Assembly (NCBI GenBank): GCA_947458455.1
Contig: CANGYJ010000003.1
Location: 248,001 to 312,000, forward strand
Length of the DNA: 64,000 nt
Direction: 5' to 3'
From: Verrucomicrobiaceae bacterium
GTDB taxonomy: Bacteria; Verrucomicrobiota; Verrucomicrobiia; Verrucomicrobiales; Verrucomicrobiaceae
Within the stretch, counting starts at the first letter, position 1. Every line of letters begins with the position of its first letter. The notes below the pieces were generated by a model. That model ran no database searches. It saw only the letters and a program-made list of their open reading frames with translations, and was not told the origin of the DNA. This document shows positions 1-64,000 of this stretch, in pieces. The position numbers were made by a program, and so were the translations under genes.

Positions 1-2
1 GC

Positions 3-911
3 CGCATGATCTCCGGCAACGTCACTTACCCCAGTGTCGGCAGCATCATCGCGCATCAGCGTGGGGCGGCGGATAAAAATGTGCCGGCGTATATTTTGAT
101 CGGTTATCCGAACGTCAGCCGTGGCCCCGGCTTCCTCGGTGCCAAAGCGGGCTACGTCTATCTCACTGATACCGAGACCGGTCCCGCAGGCTTCACGCGG
201 CCTGATTTCGTCGATAACGACCGCGCCAAGGTGCGTCAGGAGCTGCTCAAGCCGCTCATGACTCGTGCCTTGAAAAACAGCGCTGCCGCCGACTACCAGA
301 TGGCTCAGGAAGAGGCGCTTCGACTCGCTGGACCGGGCTTCATGAAGCATTTCAATCTCAAGGAAGAGCCTGCTGCGCTGCGCAACGACTACGGTGGTGA
401 ATTCGGCCAGCGTTGCCTGCTTTCGCGTCGTCTGGTCCAGGCGGGCGTGCGCTTCATCGAGGTCTCTCACAACCTCAATTTCATGAACGGCACCGGTTGG
501 GACATTCACAACGAAGGCTTCAAAAACCAGCACCTGCTCATCCAGGAACTCGATACCGCTTTGGCTGCTCTGATCCGCGATTTGAAGGACAAGAAGCTCC
601 TCGACAAGACCCTCATCGTCGTCGGCACCGAGTTCGGTCGCCCGCCAGAGTTTGATGGTCGCGGTGGTCGCGGGCATCAAGGCACCGCTTTTTCCATGGT
701 GCTGGCCGGTGGTGGTTTGAAGCATTGCGGAGCCTACGGCGTCACCGACGACCTCGCGAAGAAGCCCGTCGAGAACCCCGTGCCGCTCGTCGATTTCCAC
801 GCCACCATCCACGCCGCCATGGGCATCGACCCCGCGCACGAACTCATGGATGGCTCCCGCCCGGTGCCCATCACCGATGGCGGAAAGCCTGTGGCAGCGC
901 TGTTTGGGTGA
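3..911 (+). CDS. DUF1501 domain-containing protein, 5' partial
   Basis: The reading frame is open to the left edge of the window, so only the C-terminal ~300 residues are present; complete DUF1501 proteins are usually 430-480 residues. The fold belongs to the sulfatase/alkaline-phosphatase-like superfamily. Visible family signatures are the segment [11 protein letters not shown], the motif GTEFGR and the glycine/histidine motif GRGGRGHQG near the end. DUF1501 genes in Planctomycetes and Verrucomicrobia normally follow a PSD1 (DUF1549/DUF1553) gene; that partner would lie upstream of this window. A second, complete copy lies at 44912-46339 on the minus strand. The substrate is not known. The first ATG in frame is at position 6, but the segment before it is not visible and this is probably not the true start. 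Confidence 0.85.
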
Positions 912-990
912 TTCGCATCCAACAAGGTCATTTCTAGGTCACAAACCTCGTCCGGTTTTGGCTCGCATGGTGGGATGAATCGGCTACAAC

Positions 991-2694
991 ATGGCCACTC
1001 ATCCCAACCCCTGCATGAAGCGCTACTCCCTCGGCATCGACTACGGCACCAACTCGTGCCGCTCTCTCCTCATCGACCTCGACAACGGCGCGGAGGTCGG
1101 CTCGACGGTCTTTAACTATCCCAGCGGCGAGATGGGCATCCTGCTCGATCCGCGTGATCCGCATGTGGCGCGACAGAATCCGCAGGATTACCTCGACGGC
1201 CTCGAAAGCGTCACGCGTGGCGCTTTGGAACAGGCGAAGGCGAAGGTGGCAGGCTTTGATCCCGCGCAGGTCGTCGGCATCGGCATCGACACCACGGGCT
1301 CGACGCCCATCCCGGTGAATCAGGACGGTACGCCGCTTGGTCTGCTGCCGGAGTTCACAAACAACCTCAACGCGATGGTCTGGTTGTGGAAGGATCACAC
1401 CGGCCATGCTGAGGCGGCGGAGATCACGAAGCTCGGCCATGAGATGCGGCCTAACATCATCGCCAAATGCGGCGGCATTTACTCCAGCGAATGGTTTTGG
1501 AGCAAAATCCTCCGTCTGCACCGCGTGGACGAAAAGGTCTTCGAAGCCGCTTTCAGCTTCGTGGAGCATTGCGATTGGATTCCGGCCGTTTTGACCGGCC
1601 ATACCGATCCGCTCACCTTGAAGCGCAGCGTGTGTGCCGCAGGTCACAAGGCCATGTTCAGCGCCGAATGGGGCGGCCTGCCAGATAAGGAATTCCTCGC
1701 CAAGCTCGATCCGAAGCTCGCCGATCTGCGTGATCGTCTCTATGCCGAAGCCCATACCGCCGATACGAAGGCCGGCGGCCTCTGCGCCGAATGGGCCAAG
1801 CGTCTCGGTCTCCAGGAAGGCACGGCCATCTGTGTCGGCGCTTTCGATGCGCATACCGGTGCTGTTGGCGCGGGTATCAAGGAAGGCACGTTGGTAAAGA
1901 TTCTCGGCACCAGCACCTGCGATCTGATGATTTCACCCACCAGCAAACCACTGGCGGACATCCCCGGCGTGTGCGGCATCGTGAATGGCAGCGTCTTGCC
2001 CGGCTACTACGGCATCGAGGCCGGTCAGAGCGCCGTGGGCGATCTTTTCCTCTGGCTGGTGAATCACCTCGTGCCTGACAGCTACGGCCAAACGGTGGGC
2101 GAGAAGTTCGTGGCCATGGAGAAGGCCATGGAAGGCCAGAAACCCGGTGTCACAGGCCTGCTCGCGCTCGATTGGAACAACGGCAACCGCACCATCCTCG
2201 TCGATGTGCGCCTTACCGGTCTGCTGCTCGGCCAGACGCTGCACACCGAGGCGCATGAGATCTACCGCGCCTACATCGAGGCCACCGCCTTCGGTGCGCT
2301 CACCATCATCAAACGCGTCGAAGAATACGGCGTGAAGATCGAGGAGGTCATCAACACCGGCGGTCTCTCCATTAAGAATGCCACGCTCATGCAGATCTAC
2401 GCCGACATCATCGGCAAACCGATGAAAGTCAGCCAAAGCGAGCAGACCTGCGCTCTCGGTGCGGCCATCTTCGGTGCTGTCGCCGCCGGAGCGGGCACCT
2501 GGCAGGACCTCCAATCCAAAGTCACCGCCATCCGCGAGAAGGTGTATCACCCCATCCCTGAAAACGTGGCGGTGTATCGTGAGCTGTATGCGCTCTATCG
2601 TGACGTTCATGATGCCTTCGGCATGGCCGAATGGAGCGGGAAGCTCAGCCATGTGATGAAGCAGCTCTTGGATATTCGGGCGCGGCAGAGCTGA
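991..2694 (+). CDS. araB: Ribulokinase (FGGY family)
   Basis: Predicted to phosphorylate L-ribulose (or a related ketopentose) to L-ribulose 5-phosphate in the cytoplasm. The N-terminal FGGY ATPase motif GIDYGTNSCRSLLIDL is near residue 12. The phosphate-binding segment KILGTSTCDLM is in the middle, and the C-terminal adenosine-binding segment TGGLSIKNATLMQIYADIIG is followed by EQTCALGAAIFGAV. The length, about 560 residues, is normal for AraB. An alternative ATG at 1015 would begin directly at MKRYSLGIDYG and fits the family better; neither start has a good ribosome-binding site. No araA or araD is adjacent, so this is an isolated sugar-catabolism gene. It may work with the uronate isomerase at 9466-10872, but that is inference. 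Confidence 0.9.
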   Translation: MATHPNPCMKRYSLGIDYGTNSCRSLLIDLDNGAEVGSTVFNYPSGEMGILLDPRDPHVARQNPQDYLDGLESVTRGALEQAKAKVAGFDPAQVVGIGIDTTGSTPIPVNQDGTPLGLLPEFTNNLNAMVWLWKDHTGHAEAAEITKLGHEMRPNIIAKCGGIYSSEWFWSKILRLHRVDEKVFEAAFSFVEHCDWIPAVLTGHTDPLTLKRSVCAAGHKAMFSAEWGGLPDKEFLAKLDPKLADLRDRLYAEAHTADTKAGGLCAEWAKRLGLQEGTAICVGAFDAHTGAVGAGIKEGTLVKILGTSTCDLMISPTSKPLADIPGVCGIVNGSVLPGYYGIEAGQSAVGDLFLWLVNHLVPDSYGQTVGEKFVAMEKAMEGQKPGVTGLLALDWNNGNRTILVDVRLTGLLLGQTLHTEAHEIYRAYIEATAFGALTIIKRVEEYGVKIEEVINTGGLSIKNATLMQIYADIIGKPMKVSQSEQTCALGAAIFGAVAAGAGTWQDLQSKVTAIREKVYHPIPENVAVYRELYALYRDVHDAFGMAEWSGKLSHVMKQLLDIRARQS

Positions 2695-2698
2695 TCCA

Positions 2699-2778
2699 GT
2701 GATGCGGGCACTCCTGCCCGCAAGGAGGGCGGGATTTCATTCCCGCCGAAGAGTTGCGGGCAAGAGTGCCCGCATCAC
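2699..2778. repeat. Long inverted-repeat (REP/MITE-like) element between convergent genes
   Basis: Outer arms of 25 bases, starting GTGATGCGGGCACTCCTGCC and ending in the complementary GCCCGCATCAC, pair with a single mismatch. Inside them is a second perfect hairpin, GGCGGGA / TCCCGCC. The element fills the gap between the end of ribulokinase and the end of the M16 peptidase, so it could act as a bidirectional terminator. The nested GC-rich structure is typical of dispersed palindromic repeats. No second copy was noticed in this window. Confidence 0.75.
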
Positions 2779-2785
2779 TTTGCAT

Positions 2786-5338
2786 TCACTTCGGCAGCAC
2801 GCGGACGATGAAGGCTTTTTTCTCGCCGAAGTATTTGGCGGCCACGCGTTGGATTTCTTTGGAGCTGATGTCGGCCATGATGCCGGGGAGTTTTTGGAGG
2901 TAATCCCAGCCGCGGCCGTTGAGTTCGTTCCAAGCGAGGCTGTCGGCCATGCCGGGATTGCCTTGCTGGGCTCGCAGCCAGGAGCTGCGCCAGGTGACGC
3001 GGGCGCGGTCGATCTCGTCGGTGTGCAGGCCGTTGGCGGCGAGGTCGTTGATTTGCGCCATGAGTTCCTTCTCGGCGAGTTTGACCTTCTTCGGATCGGT
3101 GCCGACGTAGAAGTAGAAGGCTCCAGCGCCCATGGCGGCAAAGTTTTGCGCTCCAATGTAGTAGGCCAGGCCCAGCTCCTCGCGGATGCGATTGAAAAGG
3201 CGGCTGCCCATGTCGCTACAGGCCTCGTCGATGAGGCTGAGAGCATGTACATCGCGGTCCTCGAGGCCGACAGTGCGGAAACCGACGACGAGGACGGCTT
3301 GCTCCTTGTCGAGATGCTCGGTCCACGCGGCGGGTTTGGCGCTGGCGTGGTAGGTGCGACTGTGGGTGGTGTGGCGAGGGCCTTTGGGTAGCTTCACGAA
3401 GGCCTTCTCGACCTGCTTTTTGATCTCGGCGGCCTTCACATCGCCGAAGACAGAGATGACGCCATTGTGTGTGGCAAAACTGGCGCGGATCAGGTTGCGG
3501 CAATCGGTGAGCTTCAGATTGGTGACGCTCTGCTCGTTGCCGAGCGCGGTGCGGTGGAAGGGTTGGCCGGCGAAGATCTCGCGGCGTGCTTTGCGCAGCG
3601 CCACGGTGAGCGGGTCCTCTTTTTCTTCGAGGATGCTGGCGTGCTGGCGCTTCTTCACATCGGCGAGGCTGGCAGTGGGCAGCACGGGATTCAAAATGAG
3701 ATCGGAAAGCAGGTCGAGCGCGTCCTCCTCATCGCCAAGCATGACATCAGCCCCGAGGATGAAGCGATGGGCGTCCGCATTGCAGGTGAGCGAGCCGCCG
3801 CGGTTCTCCAGCTCGGCGGCGATGGCGGCGGCGCTGCGCTTCTTGGTGCCTTTGAGCAGCATGTGGGCGGAGATTTGCGTGACGCCGGCGGTAAGGTCGG
3901 TCTCGGCGGGAACGCCGGCCAAAAAGTTCGCGCGGATGCTGACGAGCGGCAGACGCGGATTTTCGCCGACGAGGAGTTTGAGCCCGTTTTTGAGCGTGAA
4001 GGCCTGAATCTCGGCGTGAGAGCTTTCGGAGCTGCTTTGAAGGGGCTTTGCGCTTTCGACGTCAGGGCCGACGAGGATGGTTGAGATCGCCTCGGGCAGC
4101 AAATAGCGCCGCGCGACCTCGCGGATGGTATCAGGCGTGAGTGAGCTGATAGCGGCGAGATACTGGCGCTGGAAATCGAGCGATCCGGCGAGCAACCAAC
4201 CATGGCCGAGCGAGCTGGCCTGGCCTTTCACGGTGGTGAGTGTGCGGATTTGGCTGCTGAGCGTGGCGCGGACGGCTTTGTCGAGCTCAGGACGGCCGGG
4301 GCCGGTGCGGCGCATCTGCTCGACGACCTGCGTCATGCTTTCGCGGAGCTTCGCGGTATCGGCGGGATTGCATTCGGCCTCGACGGTGAAGAGGCCGCAC
4401 TCGGCGGCGCACCACGCTCCGGCCCAGACCCAATGCGCGAGCGCTTTTTTCTCACGCAGATCCTGATACAAGCGAGAGCTGCGGCCGCTGCCGAGGAGGA
4501 AGGCGAGCACGTCGAGCGCGGCTTTGTCCGCATGGCTCTCGCCGGGGATCTGCCAGCCAAAGGCCACGCGGGTGAGATCGGTGGTGAAATTCTTTGCGGC
4601 ATAGCGGTTGCCTTGCTGGCGTGGCTCCTGCGGCAGCAGCGCCGGATCAAAGGCGCGGCGTTTCCAGGTGCCGAAATGCTTTTTCACGGCCTCGATGACC
4701 TCGTCAGACTTCACATCGCCGGCGATGACGACGAAGGCATTGTTCGGCACATAGTGACGCTGCACAAAGCCTGCCACATCAGCGCGGGTGATTTGATCAA
4801 AGACCTCGCGATGGCCGATGATGGGATGACGCAGCGGATGCTGGCGGAAGACGGTGCCCATCAGCAGGTGCTGGGTGGTATCGCCGGGATCGTCGTGGCC
4901 CATCGCCATCTCGCGGCGGATGACATCCATCTCGCGGGTGAGTTCATCGCCATCGAGTTTCGAGTGGCGCACCATGTCCGCGAGGATGTCGAGATAGCCA
5001 TCGGTGTGCTCGGCGAGGCCGTCGATCCAGTACACGGTGCGGTTGAAGGTCGTGTAAGCATTCACATAACCGCCGAGCGCCTGGATGCCCTGCGAGATCT
5101 GTGCGGCTTCACGCTTCTCCGTGCCTTTGAAAAGCATGTGCTCCACGCAATGCGCGATGCCGGCGCCAGTGTGCTGTTCTTCCTGCAACGAGCCCGCCTT
5201 GATCCACACCTGCACGCTAACGAGCGGATGGGCAGGATCCTCACGCACGAGGACTTCGAGGCCGTTTGGCAGCGTAATGACGCTAGCGTTGGAGGGCGGG
5301 ACGGTGAGGACGGGCTTCGAGGTGGAAAGGCGTGGCAT
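2786..5338 (-). CDS. M16 family zinc metallopeptidase, two-lobed (pitrilysin/processing-peptidase type)
   Basis: An 850-residue protein with two tandem M16 modules. The N-terminal module carries the inverted zinc motif HCVEH (HxxEH) near residue 85, with the downstream glutamates in REMDVIRREM as the expected third ligand region. The second module, from about residue 440, has the aligned segment SAHMLLKGTKKRS, which lacks the zinc ligands. This is the usual arrangement of one catalytic and one inactive lobe that together clamp short peptides. No signal peptide is evident. It lies 63 bp downstream of the Kef-type antiporter on the same strand and may be cotranscribed. The likely role is peptide or misfolded-protein turnover; the exact substrate cannot be read from sequence. 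Confidence 0.9.
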   Translation of the reverse strand: MPRLSTSKPVLTVPPSNASVITLPNGLEVLVREDPAHPLVSVQVWIKAGSLQEEQHTGAGIAHCVEHMLFKGTEKREAAQISQGIQALGGYVNAYTTFNRTVYWIDGLAEHTDGYLDILADMVRHSKLDGDELTREMDVIRREMAMGHDDPGDTTQHLLMGTVFRQHPLRHPIIGHREVFDQITRADVAGFVQRHYVPNNAFVVIAGDVKSDEVIEAVKKHFGTWKRRAFDPALLPQEPRQQGNRYAAKNFTTDLTRVAFGWQIPGESHADKAALDVLAFLLGSGRSSRLYQDLREKKALAHWVWAGAWCAAECGLFTVEAECNPADTAKLRESMTQVVEQMRRTGPGRPELDKAVRATLSSQIRTLTTVKGQASSLGHGWLLAGSLDFQRQYLAAISSLTPDTIREVARRYLLPEAISTILVGPDVESAKPLQSSSESSHAEIQAFTLKNGLKLLVGENPRLPLVSIRANFLAGVPAETDLTAGVTQISAHMLLKGTKKRSAAAIAAELENRGGSLTCNADAHRFILGADVMLGDEEDALDLLSDLILNPVLPTASLADVKKRQHASILEEKEDPLTVALRKARREIFAGQPFHRTALGNEQSVTNLKLTDCRNLIRASFATHNGVISVFGDVKAAEIKKQVEKAFVKLPKGPRHTTHSRTYHASAKPAAWTEHLDKEQAVLVVGFRTVGLEDRDVHALSLIDEACSDMGSRLFNRIREELGLAYYIGAQNFAAMGAGAFYFYVGTDPKKVKLAEKELMAQINDLAANGLHTDEIDRARVTWRSSWLRAQQGNPGMADSLAWNELNGRGWDYLQKLPGIMADISSKEIQRVAAKYFGEKKAFIVRVLPK

Positions 5339-5401
5339 GGGCGGCGGGCGGGGAAGCGGTGGACATGCACACGCGAAGGTGCCCGCGCAAGTGCGGCGCG
5401 G

Positions 5402-7240
5402 CTAGTTTTGGCCCTGTTCTTCGCCCGTGTTCGTCCGGTCGCGTTCGAAAAGCTGGGTGAGCTGGATGCGGCGGTCGCGGACGATGCTGGCGTAGGCGTC
5501 CACGTCGTCATGGACGGGCAGGAGGAGGTGGAAGGTCTCCTCGTCGAAGCCTTTCCAGCGCTTCGCGGCGGCCTCCATGGCCTCGGCGGGCTTGCCGAGC
5601 ACGCGAAGGGCCTTTACGCCGAGTTCGAGGGCGCTGTGCATTTGCTCATGGACGACATCCCCCGACTTCAAACCGAGGCTGATGAACTCATACCTTTGAT
5701 CGTAGTCATGCGCCCGGGCGAGGATGCGGACATTCGGAAAACGCTCCCGCACCTCGGTGACGAGTTGCGCCACCTTCGTGCGGTCGGCGAGGCTGATGAT
5801 GAGCATGCGGGCCTGGGCGATGCCTGCGGCGTGGAGGAGGTCGAGACGGGTGGCATCGCCGTAGAAGACCTTGAAGCCAAAGCTACGCAGCATGTCCACA
5901 TGATCGGGATCGCTCTCCAGCACGGTCACTTTGATGCCCTGCGACATCATGAAGCGGCCCACGAAGTTCCCGAAGCGGCCGAAACCCGCCATGATCACTG
6001 GCGCGTCATGTTCGTCGATGGCATCCGCCTCGCGTGCGGGAGCACTGACGGCCATGAAGCGAGGCGCGATGACTTTTTCATAGATCACAAAGAGCAGCGG
6101 CGTGATGGCCATCGAAAGCGCCACGACGGCGACGAGCAGCTTCGAGGTTTCCGCGTCGAGGATGCGCTGCTGGATGGCCATCGAAAGCAGCGCGAAGGCA
6201 AACTCGCCGCCCTGTGCCAAGGCTAACGCCAGCAACCAGCGATGACTGCCACGCAGTCGCAGCACGGTGGCGACCGCATACATCACCACCGCTTTCGTCA
6301 CGATCAAACCGATCACCAGCGCCGCGATGAGCACGGGCCTGGCCGCAATGACGCTGAAATCGAGTGACGCACCCACGGCGAGGAAAAACAAACCTAGCAG
6401 CAGGCCTTTGAACGGCTCCAGATTGCTCTCCAACTCATGGCGATAGTGACTGCCCGCGAGCACCACTCCGGCCACGAAGGCTCCGAGAGCCGGAGAGAGG
6501 CCCACCTCGGTCATCAGCAAGGCCACGCCCACGATCAGCAGCAAGGCGGCGGCGGTCAGCAGCTCCCGCAGGCCTGTTTTCGCGAGGATCGCAAAGCCTC
6601 GTGGCACCACAAACTGCCCGGCGATCACGATGACCGCCACTGCACCGAGGGTGACGAGCGGCTGCGCCCAATGCGGCAGCTCTTGCAACCAGCCATGATC
6701 CTCGCCCGTGGCCGCACCGCTGGCGAGCAGGGGAAACATCGCCAGCATCGGGATGACGGAGATGTCTTGAAACAGCAGCACCGCGAAGGTGTCGCTTCCC
6801 GCATCGCTGCGCAGCAGGGCCTTCTCTTGCAGCGTCTGGATCACGATGGCCGTGGACGAAAGCGCCAAAATCATGCCTGCGGCCAGTGCAGGCTTGGCAT
6901 CGAGTCCGAAAGCCATCGCCGCGCCCATCACGGCCAAAGCGGTGCCGCTCACCTGAAGGCCGCCGAGGCCAAAAATCGGCCCGCGCATGCGCCAGAGCCT
7001 CGCGGGCTCCAGTTCAAGGCCGATCATGAAGAGCATGATCACCACGCCAAACTCCGCGAAGTGCATCGCCTCCTCCCCTTGCGTGCCGCCGACCCATCCC
7101 AGCGCAAACGGACCGATCAACGCGCCGCCGATGAGATAGCCCAGCACGCTGCCGAGACCTAGACGATGCGCCACCGGCACCATCAGCACGGCGCTGGCTA
7201 GGTAGATGAAGGCGGAGAGAAAAAAATTCGCGTCGTGCAT
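5402..7240 (-). CDS. Monovalent cation:proton antiporter-2 (Kef-type) with TrkA-N domain
   Basis: The N-terminal ~390 residues are a chain of hydrophobic helices of the CPA2 antiporter type, with family segments such as LGSVLGYLIGGALIGP and FMIGLELEP. They are followed by a cytoplasmic RCK/TrkA-N Rossmann domain beginning VIMAGFGRFGNFVG, with the acidic end of beta-2 in VTVLESDPDHVDML. Predicted to exchange K+ or Na+ for H+ across the inner membrane, gated by a nucleotide or thiol ligand. No KefF/KefG-type ancillary gene is adjacent, so KefB versus KefC identity is not assigned. A GTG at 7258 would add six residues; the ATG at 7240 (MHDANFFLS) is preferred because it opens directly into the first helix. 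The M16 peptidase follows 63 bp downstream. Confidence 0.9.
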   Translation of the reverse strand: MHDANFFLSAFIYLASAVLMVPVAHRLGLGSVLGYLIGGALIGPFALGWVGGTQGEEAMHFAEFGVVIMLFMIGLELEPARLWRMRGPIFGLGGLQVSGTALAVMGAAMAFGLDAKPALAAGMILALSSTAIVIQTLQEKALLRSDAGSDTFAVLLFQDISVIPMLAMFPLLASGAATGEDHGWLQELPHWAQPLVTLGAVAVIVIAGQFVVPRGFAILAKTGLRELLTAAALLLIVGVALLMTEVGLSPALGAFVAGVVLAGSHYRHELESNLEPFKGLLLGLFFLAVGASLDFSVIAARPVLIAALVIGLIVTKAVVMYAVATVLRLRGSHRWLLALALAQGGEFAFALLSMAIQQRILDAETSKLLVAVVALSMAITPLLFVIYEKVIAPRFMAVSAPAREADAIDEHDAPVIMAGFGRFGNFVGRFMMSQGIKVTVLESDPDHVDMLRSFGFKVFYGDATRLDLLHAAGIAQARMLIISLADRTKVAQLVTEVRERFPNVRILARAHDYDQRYEFISLGLKSGDVVHEQMHSALELGVKALRVLGKPAEAMEAAAKRWKGFDEETFHLLLPVHDDVDAYASIVRDRRIQLTQLFERDRTNTGEEQGQN

Positions 7241-7293
7241 GCCATGGCGAGCAAGCACGCGGCGGGCCTCGCGTCAAAAACCTTTCGGTGAAC

Positions 7294-8535
7294 TCACAGT
7301 TCGTGAAACACGACCTGCGAGGGATTGCCCACCGGCACATAGTGACCGGTGAAGGCCAGTTTGCCGCTCGATTTGTCCACGCGGAAGATAGCGAGGTGAT
7401 CGGCCCGCTGATTGCAACAGGTCAAAAACCTGCCGGTGGGATCGAAGGTGAAGCTGCGCGGGTAGTCGCCACGCGTCCATTCCTCGGTCACATAGCTGAG
7501 CGTGCCATCCGCGCCGATGGCGAAGATGCCGATGCTATCGTGCAGGCGGTTTCCCGCATAAACGAAGCGGCCATCGGCGGAGACGAGGATTTCGGAGCAG
7601 AAATTGCTGCCCGCATAACCGGGCGGCAGGCTGGAGATCGTCTGGCGTGAGGTGAGACGGCCGGTTTGCGGATCAAAATCAAAGAGCACGATGGTGGAGC
7701 CCTCTTCCTGGATCGAATAGAGCCAGTGCCCCTTCGGATGAAACGCGAAGTGACGCGGCCCATCACCGGGAGGCAGGCTCACGGAGGGTGTTTCGGCGGG
7801 GAGGAGCTTGCCGTTCTCGGCATCAAACTTCCACACGAGGATCTGATCGAGCCCGAGATCGACATGCAGCACCCATTTCCCCGATGGATCGGCCTCGATC
7901 ATGTGGGCGTGCGTCTGGTCATGACCGCTGAAGGCAAAACTGCCCGGCGCGGCATTCGTGGCTTTGGTGGGGCCGACGGTATCCGCATCCTTTTTCACGT
8001 CCGTGGCCTCGCCGAGGCTGCCATCCGCTAGGATGGGTATAACGGCCACGGAACCGCCGAAGTAGTTCGCCACGAGCACATGCTTCCCATTCGGATGCAC
8101 GGTGAGATGCGCTGGGCCTTTGCCGCCGGAGCGAACCGAGTTCACGAGCTTCAGGTCGCCCGTTTTCGGATCCATCGCGAAAGCGCTCACAGTGCCGGAT
8201 TCATCGTCTCCGAGGCGTTCCGTTTCGTTTCCTGAGTAAAGATGCGTGCGTGCCGGATTCAACGCGAGGCAACTGGGACTGTTACCCATCTCGACGAGCC
8301 CGCAGGGCTTCATCGCGCCTGTTTCACGATCCACTTCGAAGAGATGAATGCCGCGTCCATTGCCCGGAGGCAGGTCCACCTGCGTGGGCCGCATGTTTTT
8401 CAGCGGCGAGGTGTAGGTGCCCACATAGGCGATGAGCTTGCCTTGGCCTCCCGCCGCGTGAGCGGAAGCTCCGAGCAGGGCGGTGACGGCAGATTGAATG
8501 AGAAAGCGACGACGGGAGGGCAGGGGAGCTGGCAT
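7294..8535 (-). CDS. Lactonase family seven-bladed beta-propeller protein (6-phosphogluconolactonase-like), exported
   Basis: A 413-residue protein of the Pgl/YbhE beta-propeller superfamily. The start PSRRRFLIQSAVTALLGASA is a twin-arginine-type signal peptide, so the protein probably acts outside the cytoplasm, unlike cytosolic 6-phosphogluconolactonase. After cleavage the chain begins with the family strand KLIAYVGTYTS. Repeated blade segments follow, for example GPAHLTVHPNGKHVLVANYF and DGPRHFAFHPKGHWLYSIQE. Export makes a pentose-phosphate role unlikely; a periplasmic lactone hydrolase is more plausible. The gene lies 53 bp upstream of the antiporter on the same strand. Confidence 0.85.
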   Translation of the reverse strand: MPAPLPSRRRFLIQSAVTALLGASAHAAGGQGKLIAYVGTYTSPLKNMRPTQVDLPPGNGRGIHLFEVDRETGAMKPCGLVEMGNSPSCLALNPARTHLYSGNETERLGDDESGTVSAFAMDPKTGDLKLVNSVRSGGKGPAHLTVHPNGKHVLVANYFGGSVAVIPILADGSLGEATDVKKDADTVGPTKATNAAPGSFAFSGHDQTHAHMIEADPSGKWVLHVDLGLDQILVWKFDAENGKLLPAETPSVSLPPGDGPRHFAFHPKGHWLYSIQEEGSTIVLFDFDPQTGRLTSRQTISSLPPGYAGSNFCSEILVSADGRFVYAGNRLHDSIGIFAIGADGTLSYVTEEWTRGDYPRSFTFDPTGRFLTCCNQRADHLAIFRVDKSSGKLAFTGHYVPVGNPSQVVFHEL

Positions 8536-8576
8536 GCCCGATCACAAACGCCACGCTCGGCACGCCTCATGCAGGC

Positions 8577-8726
8577 TCACTTCTCGTCGGGCTTCTTCTT
8601 GGCCGGTTGAGGAAATTTCGGCGGAGGGATGAACCCTCCACCGGATGAATTGCCTGACCAGCGGTCGCCTCCTTGCTTATTCTTGAGGGGACGTGGGCTG
8701 CGGTTGGTTTGCTTCTGGCTGCGCAT
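8577..8726 (-). CDS. Possible small basic protein (49 aa)
   Basis: An ATG-initiated frame of 49 codons, limited upstream by an in-frame TAA five codons before the ATG. The product is rich in Lys, Arg, Pro, Gly and Gln, begins MRSQKQTNRSPRPLKNK, has a glycine-rich centre and ends PKFPQPAKKKPDEK. It lies between two genes on the same strand in a ~280 bp gap. The biased composition and a clean stop support coding, but no ribosome-binding site is obvious and no family is recognised. It could be spurious. Confidence 0.35.
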   Translation of the reverse strand: MRSQKQTNRSPRPLKNKQGGDRWSGNSSGGGFIPPPKFPQPAKKKPDEK

Positions 8727-8816
8727 CGTGTGCGGGGGTTATTTTTTCGACGCCGCCTTCTTTAGAGCGGCCACAAAGGCAGCGCAGTTGACGGTGTGCA
8801 TTTCCGTGGTGGCCTG

Positions 8817-9236
8817 CTAGTCCTCGCCGTGAAAAACGGGCGCCGTCTTCTCGGTGGTGATCCACTTGAATATCGCGCCGTCTTTAAAGTAGAGGCGCTC
8901 CTCGACCTTGGCACCGCGTTTGCCGTCATCGGTCATTTTAGACCAGATGCTGCAAACGAAGAGAGGCTGCTCACCCTCCAGATAATACTTCATCGGCCCA
9001 CTACCATCGTCGCCGCAAGGGGAGACGATCTTCTTCACCTCGCCACCCTGAAGGTAACCCGTGAGAGCAAATTCCGTGGGTTCATCCTTGTGGGTCGCCT
9101 TGACCTTCTTCATCGAGGCCTCGGCTTTGTTGATGGAATCATAAGCCGCTCGGTGGTGCGCGGTCTCGTTCTGGGCGGAGGCTGAAATAGTCGCGAACAG
9201 CAAGGCAATGAGTGTGAGAAGTGCAGGAGTTTTCAT
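8817..9236 (-). CDS. Small exported protein of unknown function
   Basis: A 139-residue protein with a clear signal peptide, MKTPALLTLIALLFATISASA, followed by a mature region beginning QNETAHHRAAYDS. The mature part is mixed alpha/beta with alternating charged and hydrophobic residues and no transmembrane helix. A segment like KYYLEGEQPLFVCS followed by ERLYFKDGAIFKW suggests a small beta-sheet protein. I do not recognise a family. It stands alone between the lactonase and the divergent uronate isomerase. Confidence 0.75.
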   Translation of the reverse strand: MKTPALLTLIALLFATISASAQNETAHHRAAYDSINKAEASMKKVKATHKDEPTEFALTGYLQGGEVKKIVSPCGDDGSGPMKYYLEGEQPLFVCSIWSKMTDDGKRGAKVEERLYFKDGAIFKWITTEKTAPVFHGED

Positions 9237-9465
9237 GCGGGCGCAGGTCTCGGCTGATTTTATATTTTCGCAAGGTGCTATCAGCGGGGCGTGCGACTTT
9301 GACGCCTATGAACAGGGACGAAGCTGGGGCTCGGTGAGCCGTCCATGAATGCTCGTGCGGCTGTTAAAAAAGCCTTTTTGGAGCACTTCGAGCACAGCGC
9401 CAAAGAGGCCGCGTGGGCCGCGAACCAGTTGCTTCCCGGATTCACCCCGCCAATCTGGCCTCCGC

Positions 9466-10872
9466 ATGTCTTTTATCCACGACGACTTTCTCCTCACCAC
9501 GAAATCCGCCAGCCGCCTCTACCACTCGTTTGCCGAGAACGAGCCGATGATCGACTACCACAATCATCTCCCGCCGCAGGACATCGCCAAGGACCGCCAG
9601 TTCGCCAATCTCTTCGAAATCTGGCTCGAAGGTGATCACTACAAATGGCGCGCCATGCGCTGCAACGGCATCCCCGAAAGCCACATCACCGGCTCAGCCT
9701 CCCCGCGCGACAAATTCCTCGCCTGGGCCAAAACCGTGCCGCAGACGCTGCGCAACCCGCTCTACCACTGGACCCACATCGAACTGAAGCGCTACTTCGG
9801 CATCGACGACCTCCTCAACGAGCAAACCGCGCCCGCCATCTGGGAAAAGACGCAGGAAATGCTCGCGCAGAAGGACATGAGCGCTCGCGGCATCCTCAAA
9901 AAATTCCAGGTCCGCGCCCTTTGCACCACCGATGATCCCATCGACGACCTCGCCCATCATCAGAAGTGCGCCGCCGATGGCTTTGAAGTCGGCGTCTATC
10001 CCACCTTCCGTCCGGACAAAGCTCTCGCCGTGCATGCACCCGAGGCCTGGAACGCCTGGTGCGACAAACTCAGCGCCGCCAGCAACATCGAGGTGAAGAG
10101 CTACGCCACCCTGCTTGATGCCCTCACCCAGCGTCACGACTTCTTCCACAGCGTCGGCGGTCGCCTCAGCGATCACGGCCTCAACTACTGCCACGCCAAC
10201 TTCGTTAGCGATGCCGAGGCCGAGCGCATCTTCCAAAAAGCCCGCAGCGGCACCGCTGCCACCGCGCAGGAGCAGGATCAGTTCGCCAGCAACATCATGC
10301 TGCATGTGGGCCGCCTGAATGCCGCCAAAGGCTGGACCATGCAGCTCCACCTCGGTCCCGTGCGCAACAACAACAGCCGCCTCGCCCGCCAGATCGGTGC
10401 CGATGTCGGCTGCGACAGCATCGGCGACTGGCCGCAGGCCGAGACGCTTTCCCGCTTCCTCGACCGCCTCGAAACCGAAGATCACCTGCCCAAAACCGTC
10501 CTCTACAACGTCAATCCCGCCGCCAACTACGTCTTCGGCACCATGGCTGGCAACTACGCCGACGGCACGACGCCCGGCAAAGTGCAGTTCGGCAGCGGCT
10601 GGTGGTTCGTCGATCAGAAAGAAGGCATGGAATGGCAGATCAACGCCCTCAGCAACCTCGGCCTCCTCAGCCGCTTCATCGGCATGCTCACTGACAGCCG
10701 CAGCTTCATGAGCTTCCCCCGCCACGAATACTTCCGCCGCACCCTCTGCAACCTCCTCGGCAACGACATGGAGGCAGGACTCATCCCGAACGACGAAGTC
10801 CTCGTCGGCCAGATGGTGAAAAATATCTGCTACGCGAACGCGAAGGCGTATCTGGGGCTGGCGAGGTCGTGA
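9466..10872 (+). CDS. uxaC: Glucuronate/uronate isomerase
   Basis: Predicted to interconvert D-glucuronate/D-fructuronate and D-galacturonate/D-tagaturonate, the first step of uronate catabolism. The metal-binding signature MIDYHNHLPPQDIA is near residue 26, and the family segments RALCTTDDPIDDL, MQLHLGPVRNNN and GSGWWFVDQKEGMEWQINAL are all present. From the ATG at 9466 the protein is 468 residues, the normal UxaC length. The open frame reaches back to 9349, but that extension is arginine/proline-rich and unlike the family, so 9466 (MSFIHDDFLLTT) is chosen. No uxuA, uxaB or transporter gene is adjacent. Pectin- and hemicellulose-degrading Verrucomicrobiota often scatter these genes. Confidence 0.93.
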   Translation: MSFIHDDFLLTTKSASRLYHSFAENEPMIDYHNHLPPQDIAKDRQFANLFEIWLEGDHYKWRAMRCNGIPESHITGSASPRDKFLAWAKTVPQTLRNPLYHWTHIELKRYFGIDDLLNEQTAPAIWEKTQEMLAQKDMSARGILKKFQVRALCTTDDPIDDLAHHQKCAADGFEVGVYPTFRPDKALAVHAPEAWNAWCDKLSAASNIEVKSYATLLDALTQRHDFFHSVGGRLSDHGLNYCHANFVSDAEAERIFQKARSGTAATAQEQDQFASNIMLHVGRLNAAKGWTMQLHLGPVRNNNSRLARQIGADVGCDSIGDWPQAETLSRFLDRLETEDHLPKTVLYNVNPAANYVFGTMAGNYADGTTPGKVQFGSGWWFVDQKEGMEWQINALSNLGLLSRFIGMLTDSRSFMSFPRHEYFRRTLCNLLGNDMEAGLIPNDEVLVGQMVKNICYANAKAYLGLARS

Positions 10873-10878
10873 TAAGAA

Positions 10879-11550
10879 TCAAGCCAGACTTTCCAATCGG
10901 CTGAGCCAGTCGTTGAAGTGCGGACACTTCTCACGCAAAGCCGGAAGACCTATCGCTGCAGCCGCAGCTGCACCGACACGGACTTTGCTTCGTTCATAGA
11001 CGGGCAAAGGGCGAATGATGCGTTTGCTCGGTGCTGTAGTGGCTCCTTCATTGATTTCTTCTGGTCTAAAACCCGCCACTTCTTGTTGGAGCGTAGCGAT
11101 ACCGCGCTCGGAGTTGGCGATCCTGTGCTGTAGCTCGGTCAAATCGCAGTAAAGCAGCGCCTCAAATTCATGAAGCTGGATATAGGGATGAAAGCGGGCA
11201 TCTCCAAACTGGCGGCGAAGTGCCTCTTCGAGCACAGTCACCCTATCCTGCGGCAAGGCCTTTGTGCGTGCTTCCGTCCAGCCTGGGAATTCGGGAGGCA
11301 ACGCATAGAAATCAACCATGGTCGTGAAACGAGCCTCGGGATGACTGTCCTGTTTCATGAGACGTGTCAGATCACCCTCGATTTTGGCGAAGTCCAAGAT
11401 GCCGCCGCGCTTGCCCAGTTTGCGATTGGTCAGAACGACACGGGGTTTCACTTCAATGTTGAAGTTTGCTAGATAAGGAGCCAGCGCCTGATCCGCGAAG
11501 GCCTTTTCCGCCTGACCTTCCACAGTGATGTAAAGCCGAAGCCAGTTCAT
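10879..11550 (-). CDS. DUF4276 family protein, possible TOPRIM-like effector
   Basis: A 223-residue protein. It starts LRLYITVEGQAEKAF; the VEG-x-x-E pattern resembles the glutamate motif of TOPRIM domains. Near residue 72, TMVDFYALPPEFPGW is the second conserved DUF4276 motif with a possible metal-binding aspartate, and HEFEALLYCDL near residue 150 is the third. The C-terminal part contains SKRIIRPLPVYERSKV. The gene follows an AAA ATPase and their stop and start codons share one base (TGATG on the minus strand), so the two are almost certainly translationally coupled. ATPase + TOPRIM-type pairs are known anti-phage modules (PARIS, with AriA and a DUF4435 AriB). The TOPRIM reading of DUF4276 is inference from motif pattern. 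Confidence 0.8.
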   Translation of the reverse strand: MNWLRLYITVEGQAEKAFADQALAPYLANFNIEVKPRVVLTNRKLGKRGGILDFAKIEGDLTRLMKQDSHPEARFTTMVDFYALPPEFPGWTEARTKALPQDRVTVLEEALRRQFGDARFHPYIQLHEFEALLYCDLTELQHRIANSERGIATLQQEVAGFRPEEINEGATTAPSKRIIRPLPVYERSKVRVGAAAAAAIGLPALREKCPHFNDWLSRLESLA

Positions 11551-12647
11551 CAGGGCAGCCCTCCCAGTTCGTTCTTCTCCCAGAGCTGGCCGAGTGTGTA
11601 TTCGGTGAGACAGTCGGCCAATTTTTCAGGGTCTAGCCGCTCCAAGATGGATTCGCCGTTACGCTGATTGACGACGATCACTTGTTCCGGCGTGAGTTCA
11701 TCGAGCAGCAGCGATGCCTGAGTGGAGACGATGATCTGTGCTTTCGCTGCGGCCTCGTGCAGCTGGCTGGCGAGTAGCTTGATGGCATACGGATGAAGGC
11801 CAAGCTCAGGCTCATCAATGATGATCGTGGCAGGTGGATTCGGCTGGAGTAGCAGTGCTGCGAGGCAAATGTAGCGCAGCGTGCCGCCGGACAGTTGGAA
11901 AGGATAGTATAGCAGGTCCGAGAAGCGGTCCTTCCACAAGAGTTGCGTCTGGCCGGGTATGACCTCCTTCAAAACGAACTCACCAAAAAACGGAGCCACC
12001 TGCCGGACCGTCTCGGTGATCTGGGCGAAGCTCTGCGGATGTTCCTTGGCCATTTTCATGAGAAAGGCGGCCAGGTTCGCGGCATTGCCATGCAGGACAT
12101 CGTTATCCACGATGTTGCAAAGGCCCATCACCGAAGCAGACGGCGATGTGTCATGGAAATGATACACGCGCCAGTTGCGGATAGTCTTAACCACCCACTT
12201 TTCCGCCGCACGAGCAGGCTGTTCGACAAGTTTGCTCTCTAAGTGACCTGATCCTTGGAAATTTGGCTCCATTCCATAGAGTGGCCCATCGAAAGGAGCT
12301 GCTTCTGTCGAAAAGAAAAGGGTCCGGTCATCAGCAGCCTTGAGAATGCATTGGTAATTATTCCGGCCAAAGGTGAGACCCATCTTGAGTTCAGGCGTGA
12401 TCTTCATGCCACGAAACAAAAAGGCATCGGCGCGACCACGCGCTGCCACATAATTTTGCAGCCCCTTGTTCGGATCGAACATGTGCCCGAGTAGCTCGAA
12501 GAAGCGGATGAAGTTGGTCTTGCCGGAACCATTTGCTCCGATGAGGACATTCAAACCGCCTGAGAGTTTCAGGTTCTTGAGTTCACGAATGGACTTATAC
12601 CCAGAGAGAGAAATCTCTTCGAGGGGGCGATGGGTGAATGAACTCAT
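11550..12647 (-). CDS. AAA family ATPase (OLD/SMC-like, AAA_15/AAA_21 type), partner of DUF4276
   Basis: A 365-residue ABC-type ATPase. Walker A is GANGSGKTNFIRFFELLG near residue 38. An ABC signature-like segment FQLSGGTLRYICLAALLL is near residue 255, Walker B is TIIIDEPELGLHP near residue 275, and the switch region is IIVSTQASLLLDEL. The N terminus LEEISLSGYKSIRELKNLKL is the usual edge strand of RecF/OLD-like ATPases. The family acts as sensor or scaffold in several two-gene defence modules. The partner DUF4276 gene begins within its stop codon. No recombination genes are adjacent, which argues against a housekeeping RecF role. No promoter is obvious in the ~270 bp upstream, which also holds a possible gene remnant. 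Confidence 0.88.
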   Translation of the reverse strand: MSSFTHRPLEEISLSGYKSIRELKNLKLSGGLNVLIGANGSGKTNFIRFFELLGHMFDPNKGLQNYVAARGRADAFLFRGMKITPELKMGLTFGRNNYQCILKAADDRTLFFSTEAAPFDGPLYGMEPNFQGSGHLESKLVEQPARAAEKWVVKTIRNWRVYHFHDTSPSASVMGLCNIVDNDVLHGNAANLAAFLMKMAKEHPQSFAQITETVRQVAPFFGEFVLKEVIPGQTQLLWKDRFSDLLYYPFQLSGGTLRYICLAALLLQPNPPATIIIDEPELGLHPYAIKLLASQLHEAAAKAQIIVSTQASLLLDELTPEQVIVVNQRNGESILERLDPEKLADCLTEYTLGQLWEKNELGGLP

Positions 12648-12655
12648 GAGGTGAA

Positions 12656-12814
12656 GTGGCTGAGGCGGAAGCTATTTTAGAGGTCATCGCACAGAGAACA
12701 AGGCCTTCAAGGCAGTTCCCTGCTGGAAATCTCCCCGACAACTTCTCCTATCGCTTCGAGGACGCTGATGGGCGGCAAAGCCAACTTCAGGTGCTTGATT
12801 GGGAAACCGGCTAG
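12656..12814 (+). pseudogene. Short GTG-started ORF or gene remnant (52 aa)
   Basis: An open frame from GTG at 12656, preceded by AGGTGA, to TAG at 12814. Its second half reads LPDNFSYRFEDADGRQSQLQ followed by VLDWETG, which looks like real protein sequence. After the TAG the same frame continues with LFHNCLR, as if a longer coding sequence had been interrupted by the stop. It may be the truncated remnant of a gene; no family is claimed. It lies in the gap upstream of the ATPase and DUF5069, on the opposite strand to the ATPase. Confidence 0.25.
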
Positions 12815-12918
12815 CTATTCCACAACTGTCTCCGCACTACGCCTTTGGTGAGTTTTTATCAGCACCGCGGTCATGCGAGGGATTGCCAAAGCGGCAGTGG
12901 CCGATATAGACTGCCTTC

Positions 12919-13380
12919 ATGCCTCAAATTCCAGGTCTCCGCAGTTGCTACGCTAAAGTTGGTCGTTTCATCTACTTCGGCCGCATGCTGGATAAGATAC
13001 GCCTGAACGCGGCACAAAAGCTGCCGGAGGAGTATGTGGTGCTGCTGGGGGATTCGCAGTTTTACACGTTGGACGGGCGCTGCTGCCGCTTTCTGGGCGT
13101 GCCGTATGCGGAGATCCGCGAGCGGACGCTGCAAGGCGGCACGGATGAGGAAATCATGGCCTGGGTGCAGGAGCGAGGCACGCTGCGAACGGATGAGGAA
13201 TGCCACATGTGGAACCGTTTCATCGCGAAGCTGGGCTGGCGGGATGAACGCTCGCACTTGCTGCCGCAGCGCATCATCGACAGCGGAATCAAGGACAAGA
13301 CCGTGGAGACGATCATCGACCATATCGAGTATGATGAAGGCCGTGATCCGGTGGCGGAGCGGTCCTGGGATTTGATTTAA
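12919..13380 (+). CDS. DUF5069 domain-containing protein
   Basis: A 153-residue soluble protein. The N-terminal signature IPGLRSCYAKVGRFIYFGRM followed by LDKIRLNAAQKLPEEY is the hallmark of DUF5069, common in Verrucomicrobia, Planctomycetes and Opitutales. The rest is alpha-helical with the conserved segment FLGVPYAEIRERTLQGGTDE. No catalytic residues are obvious and the function is unknown. Its stop codon overlaps the stop of the convergent gene within the palindrome TTAA at 13377-13380. No signal peptide is present. Confidence 0.85.
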   Translation: MPQIPGLRSCYAKVGRFIYFGRMLDKIRLNAAQKLPEEYVVLLGDSQFYTLDGRCCRFLGVPYAEIRERTLQGGTDEEIMAWVQERGTLRTDEECHMWNRFIAKLGWRDERSHLLPQRIIDSGIKDKTVETIIDHIEYDEGRDPVAERSWDLI

Positions 13381-13658
13381 AGGCTGCCCGCTTCCAGTTC
13401 GTCAAGGTAGATGAAGTCTGGGGCCTTCACGCCGGCCTCTTCGCGGATTTTGACGAGTCGAGGAGACTCAAAAAAGGCTCTGGCGTCGGCATGCGAGGTC
13501 CACGTGGAGAAATGAACGATCTTGTTCGCGTCCGCTTCGTATTTCAGAACCTGATAGGTGCGTTCGCCGGCTTCTTGGCGGATGCCTGCGGCGTGATCGA
13601 ACACTTTTTTCCAGGCAGGATAATCGGCGACTTCGTGGATGATGAGAACGTGGGGCAT
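13377..13658 (-). CDS. Small ABM/dimeric alpha-beta barrel-like protein
   Basis: From ATG at 13658 the protein is 93 residues: MPHVLIIHEVADYPAWKKVF, then a central ferredoxin-like beta-alpha-beta pattern (KIVHFSTWTSHADARAFFES) and a C-terminal acidic tail. The pattern of a strand, an aromatic DYPAWKKVFDHA helix and a W-containing third strand is typical of the antibiotic-biosynthesis-monooxygenase (ABM) fold, which includes small monooxygenases, heme oxygenases and proteins of unknown role. No catalytic assignment is possible. The longer frame to 13697 adds 13 polar residues that look non-coding. Confidence 0.7.
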   Translation of the reverse strand: MPHVLIIHEVADYPAWKKVFDHAAGIRQEAGERTYQVLKYEADANKIVHFSTWTSHADARAFFESPRLVKIREEAGVKAPDFIYLDELEAGSL

Positions 13659-13736
13659 GGGATGCGTGCTGTTCGCGTGGATGCCGTGGCTGAGCAATGA
13701 AATCGTGTGAATCTTCTGACGAACTAGACCCGGAAA

Positions 13737-13781
13737 CTGACAGCAAATGGGGGCAGAAAAATGAAGGTAATTTTCTGTCAG
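13737..13781. other. Nested inverted repeat upstream of the ABM-like gene
   Basis: CTGACAG at 13737-13743 pairs with CTGTCAG at 13775-13781, and CAGAAAA at 13754-13760 pairs with TTTTCTG at 13771-13777. The two pairings share bases, so the structures are mutually exclusive. It lies between the ABM-like gene and the end of the transglutaminase-like gene, both on the minus strand, and could be a terminator or an operator. Confidence 0.3.
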
Positions 13782-13876
13782 CCTGATTGGGCTTCAGTTA
13801 ATCGCTTTTCCACAATCCACGATAAAGGAGGTCGATTGCTCCCTGCGGTTTCAGGGGCTGCCCTTTGGATGAAGGC

Positions 13877-15307
13877 TCACTCGTGCTCCGGGACGCGGGA
13901 GATGCGCCATTCTTTGGCACCACGGGGAATGTCTCCGAGGCCGAGGCTGGTGGCAGTGGGGACGGCGGTGGCGGCATCGGTGGCTCGACCGACGCGGGAA
14001 GCTTCGGCGGAGTTCGCGGCCTGCACGAGGCTCTTGGCTTTGCTCTTTTCTTCCTCGGTGCCTCGTGAGAGCAGGGGATCGTGGCCGAGCTCCGTTCGGG
14101 GCTCGATGCGGACCCAGCTCTTGGCGGACCAATAATCACCCTTCCAGACGCGGTTGCTGGAGGCGGGGACGTAGATGGCGTAGCGGTCAAAAAGGACCTC
14201 AGGCACATAACGGCTGCCAACCTGGCTGGCGAGCGGGGGATTGGAGGGATCGGGTTTGCCTTCGGTGGATTCGATGAGGTATTCGCGATTTTCGATTTTC
14301 ACGACGCACCAAGCGTGACCACCCATGTCCCCGTAGCGGCCAAGGGCGACGCGGACCTGGAAGCCACGGGACATGAGCCAATCGGCGAGGTAGATGGAGG
14401 AGTCTTCGCAATCCCCGCGGAGGAGGCGCTGGGTTTCATCGGCGAACTGCCAGGAGTCGAGCTGCTCCTTTTTGGCATACATGCTTTCGCTTTTTTTGAC
14501 GCCTGGATCGTTGGTGTAGCGGCAGTTGGTGTGAACGGCGGACCAGATGGTGAAGAGCTGCTGCACGCGGGACTCGTTTTTCGGGAAAACAGCGGGCGGG
14601 GCGTAGCCGGTGAGGAATTCGTTCACATAGCGGAAGCGGTTTTTGGAGTCGGCGGCGATGACGGCATACTTTTTCCGGCACTTGGGGCATTCGAGGGCCA
14701 TGCTGCGCTGCTGGTTCGAGAGGTTCATGAAGTGCGGCTGCTTGCAGTGGACGCAGACACTGTAAAAGGGGGTGTTTTCCTTGGCCTGAGTGAGAGCTTC
14801 AGGCGTGAAGTCATTGAGTCGCTGGCCGATGACGACGAGGGCCTCGTGCATGAGGCCTGCAGCGCGGGAACGCACGGCGACGGCGAGGTGGGTCATTTCC
14901 GGCTGGTCGCGGTGGACGTATTCATGGAAGCGATGCAGCAGCTCTTTTAGGCTGGGACTACTGGCGGAGCAGATGGAGACGCGGAAGTAGCGTGGCATGC
15001 CGTCCTGGACCTGGCTGGTGACCTTGTTGAGATCAGTGAGGTCGAGTGTTTCGAATCTCGACATGAGCCACTTTTCCATCTCGGGATCGACCCGCAGAGC
15101 GGTCATTTTCTCGGCGGTCCGGGCGTAATTGACTTGGTCCACCAAATCGATACGGAAGCGTGCCTCAGTGTAGGGCGGGCCGGACTGAGTGGCGAGCTCG
15201 GTGAGGCGCATTTTCCAGCCGTTGAGCCACCCTTCCTTCGAAGCGACCAAGCTGCCGGCGAGGAACACGGTGGTGATGATCGAGAAGGTGAGGACAGGCG
15301 AGGACAT
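13877..15307 (-). CDS. Transglutaminase-like cysteine peptidase-fold protein with zinc ribbon, membrane-anchored
   Basis: A 476-residue protein. The N terminus VLTFSIITTVFLAGSLVAS is a signal anchor or signal peptide. Near residues 200-230 two Cys pairs (CVHC ... CPKC) form a probable zinc ribbon. The transglutaminase-like core follows: catalytic Cys in RGDCEDSSIYLADWL near residue 300, His in MGGHAWCVVKIE near 330, and an acidic third residue in YLIESTEGKPD. The C-terminal ~60 residues are Ala/Glu-rich and end with a basic segment. The role may be peptidase or cross-linking activity at the envelope; transglutaminase-like domains cannot be separated functionally by sequence alone. The gene stands alone, with the lipoprotein pair upstream on the same strand. 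Confidence 0.75.
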   Translation of the reverse strand: MSSPVLTFSIITTVFLAGSLVASKEGWLNGWKMRLTELATQSGPPYTEARFRIDLVDQVNYARTAEKMTALRVDPEMEKWLMSRFETLDLTDLNKVTSQVQDGMPRYFRVSICSASSPSLKELLHRFHEYVHRDQPEMTHLAVAVRSRAAGLMHEALVVIGQRLNDFTPEALTQAKENTPFYSVCVHCKQPHFMNLSNQQRSMALECPKCRKKYAVIAADSKNRFRYVNEFLTGYAPPAVFPKNESRVQQLFTIWSAVHTNCRYTNDPGVKKSESMYAKKEQLDSWQFADETQRLLRGDCEDSSIYLADWLMSRGFQVRVALGRYGDMGGHAWCVVKIENREYLIESTEGKPDPSNPPLASQVGSRYVPEVLFDRYAIYVPASSNRVWKGDYWSAKSWVRIEPRTELGHDPLLSRGTEEEKSKAKSLVQAANSAEASRVGRATDAATAVPTATSLGLGDIPRGAKEWRISRVPEHE

Positions 15308-15409
15308 GGTCTAATCAATTATGGAAATTATGGATTATTTCAATCCGAAGCAGCAGGCTTACCAAAGTACTACCTCCTAGCCTTGCCACCCGAGATCGAA
15401 AAAACGTTA

Positions 15410-15832
15410 TCACCTCCCCGCTGGGGCGATTTTGACCCGTTCTTTTAAGGTATAAAGCAGAGGCGTTTCCACTCCCCACTGTCCCATGATGGTGCCAGGG
15501 GCCTGCTGGAGCTGGTAGCCGGGCTGTCCGATCCAGAGATACTGGTAGCCAGTGCCGTTCTGGATGAAGAGTCCGCCGTGCTCCTGCCCCCCTCGCAGGA
15601 GGCCATCGGTATTGACGCGCTCTGGCGCGGCGTAGTAGATGCCCGTTTCGGATTTTGCCTCCGGTAGGTAATGGCCAGCAGGGAAGGTGACTTTACCCCA
15701 TTTATGCTCAGCGATTTGCTCCGTAGGCAGAATGATTCCCTGGGTGCCGGAATCCGGCGCGGAGATGAGGGTTTTCGAGGCGCAGGAGGAGAGAATGGTG
15801 CCGGTCAAAAGGCACAGGAGGGCGGTTTTCAT
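15410..15832 (-). CDS. Small lipoprotein, paralog of the neighbour at 15864-16277
   Basis: From ATG at 15832 the product is 140 residues with a lipoprotein signal, MKTALLCLLTGTILSSC; the Cys after LSS is the expected lipidation site. The core VTFPAGHYLPEAKSETGIYY and the following GLLRGGQEHGGLFIQNG align closely with VIFPAGVYTPEIASERGTYY and GVLLGKEYRGGIFVAND of the adjacent gene, so the two are tandem duplicates. The frame extends to 16012, but that extension is antisense to the neighbour and ignored. The function is unknown; location is probably the inner face of the outer membrane or the periplasm. Confidence 0.8.
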   Translation of the reverse strand: MKTALLCLLTGTILSSCASKTLISAPDSGTQGIILPTEQIAEHKWGKVTFPAGHYLPEAKSETGIYYAAPERVNTDGLLRGGQEHGGLFIQNGTGYQYLWIGQPGYQLQQAPGTIMGQWGVETPLLYTLKERVKIAPAGR

Positions 15833-15863
15833 GGTTGGTTGGGGATTTTCCATTGGCCACGGA

Positions 15864-16277
15864 TTATCGAGTAGAAGTCGGCTGCAAAGGAAGGCTTGGG
15901 GAGATGACCCCAAGTTTCGGCGCACTGGCCCCGATGGCTCCGAGGAGCGTGCCGGCGCGTTCATCGGCATCATCGCGGGCATCGCCGAACCAAGCGGCGT
16001 GGCGGCCGTCATTCGCTACAAAAATACCGCCTCGGTATTCCTTGCCGAGCAGCACACCCTCGGTGCGCATCGGAGACGGGGCCAAATAGTAGGTGCCGCG
16101 TTCTGAGGCGATCTCCGGAGTGTAAACGCCTGCCGGAAAAATCACGCGGGCAGCTTTGCATGCACGTTTTTCCTCCTGCGGCAGGGTCAGGGAACCCGTT
16201 TTCGCGGCGGGCTGGGTCAAGGGCACGCAGGAAGAGATTGTGGCAAGGGTGAGAAGGCTCAGCAGCAGGAATTTCAT
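15864..16277 (-). CDS. Small lipoprotein, first of a tandem pair
   Basis: A 137-residue lipoprotein from ATG at 16277 with signal MKFLLLSLLTLATISSC (lipobox ISSC). The mature part contains the shared core FPAGVYTPEIASERGTYYLA and RGGIFVANDGRHAAWFGD. It ends 31 bp before the start of its paralog, so the pair is probably one transcript. No family is recognised. The upstream frame from 16298 adds seven residues (MCFEASS) before the signal and is less likely. Confidence 0.8.
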   Translation of the reverse strand: MKFLLLSLLTLATISSCVPLTQPAAKTGSLTLPQEEKRACKAARVIFPAGVYTPEIASERGTYYLAPSPMRTEGVLLGKEYRGGIFVANDGRHAAWFGDARDDADERAGTLLGAIGASAPKLGVISPSLPLQPTSTR

Positions 16278-16348
16278 AGACGACGCTTCAAAGCACATTT
16301 CAGCCCATCACGTCACGAAAAATCGTGGAATGCTCGCCGGGAATCCGA

Positions 16349-16424
16349 TGGTGGAGATAAGGGGATTCGAACCCCTGACCTTCTCATTGCGAACGAGACG
16401 CTCTACCAACTGAGCTATATCCCC
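16349..16424 (-). tRNA. tRNA-Ala (anticodon CGC)
   Basis: A complete cloverleaf on the minus strand. The acceptor stem GGGGATA pairs with TATCTCC and contains the G3-U70 pair that defines alanine tRNAs. The D-arm is GCTC...GAGC. The anticodon arm has loop TTCGCAA, giving anticodon CGC for codon GCG. The T-arm is AGGGG TTCGAAT CCCCT. The discriminator is A73 and the 3' CCA is encoded. The length is 76 bases with CCA. It is followed on the other strand by the secretin gene. Confidence 0.96.
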
Positions 16425-16609
16425 ATGGATCAGAATTGGTGATTTTTACAAGGCAAGGCATCTTTTGTCCAATCCCAATTCGTCGAGGCGAGGTGGGGCA
16501 AAGGCCTCGTTATGGGCTTTTCGATAGCCATGAAGGTCGGAATCAACCTGAAAGGAGGCATGTGGTAATTAGTGTTTTATTGAAATTTAATAAAAATGAA
16601 GCAAAAATC

Positions 16610-16639
16610 TTGTCAAAATAGCTAGATGAGCAATAATAT
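16610..16639 (+). promoter_or_regulatory. Possible sigma-70-type promoter upstream of the secretin gene
   Basis: TTGTCA at 16610-16615 and TAATAT at 16634-16639 are separated by 18 bases. They lie inside the only markedly AT-rich stretch nearby (about 16560-16650). TATAAT at 16641-16646 is an alternative -10. Either would leave a very short leader before the ATG at 16655, which also lacks a Shine-Dalgarno sequence. Confidence 0.4.
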
Positions 16640-16654
16640 CTATAATTATACATC

Positions 16655-19018
16655 ATGCCGACTTCCCCTTCCAGTCTTGTCGCCCGCCTGCGAATGGCCT
16701 GCATCCTGACCGTCTTCGTGTTTTGCATCCGCCATGGTCGAAGCCAAGCCCCTGTGCTCCAGGGCGCTGTCCCGCCCCCGACGGAAGCTGTCGCAGCTGC
16801 CGCCAGCGCGTATCAACCCATCGGTGAAGGTGCTTCGGTGAAGGTGAACTTCCCCAGCGCCCCCATTCAGGCCATCATCCCCTTCTATCAGGAGCTCACT
16901 GGAAGGAAGCTGATCCTTGACTCCAACCTCGCCGGCAATCCGCTGCGCATTATCTCGCCGCACCTACTGACCCGACGGGATGCCATCGCCTACATCGAGT
17001 CCACTCTTTTGCTCAATGGCTACACGTTCATTCATCGGGACGCGACCACCTCCGTGCTCATCAACCACTCGGCGAATGCCAACGTGCCCGCTGCCGGCCT
17101 GCCGGTTTACAATTCCCTCACCGAACTGCCCGTCACTGAGGAGATCTGCCATTTCGTCCTTCCCCTAAACTATGTGACCGCCACGGACGCCGCCAAGGCT
17201 TTCACCGAGGCCATCAAACCGCACACCTACGGCGCCCTCATGCCGGTGGCGAATGACACCGCCCTGCTCATCACCGAAAACAGCACCACCATCCGCAGCA
17301 TCGTCCGCATCGCTCAAATCATCGACGTGCCCCCGATGCAGACGGCGAACGAGACCATCAAGCTCCAGCGGGCTGATGTGGAGATCGTCGCTGATATCAT
17401 CAATGAGATCTTTGAAAAAGACGAGGAGGGTGCCGATGCCACTCAGCCGGCTGCTGCCGTCGCCGTGCCTGCCGCTCCCGCTGGCGCACGCCCTGGAATG
17501 CCCGCAGGTACAGCCACCCCGATCAGCACCGCCTCCAACGCCGGCGGAACGAATCGTGGTTCCGGCAAGCCCAAGGTCATCCCCTATCGCCGCACCAATG
17601 AACTCATCGTCTTCGCTCGCCCGGTGGACATCGCCTACATCCGCAGCCTCGTGGAAAAGCTCGATAAGCAGGACGATGGCGATACTTTCCGCAAATTCCG
17701 CCTCCGCCATCTCGATGTGCGGGACTTCCTTGCCTCCGCTCGCGATACCCTCGCTCGCGATACCGACATCCAAAGCGACAGCGGCGGTGCCAGCTCAGGT
17801 GGCGGTGGCCGCCGTGGTGGGCGCAGCAATCAAAGCGTGGGCCGCGATGGCAATGGCACCGATGCCTCTCGCAATACGGCTAGCAATAGCAGCGGCAGTA
17901 ATGGCTTCAACAACTCCAACGGAGGCCTTGGCGCCGGCGGTCTTGGTGGCGGCCTCGGCAATAGCAATGCCAATCGAAGCCTCCTTGATGATCCCGATAT
18001 CATGGGAGCGCCCGAATCCATCATTGTGGGCAAAACCCTTCTTATCGCCGATCCACAGTCGAACAGCCTCATCGTCTCCGGCTCGCCAGAGCACATCCAG
18101 CGCATCGAGCAGCTCCTCGCCGAAATGGATATGCGCCCGCAGCAGATCTATATCTCGGCCATCATTGGTCAGCTCAATCTCGGGACCGAGTTCAACTACG
18201 GCTTCGATTTCCTCAAGCTGCTCGATGATTTCAGCGTCCGTGATGCCGCGGTTGCAGCCGCTGGCGGTGCGGCGGCCACGACAAACACCATCGCCTTCCC
18301 GGCCAACTTCAAAGAATTCGCTTTCAACAAGCTCAACTTCTACGGCCAGGTCGGCTCGCTTGGCAATTACATCAAGCTTGTGGACGGGAATCGGAATTTC
18401 AAAGTGCTCGCCACGCCCAGCGTGTATGCCAAAAACGCCTCCAAAGCCATCATCCAGAGCGGCCAGAAGATCGCCGTGCCAGCTCAGATTCTCAGTAATG
18501 GGGCCTTCGCAGGCGGCGTGGCCAGCAACAGCGTCAGCGTCGAATATCGCGATGTGCTTTTGAAGCTCGAAGTCATCCCGCTGATCAATTCCGATGACGA
18601 GGTCACCCTCAAAATTGCCCAGATCAATGACAACATCGTGGGCACGCAGAACATCTCAGGCAACACCGTCCCCACCATCGGCACTCAGGAGCTCGTCACC
18701 GAGGTCTCTGTGAAAAATGGAGCCGCCGTCGTGCTCGGCGGCCTCATCACCGAGCGTGTGAATGACAGTGCTCGCGGTGGTATTTTCCTCCGACGCATCC
18801 CCGTCATCAAGCACCTCTTCGGCACCACCCAAAAGGAAAGCACCCGCGAGGAACTGCTCATCTTCATCCAGCCACACATCATGAAGGACACGGACGCCCC
18901 TGATGGCCCCAATCGCATCGAGCAAGGCCGCTCAAACCTTTACGAAGAGGCTCTCGAATTCAGCAGCCCTCGCCTGAATCAGATTCCGCGAGCTGTGCCT
19001 TATGATGAGATGAAATGA
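16655..19018 (+). CDS. Secretin (type II/IV secretion outer-membrane channel, GspD/PilQ-like)
   Basis: A 787-residue protein. The N-terminal region (about residues 14-35) is a signal sequence. Small periplasmic N-domains follow: VKVNFPSAPIQAIIPFYQEL (N0-type), then repeated segments such as HFVLPLNYVTATDAAKAFTE and KLQRADVEIVADIINEIFEK. A low-complexity Gly/Asn/Ser-rich linker covers about residues 370-440. The secretin core spans about residues 495-745, with FKVLATPSVYAKNASKA, VTEVSVKNGAAVVLGGLITE and the diagnostic end IPVIKHLFGTTQKESTREEL. It forms an oligomeric outer-membrane channel. No gspE, F, G or pilin gene lies nearby, so it is an isolated secretin whose partners must be encoded elsewhere. 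The start could be the second Met at 16694. Confidence 0.92.
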   Translation: MPTSPSSLVARLRMACILTVFVFCIRHGRSQAPVLQGAVPPPTEAVAAAASAYQPIGEGASVKVNFPSAPIQAIIPFYQELTGRKLILDSNLAGNPLRIISPHLLTRRDAIAYIESTLLLNGYTFIHRDATTSVLINHSANANVPAAGLPVYNSLTELPVTEEICHFVLPLNYVTATDAAKAFTEAIKPHTYGALMPVANDTALLITENSTTIRSIVRIAQIIDVPPMQTANETIKLQRADVEIVADIINEIFEKDEEGADATQPAAAVAVPAAPAGARPGMPAGTATPISTASNAGGTNRGSGKPKVIPYRRTNELIVFARPVDIAYIRSLVEKLDKQDDGDTFRKFRLRHLDVRDFLASARDTLARDTDIQSDSGGASSGGGGRRGGRSNQSVGRDGNGTDASRNTASNSSGSNGFNNSNGGLGAGGLGGGLGNSNANRSLLDDPDIMGAPESIIVGKTLLIADPQSNSLIVSGSPEHIQRIEQLLAEMDMRPQQIYISAIIGQLNLGTEFNYGFDFLKLLDDFSVRDAAVAAAGGAAATTNTIAFPANFKEFAFNKLNFYGQVGSLGNYIKLVDGNRNFKVLATPSVYAKNASKAIIQSGQKIAVPAQILSNGAFAGGVASNSVSVEYRDVLLKLEVIPLINSDDEVTLKIAQINDNIVGTQNISGNTVPTIGTQELVTEVSVKNGAAVVLGGLITERVNDSARGGIFLRRIPVIKHLFGTTQKESTREELLIFIQPHIMKDTDAPDGPNRIEQGRSNLYEEALEFSSPRLNQIPRAVPYDEMK

Positions 19019-19033
19019 TCGTAGCTTCCGCAC

Positions 19034-19894
19034 TCAAGCTGCCATCAGCTCGGGTGCCGCCGCTGGCATCGGCAGGACAAATGGCCTGCTCCGCGTCTCC
19101 TCTAGCGGGTGGCTCGGCTCGATGCCTTTCGGCTGGCGGCCGGTTCGTTCGCAGAAATCGTGATAGCTGAGGACTTCAAAGCGGTGATCGTGATGCTCGA
19201 TGATCGCCGTCATGCTCTCCACCCAGTCCCCAGAGTTCAGGTAATGAATATCGTCGATCTGCTTGTCGGCCGGGGTGTGAATGTGGCCACAAATGATACC
19301 ATGGCAGTTTTTCCAGCGAGCAAGGTTTTGGAGCTGTTCTTCGTAGCGGCCTACAAAGCCCACGGCCTGCTTCACTTTCGATTTCACCCAGCGGCTGAGG
19401 GAGAAGCCTTCCTTGCCACGCCAGCGACGCCACTGGTTGTAGAACCGATTGAGCCTGAGCAGCACATCATAACCCACTGAGCCAGCTTTGGCGATCCAGG
19501 CATGATTCGTCGTGACGTGGTCGAAGCCGTCACCATGCACGATGAGGTAGCGCCCGTGGGGTGACTGATGAATGTGTTCATTCACGATGCTCAGTCCGGC
19601 CAATTTGAAGGGCAGGAAGCTGTCGAGGATGTCATCATGATTCCCGCGGATGTAGATGACCTCCACATTCTCCTTCTCCAACTTTTTGAGCAGCGTGCGC
19701 ACGAAGTGCGTGTGCTCAGTGCGCCATCTGCCGGAGGTTTTCAGCGCCCAGGCGTCGATGATGTCGCCATTGAGAATGATTTGGTCACAGATGCAGTGGC
19801 GCAGCATGTGCGCGGCCTGCACCGCTTTGGAATCTGCCATGCCGAGGTGGATGTCGGACATGATGAGCGTCTTGATGCGGAGCTTGGTTTTCAT
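19034..19894 (-). CDS. Metallophosphoesterase, LpxH-like (UDP-2,3-diacylglucosamine hydrolase family)
   Basis: A 286-residue calcineurin-like phosphoesterase with all family motifs: SDIHLG near residue 13, NGDIIDAW near 42, GNHDD near 79, HGDGFDH near 117 and GHIHTP near 200. LpxH releases lipid X from UDP-diacylglucosamine in lipid A synthesis; the C-terminal NSGDWVESMTA segment fits the YbbF/LpxH-like group. The longer frame (to 20062) has an atypical N-terminal extension, so the ATG at 19894 is chosen. It converges on the secretin gene with a 15 bp gap. Whether it makes lipid A or has another substrate is not decided by sequence. Confidence 0.85.
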   Translation of the reverse strand: MKTKLRIKTLIMSDIHLGMADSKAVQAAHMLRHCICDQIILNGDIIDAWALKTSGRWRTEHTHFVRTLLKKLEKENVEVIYIRGNHDDILDSFLPFKLAGLSIVNEHIHQSPHGRYLIVHGDGFDHVTTNHAWIAKAGSVGYDVLLRLNRFYNQWRRWRGKEGFSLSRWVKSKVKQAVGFVGRYEEQLQNLARWKNCHGIICGHIHTPADKQIDDIHYLNSGDWVESMTAIIEHHDHRFEVLSYHDFCERTGRQPKGIEPSHPLEETRSRPFVLPMPAAAPELMAA

Positions 19895-19967
19895 GCGTGG
19901 CGTAGCTGCCACTACATCTTGTGCCACATCATTGGATGCTCCCAACCAGTTGAAATGAACGTTTTCG

Positions 19968-20225
19968 TCACTGCAACGGGCGGCCTGGGGAGGCGAGCGT
20001 GAGTTTCGGAGACTCTTTCCGGCGTGATGGCGCAGTCGGGCGCGGCTCGCGCTGAGGAGCAAACATTTCCTCCAGCTTCTTCTCTTGGCGTTGCTTATGC
20101 AGCAAATACACCTGGGTGATCATCCACACGGAGAGAGCTGCTGAAATAATACCAGCCATGGCGGCCCATGGCATCTGCCAGCGCTTGCGACGTGTCGGGG
20201 TGGAGGAAGGAAGAAAAAGAGCCAT
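19968..20225 (-). CDS. Small membrane-anchored protein, possible truncated member of the adjacent family
   Basis: From ATG at 20225 the product is 85 residues: a basic N terminus (TRRKRWQMPW), one transmembrane helix (AGIISAALSVWMITQVYLL), then a charged tail rich in Lys, Arg, Glu and Pro. The helix contains the WMI motif seen at the same place in the two larger downstream-oriented neighbours (20346-21245 and 21317-22222). Its upstream region also carries their shared motif at nearly the same distance. It may be a family member that keeps only the anchor. No function is recognised. Confidence 0.6.
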   Translation of the reverse strand: MALFLPSSTPTRRKRWQMPWAAMAGIISAALSVWMITQVYLLHKQRQEKKLEEMFAPQREPRPTAPSRRKESPKLTLASPGRPLQ

Positions 20226-20270
20226 TTGTAGGATTTCGCGATTTTTCCGCCGCCCTGCAATGCCTCCTAA

Positions 20271-20290
20271 GTGACTTGATTGCCACATGG
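20271..20290 (-). promoter_or_regulatory. Shared upstream motif, copy 1
   Basis: On the minus strand: CCATGTGGCAATCAAGTCAC. It matches the copies at 21290-21309 and 22266-22285 in most positions. Its near edge is 46 bases upstream of the ATG at 20225, against 45 and 44 for the other two, suggesting a promoter or operator element. Confidence 0.5.
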
Positions 20291-20345
20291 CATTTGTGTC
20301 ACGAATAGACTTTTTAATTCAGATTCGATTCTGTCACACAAGGTA

Positions 20346-21245
20346 TCAGCGGTCCGTCACCCAGCCGGAACAAATGATCTCTTCCACCCTCACCCAGCCA
20401 TGTTGGATCGTGTCACGATCAGGTTTGATGAGAAGGGTGAAGGGGCCATCGCTTGAGTTCTTTAACTCCGCTCCAGCAGGACTTCGCCGCAGTGCCTCCT
20501 CAGACGCGAAAGCTCGTAGTGTCTTCGCTTCCGCAGGATGCGAGATCTCGATGGAGATACCCTTCAGTTCTGGAAAAGGCGCAAGGGCACTGGTGGGTTG
20601 GCAGCGCACACGCATGAGCTTCGGATGTATTTTCATCCCCACATGAGTTTGCAGCCCGTCAAAGTCCGTCTCGCACCATCCAGCGAAGCTCTCCCAGTCC
20701 AGCTTGTAGCCCTCGGACGTCCTTTCTAAGACCACTGCCCTGTCGTTTCCGTTCGCGAGTCGGATCGTCGTGAGTAGCAAATCGCCTGTGATGCCGAATG
20801 TTGGTCCGATGCTCAAAGGAAGCGCTGGCACGACTTGCCGGGAGGGTGGCATGCCGCGCAGCCGTATCATCGTGATGGAGGGGTGGCGCACGCAATCGGA
20901 AAGCAGCGCGGACGAATTCGAGCTGATAGCCCGGCGGAGGACGGCGCAGGCTTCTTGATAAGATTCGCGAGCCGTGTCCGGGAGTGAGTTGTTGGATACG
21001 TTATAGCCCGTAAACGGTCGCTCTCTTGGTTTTGGTAAATCATCGCGAGGCGATTGCTCGGCTTCGATCTCCTTCGTCTTCACGATTTTCCCCGTTTCGC
21101 TCTCGCGGGATGGATTCACCACCTCGCGCATGTGGGAAATCATCCACGTGGAGAATCCGATCACGGCCAAAAGAAGTAGAAATTGCCAAGTGGATTTGTC
21201 CCGCCAGCCAAACAGGCTGTGAGGGGAGAGATCAGGAGAGGTCAT
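20346..21245 (-). CDS. Membrane-anchored protein of unknown function, tandem paralog B
   Basis: A 299-residue protein with one N-terminal transmembrane helix (TWQFLLLLAVIGFSTWMISH), a Pro/Glu-rich linker to about residue 75, and a soluble domain. The soluble domain contains EACAVLRRAISSNSSALLSD, the blade-like segment GPTFGITGDLLLTTIRLANG and the C-terminal motif HGWVRVEEIICSGWVTDR. Every one of these segments aligns with the neighbour at 21317-22222, so the two arose by duplication. Topology suggests a bitopic inner-membrane protein with the domain in the periplasm. I do not recognise the family. Confidence 0.75.
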   Translation of the reverse strand: MTSPDLSPHSLFGWRDKSTWQFLLLLAVIGFSTWMISHMREVVNPSRESETGKIVKTKEIEAEQSPRDDLPKPRERPFTGYNVSNNSLPDTARESYQEACAVLRRAISSNSSALLSDCVRHPSITMIRLRGMPPSRQVVPALPLSIGPTFGITGDLLLTTIRLANGNDRAVVLERTSEGYKLDWESFAGWCETDFDGLQTHVGMKIHPKLMRVRCQPTSALAPFPELKGISIEISHPAEAKTLRAFASEEALRRSPAGAELKNSSDGPFTLLIKPDRDTIQHGWVRVEEIICSGWVTDR

Positions 21246-21289
21246 GATTCATTCTTTTGTATTGAGCCATCGCGCTCAAACAACTCCGC

Positions 21290-21309
21290 GTCACATCATT
21301 GGCACATGA
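21290..21309 (-). promoter_or_regulatory. Shared upstream motif, copy 2
   Basis: On the minus strand: TCATGTGCCAATGATGTGAC, 45 bases upstream of the ATG at 21245. ATGTG occurs twice, 11 bases apart, about one helical turn. TGTGAC is followed after nine bases by TTTGAG (plus-strand ctcaaa at 21275-21280). Confidence 0.5.
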
Positions 21310-21316
21310 TCCCCAT

Positions 21317-22222
21317 TTATTTGTCTGTAACCCATCCGGTGCAGACGACGTCCACCACCCGCACCCAGCCGTGCGCGGCGTGCTCGGTGTCCGCCATCAC
21401 GCGTAGCGTGAAAGGAGTATCGTGTGCTGTTGCGAGAGCTTTGCCGACGGCGGTGGCTTGCAGCAGGCTCTCCGGGGCAAAGGCGCTCAGGGAGCTACGC
21501 TCTGCTGGATGCGAAAGCACGAGGGCCGTGCCCTTTTCCGCGCCAAAGGGAGCTTTTGCACTTGATTGGGAGCACTGCGCTCGCAGCAGCACCGTTTTGC
21601 CGGAAGGGCGGGTGAGCAGCTCGGTGAACGAGGCCTCGCACCATCCTGTCAGGCTTTCCCAGTCGAGCAGGTAGCTGCCATCCTTCCTCTCCATTACCAC
21701 CGGACGATGAGAGCCATCGTTCAAACGCAGCGTGGTTAGCAGCAGTTCGCCAGTGACGCCAAACTTGGGTCCGATCTCCAGCGGAATGACCGGTAGCACA
21801 CCTCGTGAGGCGGGGAGAGCACGCACGCGTGGCATCGTCACCTCGGGATGACGCACGCATTCTTCGAGTGCCACCGAAGAGCCGCTGGTGAAGGCACGGC
21901 CTAGGACTTCACAGGCAAGATCAAACTCCTGACGCACCTCCGGTGGCATCATCACGCTCTTTTCATCGAATGGCAGTTTGGGTTTCGATTTGGCGGGAAA
22001 AGATGACGATACTCCTGAAGTAGCGGTCACAGGCGTCGGAGTCTCGCTCTTCACCACGGCTGCCGCTGGCACTGCTTGCACGGGCACGGCACGCAGGGGG
22101 ATACTCCACATATGCCAGATCATCCATGCCGCCGCAGCCACCACTACCGCCAGCAGAAGCATGGGCCATAGATTTGTGCGGTGACGGCGCTTGCTGCGGT
22201 GATGAGGGGGGGGGCTGGACAT
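21317..22222 (-). CDS. Membrane-anchored protein of unknown function, tandem paralog C
   Basis: A 301-residue protein with a basic N terminus, one transmembrane helix (LLLAVVVAAAAWMIWHM), a Pro/Thr/Ser linker to about residue 75, and a soluble domain colinear with the product of 20346-21245. Shared segments are FDLACEVLGRAFTSGSSVAL, IGPKFGVTGELLLTTLRLND, DWESLTGWCEASF and the end HGWVRVVDVVCTGWVTDK. The conserved cysteines in the GWCE and VCTGW segments might pair. It is separated from its paralog by ~70 bp containing the shared motif, so each gene probably has its own promoter. The function is unknown. Confidence 0.75.
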   Translation of the reverse strand: MSSPPPHHRSKRRHRTNLWPMLLLAVVVAAAAWMIWHMWSIPLRAVPVQAVPAAAVVKSETPTPVTATSGVSSSFPAKSKPKLPFDEKSVMMPPEVRQEFDLACEVLGRAFTSGSSVALEECVRHPEVTMPRVRALPASRGVLPVIPLEIGPKFGVTGELLLTTLRLNDGSHRPVVMERKDGSYLLDWESLTGWCEASFTELLTRPSGKTVLLRAQCSQSSAKAPFGAEKGTALVLSHPAERSSLSAFAPESLLQATAVGKALATAHDTPFTLRVMADTEHAAHGWVRVVDVVCTGWVTDK

Positions 22223-22265
22223 GTCCTATTCTTGCCGCGTTGTCACGCAGCTCAACGCGCCGCCT

Positions 22266-22285
22266 GTCACATGATTGCCACATGG
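22266..22285 (-). promoter_or_regulatory. Shared upstream motif, copy 3
   Basis: On the minus strand: CCATGTGGCAATCATGTGAC, the best-formed copy, with CATGTG repeated at an 11-base interval. It lies 44 bases upstream of the ATG at 22222. TGTGAC is followed after nine bases by GTTGAG. It sits in the divergent intergenic region shared with the PEP-CTERM gene at 22365. Confidence 0.5.
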
Positions 22286-22320
22286 CGAAATCGTTGCGTC
22301 GAAAGTTTCGACGTCGCCAT
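22282..22320 (+). promoter_or_regulatory. Palindromic element before the choice-of-anchor I gene
   Basis: A perfect inner palindrome CGTCGAAA-G-TTTCGACG (22297-22313) is flanked by outer arms ATGGCGA (22282-22288) and TCGCCAT (22314-22320), with an eight-base bulge on the left. It lies 45 bases before the ATG at 22365, so it could be an operator or a 5' UTR hairpin. Confidence 0.4.
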
Positions 22321-22364
22321 GGAGAAGGCTAAAAGCGCGGTGCCTTGCCACACCCTATCCTCCC

Positions 22365-24122
22365 ATGAAACCCATCACTCTACTCCTCCTGCTCGCCGCT
22401 TCCTCGGCGAATGCCATCACGCTTCTGAATGCCTACGTCGAGGGCAATGTCGCCCGCACCGGAGGCTCCGAGGTTGTTTCTTACACCACTCAGGACAACA
22501 CGCTCCTGGCCACTGTGGCCAATGCCGGCACCAGCGCCTTTGGCGTGCAGGTCATGACGCTCTCCAGCAGTGCCACGCTCAGCGAGCGTGCCTACATCGA
22601 CTACTCGGCCACCTTTGGTGCCACGGCGAATCTCAGCAGCATCAGCAGTGTCGCCGCCGATCCATCGAATCGCGGCTTCGGCGTCGCCACGCTGGTTCCC
22701 ACGGCGAATACCTCCACCGCGGGAAAAATCGCCTTCTTCGATCTCACCAGTGGCTTCTCCGGCGGCAGCCGCACGCTCGTCACGCTCGATGTCGGCTTTC
22801 ATCCAGATAGTGTCACGTTCTCCGCAGATGGCTCGAAGCTTATCGTGGTCAATGAGGGCGAGTTCAATGCCAGCGTCGCCAATCCTTCCAGCACCGGTAA
22901 TGCACCCGGCTCCATCAGCGTCATCGATCTCGCCAGCATCACCAGCACCGCGCAGATCGCCGCGCTCACCAGTGGCAATGTGAGCACCTTTGACTTCTCC
23001 GCCACGAATCTCGACACCGGCGTCAGCCTCGCCGGCATCCGCAATGCCAGCGTGGCCGCACTCGGCACCGCCGGTGCCTTCATCAGCAACGTGCCCAATT
23101 TCACCACGCTCGCCGGTAGCGATGCCGACTTCTTCAAAGGCATGGAGCCGGAATTCGCCGCCGTGTTGGGCAACAAAGTCCACGTCACCCTTCAGGAAAA
23201 CAACGCCATCGCCACTTTCGACCTCACGACGAACAAATGGACCGCGGTGAACAACCTCGGCACCATCACCCAGACCATCGACGCCTCCGACCAGGACGGC
23301 CCTGGCGGCACGACCTCCATCTCCATCAACGACACGGTCAAAGGCCTGCCTATGCCTGACACGATGAAGGCCTTCACCAACAGCGGCACAAATTACCTCA
23401 TCACCGTCAATGAGGGCGATGCCCGCGGCGATGACCGCGACATCAGCCGTTTCGGCGATACCTCCGGCAACGACAGCATGAACACCATCCTCTCGACTTC
23501 CCTAGCCGCTGATGCCTCGCGTGCGAACAGCGTCATGGGTCGTCTGAATGTCTCCCGCTTGAATGGCGACACCAACAATGATGGCAAGATCGACGAAGCC
23601 GTCATGATCGGCACCCGCTCCATGACCATCTGGAACGCCGACACCGGCGCAAAGGTGTGGGACAGCGGCCAGTCCACCAGCACGAACTTTGAGACTCTCC
23701 TCGCCAGCCTCGATTCCACCCGTTTCAACATGAACAACGGCAACCCGGCGCTGTTTGATCAGCGTTCCGATGACAAAGGCCCCGAGCCCGAGGCGCTCAC
23801 CATCGGCCAGTTTGGCAGCAGCCTGCTCGCCTTCGTCGGCATGGAGCGTCAGAACGGACTCATGGTCTATGACATCACCAATCCGAACAACCCCACCTTC
23901 GTCAGCTACCTCAACAGCCAGGCCAACGGCCTCATCTCGCCCGAGAGCATGGTGTACATCCCCGCCGGTCAAAGCCCCACCGGCTCCGCCATCCTCATCA
24001 CCGGCTACGAAGGCACCGGCACCGCCGGTTCCGGCATCGGCGTGTATGCCGTCCCCGAGCCTTCGCGTGCTTTGCTAGCTTTCGCTGGCCTGGTGGGTCT
24101 CTTTTTCCGTCGTCGTCGCTGA
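22365..24122 (+). CDS. Choice-of-anchor I domain protein with PEP-CTERM sorting signal
   Basis: From ATG at 22365 the protein is 585 residues, with signal peptide MKPITLLLLLAASSANA. The body is a beta-propeller-like domain of the choice-of-anchor I group, with LDVGFHPDSVTFSADGSKLI, VVNEGEF, DFFKGMEPEFAAVLGNKVHV, and late segments DDKGPEPEALTIGQFGSSLL and SPESMVYIPAGQSPTG. This group is related to proteins annotated as alkaline-phosphatase-like or calcium-dependent phosphoesterases. The C terminus VPEPSRALLAFAGLVGLFF followed by RRRR is a PEP-CTERM signal: exosortase motif, transmembrane helix, basic tail. It should be processed by an exosortase not encoded here. The longer frame to 22275 would run through the palindromic element and is rejected. 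Confidence 0.85.
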   Translation: MKPITLLLLLAASSANAITLLNAYVEGNVARTGGSEVVSYTTQDNTLLATVANAGTSAFGVQVMTLSSSATLSERAYIDYSATFGATANLSSISSVAADPSNRGFGVATLVPTANTSTAGKIAFFDLTSGFSGGSRTLVTLDVGFHPDSVTFSADGSKLIVVNEGEFNASVANPSSTGNAPGSISVIDLASITSTAQIAALTSGNVSTFDFSATNLDTGVSLAGIRNASVAALGTAGAFISNVPNFTTLAGSDADFFKGMEPEFAAVLGNKVHVTLQENNAIATFDLTTNKWTAVNNLGTITQTIDASDQDGPGGTTSISINDTVKGLPMPDTMKAFTNSGTNYLITVNEGDARGDDRDISRFGDTSGNDSMNTILSTSLAADASRANSVMGRLNVSRLNGDTNNDGKIDEAVMIGTRSMTIWNADTGAKVWDSGQSTSTNFETLLASLDSTRFNMNNGNPALFDQRSDDKGPEPEALTIGQFGSSLLAFVGMERQNGLMVYDITNPNNPTFVSYLNSQANGLISPESMVYIPAGQSPTGSAILITGYEGTGTAGSGIGVYAVPEPSRALLAFAGLVGLFFRRRR

Positions 24123-24148
24123 TTTGACTTTCGGACAGGTTCCTGTGG

Positions 24149-24181
24149 AAAACGCCCGCGATCATCTCGCGGGCGTTTTTT
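24149..24181 (+). terminator. Rho-independent terminator
   Basis: A perfect GC-rich stem AACGCCCGCGA / TCGCGGGCGTT with a five-base loop is followed by a run of T. It lies 27 bases after the stop of the PEP-CTERM gene. The remaining ~230 bp to the next gene holds no other clear signal. Confidence 0.9.
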
Positions 24182-24417
24182 GTGCTTCGATGGCTCGATG
24201 AAGATGTGATCCATGTCTTCATTAGTCTTTCCTAAATGATACAGTGCTGTTTTTTGGTGATCTTTGTGACGTCGTTGAATCAATCATTACGTTCATTAAA
24301 AACACCGGGAAACGCAGTCGTCACGGAAGAGTAAATTCAGACGAAAAGGTCACACGCAATCACGAGCGCAAACTCGAATCGCCTCCATGAATCGCGCGCT
24401 TCAAGCCACCAATGCTC

Positions 24418-27400
24418 ATGAAATCGCGCTTCAAACTCTCTTCGACTTTCGCCGCTGTGGTCAGCGCAGCGTGTATGATTCAATCAGGCTCGCCGCTTCA
24501 GGCGGCTGCATTCACACCAGGGAATGTGGTCATCTATCGTGTGGGTTCTGGCACGGGTTCTCTGATCAATACCGGCAATCCGGTCTTCCTCGACGAGTAT
24601 AGCAGCACAGGGACGCTCGTGCAGTCCATCCCTCTTCCCACGACGGTGAGCGGTGCGAACAAGCGCCTTGTGGCAAGTGGCACGGCGACCTCGGAAGGCA
24701 TGCTGACCCGCAGCGCGGATGGGCAATATTTGCTGCTCACTGGCTATGATGCCACCCCGCCAGTGGTTTCGCTTGCGGGCACGGCAAGTGTCGCGGTGAA
24801 TCGCGTGATCGGTCGCGTGAATGCGGCTGGCACGGTGGACACGAGCACAGCGCTGACGGACTTTGCGAGCGCGAACAATCCTCGCAGTGCTGTCTCCTCG
24901 GACGGCTCCAAATTTTGGATGAGCGGCGGCAACGGTGGTGTGCGCCTCGCGGCGCTGGGGGCTACGACCTCCACGGATGTGAGCACCACGGTGACAAACC
25001 TGCGTCAGCTAGGCATCGCGGGTGGTCAGCTTTATGTGACGACTTCCAGTGGCACGGCGGTGCGTCTCGGCACGGTTGGCACAGGCCTGCCGGAGACGAC
25101 AGGCCAGACCATCACGAGCCTCACCGGCATCCCGACGTCTGGCGGCTCGCCCTATTCGTTCTTCTTTGCTGACCTCAATGCTGGCGTCGCTGGCGTGGAC
25201 ACGCTGTATGTGGCGGACGATGCGTCTCTGGCGCTGACAAAGTATTCTCTCGTAGCGAGCACCTGGACGTCTAACGGCACCGTGGGTGTCGATGCAGACG
25301 ACTATCGTGGGCTTACGGGTGTCGTGAACGCTGGTGTGGTTACACTCTACGCGACACGAAAAGGTGGCTCGGCTGCTGCAGGTGGTGGTGAGCTGGTGAC
25401 TATCAGCGACAGCAGTGGACACAATGCCGCCTTCACCGGCACGCCGGCTCTCCTCGCCACAGCCGCAGCAAACACGGCCTTCCGCGGCGTTGCTTTCTCA
25501 CCTGTCGCTGTGGCAGCCAATCCCGACCTCACCGCCTCCATCACCGCGCCAGCAACGGCGAACACGGGTGCGAACTTTGATTACTCCATCACGGTGAACA
25601 ACGTCGGCACGGCCAACGCCACCGGTGTGGCCGTGAACTTCGTGCTGCCTGCGGGCCTTACCTTTGGTTCCGCCACGGGCAGCAATGGCTTCAGCGCCGT
25701 CAACAACTCTGGCACCATCCAGTTCACCGGTGGCAGCATCAATGCCTCCTCCTCGGCCACGCTCACCGTCACGGTCAGCACGAACACCGCTGCCACTTAC
25801 AACGCACCGATTGGCGCTGTCACCGCCGATCCATCCAGCACGGTGACGGAGATCAATGAAAGCAACAACACCAGCACCGCTGGCACGAGCACGGTTGTTT
25901 CCATGCCGAACACGCCGCCTTCCTTCAGCCTGCATCCTGCGAATGTGAGCATCGCCAATGGCGCGGCCACCACGCTGACTTGTCTCGCCACGGGCAGCCC
26001 CGCCCCGAACTATCAGTGGTATCGCGGCATCGCCCCCGACACCACCAATCCAGTGGGCACCGACAGCACCAGCTTCACCACGCCGAGCCTGACCGTCACC
26101 ACCAGCTACTGGGTGCGGGCGACGAACACGAACGGCACTGCTGATAGCAACACCGCTGTTGTCACCGTGGCTCCTTCCAACAATGCGAACCTCAGCGCTC
26201 TCACGCTCAGCAATGGCCTGCTCTCGCCGAGCTTCTCCTCCGCAGTGATCAGCTACAACAGCTATCAGGTCGCTGGCACGACCAGCATCACCGTGACGCC
26301 AACCATGGCTCATGGGAACGCCACGATCACCGTGAATGGCTCGCCAGTGACCTCCGGCAGCCCTTCCGCCTCCATCACGCTCAATGAAGGCGCAAACAGC
26401 ATCAGCATCGTGGTCACTGCACAAGACGGCAGCACCACCAAGATCTACACGGTGAACGCCTTCCGCTCGGCGGCTCCGCTCGCCACTGGCTCCATCGCCA
26501 TCACTGCTTACAATGCGGATGGCAGTGATGACATTGCCTTCGTCGCGCTCGCCGCCATCCCGGCCAACTCGGTGATCCACTTCACGGACAACGAATGGAA
26601 CGGCTCAGCCATCGGTGCAGGCGGCGCGTTCAATGACTTCGGTGAGAGCGAGTTCATCTGGGTCGCCCCCGCAGGCGGCATCGCTGCTGGCTCGGTGGTC
26701 ACGCTCAATACCATCAGCGCGACGATCACGACCAACACCGGCACCGCAGCCATCAGCGACGGCACCAACACCGGATTAAGCACCACGGCAGACGCGGTTT
26801 ACGCCTTCCAAGGTTCTACCCACGTTGCAGACGTTTTCCTTGCCCAGATCAGCACGGACGCCGCTTCCTCGATTGTGAACACGGGTCTCACGCTCGGCAC
26901 CACGGCGATCAGTCTCGCCAGCGGTTCCGACGGCGCGGCCTACAGCGGCTCACGCGCAAATCAGACTAGCTTCGCCGCCTATGGACCCCAGGTGAACAGC
27001 ATCGCCAACTGGAACGACCTCGGTAACGCTGGTGATGGCACCACGCTCTTGCCCTTCGATACCACGGCCTTTGTGCTCGGCACGGCTTCCTCGGTGACGA
27101 TCAATGATGTAACCGTGACGGAAGGCAACAGCGGCACCACCACGATGACCTTCACGGTCACGCGCTCCGACAACACCGGTGCTTTCTCCGTCGCCTACGC
27201 CACCGCGAACGACACCGCTGCAGATACCTCCGACTTCGTGGCCGCCTCCGGCACGCTGACCTTCACCGTCGGCGGTGCCCTCACGGACACCATCGCCGTG
27301 ACGATCAATGGTGACACGCTCTCGGAAGTGGGTGGTGAGCAGTTCTTCGTGAACCTCTCCGGCATCGTCAACACCGTGGGCGTTGCATCCCTCACGGATG

Positions 27401-30400
27401 CTCAGGGCAAGGGCACCATCGCTGACGATGAGCCGATCATCAGCACGCCTTACACGCACTTGAATCGTGATGTGCTCACGCCGAACACGAACACTTGGCC
27501 TTCCGGCGGCATCACCATTGGCACCACTCAGTTTGTTAACCTGGGCCTCCAGGGTGTGGGCCGCGTGCCTGCCAATGCGATTGATGCCGCCACCGGCGAA
27601 TCGCTCGGCTCCATCTCCGACATGCAGGTCACGGACTTCGTGAAGACCCCCACGGGCTTCTCCGGCAAGTTCCACTTCCTGCCTGACCGTGGCTACAACA
27701 GCGGCGTGATCTTCTCGAACTACGCAGCGCGTATCAACGCCTTCGACTTTACCTTCACGCCTTACACCTCCTCCTCGCCGACAGCGGCGCAGAACCAGGT
27801 GGCGATGACCTTCACCGGCTCCACACGCTTCACATATGATAGCGGTGCAGGCCAGAAATACACCACCGGCACGCTGGCCGACAGCACCTTGAGCCTCCTC
27901 GGCACGACTCTTCCCTCCACTGCCGCCGCCTCCACGCAGAGCGATGGCACCGTGGCGAACCGCCTCACCATGGATGCAGAGGGCCTCGTCCTCGACAAGC
28001 GCCCCGGCAAGGCCGGTAGCGGCTGGGTGGGTGACGAATACGGTGCCTTTGTGTATCACTTCAATGCCAGCAAGCAGATTGACGGCCAGCTCCGTCTCCC
28101 TGATGCGCTCATCCCGCACTCCCCCGTCGGCACCACGAACTTCCTCGCTGATCCGCCGGTCAATGGCCGCCGTATCAACCAGGGCATGGAAGGCCTGACC
28201 CAAAGCCCAGACGGCACTCGCCTCTTTGCTCTGCTTCAAAGCGCCACCATCCAGGACAGTGGCAGTGGCAATCAGGGCCGCTCCAACACACGCCTGCTCG
28301 TGTATGACGTCTCCTCCAGCGATGCACCGAGCGATCCTATCGCTCAGTATGTGATCCAGCTCCCTCGCATTGACGACACTGGCTCCACCACCAACGGCAC
28401 CACGGTGAACCGCAATGGTGCTCAGAGCAGCATCCATGCGATCAGCAACACGCGGTTCCTCGTCCTTGCCCGTGAAGGAAATGGTCGCGGTGCAGCCGGC
28501 AAGCCGGTCTTCAAGTCCGTCATGCTCGCAGACATCAGCGTCGCGACCAACATTGATGGTCTCTATGATGCGGAAGGCGCTGCCGTCGCTCCTGCCGGTG
28601 TGCTTGCACCCGGTGTCACGCCAGTGGCCTGGACGGAATCGCTGAACATGCTCGGCGGTCTCGGTGCCACAGCTACGGAAGTCGCGAAATTTGGCCTCAA
28701 CCTCAACGCCGCTCCTGGTGACATCAACTCCATCTGCGAGAAGTGGGAAGCCATCGGCCTCGTGTCCGCGAATGACTCGGCCAACCCGAACGACTACTTC
28801 CTCTTCCTTGGCAACGACAACGACTTCATCACCCAGACCGGCCAATACATGGATGCCGCTGGTAACATCCAGTCCTACAACGCGGGTCTTGAAAACGACA
28901 CCATCGTGCTCGCCTATCGAGTCCGTATGACGGGTCCAGACAATCAGGCGCCCTTTGCCACCAACGCGATTCCGGCCCAGTCGGCCACGAAGGATTCTGC
29001 CTTCTCCTACACCTTGCCTGCAGACGCTTTCACGGATCCCGAGGGACAATCGCTCACTCTCACTGCCACCCGTGCTGACGACAGCGCTCTGCCAGCCTGG
29101 CTCACCTTTAACGCCTCGACACGCAGCTTCAGCGGTTCCCCTACCGCTGTGGACATCGGCAATGTCGTGGTCAAAGTCACGGCAACTGATGGCGGCAGCC
29201 CAGCTCTTTCCTACAGCGTGAACTTCACCATCCAGGTGGCTCCGCTTTCAGTCTCGCCTTACTTCCCACAGTCCGTTGCTTCGGGCGACCCGCGCTCCAG
29301 CAGCGTGGTTCTCTGGACCCGGTTGATGGATGGCGACACGGCGGTGAACCGCACGGTCACTCTGCACGTCAGCACGACGGGCACGCTCGCGAATGTGGGC
29401 ACGACGGCTGCTCTCGGCGGCACCAACATTTGGACCGGCGGCGCATTGACCGCGCAAGCCGCGCACGACGGCGTGGTGAAAGTCAAGGTGGGCAGCCTCA
29501 CCGCGGACACGACTTACTACTACCAGTTCACCTACAACGGCCAGCGCTCGCCAATTGGCCGCACCAAGACCGCCCCAGCCGCAGGATCGGCGCGGACGGT
29601 GAAATACGCCGCCATCAACTGCAATGACTTTGTGGGCCGCTACTTCAACGTCCTGCGCCAGCTTGCTGAGCGTGAGCAGAACACGATAGACTTCGTGCTC
29701 AACCTTGGCGACTACGTCTATGAAACCACGGGCGACCCGAGCTTCCAGACCTCGCTTCCAGAGCGCGCCATGGTCTTCTCCAACCCGGCGGAAGCCATCA
29801 ACCTCGGCAGTGGCAACTACGCCGCGCAATCGGTCGGCAACTACCGCGACGTTTACAAGACCATCCGTCAGGACGCCCAGCTCCAGCGCGTGCATGAACT
29901 CTTCCCGATGATCAGTATCTGGGATGACCATGAATTCAGCGATGATAACTGGAAGGACAACGCCACCTATTTCGACGGCAAGGTCAACGAACAGCAGACG
30001 AACCGGAAGAGGAACGGTGAGCAGGCCTGGATGGAATTCCTCCCAACGGAGCGTGGCATGGCCGGCTCTGGCAACGGCCTCGAGATCGACAGCACGGATC
30101 TCTATCCGAACACCGTGATTTATGATGCCTTCAACTTCGGCACCAATCTCGACCTCATCCTCACCGACATCCGCACCAACCGCGCTGACCATTTGATTCC
30201 TGAAGATGCCTGCCCGTCCGGCATTCCGATGACGGAAGCCAATGTCATTGCCACTCTCGCTGCGGCCAATGGTCTGAATGTCCCCACCTTTACCGCAGCC
30301 GTTTGGCCCGGTATTCGCGGCAGCTTCGCTCCGTATGTCAATATCGATGATCCAGCCTACGCGGCGGTGAAGACTGGCTTCAAGGCCATCATTGCAGCTT

Positions 30401-33400
30401 CCGTCAACAGCGCCATGGCCGCACTCCCAGCGGGGCAGACGCCGATCACCACGGGCGCAGCTTATGCCGACGCCAATGTCGTCGGTTTCCGGGATGCTGG
30501 TTTCATCAATCAAGCGTTCGTCGCGGCAGGACAGAGTGCACCGTTTGACGCAGCAGCGCTCGCCGCCATGCCACGCGGGCTGTCGTATTACCTCCTGGGT
30601 AAGACCAGCGTCTTCAGCGACTTCGGCAGCCGCTACCAGGTGGTGAATCAGACCTTCCAGCTCTTTGCAGGCTACACTTACCAGGCGTTCGTCCTATCTG
30701 GCGGCACGCTCGGTCGTGATCAGGCTTTCTATAATACCGCACAGCAGACCTTCCTGGCCACCGCGCTCGCAAACAGCACTGCGGCTGGCAACAAGTGGCG
30801 CGTGGTGGCAAGCTCCACCCCTTATACTCCAATCAAGCTCGAACTCGGAGACCTGCCCGCCGGTATCACTTTGCCAACCCAAGGCACCATCGGCGCTCTC
30901 ACGATTCCAGCCAGCCTGCCTGCACAGTTCCTCGTCGAGTTCCTCCTCAATGCGGATGAACCTGCTGGCTTCCCGCAGTTCCGCCAGGGAATGATCGACC
31001 TCTTTGCCCAGCATGACGCCATCATCGTCTCCGGCGACATTCACGCTGAACTCATCGGCAGGAACAACGCCACCAACGGCCAGAAGGTGGTTGATTTCAC
31101 CGTGCCGTCTGCGGCGTCTTCAGAGTTCCGCAGAGCCGTGAGCGGCGCCTTCACTACGGTGGAAGGTCTGATGACTCCGGCTGTGCAGGCTGCCACAGGT
31201 CTTTCCGGCAACTTCGCTTTCGACACCACACAGAAGCAGGCGGTGATCAATGCAACGGACGCCATCATCAAGCACAACACGTCTGAGATGTTCCAGGCCG
31301 ACACAGCAGCTCATGGCTATACGGTCTTCACCGCAGGGGCTTCCGCCTTCAACGCCGAATATCAAAAGATCAATGTCAGCGAGATCGACAATAACCACTA
31401 CGCCCTGAGCAGTGGGGCACTTGATGCTCTTTTCCAGAAGGAGAACTTTACCGTCACCAAGACCGGTAGCGGGCCGAGTACCGACCTCAGTTTAGGAGTT
31501 CCGCAAAACAACACCACCATCGTCATCGGTGATGCCACGATTAGCGAAGGCAACAGCGGCAGCAGCACGCTGAACTTCACCGTCACCCGCAGTGATCTCT
31601 TGGGAGCCTTCACGGTTGATTTCGCCACCTCCAGCGGCACCGCGACCTCTGGCAGTGACTTCACTGCCGGTTCCGGCACGGTCACTTTCACCGCTGGTGG
31701 TTCCACCACACAAAATGTGAGTGTCGCCATCACTGGCGACACCATCGTCGAGCCGAATGAAACCTTCCTCGTGACGCTTTCAAATGTCGTGAACACCGCA
31801 GGCACCGCCGCCATCACGGATGCGACCGCCACGGGTAGCATCACCAATGATGATCCAGCGGCCTTCGCTACTTGGCTTGCCGAAAATGGATTCACTGGCA
31901 CTGCCAGCGGTGACACCGATAGTGATGGAGTGCCAGACTCACTGGAATACTTCTTCAATTCCAGCCCGAACAGCGGTGGCGATCGCGACAATCTGCCAAC
32001 AGTGGTGATGAACGGCAACGATCTCGAATTCCGCTTCACTTACCTCAACAGCACGGTCTTCCCGGGCTTTCTCCAATGCTCTGAAGATCTCATCAACTGG
32101 GCCAATGCCACCCCTGGTGTGGATTATGAAATCATCACCGAAACTATGAACGGCGTGGAGACCGCCGTGCGCTACCGCATCTTCTGCAATCCGCTGCCGA
32201 CCACGCAGGGCCCGTTCACCTACCTCACGCCATTCACCGCCGCCGTCGGACGCGGTGCCATCGACCAGCTCACCATCACCAATCATGGCATGGTAGGCGC
32301 AGGCCGCCTCACCGGCGAGCAGCTCGACAGCTTTGGCGAAACGATGGGTGCCGCCTCCGGCCTCGCCATCAGCGGCTGGAGCTACAACAGCGGCAGCGGC
32401 CAGTTCAGCGGCACCTTCAACGTGCTGCCAGATCGCGGCTACAACAGCGGCACCACCTTTTCCAACTACGCCGCCCGCGTGCATCAGGTGCCATTCACCT
32501 TCACGCCTTATTACGGCGCAGGTCCGGTCGCCCAGACGCAGATCGTGCCAACGTATGGCAGCACCACGAAGTTCACCTACCTCGACGGACTCACCACGAA
32601 GTTCACCACCGGTCTGAATCCAACCGGCGTCAGCACCATCTTCGGTCAGAGCGTCGGCACCGTCACGGCTGCCAACGGCCCTGCGGGTGCTCAGGAAAGC
32701 CTCATCAGCTTTGATGCCGAGGCCATCCACCTCTTTGCCGACGGCTCCGGCTTCGTCTCCGATGAATACGGCACCTACATCTGCCGCTTCAACAGCGCCA
32801 AGCAGTTCACCCGCATCATCCAACTGCCCAGCGCCGCACAACCACGCCGCCCGGCAGGCGCTCTGAACTTCGACTCCGTCAGCGCACCGACCAATGGCCG
32901 CCGCAACAACCAGGGCCTCGAAGGCATGACGGTCTCACCCGACAACACCCGCCTCTTTGCCCTCATGCAGAGCGCCCTCGTGCAGGACACTGGCAGCGGT
33001 GCCGTAGGCCGCTGGAACACCCGCCTCTTCGTCTATGACATCGCCGGTGCGAAGCTCGAAAACCCCGAGCTCATTGCCGAGCACGCGGTGCAGCTCCCAC
33101 GCTACGATGTGAATGGCAATGGTTCCGCTCTCGACGCCACCTCCGCGCAGTCTGAGATCGTGGCCCTGAGCAACACGCAGATCCTGATGCTGCCACGCGA
33201 TGGCAACGGCCTCGGCAAAGGCGACACCAATCCGCCGGTGATGAAGACCGTCGATCTCGTGGACTTCTCAGCCGCCAGCAACATCCTCAACCTCTACGAC
33301 GCGGAAGGAAACCAGATCAGCCCCGCTGGAACGCTGCGCACAACCATCACCCCGGCCCGCAGCACCGTCGTGGTCAACCTGCTCTCCAGCACCGATCTCG

Positions 33401-33708
33401 CCAAATTTGGATTCAACACCAACACCGCCGCACCAAACGCCTTCACCGTGAATGAGAAGGCCGAAGGCATGGCCCTTGTGCCAGACACCTCCACCGCCAG
33501 CACCGAGGACTACTTCCTTTTCGTCGCCAACGACAACGACTTCCAGTCCAGCGACGTGCGCATGGTCGATGCCGCCGGCGACCTCGTCAGCCACGGCGAC
33601 GCCCGCGACCGCGGCATCACCAACGACGCCGTCTTCACCGCCTGGCGCATCACCATTTGCCCGAACAACCGCAAGTTCTTCCGCATCCAGGTGAACACAG
33701 CGCCTTGA
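24418..33708 (+). CDS. Giant exported protein (~3,096 aa): two phytase-esterase-like domains flanking a PhoD-like phosphatase
   Basis: The signal peptide is MKSRFKLSSTFAAVV...LQAAA (ATG 24418; an ATG two codons earlier is possible). Approximate layout: N-terminal propeller-like region to 365; CARDB/DUF11-like 370-490; Ig-like (PAPNYQWYRG) 500-590; cadherin-like sandwich 590-690; a segment with HFTDNEWNG 690-895; Calx-beta 900-1000; phytase-esterase-like domain 1010-1505 (FHFLPDRGYNSG, GDEYGAF); dystroglycan-type cadherin domain 1510-1610; PhoD-like domain 1612-2330 with NLGDYVYE, WDDHEFSDDNW and VSGDIHAELIG; second Calx-beta 2370-2470; a TSP3/C-terminal-type domain near 2490; second phytase-esterase-like domain 2600-3080 (FNVLPDRGYNSG, SDEYGTYICRF). 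PhoD enzymes are Ca/Fe phosphodiesterases/phosphomonoesterases; the phytase-esterase-like family is named for similarity to alkaline phytase. Together this suggests release of phosphate from organic phosphorus outside the cell. No PEP-CTERM tail is present. Confidence 0.85.
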   Translation: MKSRFKLSSTFAAVVSAACMIQSGSPLQAAAFTPGNVVIYRVGSGTGSLINTGNPVFLDEYSSTGTLVQSIPLPTTVSGANKRLVASGTATSEGMLTRSADGQYLLLTGYDATPPVVSLAGTASVAVNRVIGRVNAAGTVDTSTALTDFASANNPRSAVSSDGSKFWMSGGNGGVRLAALGATTSTDVSTTVTNLRQLGIAGGQLYVTTSSGTAVRLGTVGTGLPETTGQTITSLTGIPTSGGSPYSFFFADLNAGVAGVDTLYVADDASLALTKYSLVASTWTSNGTVGVDADDYRGLTGVVNAGVVTLYATRKGGSAAAGGGELVTISDSSGHNAAFTGTPALLATAAANTAFRGVAFSPVAVAANPDLTASITAPATANTGANFDYSITVNNVGTANATGVAVNFVLPAGLTFGSATGSNGFSAVNNSGTIQFTGGSINASSSATLTVTVSTNTAATYNAPIGAVTADPSSTVTEINESNNTSTAGTSTVVSMPNTPPSFSLHPANVSIANGAATTLTCLATGSPAPNYQWYRGIAPDTTNPVGTDSTSFTTPSLTVTTSYWVRATNTNGTADSNTAVVTVAPSNNANLSALTLSNGLLSPSFSSAVISYNSYQVAGTTSITVTPTMAHGNATITVNGSPVTSGSPSASITLNEGANSISIVVTAQDGSTTKIYTVNAFRSAAPLATGSIAITAYNADGSDDIAFVALAAIPANSVIHFTDNEWNGSAIGAGGAFNDFGESEFIWVAPAGGIAAGSVVTLNTISATITTNTGTAAISDGTNTGLSTTADAVYAFQGSTHVADVFLAQISTDAASSIVNTGLTLGTTAISLASGSDGAAYSGSRANQTSFAAYGPQVNSIANWNDLGNAGDGTTLLPFDTTAFVLGTASSVTINDVTVTEGNSGTTTMTFTVTRSDNTGAFSVAYATANDTAADTSDFVAASGTLTFTVGGALTDTIAVTINGDTLSEVGGEQFFVNLSGIVNTVGVASLTDAQGKGTIADDEPIISTPYTHLNRDVLTPNTNTWPSGGITIGTTQFVNLGLQGVGRVPANAIDAATGESLGSISDMQVTDFVKTPTGFSGKFHFLPDRGYNSGVIFSNYAARINAFDFTFTPYTSSSPTAAQNQVAMTFTGSTRFTYDSGAGQKYTTGTLADSTLSLLGTTLPSTAAASTQSDGTVANRLTMDAEGLVLDKRPGKAGSGWVGDEYGAFVYHFNASKQIDGQLRLPDALIPHSPVGTTNFLADPPVNGRRINQGMEGLTQSPDGTRLFALLQSATIQDSGSGNQGRSNTRLLVYDVSSSDAPSDPIAQYVIQLPRIDDTGSTTNGTTVNRNGAQSSIHAISNTRFLVLAREGNGRGAAGKPVFKSVMLADISVATNIDGLYDAEGAAVAPAGVLAPGVTPVAWTESLNMLGGLGATATEVAKFGLNLNAAPGDINSICEKWEAIGLVSANDSANPNDYFLFLGNDNDFITQTGQYMDAAGNIQSYNAGLENDTIVLAYRVRMTGPDNQAPFATNAIPAQSATKDSAFSYTLPADAFTDPEGQSLTLTATRADDSALPAWLTFNASTRSFSGSPTAVDIGNVVVKVTATDGGSPALSYSVNFTIQVAPLSVSPYFPQSVASGDPRSSSVVLWTRLMDGDTAVNRTVTLHVSTTGTLANVGTTAALGGTNIWTGGALTAQAAHDGVVKVKVGSLTADTTYYYQFTYNGQRSPIGRTKTAPAAGSARTVKYAAINCNDFVGRYFNVLRQLAEREQNTIDFVLNLGDYVYETTGDPSFQTSLPERAMVFSNPAEAINLGSGNYAAQSVGNYRDVYKTIRQDAQLQRVHELFPMISIWDDHEFSDDNWKDNATYFDGKVNEQQTNRKRNGEQAWMEFLPTERGMAGSGNGLEIDSTDLYPNTVIYDAFNFGTNLDLILTDIRTNRADHLIPEDACPSGIPMTEANVIATLAAANGLNVPTFTAAVWPGIRGSFAPYVNIDDPAYAAVKTGFKAIIAASVNSAMAALPAGQTPITTGAAYADANVVGFRDAGFINQAFVAAGQSAPFDAAALAAMPRGLSYYLLGKTSVFSDFGSRYQVVNQTFQLFAGYTYQAFVLSGGTLGRDQAFYNTAQQTFLATALANSTAAGNKWRVVASSTPYTPIKLELGDLPAGITLPTQGTIGALTIPASLPAQFLVEFLLNADEPAGFPQFRQGMIDLFAQHDAIIVSGDIHAELIGRNNATNGQKVVDFTVPSAASSEFRRAVSGAFTTVEGLMTPAVQAATGLSGNFAFDTTQKQAVINATDAIIKHNTSEMFQADTAAHGYTVFTAGASAFNAEYQKINVSEIDNNHYALSSGALDALFQKENFTVTKTGSGPSTDLSLGVPQNNTTIVIGDATISEGNSGSSTLNFTVTRSDLLGAFTVDFATSSGTATSGSDFTAGSGTVTFTAGGSTTQNVSVAITGDTIVEPNETFLVTLSNVVNTAGTAAITDATATGSITNDDPAAFATWLAENGFTGTASGDTDSDGVPDSLEYFFNSSPNSGGDRDNLPTVVMNGNDLEFRFTYLNSTVFPGFLQCSEDLINWANATPGVDYEIITETMNGVETAVRYRIFCNPLPTTQGPFTYLTPFTAAVGRGAIDQLTITNHGMVGAGRLTGEQLDSFGETMGAASGLAISGWSYNSGSGQFSGTFNVLPDRGYNSGTTFSNYAARVHQVPFTFTPYYGAGPVAQTQIVPTYGSTTKFTYLDGLTTKFTTGLNPTGVSTIFGQSVGTVTAANGPAGAQESLISFDAEAIHLFADGSGFVSDEYGTYICRFNSAKQFTRIIQLPSAAQPRRPAGALNFDSVSAPTNGRRNNQGLEGMTVSPDNTRLFALMQSALVQDTGSGAVGRWNTRLFVYDIAGAKLENPELIAEHAVQLPRYDVNGNGSALDATSAQSEIVALSNTQILMLPRDGNGLGKGDTNPPVMKTVDLVDFSAASNILNLYDAEGNQISPAGTLRTTITPARSTVVVNLLSSTDLAKFGFNTNTAAPNAFTVNEKAEGMALVPDTSTASTEDYFLFVANDNDFQSSDVRMVDAAGDLVSHGDARDRGITNDAVFTAWRITICPNNRKFFRIQVNTAP

Positions 33709-33750
33709 TCTGGCCCGCCTGCATCCAAGCTCGCATCCCATTTGCCTCTC

Positions 33751-34338
33751 ATGTCCGTCGCAAGATCAGGCAGTCCGGTCGATCACGCCTGTGATCACCT
33801 GTATCGTCGCCACCAGTCCAGTCTGGTGAGCTTCGCCTGCTTGCGTGGTTGTGATGAACATGAGGCCTGGGATCTGGTGCAGGAGTTGTTTCTGCGTGCC
33901 TTCCGGTTCGGCATGATCCAGCCTCTTTTTTCTCGCTCAGAGGAGATGCAGCGTGCGTGGCTGCTGCGTACGCTGCGCTGGATGCTGATTAATCTGCACC
34001 GCAGAAGGACAAGACTGCGTCGTGGCGGTGGTCAGGCGCTCGAATCGCTCGATTTGCTCATCGAAGACGGCGTCGAGTTCTCCTCAGCAGGCACGCCTGC
34101 GGGTGATTTTGACCGCCAGTGGGCCTGTGCGGTGCTGGATCGTTGCCTTTCACGCCTGCGCAGCAGCATCAAGCCTGCGGCATGGATGGCCTTCGAGTCT
34201 GCTTTGCAAGGTGCGAATGCTCCGATCACACCCGCCATGCGTGTCGCCGCACATCGCACTCGCGTTAGGCTGCGTCAGTTGATTCGCATTGAGGCATGCG
34301 AAGAGACGTTGCTAAAGGCTGTTAGCAGCCGAAATTGA
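33751..34338 (+). CDS. ECF-type RNA polymerase sigma factor, paralog of 61295-61897
   Basis: A 195-residue protein from ATG at 33751 (a TTG nine bases earlier is less likely). Region 2 is visible as LYRRHQSSLVSFACLRGCDE, then the core-binding segment HEAWDLVQELFLRAF and the -10 recognition helix QRAWLLRTLRWMLINLHRRR. The C-terminal part has a basic helix MRVAAHRTRVRLRQLIRIEA at the region 4 position. It begins 42 bp after the giant phosphatase gene and precedes the PhoX-nuclease gene, so it may control one or both. No anti-sigma gene is adjacent. The second sigma factor at 61295-61897 is clearly its paralog (shared DEHEA-DLVQELFLR and INLHRRRTRLRRGG-type segments). Confidence 0.85.
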   Translation: MSVARSGSPVDHACDHLYRRHQSSLVSFACLRGCDEHEAWDLVQELFLRAFRFGMIQPLFSRSEEMQRAWLLRTLRWMLINLHRRRTRLRRGGGQALESLDLLIEDGVEFSSAGTPAGDFDRQWACAVLDRCLSRLRSSIKPAAWMAFESALQGANAPITPAMRVAAHRTRVRLRQLIRIEACEETLLKAVSSRN

Positions 34339-34418
34339 ACTGTGTTTGAATACAGGTTCGTATGTCTTGCACGCTTTAGCGTGTCTCCGAGTGCAGCGTG
34401 AACAACAAGCTCCAAGGA

Positions 34419-34435
34419 GGCTCTTTGCAAGAGCC
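34419..34435. other. Small hairpin between the sigma factor and the PhoX-nuclease gene
   Basis: GGCTCTT pairs with AAGAGCC around a three-base loop, with no T-run. A second short hairpin, CACGC-TTTA-GCGTG, lies about 50 bp earlier. They may be weak terminators after the sigma-factor gene. The rest of this ~250 bp gap shows no clear promoter. Confidence 0.3.
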
Positions 34436-34591
34436 AGGGATTCTCTGCGTCTGTTTCGTTCATCTGATGCTGTCTGTGCTGATCCGTTACACTTTTTCGC
34501 GTGAACAAAACGGCAGTGTCGAAGGCTTCACGGAGCATGTCATGCGGAGTGTGGTGTAGTGATGAATGGGGTGGTTCGACTATTCGAAGCC

Positions 34592-37500
34592 ATGAAAAAG
34601 ACCCCACTCACGCTCATTGCCTCTTTAATGACTGCGTCCGGCCTATTGGCGGACACCACACCGCATGTGCTCTCCGGCGGCTCGTTCTCTCAGAACTGGT
34701 CCAGTGCAGGGCTTATCACTGTCAATGATAGCTGGAGCGGTGTGCCGAGTATCACGGGCTACCTCGGTGATCTTTTTCCGTCAACCTCTACGACAGGCGT
34801 GGATCCACGGACCATCGTGACATCCAATGGCGTGGTTGATGTCATCGCCAATCAGACTGCCCCAAATACGAACACAGCAGGTGGCGTCGCCGAGTTTGCT
34901 ATCACAAACCCCGTCGTCGCCCTTCAAGGATCAGGCACGGCGGACGCGCCCTACCTTTCCATCTTTCTCAACACCACGGGGGTTCCTGCCGTAACGGTCT
35001 CCTACAAGCTGCGCGACATTGATGGCAGCGCTGACAATGCCGCTCAGCAGGTGGCGCTACAATACCGCATCGGCAGCACTGGAGACTTCACGGATGTGCC
35101 TGCGGGTTATGTTTCAGATGCCTCCTCGGGTCCTAATCTTGCCACGGTGGAGACAACCATGAATGTCACCCTGCCGGGTGCCGTCGTGGGGCAGGCGCTT
35201 GTCGAAGTGCGCATCATCACCACCAACGCCGGCGGCAGTGATGAATGGATCGGTATTGATGACATCGTAGTCTCGGCTAGTGACTCTATCGCACCTCTCG
35301 CGAGCACTTTTTCGCCTTTGGACAATGCCACGAGCGTGCCCGTGACCTCGACGCCGACGGTCACCTTCAATGAGAACGTCCAAAAAGGCACCGGCAGCAT
35401 CCTGATCAAGCGCGGCAGCGACAACACGACCTTTGAGAGCATCAACGTAACCTCCACGCAGGTCACGGTGGCAGGAGCGGCGGTGACGATCACGCCTTCG
35501 GCGAACTTCGCAAACTCCACCGGCTACTACATCGAGATTCCAGCAGGAGCCATTGAGGACACCTCTGGCAATGACTACGCGGGCATCAGCGGTGCCACGG
35601 CATGGAACTTCACCACCATCGCTCCTTCGGTGCTGCCAAACGTCTCCGAGACATTCGTCACTGGCTGGCGCGTCAATCCCACCGGCGCTAGCCAAGTGAC
35701 CGAATTTTATGCTGAGGGTAGCGGTCAGGGCACATTCGCTCGTTACGACTTGGGTGTGTTTAATTTCACCAAGCTTGACTTCGGTCTCAGTGGTTCCTCG
35801 CAGGTCACGGGGATCAACACGGCGGAATTCACCCTTCGTCAAAACAATCGCACCTTCAGCGTGGGCACGCAGTTTGAGTTCTTCCTCACCACGGATGCGC
35901 CCACGGGGAAGACCTTCAATCCAGCTACGGCCAATGGCATCGACGCCGCACAGTTCACCAATGCCCCGATCTCGCTCGGCCAGTTCGCTTACACACCGAC
36001 GGCGGTGGACCCTACCTTTCACACGTTCACGCTGACGCTTAGCCCCACGGCCAATGCAACGCTCGCAGCCCGCATCAATACGGGCGAGGACTTCAGCCTG
36101 ATCATCGCGGCGGTCAATGCACCTGATGCCATCACCTTCTCAGGCAAGGGCAATACCTTTGATCCTGGCGATCCTGCATTGAAGCTCACGGTGAACGAAA
36201 CGACCGGTGTAGATACCACCGCGCCGACGGTGATCTTTTTCACACCTGCGGATGGCAGCGGCGGTCTGCCGATCGCTTCGAATCTGCGCATCAATTTCAA
36301 TGAGATCGTCCAAAAAGGCACCACCGGCACGATCACGATTCTCCGCAGCAGTGACAACTCGGTCTTCGAGACCATCCCAGTCACGAGCAGCCAAATCACG
36401 GTGAATCTCGGAACAGTCACGATTGATCCCACGGCCTCAATGGAGTCCGCCGTGGGTTATTATGTGCAAATCAGCGCTGGAGCCATTGAAGACACTACCG
36501 GCAATGATTTCGTCGGCATCGCCGATACGACGACGTGGAACTTCAACACCGCGCAGCCGCCGATCACGAACCTGGGGCCGTTCGCCGCCTCGCAGAATGC
36601 TCCAGCGGGCACGGTGGTGGGTCAGCTCAACACGAACATCAATGGCAAGGAAGGCATCAAATACAGCATCCTTGGCGGCAGCGGTGCCACAGCGATGATG
36701 AAGGCCGTTCCTGGCAATGGCTACCTCGTGACGCCGATCTTCACCATCGGCGATACCATCACCGGAGCCACCGGAGCACTCAATGCGACCTCTACAGGCA
36801 ATTTCTCACCCGTGGGCACGCTCGACGGTCTCGGCGCCTTTTCGCTGAATGCGAACACGGTGCGTGTCTTCAGCAATCACGAGATCGAACTCCCCGCCAG
36901 CGGCTCCGCAGGCTATCCCTACACTCTCGCCAACGGCACGGTGATCACCAAAGGCGGCGCACGCATCAGCTACTGGGACATTGATAAATCGACGCGCCGT
37001 GTCGTCGATGGCGGTCTCGCCATCGCCCGCATGTATGACCGCACGGGCGCGGTGGTCACGAGCACGGCGCAGCTCGAACTGGGCGGCCTTGATCGCATTT
37101 GCTCGTCCTCTCTTTTCGAACCCAATCTGTGGGGCGCAGGCCGTGGCCTTGTGGATCGCACTTACTTCATGGGTGAGGAGACCTCGACCTTCTTCGGCCA
37201 TCCACACGGCGGCACGATGTGGGCACTCGATACCTCGAATGGCGATCTTTGGGCGCTGCCGGACTTTGGCCGCGGCTCCTGGGAAAATGCCGCGCTCGTC
37301 GATACGGGCACCACGACCCATGTGGCCTTCCTTTTGGGTGATGATGCGCAGTCTCGCCCGCTCATCCTTTATGTTGGCGAAAAGAGCACTGCCCCTGGAG
37401 CCAACTTCGTCGAGCGCAACGGCCTCAAAGGCGGCCAGCTTTATGTGTGGAAGACCACCGGCGGCAATACCACGCCGCAGCAGTTCAACGGCACTGGAGC

Positions 37501-40500
37501 CACACGCACGGGCACCTGGGTCGCAGTGAATGCACGGAACATCGCCAATGCGGGCACCGCTGGTCACGATGCCCAAGGCTATAAAAACGACACCACCTTT
37601 GGCACGGAGGCAAGTGGCCTCGGCGCGTTCCTTTTCTCACGTCCAGAAGATCTCAGCACCAGCCCCGCGGATGGCAGCATCGTGGCCTTCACTTCCACCG
37701 GGCGTGGCAGCGTGTATCCACTGGATAACTGGGGAGACACCTATGTGCTCGATATTGATTTCAACGGTAGCGCCTTGCCTACCGCCGGTAATATTCGCAT
37801 CGCCTACGACGGCGATGACGCCGGTGGCGGCCAGTTCATGAGTCCTGAAGAAGGTCTGCGCTGCCCTGACAACCTCGACTGGGCGGACGATGGTTTTCTT
37901 TATGTTCAGGAAGATCAGTCGAACCAAGTGGGCAGCTTCGGTGCGGCTGGTTTTGAGACTTCCATCTGGAAACTCAATCCCACCACCGGCGCAGCCACAC
38001 GCCTCACACAGACAGACCGCAGCACGGTGATGCCACTCGGCTCCACGGACACCAATCCGGGTGATGTGGGCAATTGGGAATCCTCTGGCATCATCGACGT
38101 GTCATCACTGTTCGGCGAGGCAGCGGGCACGCTCTTCCTTTTCGATATCCAGGCGCACAGCGTGACAAATGGCCTCATCTCATCGAAGCAGCTTTTTGAA
38201 GGCGGCCAGCTATGCTTCCTCGAGGCCGGCATCGGCAAAGGTGCCTTCAAAGTGAATCCCAACACCGGCATCATCTCCATCGCCAATGTGGACGCCATCG
38301 ACATGGCCTCGCAGCCTTCGCATGAGCTGCGCTTGCAGGCCTTTGACGGCACCAACCACACGCTGAACCAAGTCACGGTGAACATCACCAACACGGGCGT
38401 CACCAGCACGAACAACTTCAAAGCCGCCACTTACAACGTTAGCCACTTCCGCGCCACTGCGGGCGCTTTGATCACGGATCTCGCGGGTGTCAACACGACG
38501 CAAAGCGCTAACATCGCCCGAGTCATCCAGCGCAACAACGCCGACGTGATCCTCATCAATGAATTCGACTACGACGCGAAGGGCGAGGCCTTGAAGCGCT
38601 TCCAGGAGAACTACCTCGAAGTCGGTCAAAGCGGCGAGGCGCCCGTTTATTACCCTTATGCCTTCATCGCGCCCTCAAACACCGGCATCGCCTCCGGCTT
38701 CGACCTCGACAACAACGGCAGCGTCGTCACCACCCCTGGTGCGACTGGCTACGGCGAGGACGCCCTCGGCTTCGGCACCTTCCCCGGCCAGTATTCCTTT
38801 GTGGTGCTCTCAAAGCATCCTATCGACACCGCGAACATCCGCACCTTCCAGAAATTCCTTTGGAAAGACATGCCGGGCGCCGTGCTGCCGGACAATCCAA
38901 ACATCGCCGGCACGGGAGACTGGTATTCGCCCGCTGAGCTGAACGTGTATCGCCTCTCCTCGAAAAATCACGCCGATGTGCCCGTGCTCATCAATGGCAC
39001 GCCGGTCCACATCCTCGCCAGCCATCCCACGCCGCCTGTGTTTGATGCGCCTGGAGCAGGTCTGCCCTGGATCGCTGGTGTCGATCACAATGGCCGCCGC
39101 AACAGCGATGAAATCCGCTTCTGGTCCGATTACATCAACCCCGCCGCCTCCACCTACATCTACGACGATACCGAGACATCTATCGCTCCAGGCGGTGGCC
39201 TCGCTCCAAACTCGCGCTTTATCATCTGCGGCGATCAAAACGCGGATAACAACGAAGGTGACAGCACCGATCCGGCCATCAAGCAGCTCATCGGCGGCAT
39301 TGCCACGGTTGGCGGTGCAGTCATTCCAGCGAACCCGCTGGTGAACAGCACCTTTGTCCCCGCTGGTGGCGCAGGCCCGCAGCCGGATGATACCGCAGAC
39401 TTCAGCGGCGGTGTGCGTGTGGACTACGCGCTTCCATCCATCTTCGGTTTCGATACGCCCACTGGCGGCGTCTTCTGGCCCGGCGCTGGCGATCCGATGA
39501 GCGGTGCCGTGGCCGCCTCTGATCACCACCTCGTCTTCGTGAATCTCACGCTCAACGGCGTCACGCTGCCGCCGAGCACGAATTTGACCAACTACTATGC
39601 CCCCGCGTCCGGGTTGACTGGCTCCGCGCTGCAAACTGCCCTCCACAACATCATCGACGACCATGTCATCATTGATTACAACACCGTGGACGACGTCATT
39701 CGCATCATTGATGAAGCCGCTAACGACAGCAGCGCCGTGCGCCTTCTTTACTCCAACGCCAACCTGCCCAAGACCTCATCGAGCTGGAACCGCGAGCACG
39801 TCTGGCCCCGTAGCGACGGCGTCGGCGATGAAGGTGCTGACTACAGCGACATCCATCACCTCTTCCCCTGCAAAGACACCGTCAACAGCCTGCGCTCGAA
39901 TTTCCCCTTTGATGAGAGCACGAATAATTTCAGTGATTCATTTGCGCCGGAGTCATTCAGAGACGGCGATTCTTGGGAGCCGCTGGATCGCGACAAAGGC
40001 GTCGTCGCCCGTGCGCTTCTCTACATGATGACCCGCTACGACGGCAGCGATGTGCTCAGCAGTGATCTCATCCTCGCCAACAACACCTCAGCCACTGGCA
40101 CGCATGGCGTCCTCAGCACCCTGCTCGCCTGGCACGCGGCGCATCCGCCGACCGACTATGAGCGCAATCGCAACAACGCCATCTACTCCGGCGTGAATGT
40201 CAGCGGCATCATTCGCGCTCAGGGCAATCGCAATCCCTTCATCGACTTCCCGCAGTTCGCGGATGCCATTTTCCTCAGCACCGCCGTGCAGTCCTTCAAC
40301 AAATGGCAGGTGCAGCGCTTCAACTTCGCCCAGCTCCAAAACACCGCCCTCACTGGACCAAACGGCGATGCGGATGGTGACGGCCGCAGCAACTACGCCG
40401 AATTCCTCCTCGGCGGCAATCCCGCCGCTGGTAACGATGAGCCCCTCGCTGCCGCCCGCACCGGAAACAACCTCACCCTTACCTTCCGCCGCCCCAAAGG

Positions 40501-40669
40501 CATCACCGAGCAGGTCCGCATCGAAGTCTCCAGCGATCTCAGCATCTGGACCACCGTCCCCGGTTGGGAAACCGCCTCCGTCATCACCGACGAAGGCGAC
40601 TACCAGCGCCTCGACTACACGTTCACGATCACCCTCGACGGCAAATTCTACCGTGTGGTGTTTCAATAA
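34592..40669 (+). CDS. Giant exported protein (~2,025 aa): PhoX-like phosphatase + EEP nuclease/phosphatase + endonuclease I
   Basis: Signal peptide MKKTPLTLIASLMTASGLLA. Layout by residue: N-terminal beta domain to 225; Big_5/SwmB Ig-like 231-348; a beta domain 349-538; second Big_5 538-652; PhoX/DUF839-like domain about 683-1263 with NHEIELPASG, GEETSTFFGHPHGGTMWALD and WADDGFLYVQEDQSN; endonuclease/exonuclease/phosphatase (EEP) domain 1273-1656 with ATYNVSHF, LINEFDYDAKGEAL, GDQNADNN and SDHHLVFVNL; endonuclease I domain 1663-1886 with the catalytic WNREHVWPRSDG, DIHHLFPCKDTVNSLRSN and ALLYMMTRYDG; a C-terminal TSP3-like calcium loop (DADGDGRSNYAEFLLG) plus beta domain ending FYRVVFQ. PhoX is a Ca/Fe phosphomonoesterase and endonuclease I cuts DNA, so one chain could degrade extracellular DNA and dephosphorylate the products. 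The ATG at 34559 would add 11 residues before the signal and is rejected. Confidence 0.88.
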   Translation: MKKTPLTLIASLMTASGLLADTTPHVLSGGSFSQNWSSAGLITVNDSWSGVPSITGYLGDLFPSTSTTGVDPRTIVTSNGVVDVIANQTAPNTNTAGGVAEFAITNPVVALQGSGTADAPYLSIFLNTTGVPAVTVSYKLRDIDGSADNAAQQVALQYRIGSTGDFTDVPAGYVSDASSGPNLATVETTMNVTLPGAVVGQALVEVRIITTNAGGSDEWIGIDDIVVSASDSIAPLASTFSPLDNATSVPVTSTPTVTFNENVQKGTGSILIKRGSDNTTFESINVTSTQVTVAGAAVTITPSANFANSTGYYIEIPAGAIEDTSGNDYAGISGATAWNFTTIAPSVLPNVSETFVTGWRVNPTGASQVTEFYAEGSGQGTFARYDLGVFNFTKLDFGLSGSSQVTGINTAEFTLRQNNRTFSVGTQFEFFLTTDAPTGKTFNPATANGIDAAQFTNAPISLGQFAYTPTAVDPTFHTFTLTLSPTANATLAARINTGEDFSLIIAAVNAPDAITFSGKGNTFDPGDPALKLTVNETTGVDTTAPTVIFFTPADGSGGLPIASNLRINFNEIVQKGTTGTITILRSSDNSVFETIPVTSSQITVNLGTVTIDPTASMESAVGYYVQISAGAIEDTTGNDFVGIADTTTWNFNTAQPPITNLGPFAASQNAPAGTVVGQLNTNINGKEGIKYSILGGSGATAMMKAVPGNGYLVTPIFTIGDTITGATGALNATSTGNFSPVGTLDGLGAFSLNANTVRVFSNHEIELPASGSAGYPYTLANGTVITKGGARISYWDIDKSTRRVVDGGLAIARMYDRTGAVVTSTAQLELGGLDRICSSSLFEPNLWGAGRGLVDRTYFMGEETSTFFGHPHGGTMWALDTSNGDLWALPDFGRGSWENAALVDTGTTTHVAFLLGDDAQSRPLILYVGEKSTAPGANFVERNGLKGGQLYVWKTTGGNTTPQQFNGTGATRTGTWVAVNARNIANAGTAGHDAQGYKNDTTFGTEASGLGAFLFSRPEDLSTSPADGSIVAFTSTGRGSVYPLDNWGDTYVLDIDFNGSALPTAGNIRIAYDGDDAGGGQFMSPEEGLRCPDNLDWADDGFLYVQEDQSNQVGSFGAAGFETSIWKLNPTTGAATRLTQTDRSTVMPLGSTDTNPGDVGNWESSGIIDVSSLFGEAAGTLFLFDIQAHSVTNGLISSKQLFEGGQLCFLEAGIGKGAFKVNPNTGIISIANVDAIDMASQPSHELRLQAFDGTNHTLNQVTVNITNTGVTSTNNFKAATYNVSHFRATAGALITDLAGVNTTQSANIARVIQRNNADVILINEFDYDAKGEALKRFQENYLEVGQSGEAPVYYPYAFIAPSNTGIASGFDLDNNGSVVTTPGATGYGEDALGFGTFPGQYSFVVLSKHPIDTANIRTFQKFLWKDMPGAVLPDNPNIAGTGDWYSPAELNVYRLSSKNHADVPVLINGTPVHILASHPTPPVFDAPGAGLPWIAGVDHNGRRNSDEIRFWSDYINPAASTYIYDDTETSIAPGGGLAPNSRFIICGDQNADNNEGDSTDPAIKQLIGGIATVGGAVIPANPLVNSTFVPAGGAGPQPDDTADFSGGVRVDYALPSIFGFDTPTGGVFWPGAGDPMSGAVAASDHHLVFVNLTLNGVTLPPSTNLTNYYAPASGLTGSALQTALHNIIDDHVIIDYNTVDDVIRIIDEAANDSSAVRLLYSNANLPKTSSSWNREHVWPRSDGVGDEGADYSDIHHLFPCKDTVNSLRSNFPFDESTNNFSDSFAPESFRDGDSWEPLDRDKGVVARALLYMMTRYDGSDVLSSDLILANNTSATGTHGVLSTLLAWHAAHPPTDYERNRNNAIYSGVNVSGIIRAQGNRNPFIDFPQFADAIFLSTAVQSFNKWQVQRFNFAQLQNTALTGPNGDADGDGRSNYAEFLLGGNPAAGNDEPLAAARTGNNLTLTFRRPKGITEQVRIEVSSDLSIWTTVPGWETASVITDEGDYQRLDYTFTITLDGKFYRVVFQ

Positions 40670-40679
40670 GCCACGTTGC

Positions 40680-40904
40680 ATGCAAAAGCTCGTCACCATA
40701 TACCTCGACAACATGGCCTACGAAGGCTCCACCATGTTCAAAGGCCACGCTGGCAAACACGGCCATGTCGAAGAGCATCTGAAGACCGAATTCGCCGAAG
40801 GCTGGTGGATCGTCTCCACTACCGCCTTCGGCGGATCAGCCGATGGTTATACCGCCCGCGGCTGGCTCGCTGTCGTATTGGAGAAGAACACGGAGGTGAC
40901 TTGA
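40680..40904 (+). CDS. Small protein of unknown function (74 aa)
   Basis: Begins MQKLVTIYLDNMAYEGSTMF, contains a His/Gly-rich centre (KGHAGKHGHVEEHLK) and ends with beta-strand-rich FAEGWWIVSTTAFGGSADG and a hydrophobic strand GWLAVVLEK. It resembles small DUF4177-type proteins in layout (an N-terminal strand and a helix followed by GW-I-V-S strands), but that is only an impression. It starts 11 bases after the giant nuclease gene and its stop directly abuts the GTG of the subtilisin gene. The Shine-Dalgarno GGAGG of the next gene lies inside its last codons. The three genes are probably one transcript. Confidence 0.7.
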   Translation: MQKLVTIYLDNMAYEGSTMFKGHAGKHGHVEEHLKTEFAEGWWIVSTTAFGGSADGYTARGWLAVVLEKNTEVT

Positions 40905-43900
40905 GTGCCGCGCCTTCATCTCCTCATTGCTCTGTGTTTGTTTCCCCTGGCTTTGCAGGCCCAGTCTTTGGTGACACTGCCGGAGGCGCATCGCATCGCC
41001 ACGGAGCATGGCGAGCGGGTGTATGAAGTCGCCACGGATGAACTGGCGGTGGAGGATGCCAGCGGTCAGCAGCAGGTGCAGAAGCAAGCGGTGGTGGCTA
41101 CTGCGCAGGCGGCGCGAGTGAGGGCAGTAACTTTGAAGGGCGATTTGGTCCTGTATGAGCAAGGCAGGCCGCGTGACGATGGTTCCCGCCGCATCGTGCG
41201 AAAGCAGCTCGCGGTGCTGCTGCGGCCTGGGACGGATGTGCAGGCGGTGGCTGCGGCTATGGGATTGAGAGCCGTGGGAACGCATCCGAGTGTGAAGGGC
41301 TATGTCATGTTTGAAGCGGCGGACTCGGGCGCGGCGCTGCTGGCGGTGACGGAATTGCGTGCGCGTGCGGAGGTGCTCTCCGCCGATCCCCAGCTCGCAA
41401 AGCAACAGCGCAAACGCTTTGTCCCGAACGACACCTTGTTTTCCCAGCAGTGGCACCTGCGCAACACGACGGCGGTGGATCGCGATGTCAATGTTACCAC
41501 CGTGTGGGACAGCTACAAAGGCAGCGGCATCCGCATTGGCATCGTCGATGACGGACTGCAAACGACGCATCCCGATCTCAGCGTGAACACCGATCTCGTG
41601 AATGATCGTGATTGGAACGATGCGACCCCCGATGATCCGAATCCTGTGCTCAGCGCGGACTTTCACGGCACGTCTTGCGCGGGTGTGGCGGCGGCGCGGG
41701 GTAATAACAACCTCGGCGTGAGCGGTGCTGCGCCTGAGGCCACGCTCGTGGGCTTGAGATTGATCGGAGCCGCCACCACGGATGCGCAGGAGGCGGAGGC
41801 GCTGGGTTATAAAAACGACATCATCCAGATCAAAAGCAATTCTTGGGGCCCAGCCGATGATGGCATCACGCTCGAAGGCCCCGGCCCCCTTACGCTGGCC
41901 GCGCTGCAATCCGCCACCACCAGCGGTCGTGGCGGAAAAGGCAGCATCATCCTTTGGGCAGGCGGAAATGGCGGCGACGTGGGTGACAACTCGAACTACG
42001 ACGGCTACGCGAACAGCATCTACACCATCGCCGTGGCCGCACTGGGCAATGACGGACTACGCTCTTACTACAGCGAGCCGGGGGCGAACCTCGTCGTGAC
42101 GGCCCCCTCCAGCGGTGGCCCGCTGGGCATTGTCACCACCGACCTCGTCGGCAGCAGTGGTTACAACACGGGCAGCGTTGCAGGCGAACTCTCCGATACA
42201 AACTACACGAACGACTTCGGCGGCACCTCGTCCGCCACGCCGCTCGCCGCAGGCTGTGTCGCCCTTGTGCTGCAGGCCAATCCCAACCTTGGTTGGCGCG
42301 ATGTTCAGGAGATCCTCATTCGCAGCGCCACGAAGGTGGATCCCGCCAATGCGGACTGGGTGAACAACGCTGCTGGTTTCCATTTCAACCACAACTATGG
42401 CGCGGGTCTCATCAATACCCAGGCTGCAGTCACGATGGCCTCCAGCTGGACGAATCTGCCCGCCGCCACGAATACCACCAGCGCCCAGAGTGCGCTCAGC
42501 GTGGCTATCCCGGATAACAATGCCACCGGCATCACGCGCAGCTTTGACCTCAGTACGAGCAATCTCCGCGTGGAGCAGGCCACCGTCACCGTGAGCATCA
42601 GCCATGCCTCGCGCGGACACCTCGTCGTCACGCTCACATCACCGGCAGGCACGGTGAGCCGCCTTACCGAGAAGCACTCCGACACCGGCAATGACTACAG
42701 TGCATGGACCTTGAGCACCGTGCGCTGCTGGGGTGAAAACTCGCAGGGAACCTGGACGCTGCGTGTGAGTGATGTCACTAGCGGCACCGCCGGCACGCTC
42801 ACCGCCGCATCATTGACTGTGCATGGCACCGTCGCCGGACCGGTCAATCAGCCGCCGGTGATCAGCGCCGCCACGCTGTCACAAAACGGCACGGTCTTTA
42901 CCGATCAAAGCCTCACTCTCGGCACCATCAGCACCAGCGATCCGGAAGGCGATGCCATCACCCTGGCCTATCAATGGCAGCGCAGCACCGATAACCTCAC
43001 CTTCACCGACATCGCCTCAGCCACGGGTGCAAGCCTGGCCCTCAGCGATGTGCACAGCGGCGGCGTCATTCGCTGCCGCATCACGCCGAGCGCGAACACG
43101 CAAACCGGCGCCGCGTTTATCACCGATGCCGTCACTGTGAACCGCAGGCCCGCTCGCATCGCCCAAGTCGGCACGAGCTACAGCTATGACTCCGATCTCT
43201 TTCTCGTCAGCAATGCCACCAGCTTCAGCCGCGACCTCATCATCAACGAATTCAGCCAGGGGGCTCAATCCGGGGCCAATCGCGAGTGGTGTGAGCTGCT
43301 CGTTTTGAAAACCACGGACCTGCGCGGCTTCACCCTCGCGGATCGTTCAGGCACCTACACCACCTTTGCCAATGTCGCCCTCTGGAGCGCCGTGGCACCC
43401 GGCACCACCATCGTCATCTTCAAAGCCACCGAACGCGATGCCATACTGCCCGCGACAGACGATCTCGATCCTGCGGATCGCGTGCTCGTCATCGGCCACA
43501 GCAACACCAGCGCCTTCACCGGCGGCACCTGGGGTGGCCTCAGCAACTCCGGCGCGGAAGCACTCATCATTCGCAACACCAGCGCCCAGATCGTGGACGC
43601 CGTGTCCTTCAACAACGACAACGTCTATGATGCCAAGCTCGCCTCGGTCGGCAGCACGAAGGCCGCCTTTTACAGCGGCGACACCGAAACAGGAGTGGAT
43701 TCCCCGGCGCAATGGACCATCGGCAATGCCAGCGCCGCCACACCCGGCGCAGGCAATGGTGGCATCAATACCACCTTCGTCTCCAATCTGCGCAGCGGCG
43801 TCTTCAGCCTACAGCCGCAGTTCCGCCTTGCCGCCACGAGTGCCAGCGTGCCCGGCTTGTCGCTGGATGCAGCCACTGGCCTGCTCGCTGGCATCCCTGT

Positions 43901-44540
43901 GACCGCAGGCGTTTATCCCATCGTCATCGAGCGCTTCGTCGGCAGCGTCGTGGTTGGCCAGAGCTACACGCTGCTCGTCACCACCGACACCGCCGCAGGC
44001 ACCATCCCTGCCGGGCAAACATGGACCCCTGACAGCAGCACTACCTTCGCTGGCGATCTCCAGGTGTTCGGCAATCTCGACACCAATGGGCAAACCGTGA
44101 CCGTGAACGGCACCCTAAATATTTCAGGCACGATCACGAACAATACGGGCATCATCGCCTATCTGCACCGCAGTGGCCCGCTGCCGCCGGGGCAGATACG
44201 ACTCATTGCCAATCCGGCCAACGACATCTCCGATCCCGATGGCGACGGCACTCCCAACCTTCTAGAGTATCTGCTCGGAACCGATCCCTCCGCCAGCGAA
44301 CCCAACCCAGTGCAAGTTATCGCTCCAGGCCATCAGTTGCACCTCCAGTTTCGTTTTCCCCACGGCATCGCCGGTGTCACACCCACCGTCGAGGTCACCG
44401 ATGATCTCGCCCAATGGCAATCCGGCACCGGTCACACGGAGCAGGTGAGTGACACTTTAAGCAGCGGCTTCCGCGCCCTCGTCATCCGCGATGCCGTGCC
44501 CGGCCCGCAGCGCTTCATTCGCCTCCGCGTGACGCGCTAG
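40905..44540 (+). CDS. Exported subtilisin-like serine protease (S8) with P-domain and lamin-tail domain
   Basis: 1,211 residues with a GTG start, supported by GGAGG eight bases upstream. The signal peptide is PRLHLLIALCLFPLALQAQ. The S8 domain spans about 198-482: catalytic Asp in IGIVDDGLQTTHPDL, His in FHGTSCAGVAAARG, oxyanion Asn in WAGGNGGD and Ser in FGGTSSATPLAAGC. A kexin-type P/homo-B domain (about 528-642, ending LTVHGTVAG) follows, then an Ig-like region, a lamin-tail domain (DLIINEFSQG...REWCELLVL, about 772-938), and a C-terminal TSP3-like loop DPDGDGTPNLLEYLLGTDP with a beta domain ending FIRLRVTR. The residues before 198 look like a pro-region. Probably a cell-surface or secreted endoprotease. 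Kexin-like layouts usually cut after basic residues, but specificity is not determined. Confidence 0.9.
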   Translation: MPRLHLLIALCLFPLALQAQSLVTLPEAHRIATEHGERVYEVATDELAVEDASGQQQVQKQAVVATAQAARVRAVTLKGDLVLYEQGRPRDDGSRRIVRKQLAVLLRPGTDVQAVAAAMGLRAVGTHPSVKGYVMFEAADSGAALLAVTELRARAEVLSADPQLAKQQRKRFVPNDTLFSQQWHLRNTTAVDRDVNVTTVWDSYKGSGIRIGIVDDGLQTTHPDLSVNTDLVNDRDWNDATPDDPNPVLSADFHGTSCAGVAAARGNNNLGVSGAAPEATLVGLRLIGAATTDAQEAEALGYKNDIIQIKSNSWGPADDGITLEGPGPLTLAALQSATTSGRGGKGSIILWAGGNGGDVGDNSNYDGYANSIYTIAVAALGNDGLRSYYSEPGANLVVTAPSSGGPLGIVTTDLVGSSGYNTGSVAGELSDTNYTNDFGGTSSATPLAAGCVALVLQANPNLGWRDVQEILIRSATKVDPANADWVNNAAGFHFNHNYGAGLINTQAAVTMASSWTNLPAATNTTSAQSALSVAIPDNNATGITRSFDLSTSNLRVEQATVTVSISHASRGHLVVTLTSPAGTVSRLTEKHSDTGNDYSAWTLSTVRCWGENSQGTWTLRVSDVTSGTAGTLTAASLTVHGTVAGPVNQPPVISAATLSQNGTVFTDQSLTLGTISTSDPEGDAITLAYQWQRSTDNLTFTDIASATGASLALSDVHSGGVIRCRITPSANTQTGAAFITDAVTVNRRPARIAQVGTSYSYDSDLFLVSNATSFSRDLIINEFSQGAQSGANREWCELLVLKTTDLRGFTLADRSGTYTTFANVALWSAVAPGTTIVIFKATERDAILPATDDLDPADRVLVIGHSNTSAFTGGTWGGLSNSGAEALIIRNTSAQIVDAVSFNNDNVYDAKLASVGSTKAAFYSGDTETGVDSPAQWTIGNASAATPGAGNGGINTTFVSNLRSGVFSLQPQFRLAATSASVPGLSLDAATGLLAGIPVTAGVYPIVIERFVGSVVVGQSYTLLVTTDTAAGTIPAGQTWTPDSSTTFAGDLQVFGNLDTNGQTVTVNGTLNISGTITNNTGIIAYLHRSGPLPPGQIRLIANPANDISDPDGDGTPNLLEYLLGTDPSASEPNPVQVIAPGHQLHLQFRFPHGIAGVTPTVEVTDDLAQWQSGTGHTEQVSDTLSSGFRALVIRDAVPGPQRFIRLRVTR

Positions 44541-44567
44541 TCGTCATCACCCTTGACGCCAGTGTGG

Positions 44568-44607
44568 CGCAGCCGTCCCGGCTGCGTCAGATGAGCCCAG
44601 AGGGCTC
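44568..44607. terminator. Two consecutive hairpins between convergent genes
   Basis: CGCAGCCG / CGGCTGCG with a three-base loop (44568-44586) and GAGCCC / GGGCTC (44593-44607) lie between the protease gene and the convergent small membrane gene. There is no T-run, so they may act as a bidirectional terminator or a repeat element. Confidence 0.55.
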
Positions 44608-44614
44608 AACCACA

Positions 44615-44890
44615 TTACCAAGCCTTCGGAAAGCCAGCCAAAGCAAGAAGTAGTAGCGAGAGCACCAGGACGATGATGCCAATGAGCCGTGACATCGCGA
44701 TGGCTCGTGGCGTGGGCTCACTTTGATCCTCCCACCAGTCGCGGTCACGATTGGTGTGCGAGTAGCGTGGTGCCACGGCGGCGATCAGCGCCACCAGAGC
44801 CGTGCCCCAAAGCCATTCAGGAGGGATGAAATCGGTGATCACGGCGAAATCGATTGGATGGGTGGCCGGTGCTCGCAATGAAGACAGCAA
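44615..44890 (-). CDS. Small two-helix membrane protein, last gene of the DUF1501/PSD1 operon
   Basis: Up to 91 residues. There are two hydrophobic segments: WLWGTALVALIAAVAP and GIIVLVLSLLLLALAGFP. Between them is a charged loop NRDRDWWEDQSEPTPRAIAM. The ATG at 44890 lies 22 bp after the DUF1501 stop. A GTG at 44842 would begin at the residue where the relic copy at 55402-55587 has its ATG (VITDFIPPEW versus MITDFIPPAW), so 75 residues is an alternative. The family is not recognised. A copy with a premature stop lies about 10.8 kb away. Confidence 0.65.
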   Translation of the reverse strand: MLSSLRAPATHPIDFAVITDFIPPEWLWGTALVALIAAVAPRYSHTNRDRDWWEDQSEPTPRAIAMSRLIGIIVLVLSLLLLALAGFPKAW

Positions 44891-44911
44891 AGTGATGGGC
44901 GAGAAGCAAAC

Positions 44912-46339
44912 TTACGCCAGCAACTCCGTCACGACCTTCGGTCCTTCTTCGACGCCTGTGAGGCGGTAATCGAGGCCGGCGTAGCGATAGGTGAACTTGT
45001 GGTGATCGAAGCCGAGCAGGTGCAGGATGGTGGCGTGGAGATCGCGGATGTGGACGGGCTTTTCGGCGGCGGCAAAACCAAACTCGTCGGTCGCGCCGTG
45101 GATGTGGCCGCGTCTCACACCGCCTCCGGCGAGCCAGGTGGTGAAGCCGTAGGGGTTATGGTCTCGACCGCGTTGTTTGCCAGCGTTGAGGCCTGGCGTA
45201 GGCAACTCGACGACTGGGGTGCGGCCAAACTCTCCACCCCAGATGACAAGGGTGTCATCAAACAGGCCCCTCTGCTTCAAATCGGTGAGCAGGGCGGCGA
45301 TGGGCTGGTCCACCTTGGCGGCGAGCGGTTTGTGGTCGAGCACATCATCGTGGTTGTCCCAGGGCTGACCATCGCCCGTCCAGAGCTGGAGGAAGCGCAC
45401 ACCGCGCTCAAGCAATCGACGGGCGATGAGGCACTGACGGGCGAAGGAACCCTCCGGGCCGGGCTTCACGCCATACATCTGACGAACGGCCTCCGGTTCC
45501 TTCATGATGTCAAAGGCATCGCTGGCCTCCATCTGCATGCGGTAGGCGAGTTCGAAGCTCTGGATGCGGGCTTCGAGCTGGGTGTCCTTTTGCCGCTCGG
45601 CCAGGTGGCGCTGATTGAAGGCAAGCAACAAGTCGAGTTGCTCGCGCTGGCGTTTGCTATCGAGTGAGCCGTTGCGGATGAACTCGACGAGCTTGTCCAC
45701 GCTCTCGTGGTCGGTGTTGACGTAGGCACCTTGGAAGGCACTGGGGAGAAAGCCTGCCTGCCAGTTTTTGGTGCGGCGGATGGGCATGCCGCCAGGGCAC
45801 ATGGCGATGTAGCCGGGCAGGTTTTGATTCATGGAGCCGAGGCCGTAGGTGATCCAGGAGCCGAGGCTGGGACGATTGAGCCTCGCCTCGCCACAGTTGA
45901 GCAAACCGAGCGATGGCTCGTGGTTTGGCAAGTCCGTGTGCATCGAGCGGATGATGCAGAGATCGTCCGCATGCTGCGCGGTCTTGGCGAAGAGCTCGCT
46001 GACCTCGATGCCGCTTTTGCCGTATTTTTGAAACGCATACGGCGACTTCAAGCCCGCACCTGTCGGACGCTCGGTCTTCAACGGCGAGGGAATGGCCTTG
46101 CCGTCATATTTATCGAGAGAGGGCTTCGGATCGAAGGTGTCCAGATGCGACGGACCGCCGTTCATGAACAGATGCACTACGCGTTTCGCCCTGGCAGGCA
46201 GCGGCGGCTGGCGAGCTGCGAGCGGGTTGAGTGAAATGGATGATGTCTCCGCGAGCAGATCGCCAAGGCCCATGGCACCAAAGCCCATGCCGATGCGGGC
46301 GAGTATGTCGCGGCGGGTGAGGTAAGGGATTTGAGTCAT
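44912..46339 (-). CDS. DUF1501 domain-containing protein (sulfatase-like fold), Tat-exported
   Basis: A complete 475-residue protein. The N terminus has a twin-arginine-like signal (LTRRDILARIGMGFGAMGLG). The core includes RVVHLFMNGGPSHLDTFDPK, GSWITYGLGSMNQNLPGYIA, the FARQCLIARRLLERGVRFLQ helix, DDTLVIWGGEFGRTPVVELP and GRDHNPYGFTTWLAGGGV with the conserved RDHN. DUF1501 proteins belong to the alkaline-phosphatase/sulfatase superfamily but their substrates are unknown. It follows the PSD1 gene by 86 bp. Such pairs are multiplied many times in Planctomycetes and Verrucomicrobia and are thought to serve polysaccharide breakdown, which is not proven. Confidence 0.93.
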   Translation of the reverse strand: MTQIPYLTRRDILARIGMGFGAMGLGDLLAETSSISLNPLAARQPPLPARAKRVVHLFMNGGPSHLDTFDPKPSLDKYDGKAIPSPLKTERPTGAGLKSPYAFQKYGKSGIEVSELFAKTAQHADDLCIIRSMHTDLPNHEPSLGLLNCGEARLNRPSLGSWITYGLGSMNQNLPGYIAMCPGGMPIRRTKNWQAGFLPSAFQGAYVNTDHESVDKLVEFIRNGSLDSKRQREQLDLLLAFNQRHLAERQKDTQLEARIQSFELAYRMQMEASDAFDIMKEPEAVRQMYGVKPGPEGSFARQCLIARRLLERGVRFLQLWTGDGQPWDNHDDVLDHKPLAAKVDQPIAALLTDLKQRGLFDDTLVIWGGEFGRTPVVELPTPGLNAGKQRGRDHNPYGFTTWLAGGGVRRGHIHGATDEFGFAAAEKPVHIRDLHATILHLLGFDHHKFTYRYAGLDYRLTGVEEGPKVVTELLA

Positions 46340-46425
46340 GGTTTTAAGGGGAGAGGGACGACAGAGGAATGCGGACAGGGGAATGTTTTTTGGATTTTTA
46401 TTCCTTTGTCCGCATTCCTTTGTCG

Positions 46426-49149
46426 TTAATCACTAAACTGGAACTCATTGCCGATGAGGAGCACCTGCGCGAGCTGGGAGAGCGGGGTCTGCGGCGCTGG
46501 AGCTGGCGTGGCAGGGGCGCTGTTCACGAAGCGCAGCGCCATCTCGGCCTCGTCCGGTTTTGGGCCGCGCAGCAGCACACGCTGATACAGCGCCTCAAGG
46601 GTGCGGGCATCCACGACACCTCCGGTGTTGGCCTGGAGCGTGGCGGCGAGTTTGCCCGACTGCGCCTGGATGAAGGGCGAGTTGATGAGGAACAAGGCCT
46701 GCTGCGGCACGGTGGTGACAGAGCGCTGAGGGCTGTGAATGTCAGGATTCGCAAAGTCAAACATGGCGGGCACGCTGGCCTGCACTTCACGGTCGATGAA
46801 GAGGTAGAGGCTGCGACGGGTGTCCACCTCCGGAGCGGCGAGTGGTGTGGCGCGTCCACCTGCATTCGCGACATTCAGCGAGCCGCAGACAGCGAGCGTG
46901 GAGTCACGCATCTGCTCGTAGTCGAGCCGCAGGCGGTTAAAGCGCGAGAGCAGGGCGTTCTCCGCGTCCTTCACGTCTTTGTCCGGTGTGCTGGCGCAGC
47001 TCTGCTGGTAGGTGCGCGAGTTCAGGATGAGGCGTTGCAGCTTCTTCAGGCTCCAACCTTCCTCCATGAAGGTGGCGGCGAGGAAATCGAGCAGTTCCGC
47101 CTGTTCGGGCCTCGGCGTCTGCATGCCAAAATCGCTGGGCAGGCTCACCAGAGGCTTGCCAAAGTACAGCATCCACACGCGGTTCACCATCACGCGGGCG
47201 GTGAGCGGATTTTCCTTGCTGGTGATGCTCTGTGCCAACTCCAGCCTGCCGCTGCCCTTCGAGAACTTCTGCCCGCCAAACATCGTCAGGAAGCCGCGTG
47301 GTGCGAGTGCTCCCTGACGTGCCGGATTGCCACGAATGAAGATGTTCACATCCGCTGGTTGCGGACGATCCTGCATGGTCATGGCGCGAAGAGGTGCGCC
47401 GGGATCTTCGACAGCGAGCTTCTTGATCTCATTATCAATCTCCTGCATGCGCAGGCTGTCCTTCACGTTGAAAAACTGGTCGATGCCATCCGCAGGCACC
47501 GACATCGGCGACATGGGAGTTTGCAGTAGTCCGCGCATTTCCAGCCACGGCGGATTCTCCGGCACGAGACCGCTGACGCATGCGAGGAAAGCCTGCTGAT
47601 AGAACGCGGCGACATCGGCGAAGTTCTTCGGTGGCGGTTTAGTGGCCAAAATATCTCGTAGAACTTGATTCGCACCGCTCTCGGGTTTGGCGAGGCGTTG
47701 GGCCAGCTCGGGTGCCTTCGCTGCGAATTCAGGCTCCAGTAGCTTGGCAAACTCTGTCCACGCGAGCATGACTGGATGCGGTTGCGGCACCAGCGCGTAG
47801 GTCGTGAGGAAGTCGCGCCACTTCGTCGCCACACTCTCGCGAAACATCTCCGTGGCCGCAGTGGCTTTGAATGCGTCCGGCGTCATGGCAGTCGCACGCT
47901 GGGCAAAGAGCAGGTAGTCGCGCATTTTGTCCGGCTTGCGCAGTTCGCTGAAAACCTCCTCGCGAAACGCTTTCTTTTTCACATCCACCGCCGCCACCTT
48001 CTGTTTAAACGCCGCCGCTGCCGCCGCATCCGGTGCTTCGCCGATGATCGGAAACTCCGGTGGCACGACGCAACTGTTCATCACGCTGTAGAGCGCATAG
48101 TAGTCTGCCGTTGGCACCGGATCATATTTGTGATCATGGCAGCGTGCGCAGGACACGGTGAGACCCATCAAGCCGCGTGAGATCACATCAATACGGTCGT
48201 CGATCTGCAAGGTCCCATCGCCCACGAAGCTGTCATTCACGGTGAGAAAACCAAGCGCCGCCAGAGAACCCACTGGCTTGCCGGGAGCCTGCAAATGATC
48301 CGCCGCGAGCTGCTCCGTGATGAACTGGTCATAGGGCAGATCATCGTTGAGCGCCTTCACCACCCAGTCGCGATAGGTGTGGGCATTCGGGAGACGATTG
48401 TCCGCACCAGGACCCGCGTAGCCCCAGGTATCCGCGTAGCGTGCCACATCCAGCCACATGCGTCCGATGCGCTCACCATAGCGCGGAGAAGCCAGCAGCT
48501 TGTCGATCAACGCCGCCGCCGCATTCGGCAGGCCTCCCGCTGCCGCTTGTTTGAACTGCTCCACGTCCTCGTAGCTCGGCGGTAGCCCCGTGAGGCTCAG
48601 ATGCAGCCTGCGGCACAGCACCCTCGCATCCGCCGGTGGTGCAAAGTCCAGGCCCGCCTTTGCCAACTTCTCAGCAACCAAGGCATCCACCGAAGTCGGC
48701 GTTGCAGGTTTGGCGATGGGCTTGAAGGCCCAATGCTCTTGCCACTTGGGCTTGTTCTGGCCCACCGCCGCCTCCTTCGGCCATGGCAGCCCCATTTTCA
48801 CCCATTGCACCAGCGCCTCGATCTGCGCCGATGCAAGCTGTGGCTTCTTCGTTGGCATCGGCTCCACACCCGGCGCATGGCGCACCGATTTGATCAGGGA
48901 ACTCGCCTCAGGATCACCCGCGATGACGACCTTGCCCACATCCGTGCCACGCAACAGCGCCTCCCGCGAATCCAGCCTCAGCCCGCTCTTCGCCTTCTCA
49001 GCGCCATGGCATGAGTAGCAATGCTCCGCGAGCACCGGCCGCACATTCTTCTCAAAAAACACGACCTGCTCCGCACTGAAGACCACCTCCTGCGCCACGA
49101 CGCTTTTCGATGCGATGCCTATCAGGGTGAGGATACGAGTGAGGTTCAT
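46426..49149 (-). CDS. PSD1 protein: planctomycete cytochrome c + DUF1549 + DUF1553
   Basis: 907 residues with a signal peptide at the start (MNLTRILTLIGIASKSVVAQ). The cytochrome c-type module has the single heme motif CYSCHG near residue 43, with the axial methionine expected in VEPMPTKKPQL. DUF1549 follows, with CRRLHLSLTGLPPSYEDVEQ and RIGRMWLDVARYADTWGYAG, including the second conserved Cys/His segment GLTVSCARCHDHKYDPVPTA. The C-terminal DUF1553 has ARVMVNRVWMLYFGKPLVSL, SDFGMQTPRPEQAELLDFLA and LYLFIDREVQASVPAMFDFA. This three-part architecture is specific to Planctomycetes/Verrucomicrobia-type bacteria. It probably transfers electrons in the periplasm. It is in an operon with DUF1501 and the upstream 319-residue exported protein. 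Confidence 0.93.
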   Translation of the reverse strand: MNLTRILTLIGIASKSVVAQEVVFSAEQVVFFEKNVRPVLAEHCYSCHGAEKAKSGLRLDSREALLRGTDVGKVVIAGDPEASSLIKSVRHAPGVEPMPTKKPQLASAQIEALVQWVKMGLPWPKEAAVGQNKPKWQEHWAFKPIAKPATPTSVDALVAEKLAKAGLDFAPPADARVLCRRLHLSLTGLPPSYEDVEQFKQAAAGGLPNAAAALIDKLLASPRYGERIGRMWLDVARYADTWGYAGPGADNRLPNAHTYRDWVVKALNDDLPYDQFITEQLAADHLQAPGKPVGSLAALGFLTVNDSFVGDGTLQIDDRIDVISRGLMGLTVSCARCHDHKYDPVPTADYYALYSVMNSCVVPPEFPIIGEAPDAAAAAAFKQKVAAVDVKKKAFREEVFSELRKPDKMRDYLLFAQRATAMTPDAFKATAATEMFRESVATKWRDFLTTYALVPQPHPVMLAWTEFAKLLEPEFAAKAPELAQRLAKPESGANQVLRDILATKPPPKNFADVAAFYQQAFLACVSGLVPENPPWLEMRGLLQTPMSPMSVPADGIDQFFNVKDSLRMQEIDNEIKKLAVEDPGAPLRAMTMQDRPQPADVNIFIRGNPARQGALAPRGFLTMFGGQKFSKGSGRLELAQSITSKENPLTARVMVNRVWMLYFGKPLVSLPSDFGMQTPRPEQAELLDFLAATFMEEGWSLKKLQRLILNSRTYQQSCASTPDKDVKDAENALLSRFNRLRLDYEQMRDSTLAVCGSLNVANAGGRATPLAAPEVDTRRSLYLFIDREVQASVPAMFDFANPDIHSPQRSVTTVPQQALFLINSPFIQAQSGKLAATLQANTGGVVDARTLEALYQRVLLRGPKPDEAEMALRFVNSAPATPAPAPQTPLSQLAQVLLIGNEFQFSD

Positions 49150-49233
49150 TTCAGAGGTCTATTCATAAGCCGCCAGATGCGAAAGTTTAACGACTGATCG
49201 TGTGACAAAACGCTGTTCCAGCAGGATTGGCGG

Positions 49234-50193
49234 TCAGTGGCTCAGCACCTCCACGCGAACATCTCGAAGCGTGAGCCCGAGCCGTCCACGGCTGCCTTTG
49301 GGAGCGAAGACCTCGGGATTGAGATTGAAATGGATGAGACGGAGATCGGCGGGGTTGCCAGAAACGGCAGATGTTTCGGGAAACCTAGCTTGCATGGCGT
49401 GGATGGCGTTCTTCAACTCAGCAGCGGTCACGCGGACGTCATAGCGCCGATATTCCGCAAACGGCTGCGAGGTGAAAAGAGCCGAATCTTTGCCCGGATG
49501 CATCCACTGGCTCTTCTTGTTCAGCGCCGAGTAGAGAATGGGAATCTGCGTGCCGCCCTCCCAACCATCGAAATGCACCGTGTCGGGGAACTGGCTCTCC
49601 GGGCGCATATCGAAGAGATTGGCGGCGAGCCAGAACTGCTTCTGTGAGCGTGTGTCGAGGAAAAGAAAGTTCACGGTGATGTAGGGCTGTGCCTCTCCCT
49701 CGCGAGAAGCCGTGGGCACTTTCATCTCGAAGCTAATCACCAGTTCCACGCCTTCTTTGGCAAACGGCATCGGCGCTTTCGCGAAATCCCACCACCAATA
49801 CGCTGGCGTGATCGGCAGCAGCGAGCCGAGCGCGGGTCGTGGATGATCCGAATCAATCCAGATGCCAACCTCGCGACCATGCACCTGCACGGCGGTGCTG
49901 TTTACGTCTGCCATCGGCCCGAATTGAAACCCGACAGGCACTTTCAAACCCGTGAATGCACCTGCATCCCATGCTTGCGACACGATGAGCGTGGTCTTAC
50001 CGTAATTCCCAATGCGCACATAAAACGTCTCGCTCTCTGGATGCACCTCACCGATCACGCACGCGGCGGCGGCCTTGGCGTCGCTGATGGCGGGTTGATG
50101 GAAAAACGTCTCGATCACTCGCGCATCAGGTGTTTGAGCAGCCAGACCGTTGGCAGCCATCCAGGCAAAAATGAGAAGACGATGGGGCTGCAT
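49234..50193 (-). CDS. Exported protein of unknown function, first gene of the PSD1/DUF1501 cluster
   Basis: A 319-residue protein with a short signal peptide (LLIFAWMAANGLAAQ). The mature part is beta-rich: FYVRIGNYGKTTLIVSQAWD, GFQFGPMADV, VHGREVGIWIDSDHPRP, AYWWWDFAKAPMPF and the end GRLGLTLRDVRVEVLSH. It may be a carbohydrate-binding or sandwich-type protein, but no family is recognised. It lies 84 bp upstream of the PSD1 gene on the same strand. A decayed fragment of a close relative lies at 55095-55366. Confidence 0.75.
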   Translation of the reverse strand: MQPHRLLIFAWMAANGLAAQTPDARVIETFFHQPAISDAKAAAACVIGEVHPESETFYVRIGNYGKTTLIVSQAWDAGAFTGLKVPVGFQFGPMADVNSTAVQVHGREVGIWIDSDHPRPALGSLLPITPAYWWWDFAKAPMPFAKEGVELVISFEMKVPTASREGEAQPYITVNFLFLDTRSQKQFWLAANLFDMRPESQFPDTVHFDGWEGGTQIPILYSALNKKSQWMHPGKDSALFTSQPFAEYRRYDVRVTAAELKNAIHAMQARFPETSAVSGNPADLRLIHFNLNPEVFAPKGSRGRLGLTLRDVRVEVLSH

Positions 50194-50252
50194 GAGAAGG
50201 CAATGAAACGCTGATCAAACCTCTCTTCTTTGGGTGGCTAAGGCAGCGTTGG

Positions 50253-51539
50253 TCACAGATTTGCTGCGGCGGGCGCGGTCTCATCTGAGGCGGCCGGCAG
50301 GCGCTTGAAGCAGATCGCTACCGACACGAGCAACAGCACCAGCGCCGAGAGCAGTAGCCCCGACGCGGTCATCACGAAGAAGCCGATGAAGTGTTCGCGT
50401 CCTGGAAACAGACCGCGAGCGAGCATCACGCCGACATAGCCGAGATAACCAATGGCATCGGCGAGATACATGAGGAAGCCAAGGTTTCCTCGTTCGCGCG
50501 TCAGGGCGATGAACCGCTCGAAGATGGTGGTATGCACGGCGACGTAGGGCACATACATGCCCACGCCAAGGAGCACCATGAAGGCGAATGGAGAAAGGAT
50601 GCTCCGGTGATGAGCCCAGAGCGCCAGCAGACCGATGACGAGCCCGGCGATGGATAGCAGCAGCCCAGTGAAGAAGGCGCGGCGGTTGTCCTTCACGAGC
50701 ACGAGCGCGCCATTGGCGATGACGACGACGAGCGTGACCCACAGCTCGGATTGAGTGAAGACAGCAGGTTGCGATGCATGGCCGAGGCCGCCCCAGATCT
50801 CGGGGGCGAAGTCGGCACGCAGGCTGCGCAGGATGGTGATGAGCAGATAGGCCAGCACGATACCCAGCAGGCCGAGACCGTGACGCCTCAGCAGCGCGAT
50901 GCGCTCGGCTGCGGTCATGGGCGTGCGGCGAGAGCGTGCGGCTTCATCGTCCTGAGTGGGCGGAGGGATTTGCTTGAGCATCCAAACAAACACCAAGAGC
51001 GGTGCCAGAAAGAGAAGCCCGGCGGTGAACGGCATCCAGCGCTCGGTGATGCCGCTTTGCAAAAGCAGCGCACCGGCTGACTTCGACACCCCGTCGGCGA
51101 GGATAAAGCTGGCGCACAATCCGGCGACGAACACCTCGGTCATGCACCGGCCTTCCACAAAACCGAGCACCAGTCCGAAGACCATGCCGAGCGCGAGTCC
51201 GTTGATGAATACGCAGACGGCATCCAGCGGTGCAGGCACGATCGCAAAGAGCAGCAGCGCGAGATGCGCGATGGCGATGAGGCCGAGAAAGGCGCGAGCG
51301 CGGCCAGTGGCGGTCATTTCAGCGATGACTTTGATGCCAATGAACTTCGACAGCATGTAACCGATCACCTGCGCCGTCACGAGCCATGCCTTGGTCTCAG
51401 CACCACCGAATCCAGCGGCGGTGAAGGGCTTTCGAAAGCCATACATGCACGCATACGCGCCGAAAGCAGCCAGCACACACCACAGCGTGAGGAACCAGGG
51501 CCGCGCCATCCAGCGCGTGAGCAACGGATGATGACTCAT
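50253..51539 (-). CDS. DUF5690 family MFS-type transporter in the phosphonate operon
   Basis: A 428-residue integral membrane protein with about 12 predicted helices and the family start FGAYACMYGFRKPFTAAGFG. Other helices include GLALGMVFGLVLGFVEGR, FAFMVLLGVGMYVPYVAVHT and FLMYLADAIGYLGYVGVMLA. DUF5690 is part of the major facilitator superfamily and recurs next to phosphonate-degradation genes. Its start overlaps the stop of the HD-domain gene by four bases, so it is the last gene of a coupled operon (55073 down to 50253). It is the best candidate for phosphonate uptake here, since no phnCDE transporter is present; that role is inference. Confidence 0.85.
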   Translation of the reverse strand: MSHHPLLTRWMARPWFLTLWCVLAAFGAYACMYGFRKPFTAAGFGGAETKAWLVTAQVIGYMLSKFIGIKVIAEMTATGRARAFLGLIAIAHLALLLFAIVPAPLDAVCVFINGLALGMVFGLVLGFVEGRCMTEVFVAGLCASFILADGVSKSAGALLLQSGITERWMPFTAGLLFLAPLLVFVWMLKQIPPPTQDDEAARSRRTPMTAAERIALLRRHGLGLLGIVLAYLLITILRSLRADFAPEIWGGLGHASQPAVFTQSELWVTLVVVIANGALVLVKDNRRAFFTGLLLSIAGLVIGLLALWAHHRSILSPFAFMVLLGVGMYVPYVAVHTTIFERFIALTRERGNLGFLMYLADAIGYLGYVGVMLARGLFPGREHFIGFFVMTASGLLLSALVLLLVSVAICFKRLPAASDETAPAAANL

Positions 51540-52090
51540 GCGGCGGAGCGGACAAAGGTTTGCAGCAGCGGGACGAACGAGTCGAGGTCCGGCGTCGCCA
51601 TCTCGGGCACCTTGCCCATGTCGTCATAGCGGCGCACTCGCACGGCGAGGTCAAAGTGCGGCTCGCTCTCGAATTCGCGCGCTTCGTCCGCGTTCATCGG
51701 ACCGCCTTGCAGATGCAGGCTCGTGCGCGAGGCATCGGAGAGACCATCAAGATAGGCCGGTTCCTTCCAGCAGAGATAGCGCTTCGCCGCGACGTGCAGT
51801 CGGCACGCATCGACGATGTCATCGGTGAAGAGCGGCTTGAGCTTTTGATAGCCGATGTGCTCATGCCGGGCATCCACGCCATGAGTAGCGATGTCTTCAC
51901 CGAGCTGATGACAAAGATGCCCGTAATCATCAAGCAACGCGGCAGCGACGACGACCGGCGGCTCGCCCGCTTCCTGAGCAAAGGTCGCGCATTGCAGCGC
52001 GTGCTGCAGCTCGGTCACGTCTTCACCATAATGACGATGACCGTGCTCACGATACGTTCGCAGCACGTCGTCGAGGTTGGTTGGAGTCAT
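51536..52090 (-). CDS. PhnZ-like HD-domain protein of phosphonate operons, altered HD motif
   Basis: 184 residues, of the TIGR03276 type related to PhnZ. PhnZ is a mixed-valence di-iron oxygenase that cleaves 2-amino-1-hydroxyethylphosphonate to glycine and phosphate. Conserved segments are ELQHALQCATFAQEAG (first His ligand), RHEHIGYQKL, HVAAKRYLCWKEPAYLDGLS (His ligand plus basic substrate-binding patch) and SLHLQGGPMNADEA. At the place where the family has the HD dyad (LLHDxGH), this protein reads LLDDYGHL, so the first metal-binding His is replaced by Asp. The usual upstream Tyr-x-x-Glu region reads RHYGED. It may be inactive, use another metal arrangement, or contain a sequencing error. 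No phnY partner is present nearby. Confidence 0.85.
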   Translation of the reverse strand: MTPTNLDDVLRTYREHGHRHYGEDVTELQHALQCATFAQEAGEPPVVVAAALLDDYGHLCHQLGEDIATHGVDARHEHIGYQKLKPLFTDDIVDACRLHVAAKRYLCWKEPAYLDGLSDASRTSLHLQGGPMNADEAREFESEPHFDLAVRVRRYDDMGKVPEMATPDLDSFVPLLQTFVRSAA

Positions 52091-52153
52091 GGTGTGGAGT
52101 GTTGAAGTTTGAAACCCAGGTCAAAGAGGTTTGCCGCGACAAGTCCGTGACAT

Positions 52154-53179
52154 TCACCGGCTCATCGAGATGGCCACCCGCGCCCAGCGACGTGTCGCTG
52201 ACAACGCAAAGCCTTCGTCCAACTGCGCTAGCGACAGCGGCGGACTAACGAGCGAAGCCCACGGCAGCGTTGATTGCGTTAGGAATGCCACGGCCATGTC
52301 GAGATGACGCGGCGCGTAGTTGTGAAAGCCGCGCACGCTTACGCAGCCGCGAATGATCGCCTCGCCAGTGAGGTTCAAGGCGGAATCGGGATGCACCATG
52401 CCGACAAAAAGATAGTGCCCGCCGGGACGCAGGAAGCGCAGACCTTCGTTCACGATAGATGGGACGCCCGCCGCCTCGATCACCACATCCGCGCACTTCG
52501 CGGGCACGTCCACGCACAGCATCGCCTCGCCGCCAAAATCCGCCACACTTGCGAGCCGTGCTTCATCCGTGTCCACCACGATCACCCGCTCGACACCCGC
52601 TGCCCGCAGCAACGCGCAACCGTGCAACCCGAGCAAACCGGCACCCTGCACCACCGCGACATGGCACGGCGATGGCAAATGCTCGGTGACATTCGCCATT
52701 GTCGCGAGCGAGCAGTTCGCTGCTGCCGCGACGGCATCTGGCACGTTTTCAGGCACTTCCACGAGATGCGTCCCAGCCCGGAGAACGATGTGCGTGGCAT
52801 AGGTGCCATGCAGCCCGCTGGCCTCATGCAGCGTGGCATGACCATATTTAAAAACACGCTCACACTTCTGCGGCAGATTCCACTGCGTGCAGGCCGCGCA
52901 TTGCCCGCAGCTATCGGCTGAACTCCAGGTGACGCGCCTGCCCATCCATCGCTCGCGCCCTTCGCCCGCCGCGATCACACGCCCCACACCTTCGTGACCC
53001 AGCACGCAAGGCGTCGGCTCCATGCGCCTGCCAGAATGCGTGTGCAGGTCAGAACCACAAATCGTCGCCAGCGCGATCTCCACCGCCAGCTCCCCGGCAT
53101 GGAGCGATGCAGGCAAAGGCATCTCCGCGATGCGGAAAGGTTTTCCTGCTTGGTCAAAGATGGCGGCGCGGGCGTTCAT
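52154..53179 (-). CDS. Zinc-dependent alcohol dehydrogenase of phosphonate operons
   Basis: A 341-residue medium-chain dehydrogenase of the TIGR03366 type (phosphonate-associated). The catalytic zinc ligand Cys is in TICGSDLHTHSG, with the His-Glu pair in VLGHEGVGRV. The structural zinc site is CGQCAACTQWNLPQKC with four cysteines. The nucleotide-binding Rossmann motif is VVQGAGLLGLHGC. The ATG at 53179 overlaps the stop of phnX by four bases (ATGA), which supports this start over the one at 53200. Its substrate may be acetaldehyde or phosphonoacetaldehyde made by the operon; sequence does not decide. Confidence 0.88.
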   Translation of the reverse strand: MNARAAIFDQAGKPFRIAEMPLPASLHAGELAVEIALATICGSDLHTHSGRRMEPTPCVLGHEGVGRVIAAGEGRERWMGRRVTWSSADSCGQCAACTQWNLPQKCERVFKYGHATLHEASGLHGTYATHIVLRAGTHLVEVPENVPDAVAAAANCSLATMANVTEHLPSPCHVAVVQGAGLLGLHGCALLRAAGVERVIVVDTDEARLASVADFGGEAMLCVDVPAKCADVVIEAAGVPSIVNEGLRFLRPGGHYLFVGMVHPDSALNLTGEAIIRGCVSVRGFHNYAPRHLDMAVAFLTQSTLPWASLVSPPLSLAQLDEGFALSATRRWARVAISMSR

Positions 53180-53955
53180 GCGGCGTGAGTTTCGATCCAA
53201 GCTGGCAGCTCCGCGATGCTCCTCAGCACGACATCCGCCCCGGCTTCTTTGAGGCGCTTTTCAGCCTGCTCGATTCTTTGCTGCCGTTCCTCGGCTGAGA
53301 GCGATTGCAGCGCTTCCAGGCTCAGCCCTACTTCGTTGCCGCATTCGCTGAGACCGATGCAGATCATGCCGGCGTTGCGCCCTTCTGCCATGTCGGCGGG
53401 TGTGTCGCCGATCTTGATACTGCGCGACATGGGATACACGCCGCATTGTTCCGCGATGCGGAAGCAAGCCCACGGCGCAGGGCGGCCTTGCGGCACTTCG
53501 TCAGCACAGATCACGACTTCAGGTTCAATGCCCGATGCGCGGGCGACAGGCTCCAGCACATCCATCATCGCACGGATGTAGCCCGTGGTGCTGCCGATGC
53601 GAATGCCGCGCTCGCGCAGCCAATGCAGGGTTTCAACCGCACCCGGAATCGGTGCTGCGTGAACAAGCAACTCGGCGGGCAGCAGTCGCGCAAAGTCGTC
53701 ATAGATGGCCTGCACGAGTGTTTCGCCAGGCTCGCGCTTCAGCTCGGATCGCACTCGTTGGACGATCTCAGCATAGTGAAGGATCTCGCGCACATGATCC
53801 CGTTTGTGGGCCCCCATCGGCTTGCGTGCGATCTCGTCGCTGATCGGCAGACCCGCGTTTTCGAACGCACGATGAAAGGCCGCGAGCGGCGCGCAGCAGC
53901 CGAAGTCCACTAGGGTTCCAGCCCAGTCGAAGATGATGAGGCCAGGTAAGTTCAT
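53176..53955 (-). CDS. phnX: Phosphonoacetaldehyde hydrolase (phosphonatase)
   Basis: 259 residues of the HAD superfamily, normal PhnX length. Motif 1 is IIFDWAGTLVDFG; the Ala-Gly-Thr form with Asp nucleophile is typical of PhnX. The Schiff-base lysine lies in RKPMGAHKRDHVREIL. Motif 2 is IGSTTGYI and the late motif is IKIGDTPADMAEGRNAG with the acidic metal ligands. It cleaves the C-P bond of phosphonoacetaldehyde to acetaldehyde and phosphate in the cytoplasm. It starts within the last four bases of the FAD oxidase gene. No phnW (2-aminoethylphosphonate transaminase) is present here, so the oxidase upstream is the probable source of phosphonoacetaldehyde. Confidence 0.95.
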   Translation of the reverse strand: MNLPGLIIFDWAGTLVDFGCCAPLAAFHRAFENAGLPISDEIARKPMGAHKRDHVREILHYAEIVQRVRSELKREPGETLVQAIYDDFARLLPAELLVHAAPIPGAVETLHWLRERGIRIGSTTGYIRAMMDVLEPVARASGIEPEVVICADEVPQGRPAPWACFRIAEQCGVYPMSRSIKIGDTPADMAEGRNAGMICIGLSECGNEVGLSLEALQSLSAEERQQRIEQAEKRLKEAGADVVLRSIAELPAWIETHAA

Positions 53956-55073
53956 GAGTTCCAGGATTGAATGGTTTGTTGCGCTAGGCCCCAGCTCAGC
54001 GTCATGCCGAGTCCACCCATCGCGGTGACCATGGTCACACGCTCACGCGGATGCAGCACCACCTGCGTTTGGCCGATTTTGCTCTTCAAATAAATGCCCT
54101 GCCAGCGACAGGCGATGCGCAGATCCGGGATGATCGCAAAGTCACGCAGTGCGCCGAGGATGAGTTCATCCACCTCCGGCTGGCTGCCGGGCGGCAGGTC
54201 CTGGCCATACTCGTGTGAGTCGCCCAGCGTGAGCGTGCCATCATGATGCTGCGCAGCGATGACATGCACGCCCCAGCGATGATGCTCCGGCAGCTCCGCC
54301 TCCAGCCGCATGCGCAGCTTGGCCGTGCTGGGGCAATCACGAAACGCGGGATAGTGGCACAGCGTCAGGTCGCTGACAAAAATGGCTCCGAGTTCAAATC
54401 CCGCCCGCTGCGGCACCGTGCGCATCATTTGCAGACGACACGGCTGGATCTGCGCCGACGCCAGCTCTCCAGGAAAGAACAGCCGCATTTCCTCACCTGC
54501 GGCGATGACGAGCTGATCGAAGGCAAACGTCCGGCCATCAGCGGTGTCCACGCTGTCCGCATGAACCTTCACCGCAGGCGTGCCGAAGTGGATCGTCACC
54601 CCGAGCTGCCTCGCGTAATCCGTCAGCGCCGGGATGGCCGTTGGCGTGTGGATGACCGTTTCCTCGCTGCTGAACAAAGCCCCGCGCAGCCCCTGCGGAT
54701 TCGCTGCCGGAAAGCGTCGCGTGACTTCCTCAGCCTCCAGCAGTTCGAAGTCACCATTCGCCGCGCTGAACTCATTCAGCACACTCCACGCCTCCTCGCG
54801 GTAGGCGAGACTCAGCGAACCTTTGTCACTGTGCCAGATGCCTGCGGCTGCCGCGATCTGCTTCCACCGCTTCACCCCAAACAGCGCCTGATCACGCTCC
54901 GGCCCAAACGCACAACCGATGGGCCACAACGTGCCGAAGTTCCGAATCGAAGCCCCCAGCGCACGTCCATTGCGCTCCAAGATTGTGACGGAATGTCCAG
55001 CCTCTCTCGCCGTGACGGCATGAGTGAGACCAATGACGCCTGCGCCGATGATGAGAACTCGCTGTGATGCCAT
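53952..55073 (-). CDS. FAD-dependent amine oxidoreductase of phosphonate operons (TIGR03364/PbfD-like)
   Basis: 373 residues of the glycine-oxidase/DAO family. The FAD-binding dinucleotide motif VLIIGAGVIGLTHAVTAREA is at the N terminus, followed by GASIRNFGTLWPIG and the C-terminal GQTQVVLHPRERVTMVTAMG and GLGMTLSWGLAQQTI. Members of this group lie next to phnX. A characterised relative (PbfD) oxidises N-methylated 2-aminoethylphosphonate, and to a lesser extent the free amine, to phosphonoacetaldehyde; this is knowledge of the family, not shown here. It is the first gene of the operon: oxidase, phnX, alcohol dehydrogenase, PhnZ-like protein, transporter. No obvious promoter was recognised in the short upstream region, which holds a pseudogene. 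Confidence 0.88.
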   Translation of the reverse strand: MASQRVLIIGAGVIGLTHAVTAREAGHSVTILERNGRALGASIRNFGTLWPIGCAFGPERDQALFGVKRWKQIAAAAGIWHSDKGSLSLAYREEAWSVLNEFSAANGDFELLEAEEVTRRFPAANPQGLRGALFSSEETVIHTPTAIPALTDYARQLGVTIHFGTPAVKVHADSVDTADGRTFAFDQLVIAAGEEMRLFFPGELASAQIQPCRLQMMRTVPQRAGFELGAIFVSDLTLCHYPAFRDCPSTAKLRMRLEAELPEHHRWGVHVIAAQHHDGTLTLGDSHEYGQDLPPGSQPEVDELILGALRDFAIIPDLRIACRWQGIYLKSKIGQTQVVLHPRERVTMVTAMGGLGMTLSWGLAQQTIQSWNS

Positions 55074-55094
55074 GCGTGGTAGGGAAGGGCGGAA

Positions 55095-55366
55095 TCAGTG
55101 GCTCGCATGACGACGATGTCCAGTGTCAGCGAGCTTGAAATGCGGCCTCGGTTTCGATGATTCAATCCAGATGCCGATCTCGCGGCCGTGCATACGCGCG
55201 GGGCCGAATGGATGTCTCTGGCGAGCACCAAACTGAACACCCAGCGGGCTTTGAGTTCGGTGAAGTTGCTCGTATCCCACGGTTGCGGCACAAGAAGATT
55301 GCTGAGCGAAAGCAGCGCGAGGTCGGTTGGATGGGTGGGTGGCGTTTTGGGCAATCGAATCGCCAA
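55095..55366 (-). pseudogene. Frameshifted fragment related to the exported protein at 49234-50193
   Basis: Two minus-strand frames together match one stretch of the intact gene. One frame gives LLVPQPWDTSNFTELKA (intact: LIVSQAWDAGAFTGLKV) and the other gives PLGVQFG...MHGREIGIWIESSKPRP (intact: PVGFQFG...VHGREVGIWIDSDHPRP). The switch between frames is at about 55270. Only ~90 residues of the ~319 remain, with neither the signal peptide nor the C terminus. It lies directly downstream of the truncated membrane gene at 55402-55587, whose intact relative belongs to the same operon as the intact version of this gene. Confidence 0.75.
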
Positions 55367-55401
55367 TCCTTCGGGAAGCCAGCCAAAGTAAAAAGGAGTA
55401 G

Positions 55402-55587
55402 CTAGAGCACCAGGACGATAATCCTAATGAGCCGCGTCATGCCGATGGCTCGTGGCGTGGGATCGCTCTGATCCTCCCACCAGTCGCGGTCACGACTGGT
55501 GAGCGAGTGACGGGGAGCCACGGCGGCGATGAGTGCCACCAGCACGGCACCCCAAATCCACGCGGGAGGAATGAAGTCAGTGATCAT
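55402..55587 (-). pseudogene. Truncated copy of the small two-helix membrane gene (premature TAG)
   Basis: 61 codons, MITDFIPPAWIWGAVLVALI and on through SRDRDWWEDQSDPTPRAIGM, closely similar to the gene at 44615-44890. Where the intact copy has CTC-TCG-CTA, this copy has CTC-TAG-CTA: one base change creates the stop at 55402. Translation beyond it would restore most of the second helix (LAGFPKDW versus LAGFPKAW), and the original stop is also lost. The ATG overlaps the stop of the upstream gene by four bases. The first helix and loop could still be made. Confidence 0.7.
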
Positions 55588-56633
55588 GGCGAAGTCTGTT
55601 TCAAGTTGAGGAGAAAAGCGATTAACTGATTCAAGCTCTCCTTCGCCTCGCCAAGCTGAGTGCCAGCTGGGACTTGGTTTGAATCCCCGAGCTCAAAGGT
55701 GCCAGCGGGGAGGTTGAAGAAATACCACGCAGGCTCGAACTGGATGAAGCGGCAGTTTTTGTCGAGGGCACTCTGGGTCCAGGCGATGATCTCCTTCGGC
55801 TTCGTGTCCATGTAGGTGAAGTTGTGGAGCCAGCTTTGATTCGAGAGGCCGTAGCCTGCGGCTCCATCTTGGGGGAAGGACTCGACGGCGGTGTGCCAGG
55901 TGCTGAGGCGTGGAATGGAGGCTTCGTTCGGCTCGTTGTTGTTGTAGGTCACGGTGACGACGCCAGGATGCAGGCGCAGCAGGGCTTTGACCTGCTCCGT
56001 GTAGCGGGGCATCTCCTTGTCCCACGGCGAAAAGGGCATCCAGCCAAAGTCAGCCCACTGCACAAACATGGCGTGCTCTTTGGCGAAACGGATGAAGCCC
56101 TCCGCGAGATCGGAGCGAAAGAAGGTGTCGGCAGGCAACTTATCGCCCGGGCGTTTCAGTTCCGGGTTCGTGGTCTTCATCGCCCGGATGCCGTAGTCCT
56201 GACCAAAGACTTCCATGAAACGCAATCCGACGAGCGAGGCACCATAAGTGGTCTTCAGCTCGGCAAGCTGCTCCAGCGAGATCGACAAGCCGTGGCTGGA
56301 ATCAAACGGCGCATTCGCAGGACCATTCGCGCCGAGGGTGAAGCTATCCGACGAGATAACATCGAGCACGAAGGGCATTTTATGCGCCACCAGCGTGTCG
56401 AGCGCCAGCGTGAGGCGCACTTTGTCTTTGACCATCGGATTGAGCAGCACACTCACGTCGTAGCGCTCTCGCAGCGGCTCCAAGACCTGCACTATTCGCG
56501 TGAGTGCCTCCACCTCGCCATTCGCGACAACGCCGTTGCCGAAGCCTTGGTCGATGGAAAAGATGAGGTTGGTTTTGGGTAGAGCGGCGAAGACTGGGGA
56601 ACCAAGGATAACCAGAGCTAGGAGCAGTTTCAT
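55584..56633 (-). CDS. Exported protein of unknown function
   Basis: 349 residues with signal peptide MKLLLALVILGSPVFA. The mature part begins KTNLIFSIDQGFGNGVVANG and shows alternating strands and helices, including VSVLLNPMVKDKVRLTLALD, LVGLRFMEVFGQDYGIRAM, FVQWADFGWMPFSPWDKEM, VVTVTYNNNEPNEAS and the aromatic CRFIQFEPAWYFFNLPAG. This resembles a TIM-barrel glycoside-hydrolase layout with acidic residues after strands (for example NNNEPNE), but no family is assigned. The small truncated membrane gene follows with a four-base overlap. Confidence 0.7.
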   Translation of the reverse strand: MKLLLALVILGSPVFAALPKTNLIFSIDQGFGNGVVANGEVEALTRIVQVLEPLRERYDVSVLLNPMVKDKVRLTLALDTLVAHKMPFVLDVISSDSFTLGANGPANAPFDSSHGLSISLEQLAELKTTYGASLVGLRFMEVFGQDYGIRAMKTTNPELKRPGDKLPADTFFRSDLAEGFIRFAKEHAMFVQWADFGWMPFSPWDKEMPRYTEQVKALLRLHPGVVTVTYNNNEPNEASIPRLSTWHTAVESFPQDGAAGYGLSNQSWLHNFTYMDTKPKEIIAWTQSALDKNCRFIQFEPAWYFFNLPAGTFELGDSNQVPAGTQLGEAKESLNQLIAFLLNLKQTSP

Positions 56634-56765
56634 TTCAGAAACCTACGCTCTCGATCCATCGGATTCGCAGGCGAATCGTGCCGTCTTTAGCTTCATTCCA
56701 TCACGACAACATCAACGCCACCAGAATCCCCTTGCAAGCTCGGCCGATTCTCTCCCCATACTCGC

Positions 56766-57176
56766 ATGTCACTCCTCCCGCGCTCCAAAGAGGATCCCTG
56801 GCAGCTCAAGACGGCTCCAGGCACGGCTGAGTTCACCATGCACACGGACACGAACAAGGAAGGCGTGGCCGTGCTCGTCTGCACCGTGGGCAAGACAGTA
56901 CTGCACTATGATGCTCGGTGCCTTGCTGATCTCCATGCGATGCTCAAGAAGCATGGCGACTGGATGGACCTTGGTGGCGCAGACGAGCAAAAATCCGCCA
57001 AGGACGGCACCGTGGAGGCCTGGGGCCGTTCAGCGGACAATCCCATCGGCGGCTGGTATGGACTGAAGAAAGGATTGCGAGGAAGATTCGGCGTTTATAT
57101 CCCGCCGCTCATGGAAGCGCTTGGACTCTGCGAACTGGAGCATCAGCCGAAGAACAACCGGATGCGGGCGAAGTAG
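56766..57176 (+). CDS. Small cytoplasmic protein, possibly DUF6855
   Basis: 136 residues, no signal peptide. It begins MSLLPRSKEDPWQLKTAPGT, has a central strand-helix segment KTVLHYDARCLADLHAMLKK HGDWMDLGGADEQ, and ends with GRFGVYIPPLMEALGLCELE. The pattern PWQLKTAPGT...YDARCLADLHA resembles proteins I associate with DUF6855, but this is from memory and not certain. It converges on the pseudoprotease gene with a 12 bp gap. The function is unknown. Confidence 0.65.
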   Translation: MSLLPRSKEDPWQLKTAPGTAEFTMHTDTNKEGVAVLVCTVGKTVLHYDARCLADLHAMLKKHGDWMDLGGADEQKSAKDGTVEAWGRSADNPIGGWYGLKKGLRGRFGVYIPPLMEALGLCELEHQPKNNRMRAK

Positions 57177-57188
57177 CGTTGTTGTTGA

Positions 57189-58169
57189 TCACTTCGGCTT
57201 TGCCCACTCTGGCCGTTCCTCGATCACATAGTCAGCCACGAGATACTCCTGGCCGTTGCGGAGGATGTAGAGCTTCACGGGATGGCCCACGCCGTACATG
57301 TAGAGCCACTTCTGGAAGTCGGCCACGCTGAGGATGCGATTGTAGGAGAACTGGACGAGGATGTCGCCTTCGCGGATGCCCATTTTCTGTGCGGGGCTGT
57401 TTTCCCAGATCTCCTCGATGGCGATGCCGCCGTGATGCTTCTTCGCGGTCGGAAAGAAGCGTTTTTCAGTGTCATTCAAAGGTCGCACGGCAAAGCCGGT
57501 CCACGGGGATTTGAGGCTGCGCTTGGTTTTGAGACTGTCGTAGATGTTGAAGCAAAGGTTGATGGGCAACAGATGCGTTTCCGCCGTGTTTTCAGCATGA
57601 CCTGGCTCAGCGGCAGGTTTGAAACCGGTGTAGATGGCGGCCACCTCGCCGCTGTCGCTATAGAAGACGGGGCCGCCGGTGGATTCAGCCGGGATCGTGA
57701 GCTTGGCGCGAAACATCGTGGCAGCCAGACTGTGCTGGTAGCACTGTTTGGTGTTTAAAGCGGTCACCTGGCCTTCGATGAGCTTCAAAGCGGTGTTTTC
57801 GAGCGAAACGGCCAGCAAAGCCGCTCCGGGTGCCGGTTCGCGTTTCACGGCGGAAATAACCGGCGTGAAGGTTTCGTCGGTTTGGAGCTTCAAGATGCCC
57901 AAATTGATCGTCGGCTCGACACCGATGATTTCTGCCGCATAGCGTTTCGAGCCGGAACTGACTTCGAAATGGTCAAAGAGGCGTTCGGAGGCTTTTTCGA
58001 CGAGATTGTCATAGTTCGTGAGCACGAAACCTTCCTTCTCGACGATGAAGCCGAGTCCGCGTGCTTCCAGAAGCTGCTTCATGCCGCCGTGAATGCGCAC
58101 GACGCCGCGATCCGGTGTTTCGGCGATCAAAGAGACACTCAACAGCAAAAGGGCGAAGAACGATTTCAT
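57189..58169 (-). CDS. HtrA-like serine protease fold with PDZ domain; catalytic triad apparently lost
   Basis: 326 residues with signal peptide MKSFFALLLLSVSLIAE. The trypsin-like domain aligns with DegP-type proteins, but each triad position differs: the His position in the TNNHVV-type motif reads TNYDNLV, the Asp position in the DLAVLK-type motif reads INLGILKL, and the Ser in GNSGGP reads ESTGGP. A C-terminal PDZ domain spans about residues 225-320 (GGIAIEEIWENSPAQKMGIR, then EGDILVQFSYN). It is therefore probably a binding protein or chaperone rather than a protease. Its ATG overlaps the stop of the upstream cytochrome-type gene by four bases, so the two are coupled. Confidence 0.85.
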   Translation of the reverse strand: MKSFFALLLLSVSLIAETPDRGVVRIHGGMKQLLEARGLGFIVEKEGFVLTNYDNLVEKASERLFDHFEVSSGSKRYAAEIIGVEPTINLGILKLQTDETFTPVISAVKREPAPGAALLAVSLENTALKLIEGQVTALNTKQCYQHSLAATMFRAKLTIPAESTGGPVFYSDSGEVAAIYTGFKPAAEPGHAENTAETHLLPINLCFNIYDSLKTKRSLKSPWTGFAVRPLNDTEKRFFPTAKKHHGGIAIEEIWENSPAQKMGIREGDILVQFSYNRILSVADFQKWLYMYGVGHPVKLYILRNGQEYLVADYVIEERPEWAKPK

Positions 58170-58609
58170 GGAGCAAAGGATTGGTTGAAGGGATTCACCT
58201 CGGTGCCCGGCGTGATGCGGATGAAACCATGCTGGGTGGCGGTGTGGCAGGCATTGCAGGTCTGGACGATGGCGTTCATGCCTTCACGCATGCGCTTCAC
58301 ATCCTTCACTCTCACTGCTTCCTGCATCGGCGCATACGCCGGATGCGCCAAGCGGTCGATCAGCAGCGCGATGGGCAGGTTTTCATACTCGGGTGCTTCG
58401 GTTTGGATCTTGCGAAGCTGTTCCTGGCTTTCATGAAGGTAAAAAGCGGCCAGCTCGGCGTTTCCGGCATCCGCTGACAAAGCGAGCTTGTGTGTGAGAC
58501 GTTGCAGATCGCCCATGAGCAGCGCCAGCTCGGGTGTATTCGATGTTTCTTCGACCGGGGCGAGCTGCGCCGCGGTCACAGCGGCGAGCGCGAGGATTTT
58601 CCAGTTCAT
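58166..58609 (-). CDS. Small exported heme protein (cytochrome c'-like helical bundle)
   Basis: 147 residues from ATG at 58609 with signal peptide MNWKILALAAVTAAQLAP. Four amphipathic helices are predicted, and a single CxxCH heme motif lies near the C terminus: NAIVQTCNACHTATQHGFIR. A C-terminal heme motif after a helical bundle is the layout of cytochrome c' and c556 proteins, though this one has a short tail after the heme. It is cotranscribed with the pseudoprotease downstream. Its redox partner is unknown. Confidence 0.8.
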   Translation of the reverse strand: MNWKILALAAVTAAQLAPVEETSNTPELALLMGDLQRLTHKLALSADAGNAELAAFYLHESQEQLRKIQTEAPEYENLPIALLIDRLAHPAYAPMQEAVRVKDVKRMREGMNAIVQTCNACHTATQHGFIRITPGTEVNPFNQSFAP

Positions 58610-58794
58610 CCCCGACTCACTTCGCGAGGCAGCGTGGATCAATCCACTTCATGCAACAATTTCGACGACTGGCACGGGCAGTCGCGGCTGCTTGGTGACA
58701 ATAAACTCACTGCCAAAAACGTCGCGATGCAGCATGCGACGTTGGTTCAATTGAAGCTACTTCATGCGGCGAACTTAACCCCCTCAGGTTCGCC

Positions 58795-61239
58795 ATGCTC
58801 CCAATTCCTCACTCCGTTGCTACCAACGTTTTCGTTCGCGCGGTCGCGATCTATGTCTGCGGTTTTCTCTTCTTCCTTCTGATGTGCGCTATGGCATCAG
58901 CTCAGTCCTACACCTCCACCAGCGCCACGACGGCCTGGAATGCGGCGCGTTGGAACAACACTGCCGACGCCGCGCCCTACACCAGTACGTTCACTGCGAA
59001 CAACGCAGTCTCGTTCACCTCGGGCACCTATACCTTCGCGGGTATGGGGGCGACGACGAATGTAGGCAATGTCACTGTCGCTAGCGGTGTGACGGTGAAC
59101 TTTGCCTCCATCGGCAGCACCTTTGCCACAGGCGGCAATGTGCGGACGATCGACGTAGGCGCGGGTGGGCTTTTCGACCTCAATGGGAACAGTGTCTCCA
59201 CCGCAGCAGGCACAGGTTTGATCAAAAGCGGAGCGGGTGTTTTCGGAACAGGAGCAGGCGCTTTCACAGGAGGTTTTACGCTCAATGCAGGGACTGTCAT
59301 CGCACGAGGAACAACCGGGCTGGGGTCTGGAGTAACCAACCTCTTGACGCTTAACGGTGGCACGCTTGCATCTAATGCCACCCGTAGTTTTGATAACACT
59401 CGTTTTGCCGGGGGTATCGTGATTGGCGGTAGCGTTCAGTTTGGTGAACTGGCGACTGTAGTTTCCATAGCAAGCAGTTCGGCCAACCTCTCGTTTGCCA
59501 ACAATGTGAGTCTCGGAAGCGCTGATCGGACCCTGACTCAAGGCAACAACGGGGCCAATACCTTCAGTGGTATCATCTCGAACAGCGGCAGCAATGGCAT
59601 CACCTTCGCTGCCAATATCAATACGGATGGGCGGTTTGAGATCACAAACACAGCCAACACCTTCACTGGCGACATCAAGATCAACGGCGGCGAAGTGCGC
59701 TTCACCGCCGATGGCAGCCTCGGGAACGCGGCGAATGACATCATTATTGACGGCGGCCGCTTAGCCACGGCGAATACCGTGACCTATGCTCTGGGTGCTG
59801 GACGCCAAATCTTTGTGGGTGACAATGCAGGCACCGGGATCAGCACACCAGGAACCGGTGTGCTCACCTATAACGGTGCCATTGCCAATAAGAGCGGTGA
59901 AACAGGCGCATGGGCCAAACAGGGTGGTGGCACGCTGGCGCTGGGCGGTGTGAGCACCTACACGGGAGACACGGCGATCAACAACGGCACGGTGCAGCTC
60001 ACGACGGGCAATGATCGCCTGCCCACCACCACGACGGTCAGCCTGGGACAAGCGGCGAGCTCTAATCTAGGCATTCTCGACCTCAACGGACGCAATCAGC
60101 AGATCGCTGGACTGAACTCCGTCACCGGAACGAATGCCACGGCCTCCAACAACACCGTTACTTCTTCCACGGCGGCTACGCTGACCCTCGGCGGCAGTGG
60201 TAGCTATAGCTATGGCGACGGCACGGACGCGAACTCTGGCACGATCACCGGCTCGATCACTCTCGTGAAGAGCGGCGGCGGTACGCAAACCTTTGGTGAG
60301 GCCAACACCTACACTGGCAAGACCAGCATCACGGGCGGCTTCATCGCCGGAAGCGGCGAGAGCGTCTTTGGAACGAATCCGGGCAGCTTCTCGGCGGATC
60401 AGATCACGCTTAACGGCGGCGGCGTGAAGGCCACGGGTAACATTGCCTTCAATAGCAATCGAGGCATCACCCTCGGCTCCGGCGGTGGCACGCTGGACAC
60501 GAATGGAAGTAGCATCAGCCTCACCAATGAGGTCACCGGCAGCGGTCTGCTCACGAAACAGGGCGCTGGCACGCTGACTTTGAATTCAGCGAACACGCAC
60601 AGCGGCGGGGTCACGGTGACAGCTGGCACAGTCGCGGTGAAAAACACCACCGGCTCCGCCACGGGCAGCGGCGATGTCACGGTCACGGGAAGCACCATTC
60701 TCGGCACGGGGCGCGTTTCTCCAGCCTCGGGTGGCTCGGTGATTTTTGGAAATGCGGCGATCCTTTCCGTCGGCGATGCGGGCGATACGAGTGGCAAGAG
60801 ACTGATCTTCACCCCGGCGAGTGGCACGATGAACACCACGTTTCAATCGGGCAGTGTGGTTGAATTTGATCTGTTCACCGGAGCTGGCTCTGGCGACAAC
60901 AGCGGCATCGGCACCGCCGCGGATGCCCTGCAATGGGGCGGCACGCTGGTCCTGCAAAGCAATGTGAAGCTCCGCGTGAACAATCCGAACGGCATGACCA
61001 CCTTCGCCGAAGGAGACACCTGGAAGGTTCTAGACTGGACCACCATTGCTGGCAGCGCTCCTTCCGGCACATTTGAAGCTTCGATGCTGGAACTGCCAAC
61101 GCTCACGGGCCTGATCGGCTGGGACACGAGCAACCTTTATACCGCTGGCACGATCGGAATCATCCAGGTGCCGGAGCCTTCGCGAGCGGTTTTGATGCTC
61201 GGCGGGCTGATGGCGGCAGTGGTGCGCCGGAGAAGGTAA
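58795..61239 (+). CDS. Autotransporter-associated beta-strand repeat protein with PEP-CTERM signal
   Basis: 814 residues. A long N-terminal signal sequence (VRAVAIYVCGFLFFLLMCAM, cleavage after ASA) precedes a Gly/Ser/Thr/Asn-rich beta-helix of repeats of the type LVKSGGGTQTFGEANTYTGK and LLTKQGAGTLTLNSANTHSG. These are the autotransporter-associated beta-strand repeats (PATR type). The C terminus QVPEPSRAVLMLGGLMAAVV followed by RRRR is a PEP-CTERM sorting signal; no outer-membrane barrel is present, so this is not a true autotransporter. It is probably a surface adhesin or matrix protein exported through the exosortase route. The ECF sigma factor gene follows convergently with a 55 bp gap. 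Confidence 0.9.
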   Translation: MLPIPHSVATNVFVRAVAIYVCGFLFFLLMCAMASAQSYTSTSATTAWNAARWNNTADAAPYTSTFTANNAVSFTSGTYTFAGMGATTNVGNVTVASGVTVNFASIGSTFATGGNVRTIDVGAGGLFDLNGNSVSTAAGTGLIKSGAGVFGTGAGAFTGGFTLNAGTVIARGTTGLGSGVTNLLTLNGGTLASNATRSFDNTRFAGGIVIGGSVQFGELATVVSIASSSANLSFANNVSLGSADRTLTQGNNGANTFSGIISNSGSNGITFAANINTDGRFEITNTANTFTGDIKINGGEVRFTADGSLGNAANDIIIDGGRLATANTVTYALGAGRQIFVGDNAGTGISTPGTGVLTYNGAIANKSGETGAWAKQGGGTLALGGVSTYTGDTAINNGTVQLTTGNDRLPTTTTVSLGQAASSNLGILDLNGRNQQIAGLNSVTGTNATASNNTVTSSTAATLTLGGSGSYSYGDGTDANSGTITGSITLVKSGGGTQTFGEANTYTGKTSITGGFIAGSGESVFGTNPGSFSADQITLNGGGVKATGNIAFNSNRGITLGSGGGTLDTNGSSISLTNEVTGSGLLTKQGAGTLTLNSANTHSGGVTVTAGTVAVKNTTGSATGSGDVTVTGSTILGTGRVSPASGGSVIFGNAAILSVGDAGDTSGKRLIFTPASGTMNTTFQSGSVVEFDLFTGAGSGDNSGIGTAADALQWGGTLVLQSNVKLRVNNPNGMTTFAEGDTWKVLDWTTIAGSAPSGTFEASMLELPTLTGLIGWDTSNLYTAGTIGIIQVPEPSRAVLMLGGLMAAVVRRRR

Positions 61240-61294
61240 TTCAGCGCCTTCGCACATCACGCTCATGTGAGTGGAAGCTCTGGAAGTCATTTCG

Positions 61295-61897
61295 CTAGCT
61301 GGAAATCGTTGCGGCGATGAGATCGTGGTAGCAGCTGGCTTCACTGCGGATCATTTCACGCAGGCGCATACGCGCCCGATGAGCGGCCACGCGTTGCTTT
61401 CCAGTCGCGGCAGGGCCGTCGTCGGCAAGGATGCCCTCCATGACCGGCCAGGCGGCAGGCTTTATGGTTGTGCGAAGCCTGATCAAGCTGCGTTTAAGCA
61501 CGTTCATGGCCCATCGCCGGTCGTGCAGTACATCGGGAGCCTCGCCACAAGTGATCTCGAGCCCTTCATCGGCCAGAACATCAAGGGATTCAACGCAAAC
61601 AGCACCGCCCCGGCGCAACCTGGATCGGTGGCGATGCTGGTTGATGATCATCCAGCGCAGTGTGCGCGCGAGCCAAGCCCGGCGGGCCTGATAAGGCCGC
61701 TCGGCCAGTGTGCGAAACAACCCAAGGTGGAAGATACGAAGAAAAAGCTCCTGAACCAAATCCTGGGCCTCATGCTCATCCACGCCACGCTGGCGCGAGA
61801 GGTGCAGCAGCTCGGCAAGGTGCTGATCATAAAGAATGGAACACGCCGTATTGTCGGCATAAGCCTGAGGTGGACTATCAAGATGAGCGTGTGACAC
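61295..61897 (-). CDS. ECF-type RNA polymerase sigma factor, paralog of 33751-34338
   Basis: 200 residues from GTG at 61897. This start is chosen because it gives the same N-terminal length as the paralog and leaves an AT-richer upstream region with a motif at the expected distance; the frame continues to an ATG at 62023 and TTG at 61915. Region 2 reads ILYDQHLAELLHLSRQRGVD, then EHEAQDLVQELFLRIFHLG and RRAWLARTLRWMIINQHRHR. The C-terminal basic helix is KQRVAAHRARMRLREMIRSE. It lies between a PEP-CTERM surface protein (convergent) and a divergent gene. No anti-sigma gene is adjacent. The target genes are unknown. Confidence 0.85.
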   Translation of the reverse strand: MSHAHLDSPPQAYADNTACSILYDQHLAELLHLSRQRGVDEHEAQDLVQELFLRIFHLGLFRTLAERPYQARRAWLARTLRWMIINQHRHRSRLRRGGAVCVESLDVLADEGLEITCGEAPDVLHDRRWAMNVLKRSLIRLRTTIKPAAWPVMEGILADDGPAATGKQRVAAHRARMRLREMIRSEASCYHDLIAATISS

Positions 61898-61927
61898 AAA
61901 GTTGTGTTGATTCAAAACGGAATTAGT

Positions 61928-61949
61928 CTCAACACACGATGCTGTCACA
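61928..61949 (-). promoter_or_regulatory. Possible upstream element resembling the 20-22 kb motif
   Basis: On the minus strand TGTGAC is followed after ten bases by GTTGAG. The near edge of the GTCAC (plus-strand 61944) is 47 bases upstream of the chosen GTG at 61897. The copies before 21245 and 22222 have TGTGAC, nine bases, then TTTGAG or GTTGAG. The match is short and the start codon is not certain. Confidence 0.3.
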
Positions 61950-62053
61950 AACGTTAGTGAGTCTGCACGCCCATTTGAACACGCTGTCTGAAACTCTTTA
62001 GACACATACTTGAACGGTCGCATGGACCGTAACACACTCGTCACATCCAACGC

Positions 62054-63769
62054 GTGACTTCCCTCCACCTCATCGACGCCATCGGCCCGTTTTTTCGCGG
62101 GCATGAGGCACGCACGATCAACTGGTCGAAGATCCCGTGGCACATCGTGCCTGCTGAGGATGCGGTTTGGTGGGCACGCGTGAAGGCAGATCTGCGGGTG
62201 ATTTGTGAGAAGGCGGCGGCGTGGGGCTTTAATGCGGTGTCACTGGATGATGTGGCGCATCTGGCGGATCACGAATGGCTGGAGCCGGAGCTGCGGCAGC
62301 GTGTGGCGGCGTTTCGACGCGAGTTTGCGGCCTGTTTCGCGATTGTTGCGGAGCACGGGCTGCGGGTGTTCATCACGATGGATGTGATGAGTTTGACGCC
62401 TGCGCTGAAATCACGAATCGAAGCCGAAAAGGGCGATCCGGTCGAGTTTTTGGCCCAATTGCTCGATTCCTTCCTCGCGGGCTTTCCGCAGGTCGCGGGT
62501 GTGATCGCGAGAATCGGCGAGGCGGATGGGAAAGGCGTGCATGATGAGTTTCGCAGCGAATTGACGGTCAAAACGCCGTCTGAGGCTCGCGTGCTGATCC
62601 AAACACTGCTGCCGGTGTTTGAGAAGCATCAGCGGACCTTGGTCTTTCGCACCTGGACAGTCGGCGCTTATCCCATCGGCGATCTGATGTGGCATCGAGG
62701 GACGTTTGAGCGTGTGTTTGGTGGCCTTGAGAGCGAGTCGCTGGTCGTTTCGATGAAATACGGCGAGAGCGATTTCTTTCGCTACCTGCCGCTGAACAAG
62801 AATTTCTTCCGCACGAAGGTGAAGAAGATCGTGGAACTGCAAACACGTCGTGAATACGAGGGCTGCGGCGAGTATCCGAGCTTCATCGGCTGGGAGTATG
62901 AGCGCTATGTACGCGAGCTACAGCAGTCGCCTGAGGTGATTGGCTGCATGGTGTGGTGCCAAACGGGCGGCTGGGTGCCTTTTCGGCGGCTGGCGTTTCT
63001 CGATGCCGAGGCGCTGTGGATCGACTTGAACACCTTTGTCACGATCCAGGTGATGAAAGGCGGCCTCGTCGAAAGCGCCGTGCGAGCCTTTGCCAACGAA
63101 CGCGGCCTGCCGGATGCCGGGGCGCTGCTGGAGCTGCTGCGGCTGAGTGATGAGGTCGTGCGTGAGCTGCTCTACACGGAGGAGTTTGCGCGTCAGAAGC
63201 TCTTCTTCCGCCGCGTGCGCATCCCGCCGCAGCTTCAGGTGTATTGGGGAAACATTTTCATCAATCACAGCATTAAGAAGCTGCTCACGCACTTTGTGAA
63301 GGAGCCGGAGGGCGCTTTACGAGCCGCCGCGCGATGCCTGGACCGGCTGGATCAAATGCTGGTGCTGGCCCCGCAGGCCGGCGTGCCGGTGGCGGACATT
63401 CAGTTCATGCGGGACACCTTCCGGTTGCTGGCGCTGGCCCGTGAATACTACTTCACCGATTTCACCCCCGAGCTGGAAGCCCGTCTTCGCGAAGCCAAAC
63501 GCGACTACAAAGCCAAGTGGCCGAAACGTGGTCTGCATGCCCGCTACCGCGTGAAACTGGACTTCAAACCCTTCTGGCTGAAGCGCCGCTACCTGAGCTG
63601 GGCGCTGGAGCTAGCCCTGCGCCGCCGCCGTGGTTATCGCATCATTGACCGGCTCATCACGCTGAATCTGCTCTCGATGATCTACCGCCTCATCGCCTGG
63701 AAACGCCCTCACTGGATCCCCGGCTTCGCCAAAGAGAGCGCGATGGGCGTGGATGTGGTGTTTCGGTGA
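62054..63769 (+). CDS. Large cytoplasmic protein, possible glycoside-hydrolase-like TIM barrel
   Basis: 571 residues from a GTG start (TSLHLIDAIGPFFRGHEA). No signal peptide is present. The first half alternates strands and helices as in a TIM barrel: GFNAVSLDDVAHLADHEWL, GLRVFITMDVMSLTP, VAGVIARIGEADGKGVHDE, TLVFRTWTVGAYPIGDLMW and SLVVSMKYGESDFF, with acidic residues at strand ends. The second half is helical and ends with a basic region (RRYLSWALELALRRRRGYRI). The barrel part resembles alpha-glucuronidase-type glycoside hydrolases (GH67/GH115-like) in style, but no family is established. It is divergent from the sigma-factor gene. Confidence 0.65.
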   Translation: MTSLHLIDAIGPFFRGHEARTINWSKIPWHIVPAEDAVWWARVKADLRVICEKAAAWGFNAVSLDDVAHLADHEWLEPELRQRVAAFRREFAACFAIVAEHGLRVFITMDVMSLTPALKSRIEAEKGDPVEFLAQLLDSFLAGFPQVAGVIARIGEADGKGVHDEFRSELTVKTPSEARVLIQTLLPVFEKHQRTLVFRTWTVGAYPIGDLMWHRGTFERVFGGLESESLVVSMKYGESDFFRYLPLNKNFFRTKVKKIVELQTRREYEGCGEYPSFIGWEYERYVRELQQSPEVIGCMVWCQTGGWVPFRRLAFLDAEALWIDLNTFVTIQVMKGGLVESAVRAFANERGLPDAGALLELLRLSDEVVRELLYTEEFARQKLFFRRVRIPPQLQVYWGNIFINHSIKKLLTHFVKEPEGALRAAARCLDRLDQMLVLAPQAGVPVADIQFMRDTFRLLALAREYYFTDFTPELEARLREAKRDYKAKWPKRGLHARYRVKLDFKPFWLKRRYLSWALELALRRRRGYRIIDRLITLNLLSMIYRLIAWKRPHWIPGFAKESAMGVDVVFR

Positions 63770-63773
63770 TTCT

Positions 63774-64000
63774 TTACGCGGAAGGCGCTTGACCCATCCA
63801 GCGTGCGAGCATGTTTGGCAGTGCGTTGGGCCGCGTTTTTGCCACATAGATGCCGGCGATGGTGGCGCAGCCGGAGCAGAACCAGAAGACCTGACCGGGT
63901 GACCAGCCGAGGCTCATGTTGAGTTCTTTTTGCACGAGCGCCGCACCGGCAATGCCCACCCAGGAAAGCCACGAGGCGGCACCTTGCACGCTGCCTTTGC
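63774..64000 (-). CDS. C-terminal part of a membrane transporter, possibly MFS, 5' partial
   Basis: The frame is open to the right edge, so the start lies outside the window. About 74 residues are visible: a segment KGSVQGAASWLSWVGIAGAA, then LNMSLGWSPGQVFWFCSGCA, a helix ending IAGIYVAKTRPNALPNML and a short polar tail. Two hydrophobic segments separated by a short polar loop and the Gly/Ala-rich GAASWLSW motif fit the last two helices of an MFS transporter, including sugar-phosphate exchangers, but this is weak evidence. Confidence 0.5.
   Translation of the reverse strand, partial: KGSVQGAASWLSWVGIAGAALVQKELNMSLGWSPGQVFWFCSGCATIAGIYVAKTRPNALPNMLARWMGQAPSA

Follow-up and report, generated by a model that had tools for sequence, protein, structure and literature searches.

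A putatively exported three-enzyme chain from a Verrucomicrobiaceae bacterium that most likely takes phosphate from DNA

Within the window, the whole 64,000-nt stretch of DNA analyzed here, one uninterrupted reading frame joins a PhoX-like, an EEP and an endonuclease I module. Sequence comparison together with a predicted structure establishes the continuity of this frame, three modules with intact active-site residues, a PhoX fold for the first of them, and conservation in relatives. Most likely, this chain is exported and takes phosphate from DNA; we assign a probability of roughly two in three to an exported phosphorus scavenger acting mainly on extracellular nucleic acid, with three steps on one polypeptide. 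The endonuclease I module would cut DNA into oligonucleotides, the EEP module, with DNA as its presumed substrate, would reduce these to nucleotides, and the PhoX-like module would release phosphate from the resulting monoesters, presumably in this order, with phosphate limitation as the signal and perhaps with substrate handed over between modules. If the modules do act in sequence, DNA-to-phosphate conversion is packed in one exported molecule, which raises the question of whether fusion holds released phosphate close to the producer.

A continuous frame with three modules

Two start codons are possible, GTG at 34559 and, preferred here, ATG at 34592, from which the translation of the window runs without an internal stop for 2025 aa to a stop codon ending at 40669. 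The initial annotation had placed three catalytic modules on one chain, and this proved correct: the frame carries no interruption, and Pfam detects PhoX, Exo_endo_phos and Endonuclease_1, each above its cut-off. The features of the chain are as follows.

34592..40669, + strand: whole chain (P0001), 2025 aa, 213 kDa calculated, pI 4.4, translation without stop
34592..34651, + strand: N-terminal leader MKKTPLTLIASLMTASGLLA, Sec-type by eye, twin arginine absent
34652..35281, + strand: N-terminal region, no Pfam family
35282..35617, + strand: first Big_5 Ig-like domain, residues 231-342 (Pfam PF13205)
36221..36556, + strand: second Big_5 domain, delimited by eye at about residues 544-655
36659..38224, + strand: PhoX-like module, residues 690-1211 (Pfam PF05787, model, PDB PhoX alignments and invariant columns)
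38237..38386, + strand: short cadherin-like linker, residues 1216-1265 (Pfam PF00028, 17.8 bits, under the cut-off of 28.8)
38399..39556, + strand: EEP module, residues 1270-1655 (Pfam PF03372; E1324, H1478, D1548, N1550, D1611, D1644, H1645)
39587..40291, + strand: endonuclease I module, residues 1666-1900 (Pfam PF04231; E1735, H1736, N1765)
40292..40666, + strand: C-terminal region, low-scoring matches at about residues 1890-2022

Export is suggested by the N-terminal leader as read by eye, in which no twin arginine was found from either start codon. The start of the N-terminal region varies among orthologues; the Pfam scan found Big_5 twice, with borders given for the best stretch only. The C-terminal region is common to other, often large, ORFs of the same genus and is possibly a sorting or anchoring domain. 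A model of the 1200-aa catalytic core built from 14 close sequences reached a pLDDT of just 32, so we make no claim on the relative placement of the modules.

The catalytic modules

By Pfam score, the PhoX-like module is the weakest and most divergent of the three, with a partial match (residues 891-1117, 48.8 bits, cut-off 24) that covers profile positions 233-457 out of 515. The predicted structure of residues 690-1211 (pLDDT 89.7) has a PhoX fold; its best Foldseek match was Pseudomonas PhoX 4a9v (E 1.6e-19; next fold E 5.8e-6), and structural alignment with Pseudomonas PhoX gave Z 25.2 over 414 residues at rmsd 3.7 and 18% identity. This model and its best solved match confirm the PhoX assignment. 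HMM alignments to PhoX chains place E898, D918, R1017, E1019 and D1093 on E273, D292, R385, E387 and D479 of 3zwu, residues with metal roles within the active-site Cys/Glu/Asp/Arg set of the P. fluorescens structure. Across 43 sequences, C837 (not covered by the PDB chain alignment), E862, E863, E898, D918, E1019, D1093 and H1189 were invariant and R1017 nearly so. All motifs quoted in the initial annotation are present, but for PhoX only GEE (E862, E863) is invariant in these sequences, while HPHGG varies and is gapped in one relative (L046); judged by the alignment, C837, E898, D918, R1017, E1019 and D1093 are better marks of the module.

The P. fluorescens enzyme (3zwu, 4a9v) thus resembles the window module in fold and aligned active-site residues, whereas it is Tat-exported; PhoX proteins fold before export via Tat and are believed to receive their iron inside the cell (PMC4223295). 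The window leader has no twin arginine, hence our name PhoX-like, and this counts against the DNA-to-phosphate reading. RR occurs in two of 14 related leaders, in one ahead of a probable later start (L003) and in the other as part of no full motif (L034). That the window chain might be the genome's only PhoX was ruled out by a profile search, which found a second, divergent homologue invisible to Pfam.

For endonuclease I, the Pfam match (residues 1676-1887, 105.5 bits, cut-off 25) is accompanied by invariant catalytic columns (EH and N, 10 of 10 sequences) and by profile matches to solved endonucleases I (1oup at E 4.7e-16); against the NCBIfam deoxyribonuclease I equivalog PRK15137 the module scored 14.4 bits, under the curated cut-off of 372. 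Likewise, the EEP module matched Exo_endo_phos (residues 1279-1645, 69.4 bits, cut-off 24.5), and its columns E, H, D/N, D and DH, whose catalytic roles we assume, were invariant in 16 of 16 rows. Alignment agrees with the recognisable active-site motifs described in the initial annotation, one PhoX arginine being nearly invariant.

EEP enzymes are diverse. An NCBIfam model for NucH exists, and an NCBIfam scan for an ExeM/NucH-type nuclease gave a weak deoxyribonuclease I row alone (E up to 1). Among solved structures, the EEP profile had no match at E 0.001, which counts against the DNA-to-phosphate reading. It also favors an unlikely alternative, a general organic-phosphorus scavenger whose EEP module cuts other phosphodiesters, such as phospholipid head groups or inositol phosphates, with the modules working in parallel and not sequentially. 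Related giant chains fit this alternative, since EEP is combined there with domains of the phytase-like, BPP phytase, PhoD, 5'-nucleotidase C or purple-acid-phosphatase type; the window gene's neighbor, a giant with PhoD and phytase-like stretches, fits it too. However, endonuclease I belongs to a nuclease family, and it shares a chain with this EEP in the window-type chains and in L069, and lies within about 7 kb of it in L097, L094, L096 and L104.

Relatives and gene neighborhood

A search for the same domain order, which the initial annotation had proposed, returned 12 further non-identical relatives in which a single frame encodes all three modules, which makes the join more than a chance event; in two (L008, L042) the frame is cut by a contig border. 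Together with the window chain, these 13 rows form one clade. Presence of the chain is patchy: it occurs in five of the 34 other genomes of the genus, with one fragment in addition, and in one of 21 genomes in the rest of the order, and this counts against the preferred DNA-to-phosphate reading. Outside this clade, L069 (a MAG labeled Clostridia) carries PhoX, EEP and endonuclease I on one chain in the window order, and in L097 (a MAG labeled Sulfuricurvum) a PhoX-EEP chain is followed after about 90 nt by an endonuclease I ORF. While these share the trio with the window chain, on one chain or as adjacent genes, their PhoX is 19% identical and they contain LTD and PKD spacers. A tree constraint grouping the L069 endonuclease I with the window-type (P1) ones was rejected (p-AU 2.2e-4), indicating from sequence that the L069 chain acquired its endonuclease I separately.

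We rejected the possibility that endonuclease I giants of the phylum generally carry the trio: in 14 other regions, covering 16 of the 26 other endonuclease I matches in the phylum, none of the 16 endonuclease I ORFs had EEP or PhoX of the window kind, to which the negative is limited because the PhoX profile is blind to the L069/L097 kind. The HMMER composition filter masked PhoX in L237 and L234, and a rerun without it left the endonuclease I result unchanged. For four of the giants among these ORFs, Pfam shows no second enzyme family and no PhoX, so giant size need not mean several enzymes. Both the 14 regions and these four giants count against the DNA-to-phosphate reading, and the four giants also against the wider class of mega-enzymes proposed below.

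The window gene has three neighbors of interest.

24412..33708, + strand: 3098-aa ORF, PhoD plus two phytase-like stretches
33742..34338, + strand: ORF lying between the two giants, weak matches to ECF sigma factors
40905..44540, + strand: subtilase (S8) with P domain

A homologue of the PhoD/phytase-like giant adjoins the three-module gene in L004/L033, L037 and L041, and L037 also has an ORF at the position of the ECF-sigma-like one. The subtilase could cleave the chain into separate enzymes, leaving no single machine outside the cell, an idea of low probability that is compatible with the best explanation. An S8 gene adjoins the three-module gene in L006/L039 and L007/L045 as it does in the window, but several other orthologues, some close to a contig end, had no subtilase homologue alongside.

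A palindrome common to relatives and pstS

Upstream of the three-module gene, GTGAM-N6-GTCAC occurs in seven of 12 related loci (8 matches in 3,505 nt, against 3 in 209,064 nt elsewhere in these loci), and upstream of pstS in 10 of 18 (12 matches in 9,000 nt versus 1 in 58,002 nt), although Fisher values are nominal, because part of the data went into shaping the motif and the loci, being related, lack independence. The pstS set held 18 of 23 rows, the five weakest (L111, L256-L259) having been dropped. This common palindrome would tie the three-module gene to phosphate control in the relatives. By comparison, it was found nowhere in the 64,000-nt window, and is absent upstream of both the window chain's gene and the same genome's pstS, which makes seven of 13 three-module loci once the window is counted and weighs against the DNA-to-phosphate reading. 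The nearest candidate is at chance level, with 44 two-mismatch matches in the window versus 33 expected.

34516..34531, + strand: poor palindrome match, 2 mismatches

Exact palindromes numbered 8, 12 and 13 in three genomes versus 5, 6 and 6 for a reversed control, so chance may explain many of the genomic sites. Of these 33 sites, 15 were retrieved as loci, and the proteins of nine were scanned: three may have a phosphate link, by way of an OmpR-type response regulator, a phosphate-selective porin gene facing pstS, and a PhoU-like ORF, and six have no such link. The palindrome came to light before some related genes during a scan for E. coli-type Pho boxes, after which pstS regions were tested; in the window, that scan gave nothing convincing.

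The earlier interpretation of one machine turning extracellular DNA into phosphate thus stands for the three intact modules on a chain with a leader, and is indirectly upheld for phosphate scavenging by the palindrome shared with pstS in relatives and the adjacent PhoD/phytase-like giant, but draws nothing from the window's own promoter. It is quite improbable that DNA is instead removed for matrix clearing or for nitrogen or nucleoside supply with a minor or degenerate PhoX module. Extracellular nucleases do act in biofilm turnover (PMC4723616), and PhoX is the most divergent module and lacks a Tat route, yet each of its active-site columns is invariant or almost invariant and the palindrome is common to the three-module gene and pstS in relatives.

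Comparison with known systems

Further indirect support for phosphate scavenging comes from the V. cholerae precedent and from other giant chains that also join phosphoesterases by Pfam. Nucleases such as those on the window chain are expected to leave 5'-nucleotides. V. cholerae Dns belongs to the endonuclease I family and Xds to the EEP enzymes. In that organism, these families as separate proteins take phosphate from DNA; low phosphate induces Xds and Dns, and the nucleotidases include PhoX (PMC4723616). Its extracellular DNA pathway (Dns, Xds, PhoX, UshA, CpdB) resembles the window chain in having two nucleases and PhoX, whereas its nucleases are secreted and its phosphatases periplasmic, and the single window chain has no 5'-nucleotidase family by Pfam. 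V. cholerae PhoX prefers 3'-nucleotides while UshA handles 5' ones (PMC4723616), a further point against the DNA-to-phosphate reading. Similarly, P limitation activates the Synechocystis phoA-nucH operon, which pairs the extracellular nuclease NucH of the cyanobacterial Pho regulon with a co-regulated phosphatase, although as an operon and not one chain, and with no endonuclease seen in the part of the account cited (PMC1906773).

A search of open-licence PMC papers found no description of such three-enzyme chains, and the window chain seems to belong to a broader, largely overlooked group of giant proteins that scavenge phosphate. More tentatively, at slightly under even odds, we propose a class of exported phosphoesterase mega-enzymes, repeatedly assembled in Verrucomicrobiota, cyanobacteria and other phyla from a kit of PhoX, PhoD, EEP, endonuclease I, 5'-nucleotidase, GDPD, phytase-like, beta-propeller phytase and choice-of-anchor I domains, which in Verrucomicrobiaceae would be run by a palindromic phosphate operator, GTGAC-N6-GTCAC, and which by analogy would be the counterpart of multi-enzyme cellulases on phosphorus compounds. 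Such a class would alter the counting of environmental phosphatase genes, since single-domain annotation sees PhoX alone or a nuclease alone, and the palindrome offers a direct, testable handle on Verrucomicrobiota phosphate control. Outside the phylum, the closest PhoX relatives found are cyanobacterial, about 46-53% identical and in several cases on giant chains, which combine choice_anch_I, phytase-like, PhoX and 5'-nucleotidase C domains, or GDPD, phytase-like and PhoX. Unlike the window chain, the cyanobacterial giants scanned for domains had neither EEP nor endonuclease I; a cyanobacterial chain in L077 joins EEP and a cut PhoX.

Domain content and neighbourhood of the chain

The initial annotation placed three catalytic modules on one continuous exported chain. 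Translation bears out the continuity, and all three families, PhoX (a partial match), Exo_endo_phos (EEP) and Endonuclease_1, scored above the Pfam cut-offs on it, as did two Big_5 domains; by eye, it begins with a Sec-type leader. The surrounding features are as follows.

22275-24122: choice-of-anchor I protein upstream of the PhoD giant, with a PEP-CTERM-like tail by eye
24412-33708: 3098-aa ORF upstream of the chain, with PhoD, two phytase-like stretches, and Calx-beta, Ig and cadherin-like repeats
33742-34338: short ORF between the two giants, with weak ECF sigma factor matches
34592-40669, forward strand: three-module chain, an uninterrupted frame of 2025 codons with an ATG start
40905-44540: subtilase with a P domain, downstream of the chain

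Judged by its domains, the PhoD protein is a second multi-phosphoesterase giant. Its homologues adjoin the chain at related loci L004/L033, L037 and L041, and those of the subtilase, which might process the chain, do so at L006/L039 and L007/L045 (each paired name denotes one locus present twice). The ORF at the place of the short ORF in L037 is 47% identical to it, while the flanking giants are 87-95% identical. The closest loci that have a name bear the labels Prosthecobacter, Verrucomicrobiaceae, Akkermansiaceae or Verrucomicrobia MAG, which places the lineage in Verrucomicrobiota. The C-terminal region of the chain (40292-40666), a candidate sorting domain, has counterparts in further ORFs of the genus, many of which are large.

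Catalytic modules

As the Pfam PhoX match spans less than half of the profile, this module was tested separately. Among PDB chains, Pseudomonas fluorescens PhoX was matched by profiles built from 11 relatives (E 4.4e-11), 9 more diverse rows (~3e-14) and 43 rows (~8e-12). With the 11-relative profile, the 3zwu counterparts of E898, D918, R1017, E1019 and D1093 (residues counted from the ATG at 34592) are E273, D292, R385, E387 and D479 (numbering as printed), the last pair in a weak second stretch that falls within the main alignment with the 9- and 43-row profiles. The aligned 3zwu residues presumably bind metal. C837 is invariant across 43 sequences, yet lies outside the stretch aligned to the PDB chain. 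An AlphaFold model from 43 sequences (pLDDT 89.7, pTM 0.92) had PhoX as its best solved match (Foldseek E 1.6e-19; next fold 5.8e-6), superposing at Z 25.2 over 414 residues with rmsd 3.7; since other propellers reach Z ~23 over ~270 residues, PhoX stands out by how far its match extends and by the Foldseek gap. We call the module PhoX-like because the chain has no Tat leader and PhoX is thought to obtain its iron prior to export (PMC4223295). A second, stand-alone PhoX-like ORF of 576 aa (L238:4917-6644, contig C8), in which Pfam found no family, occurs in the same genome.

In the EEP module, the catalytic residues E1324, H1478, D1548, N1550, D1611, D1644 and H1645 do not vary among 16 sequences drawn from several phyla. 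The EEP profile matched no solved structure at E 0.001, so comparison does not fix its substrate. The endonuclease I profile matched solved endonucleases I (best E 4.7e-16), and E1735, H1736 and N1765 are invariant in 10 sequences. One relative, L043, carries endonuclease I a second time, at 6392-7273, and its EEP module is divided between two frames; this may be an assembly error or a decaying duplicate. Separate EEP and endonuclease I ORFs lie ~2 to 7 kb apart on three Planctomycete contigs (L094, L096, L104).

Proposed function

Vibrio cholerae obtains phosphate from DNA via Xds, Dns and three phosphatases, UshA, CpdB and PhoX (PMC4723616); Xds breaks DNA down to nucleotides (PMC6746945). 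That pathway uses separate proteins, whereas here two nuclease-type modules and PhoX share one chain, which would convert DNA to phosphate sequentially, the nuclease-type modules acting before the PhoX-like one. We put this model at about two in three because the chain carries no 5'-nucleotidase family (Pfam), leaving PhoX action on 5'-nucleotides as the main gap, and because of the missing Tat leader. Each part, and the pathway as separate proteins, is already known; searches of open-licence PMC papers turned up no description of the single chain, its second assembly or the breadth of the class.

Distribution and origin of the fusion

Most of the chain was found in 5 of 34 other genomes of the genus, with a fragment in one more, and in 1 of 21 other genomes from the rest of the order. 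After merging of identical EEP sequences, 12 relatives and the window's EEP formed one clade (support 100/100), as did 15 rows in the endonuclease I tree (100/100); the fusion therefore arose once in this group, where it is patchily present. Neither EEP nor window-type PhoX occurred on 16 endonuclease I ORFs from 14 other regions of the phylum, with the same outcome when HMMER's composition filter was removed. In four giants among these ORFs (L146, L148, L149 and L150; 1597-3105 aa), Pfam detected endonuclease I amid Calx-beta, MBG, LTD or other repeats, and no further enzyme family.

Similar chains occur elsewhere. The contig L069, from a Clostridia-labelled MAG, carries the order PhoX-PKD-EEP-LTD-endonuclease I, and L097, labelled Sulfuricurvum, has PhoX-PKD-EEP-LTD followed ~90 nt downstream by an endonuclease I ORF. 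Their EEPs are sisters (100/99), whereas their PhoX is 19% identical to the window's. Grouping L069's endonuclease I with those of the chain's orthologues was rejected (p-AU 2.2e-4, for a group picked knowing the architecture and with L069 on a long branch), so endonuclease I seems, from these trees, to have entered such chains at least twice. As the EEPs of both chain types fall within one larger clade (98/93), a PhoX-EEP stage may be common to both.

A wider class of multi-phosphoesterase giants

Giant ORFs were picked for carrying EEP or PhoX and scanned with Pfam and our own profiles; being chosen and not a sample, they give no frequency.

Table. Domain content of selected giant ORFs
L052, L063: EEP-phytase-like-BPP phytase-PhoD-RTX
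L048: EEP-phytase-like-BPP phytase-RTX
L077: EEP-phytase-like-PhoD, plus a PhoX match truncated where the contig ends
L050: two PhoX, phytase-like, EEP, 5'-nucleotidase C, choice_anch_I
L221, L222, L223: choice_anch_I plus phytase-like, followed by PhoX and then by 5'-nucleotidase C
L226, L230, L231: GDPD-phytase-like-PhoX
L235: PhoD-PhoX-RTX
L236: PhoX-EEP-phytase-like
L237: PhoX-EEP

Two ORFs do not fit the class: L084 has EEP and LTD only, and in L233 Pfam shows no enzyme family, even though our PhoX profile detects two copies. In the cyanobacterial giants L221, L222, L223 and L225, the phytase-like domain is apparently inserted within the choice-of-anchor I domain. Phosphorus limitation in Nodularia induces several phosphatase genes, including PhoX-like genes, one for an atypical alkaline phosphatase and one for a glycerophosphodiesterase that carries a phytase domain (PMC9846622).

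A palindrome near phosphate genes

The palindrome GTGAM-N6-GTCAC was first spotted ahead of the chain's orthologues; pstS regions were then examined, initially using a looser form of the motif. Eight matches to GTGAM-N6-GTCAC fell in 3,505 nt upstream of orthologues (7 of 12 loci, several of them close relatives) versus 3 in 209,064 nt of the remaining sequence of those loci, and 12 in 9,000 nt upstream of pstS (10 of 18 loci) versus 1 in the other 58,002 nt; significance values for these contrasts are nominal. Upstream of the chain's gene in the window, and of pstS in its genome, the palindrome is absent, whereas the 95% identical relative L037 has it. Elsewhere in the window's genome, an exact palindrome lies 62 nt ahead of a PhoU-like (DUF47) ORF (L268:1501-1516, contig C2). 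In genome G011, a single copy sits in the gap separating pstS from a phosphate-selective porin gene; in genome G010, one stands 50 nt ahead of an OmpR-type response regulator. Another in G010 (L266:1501-1516) lies 64 nt ahead of a ShlB/FhaC-type outer-membrane secretion gene.
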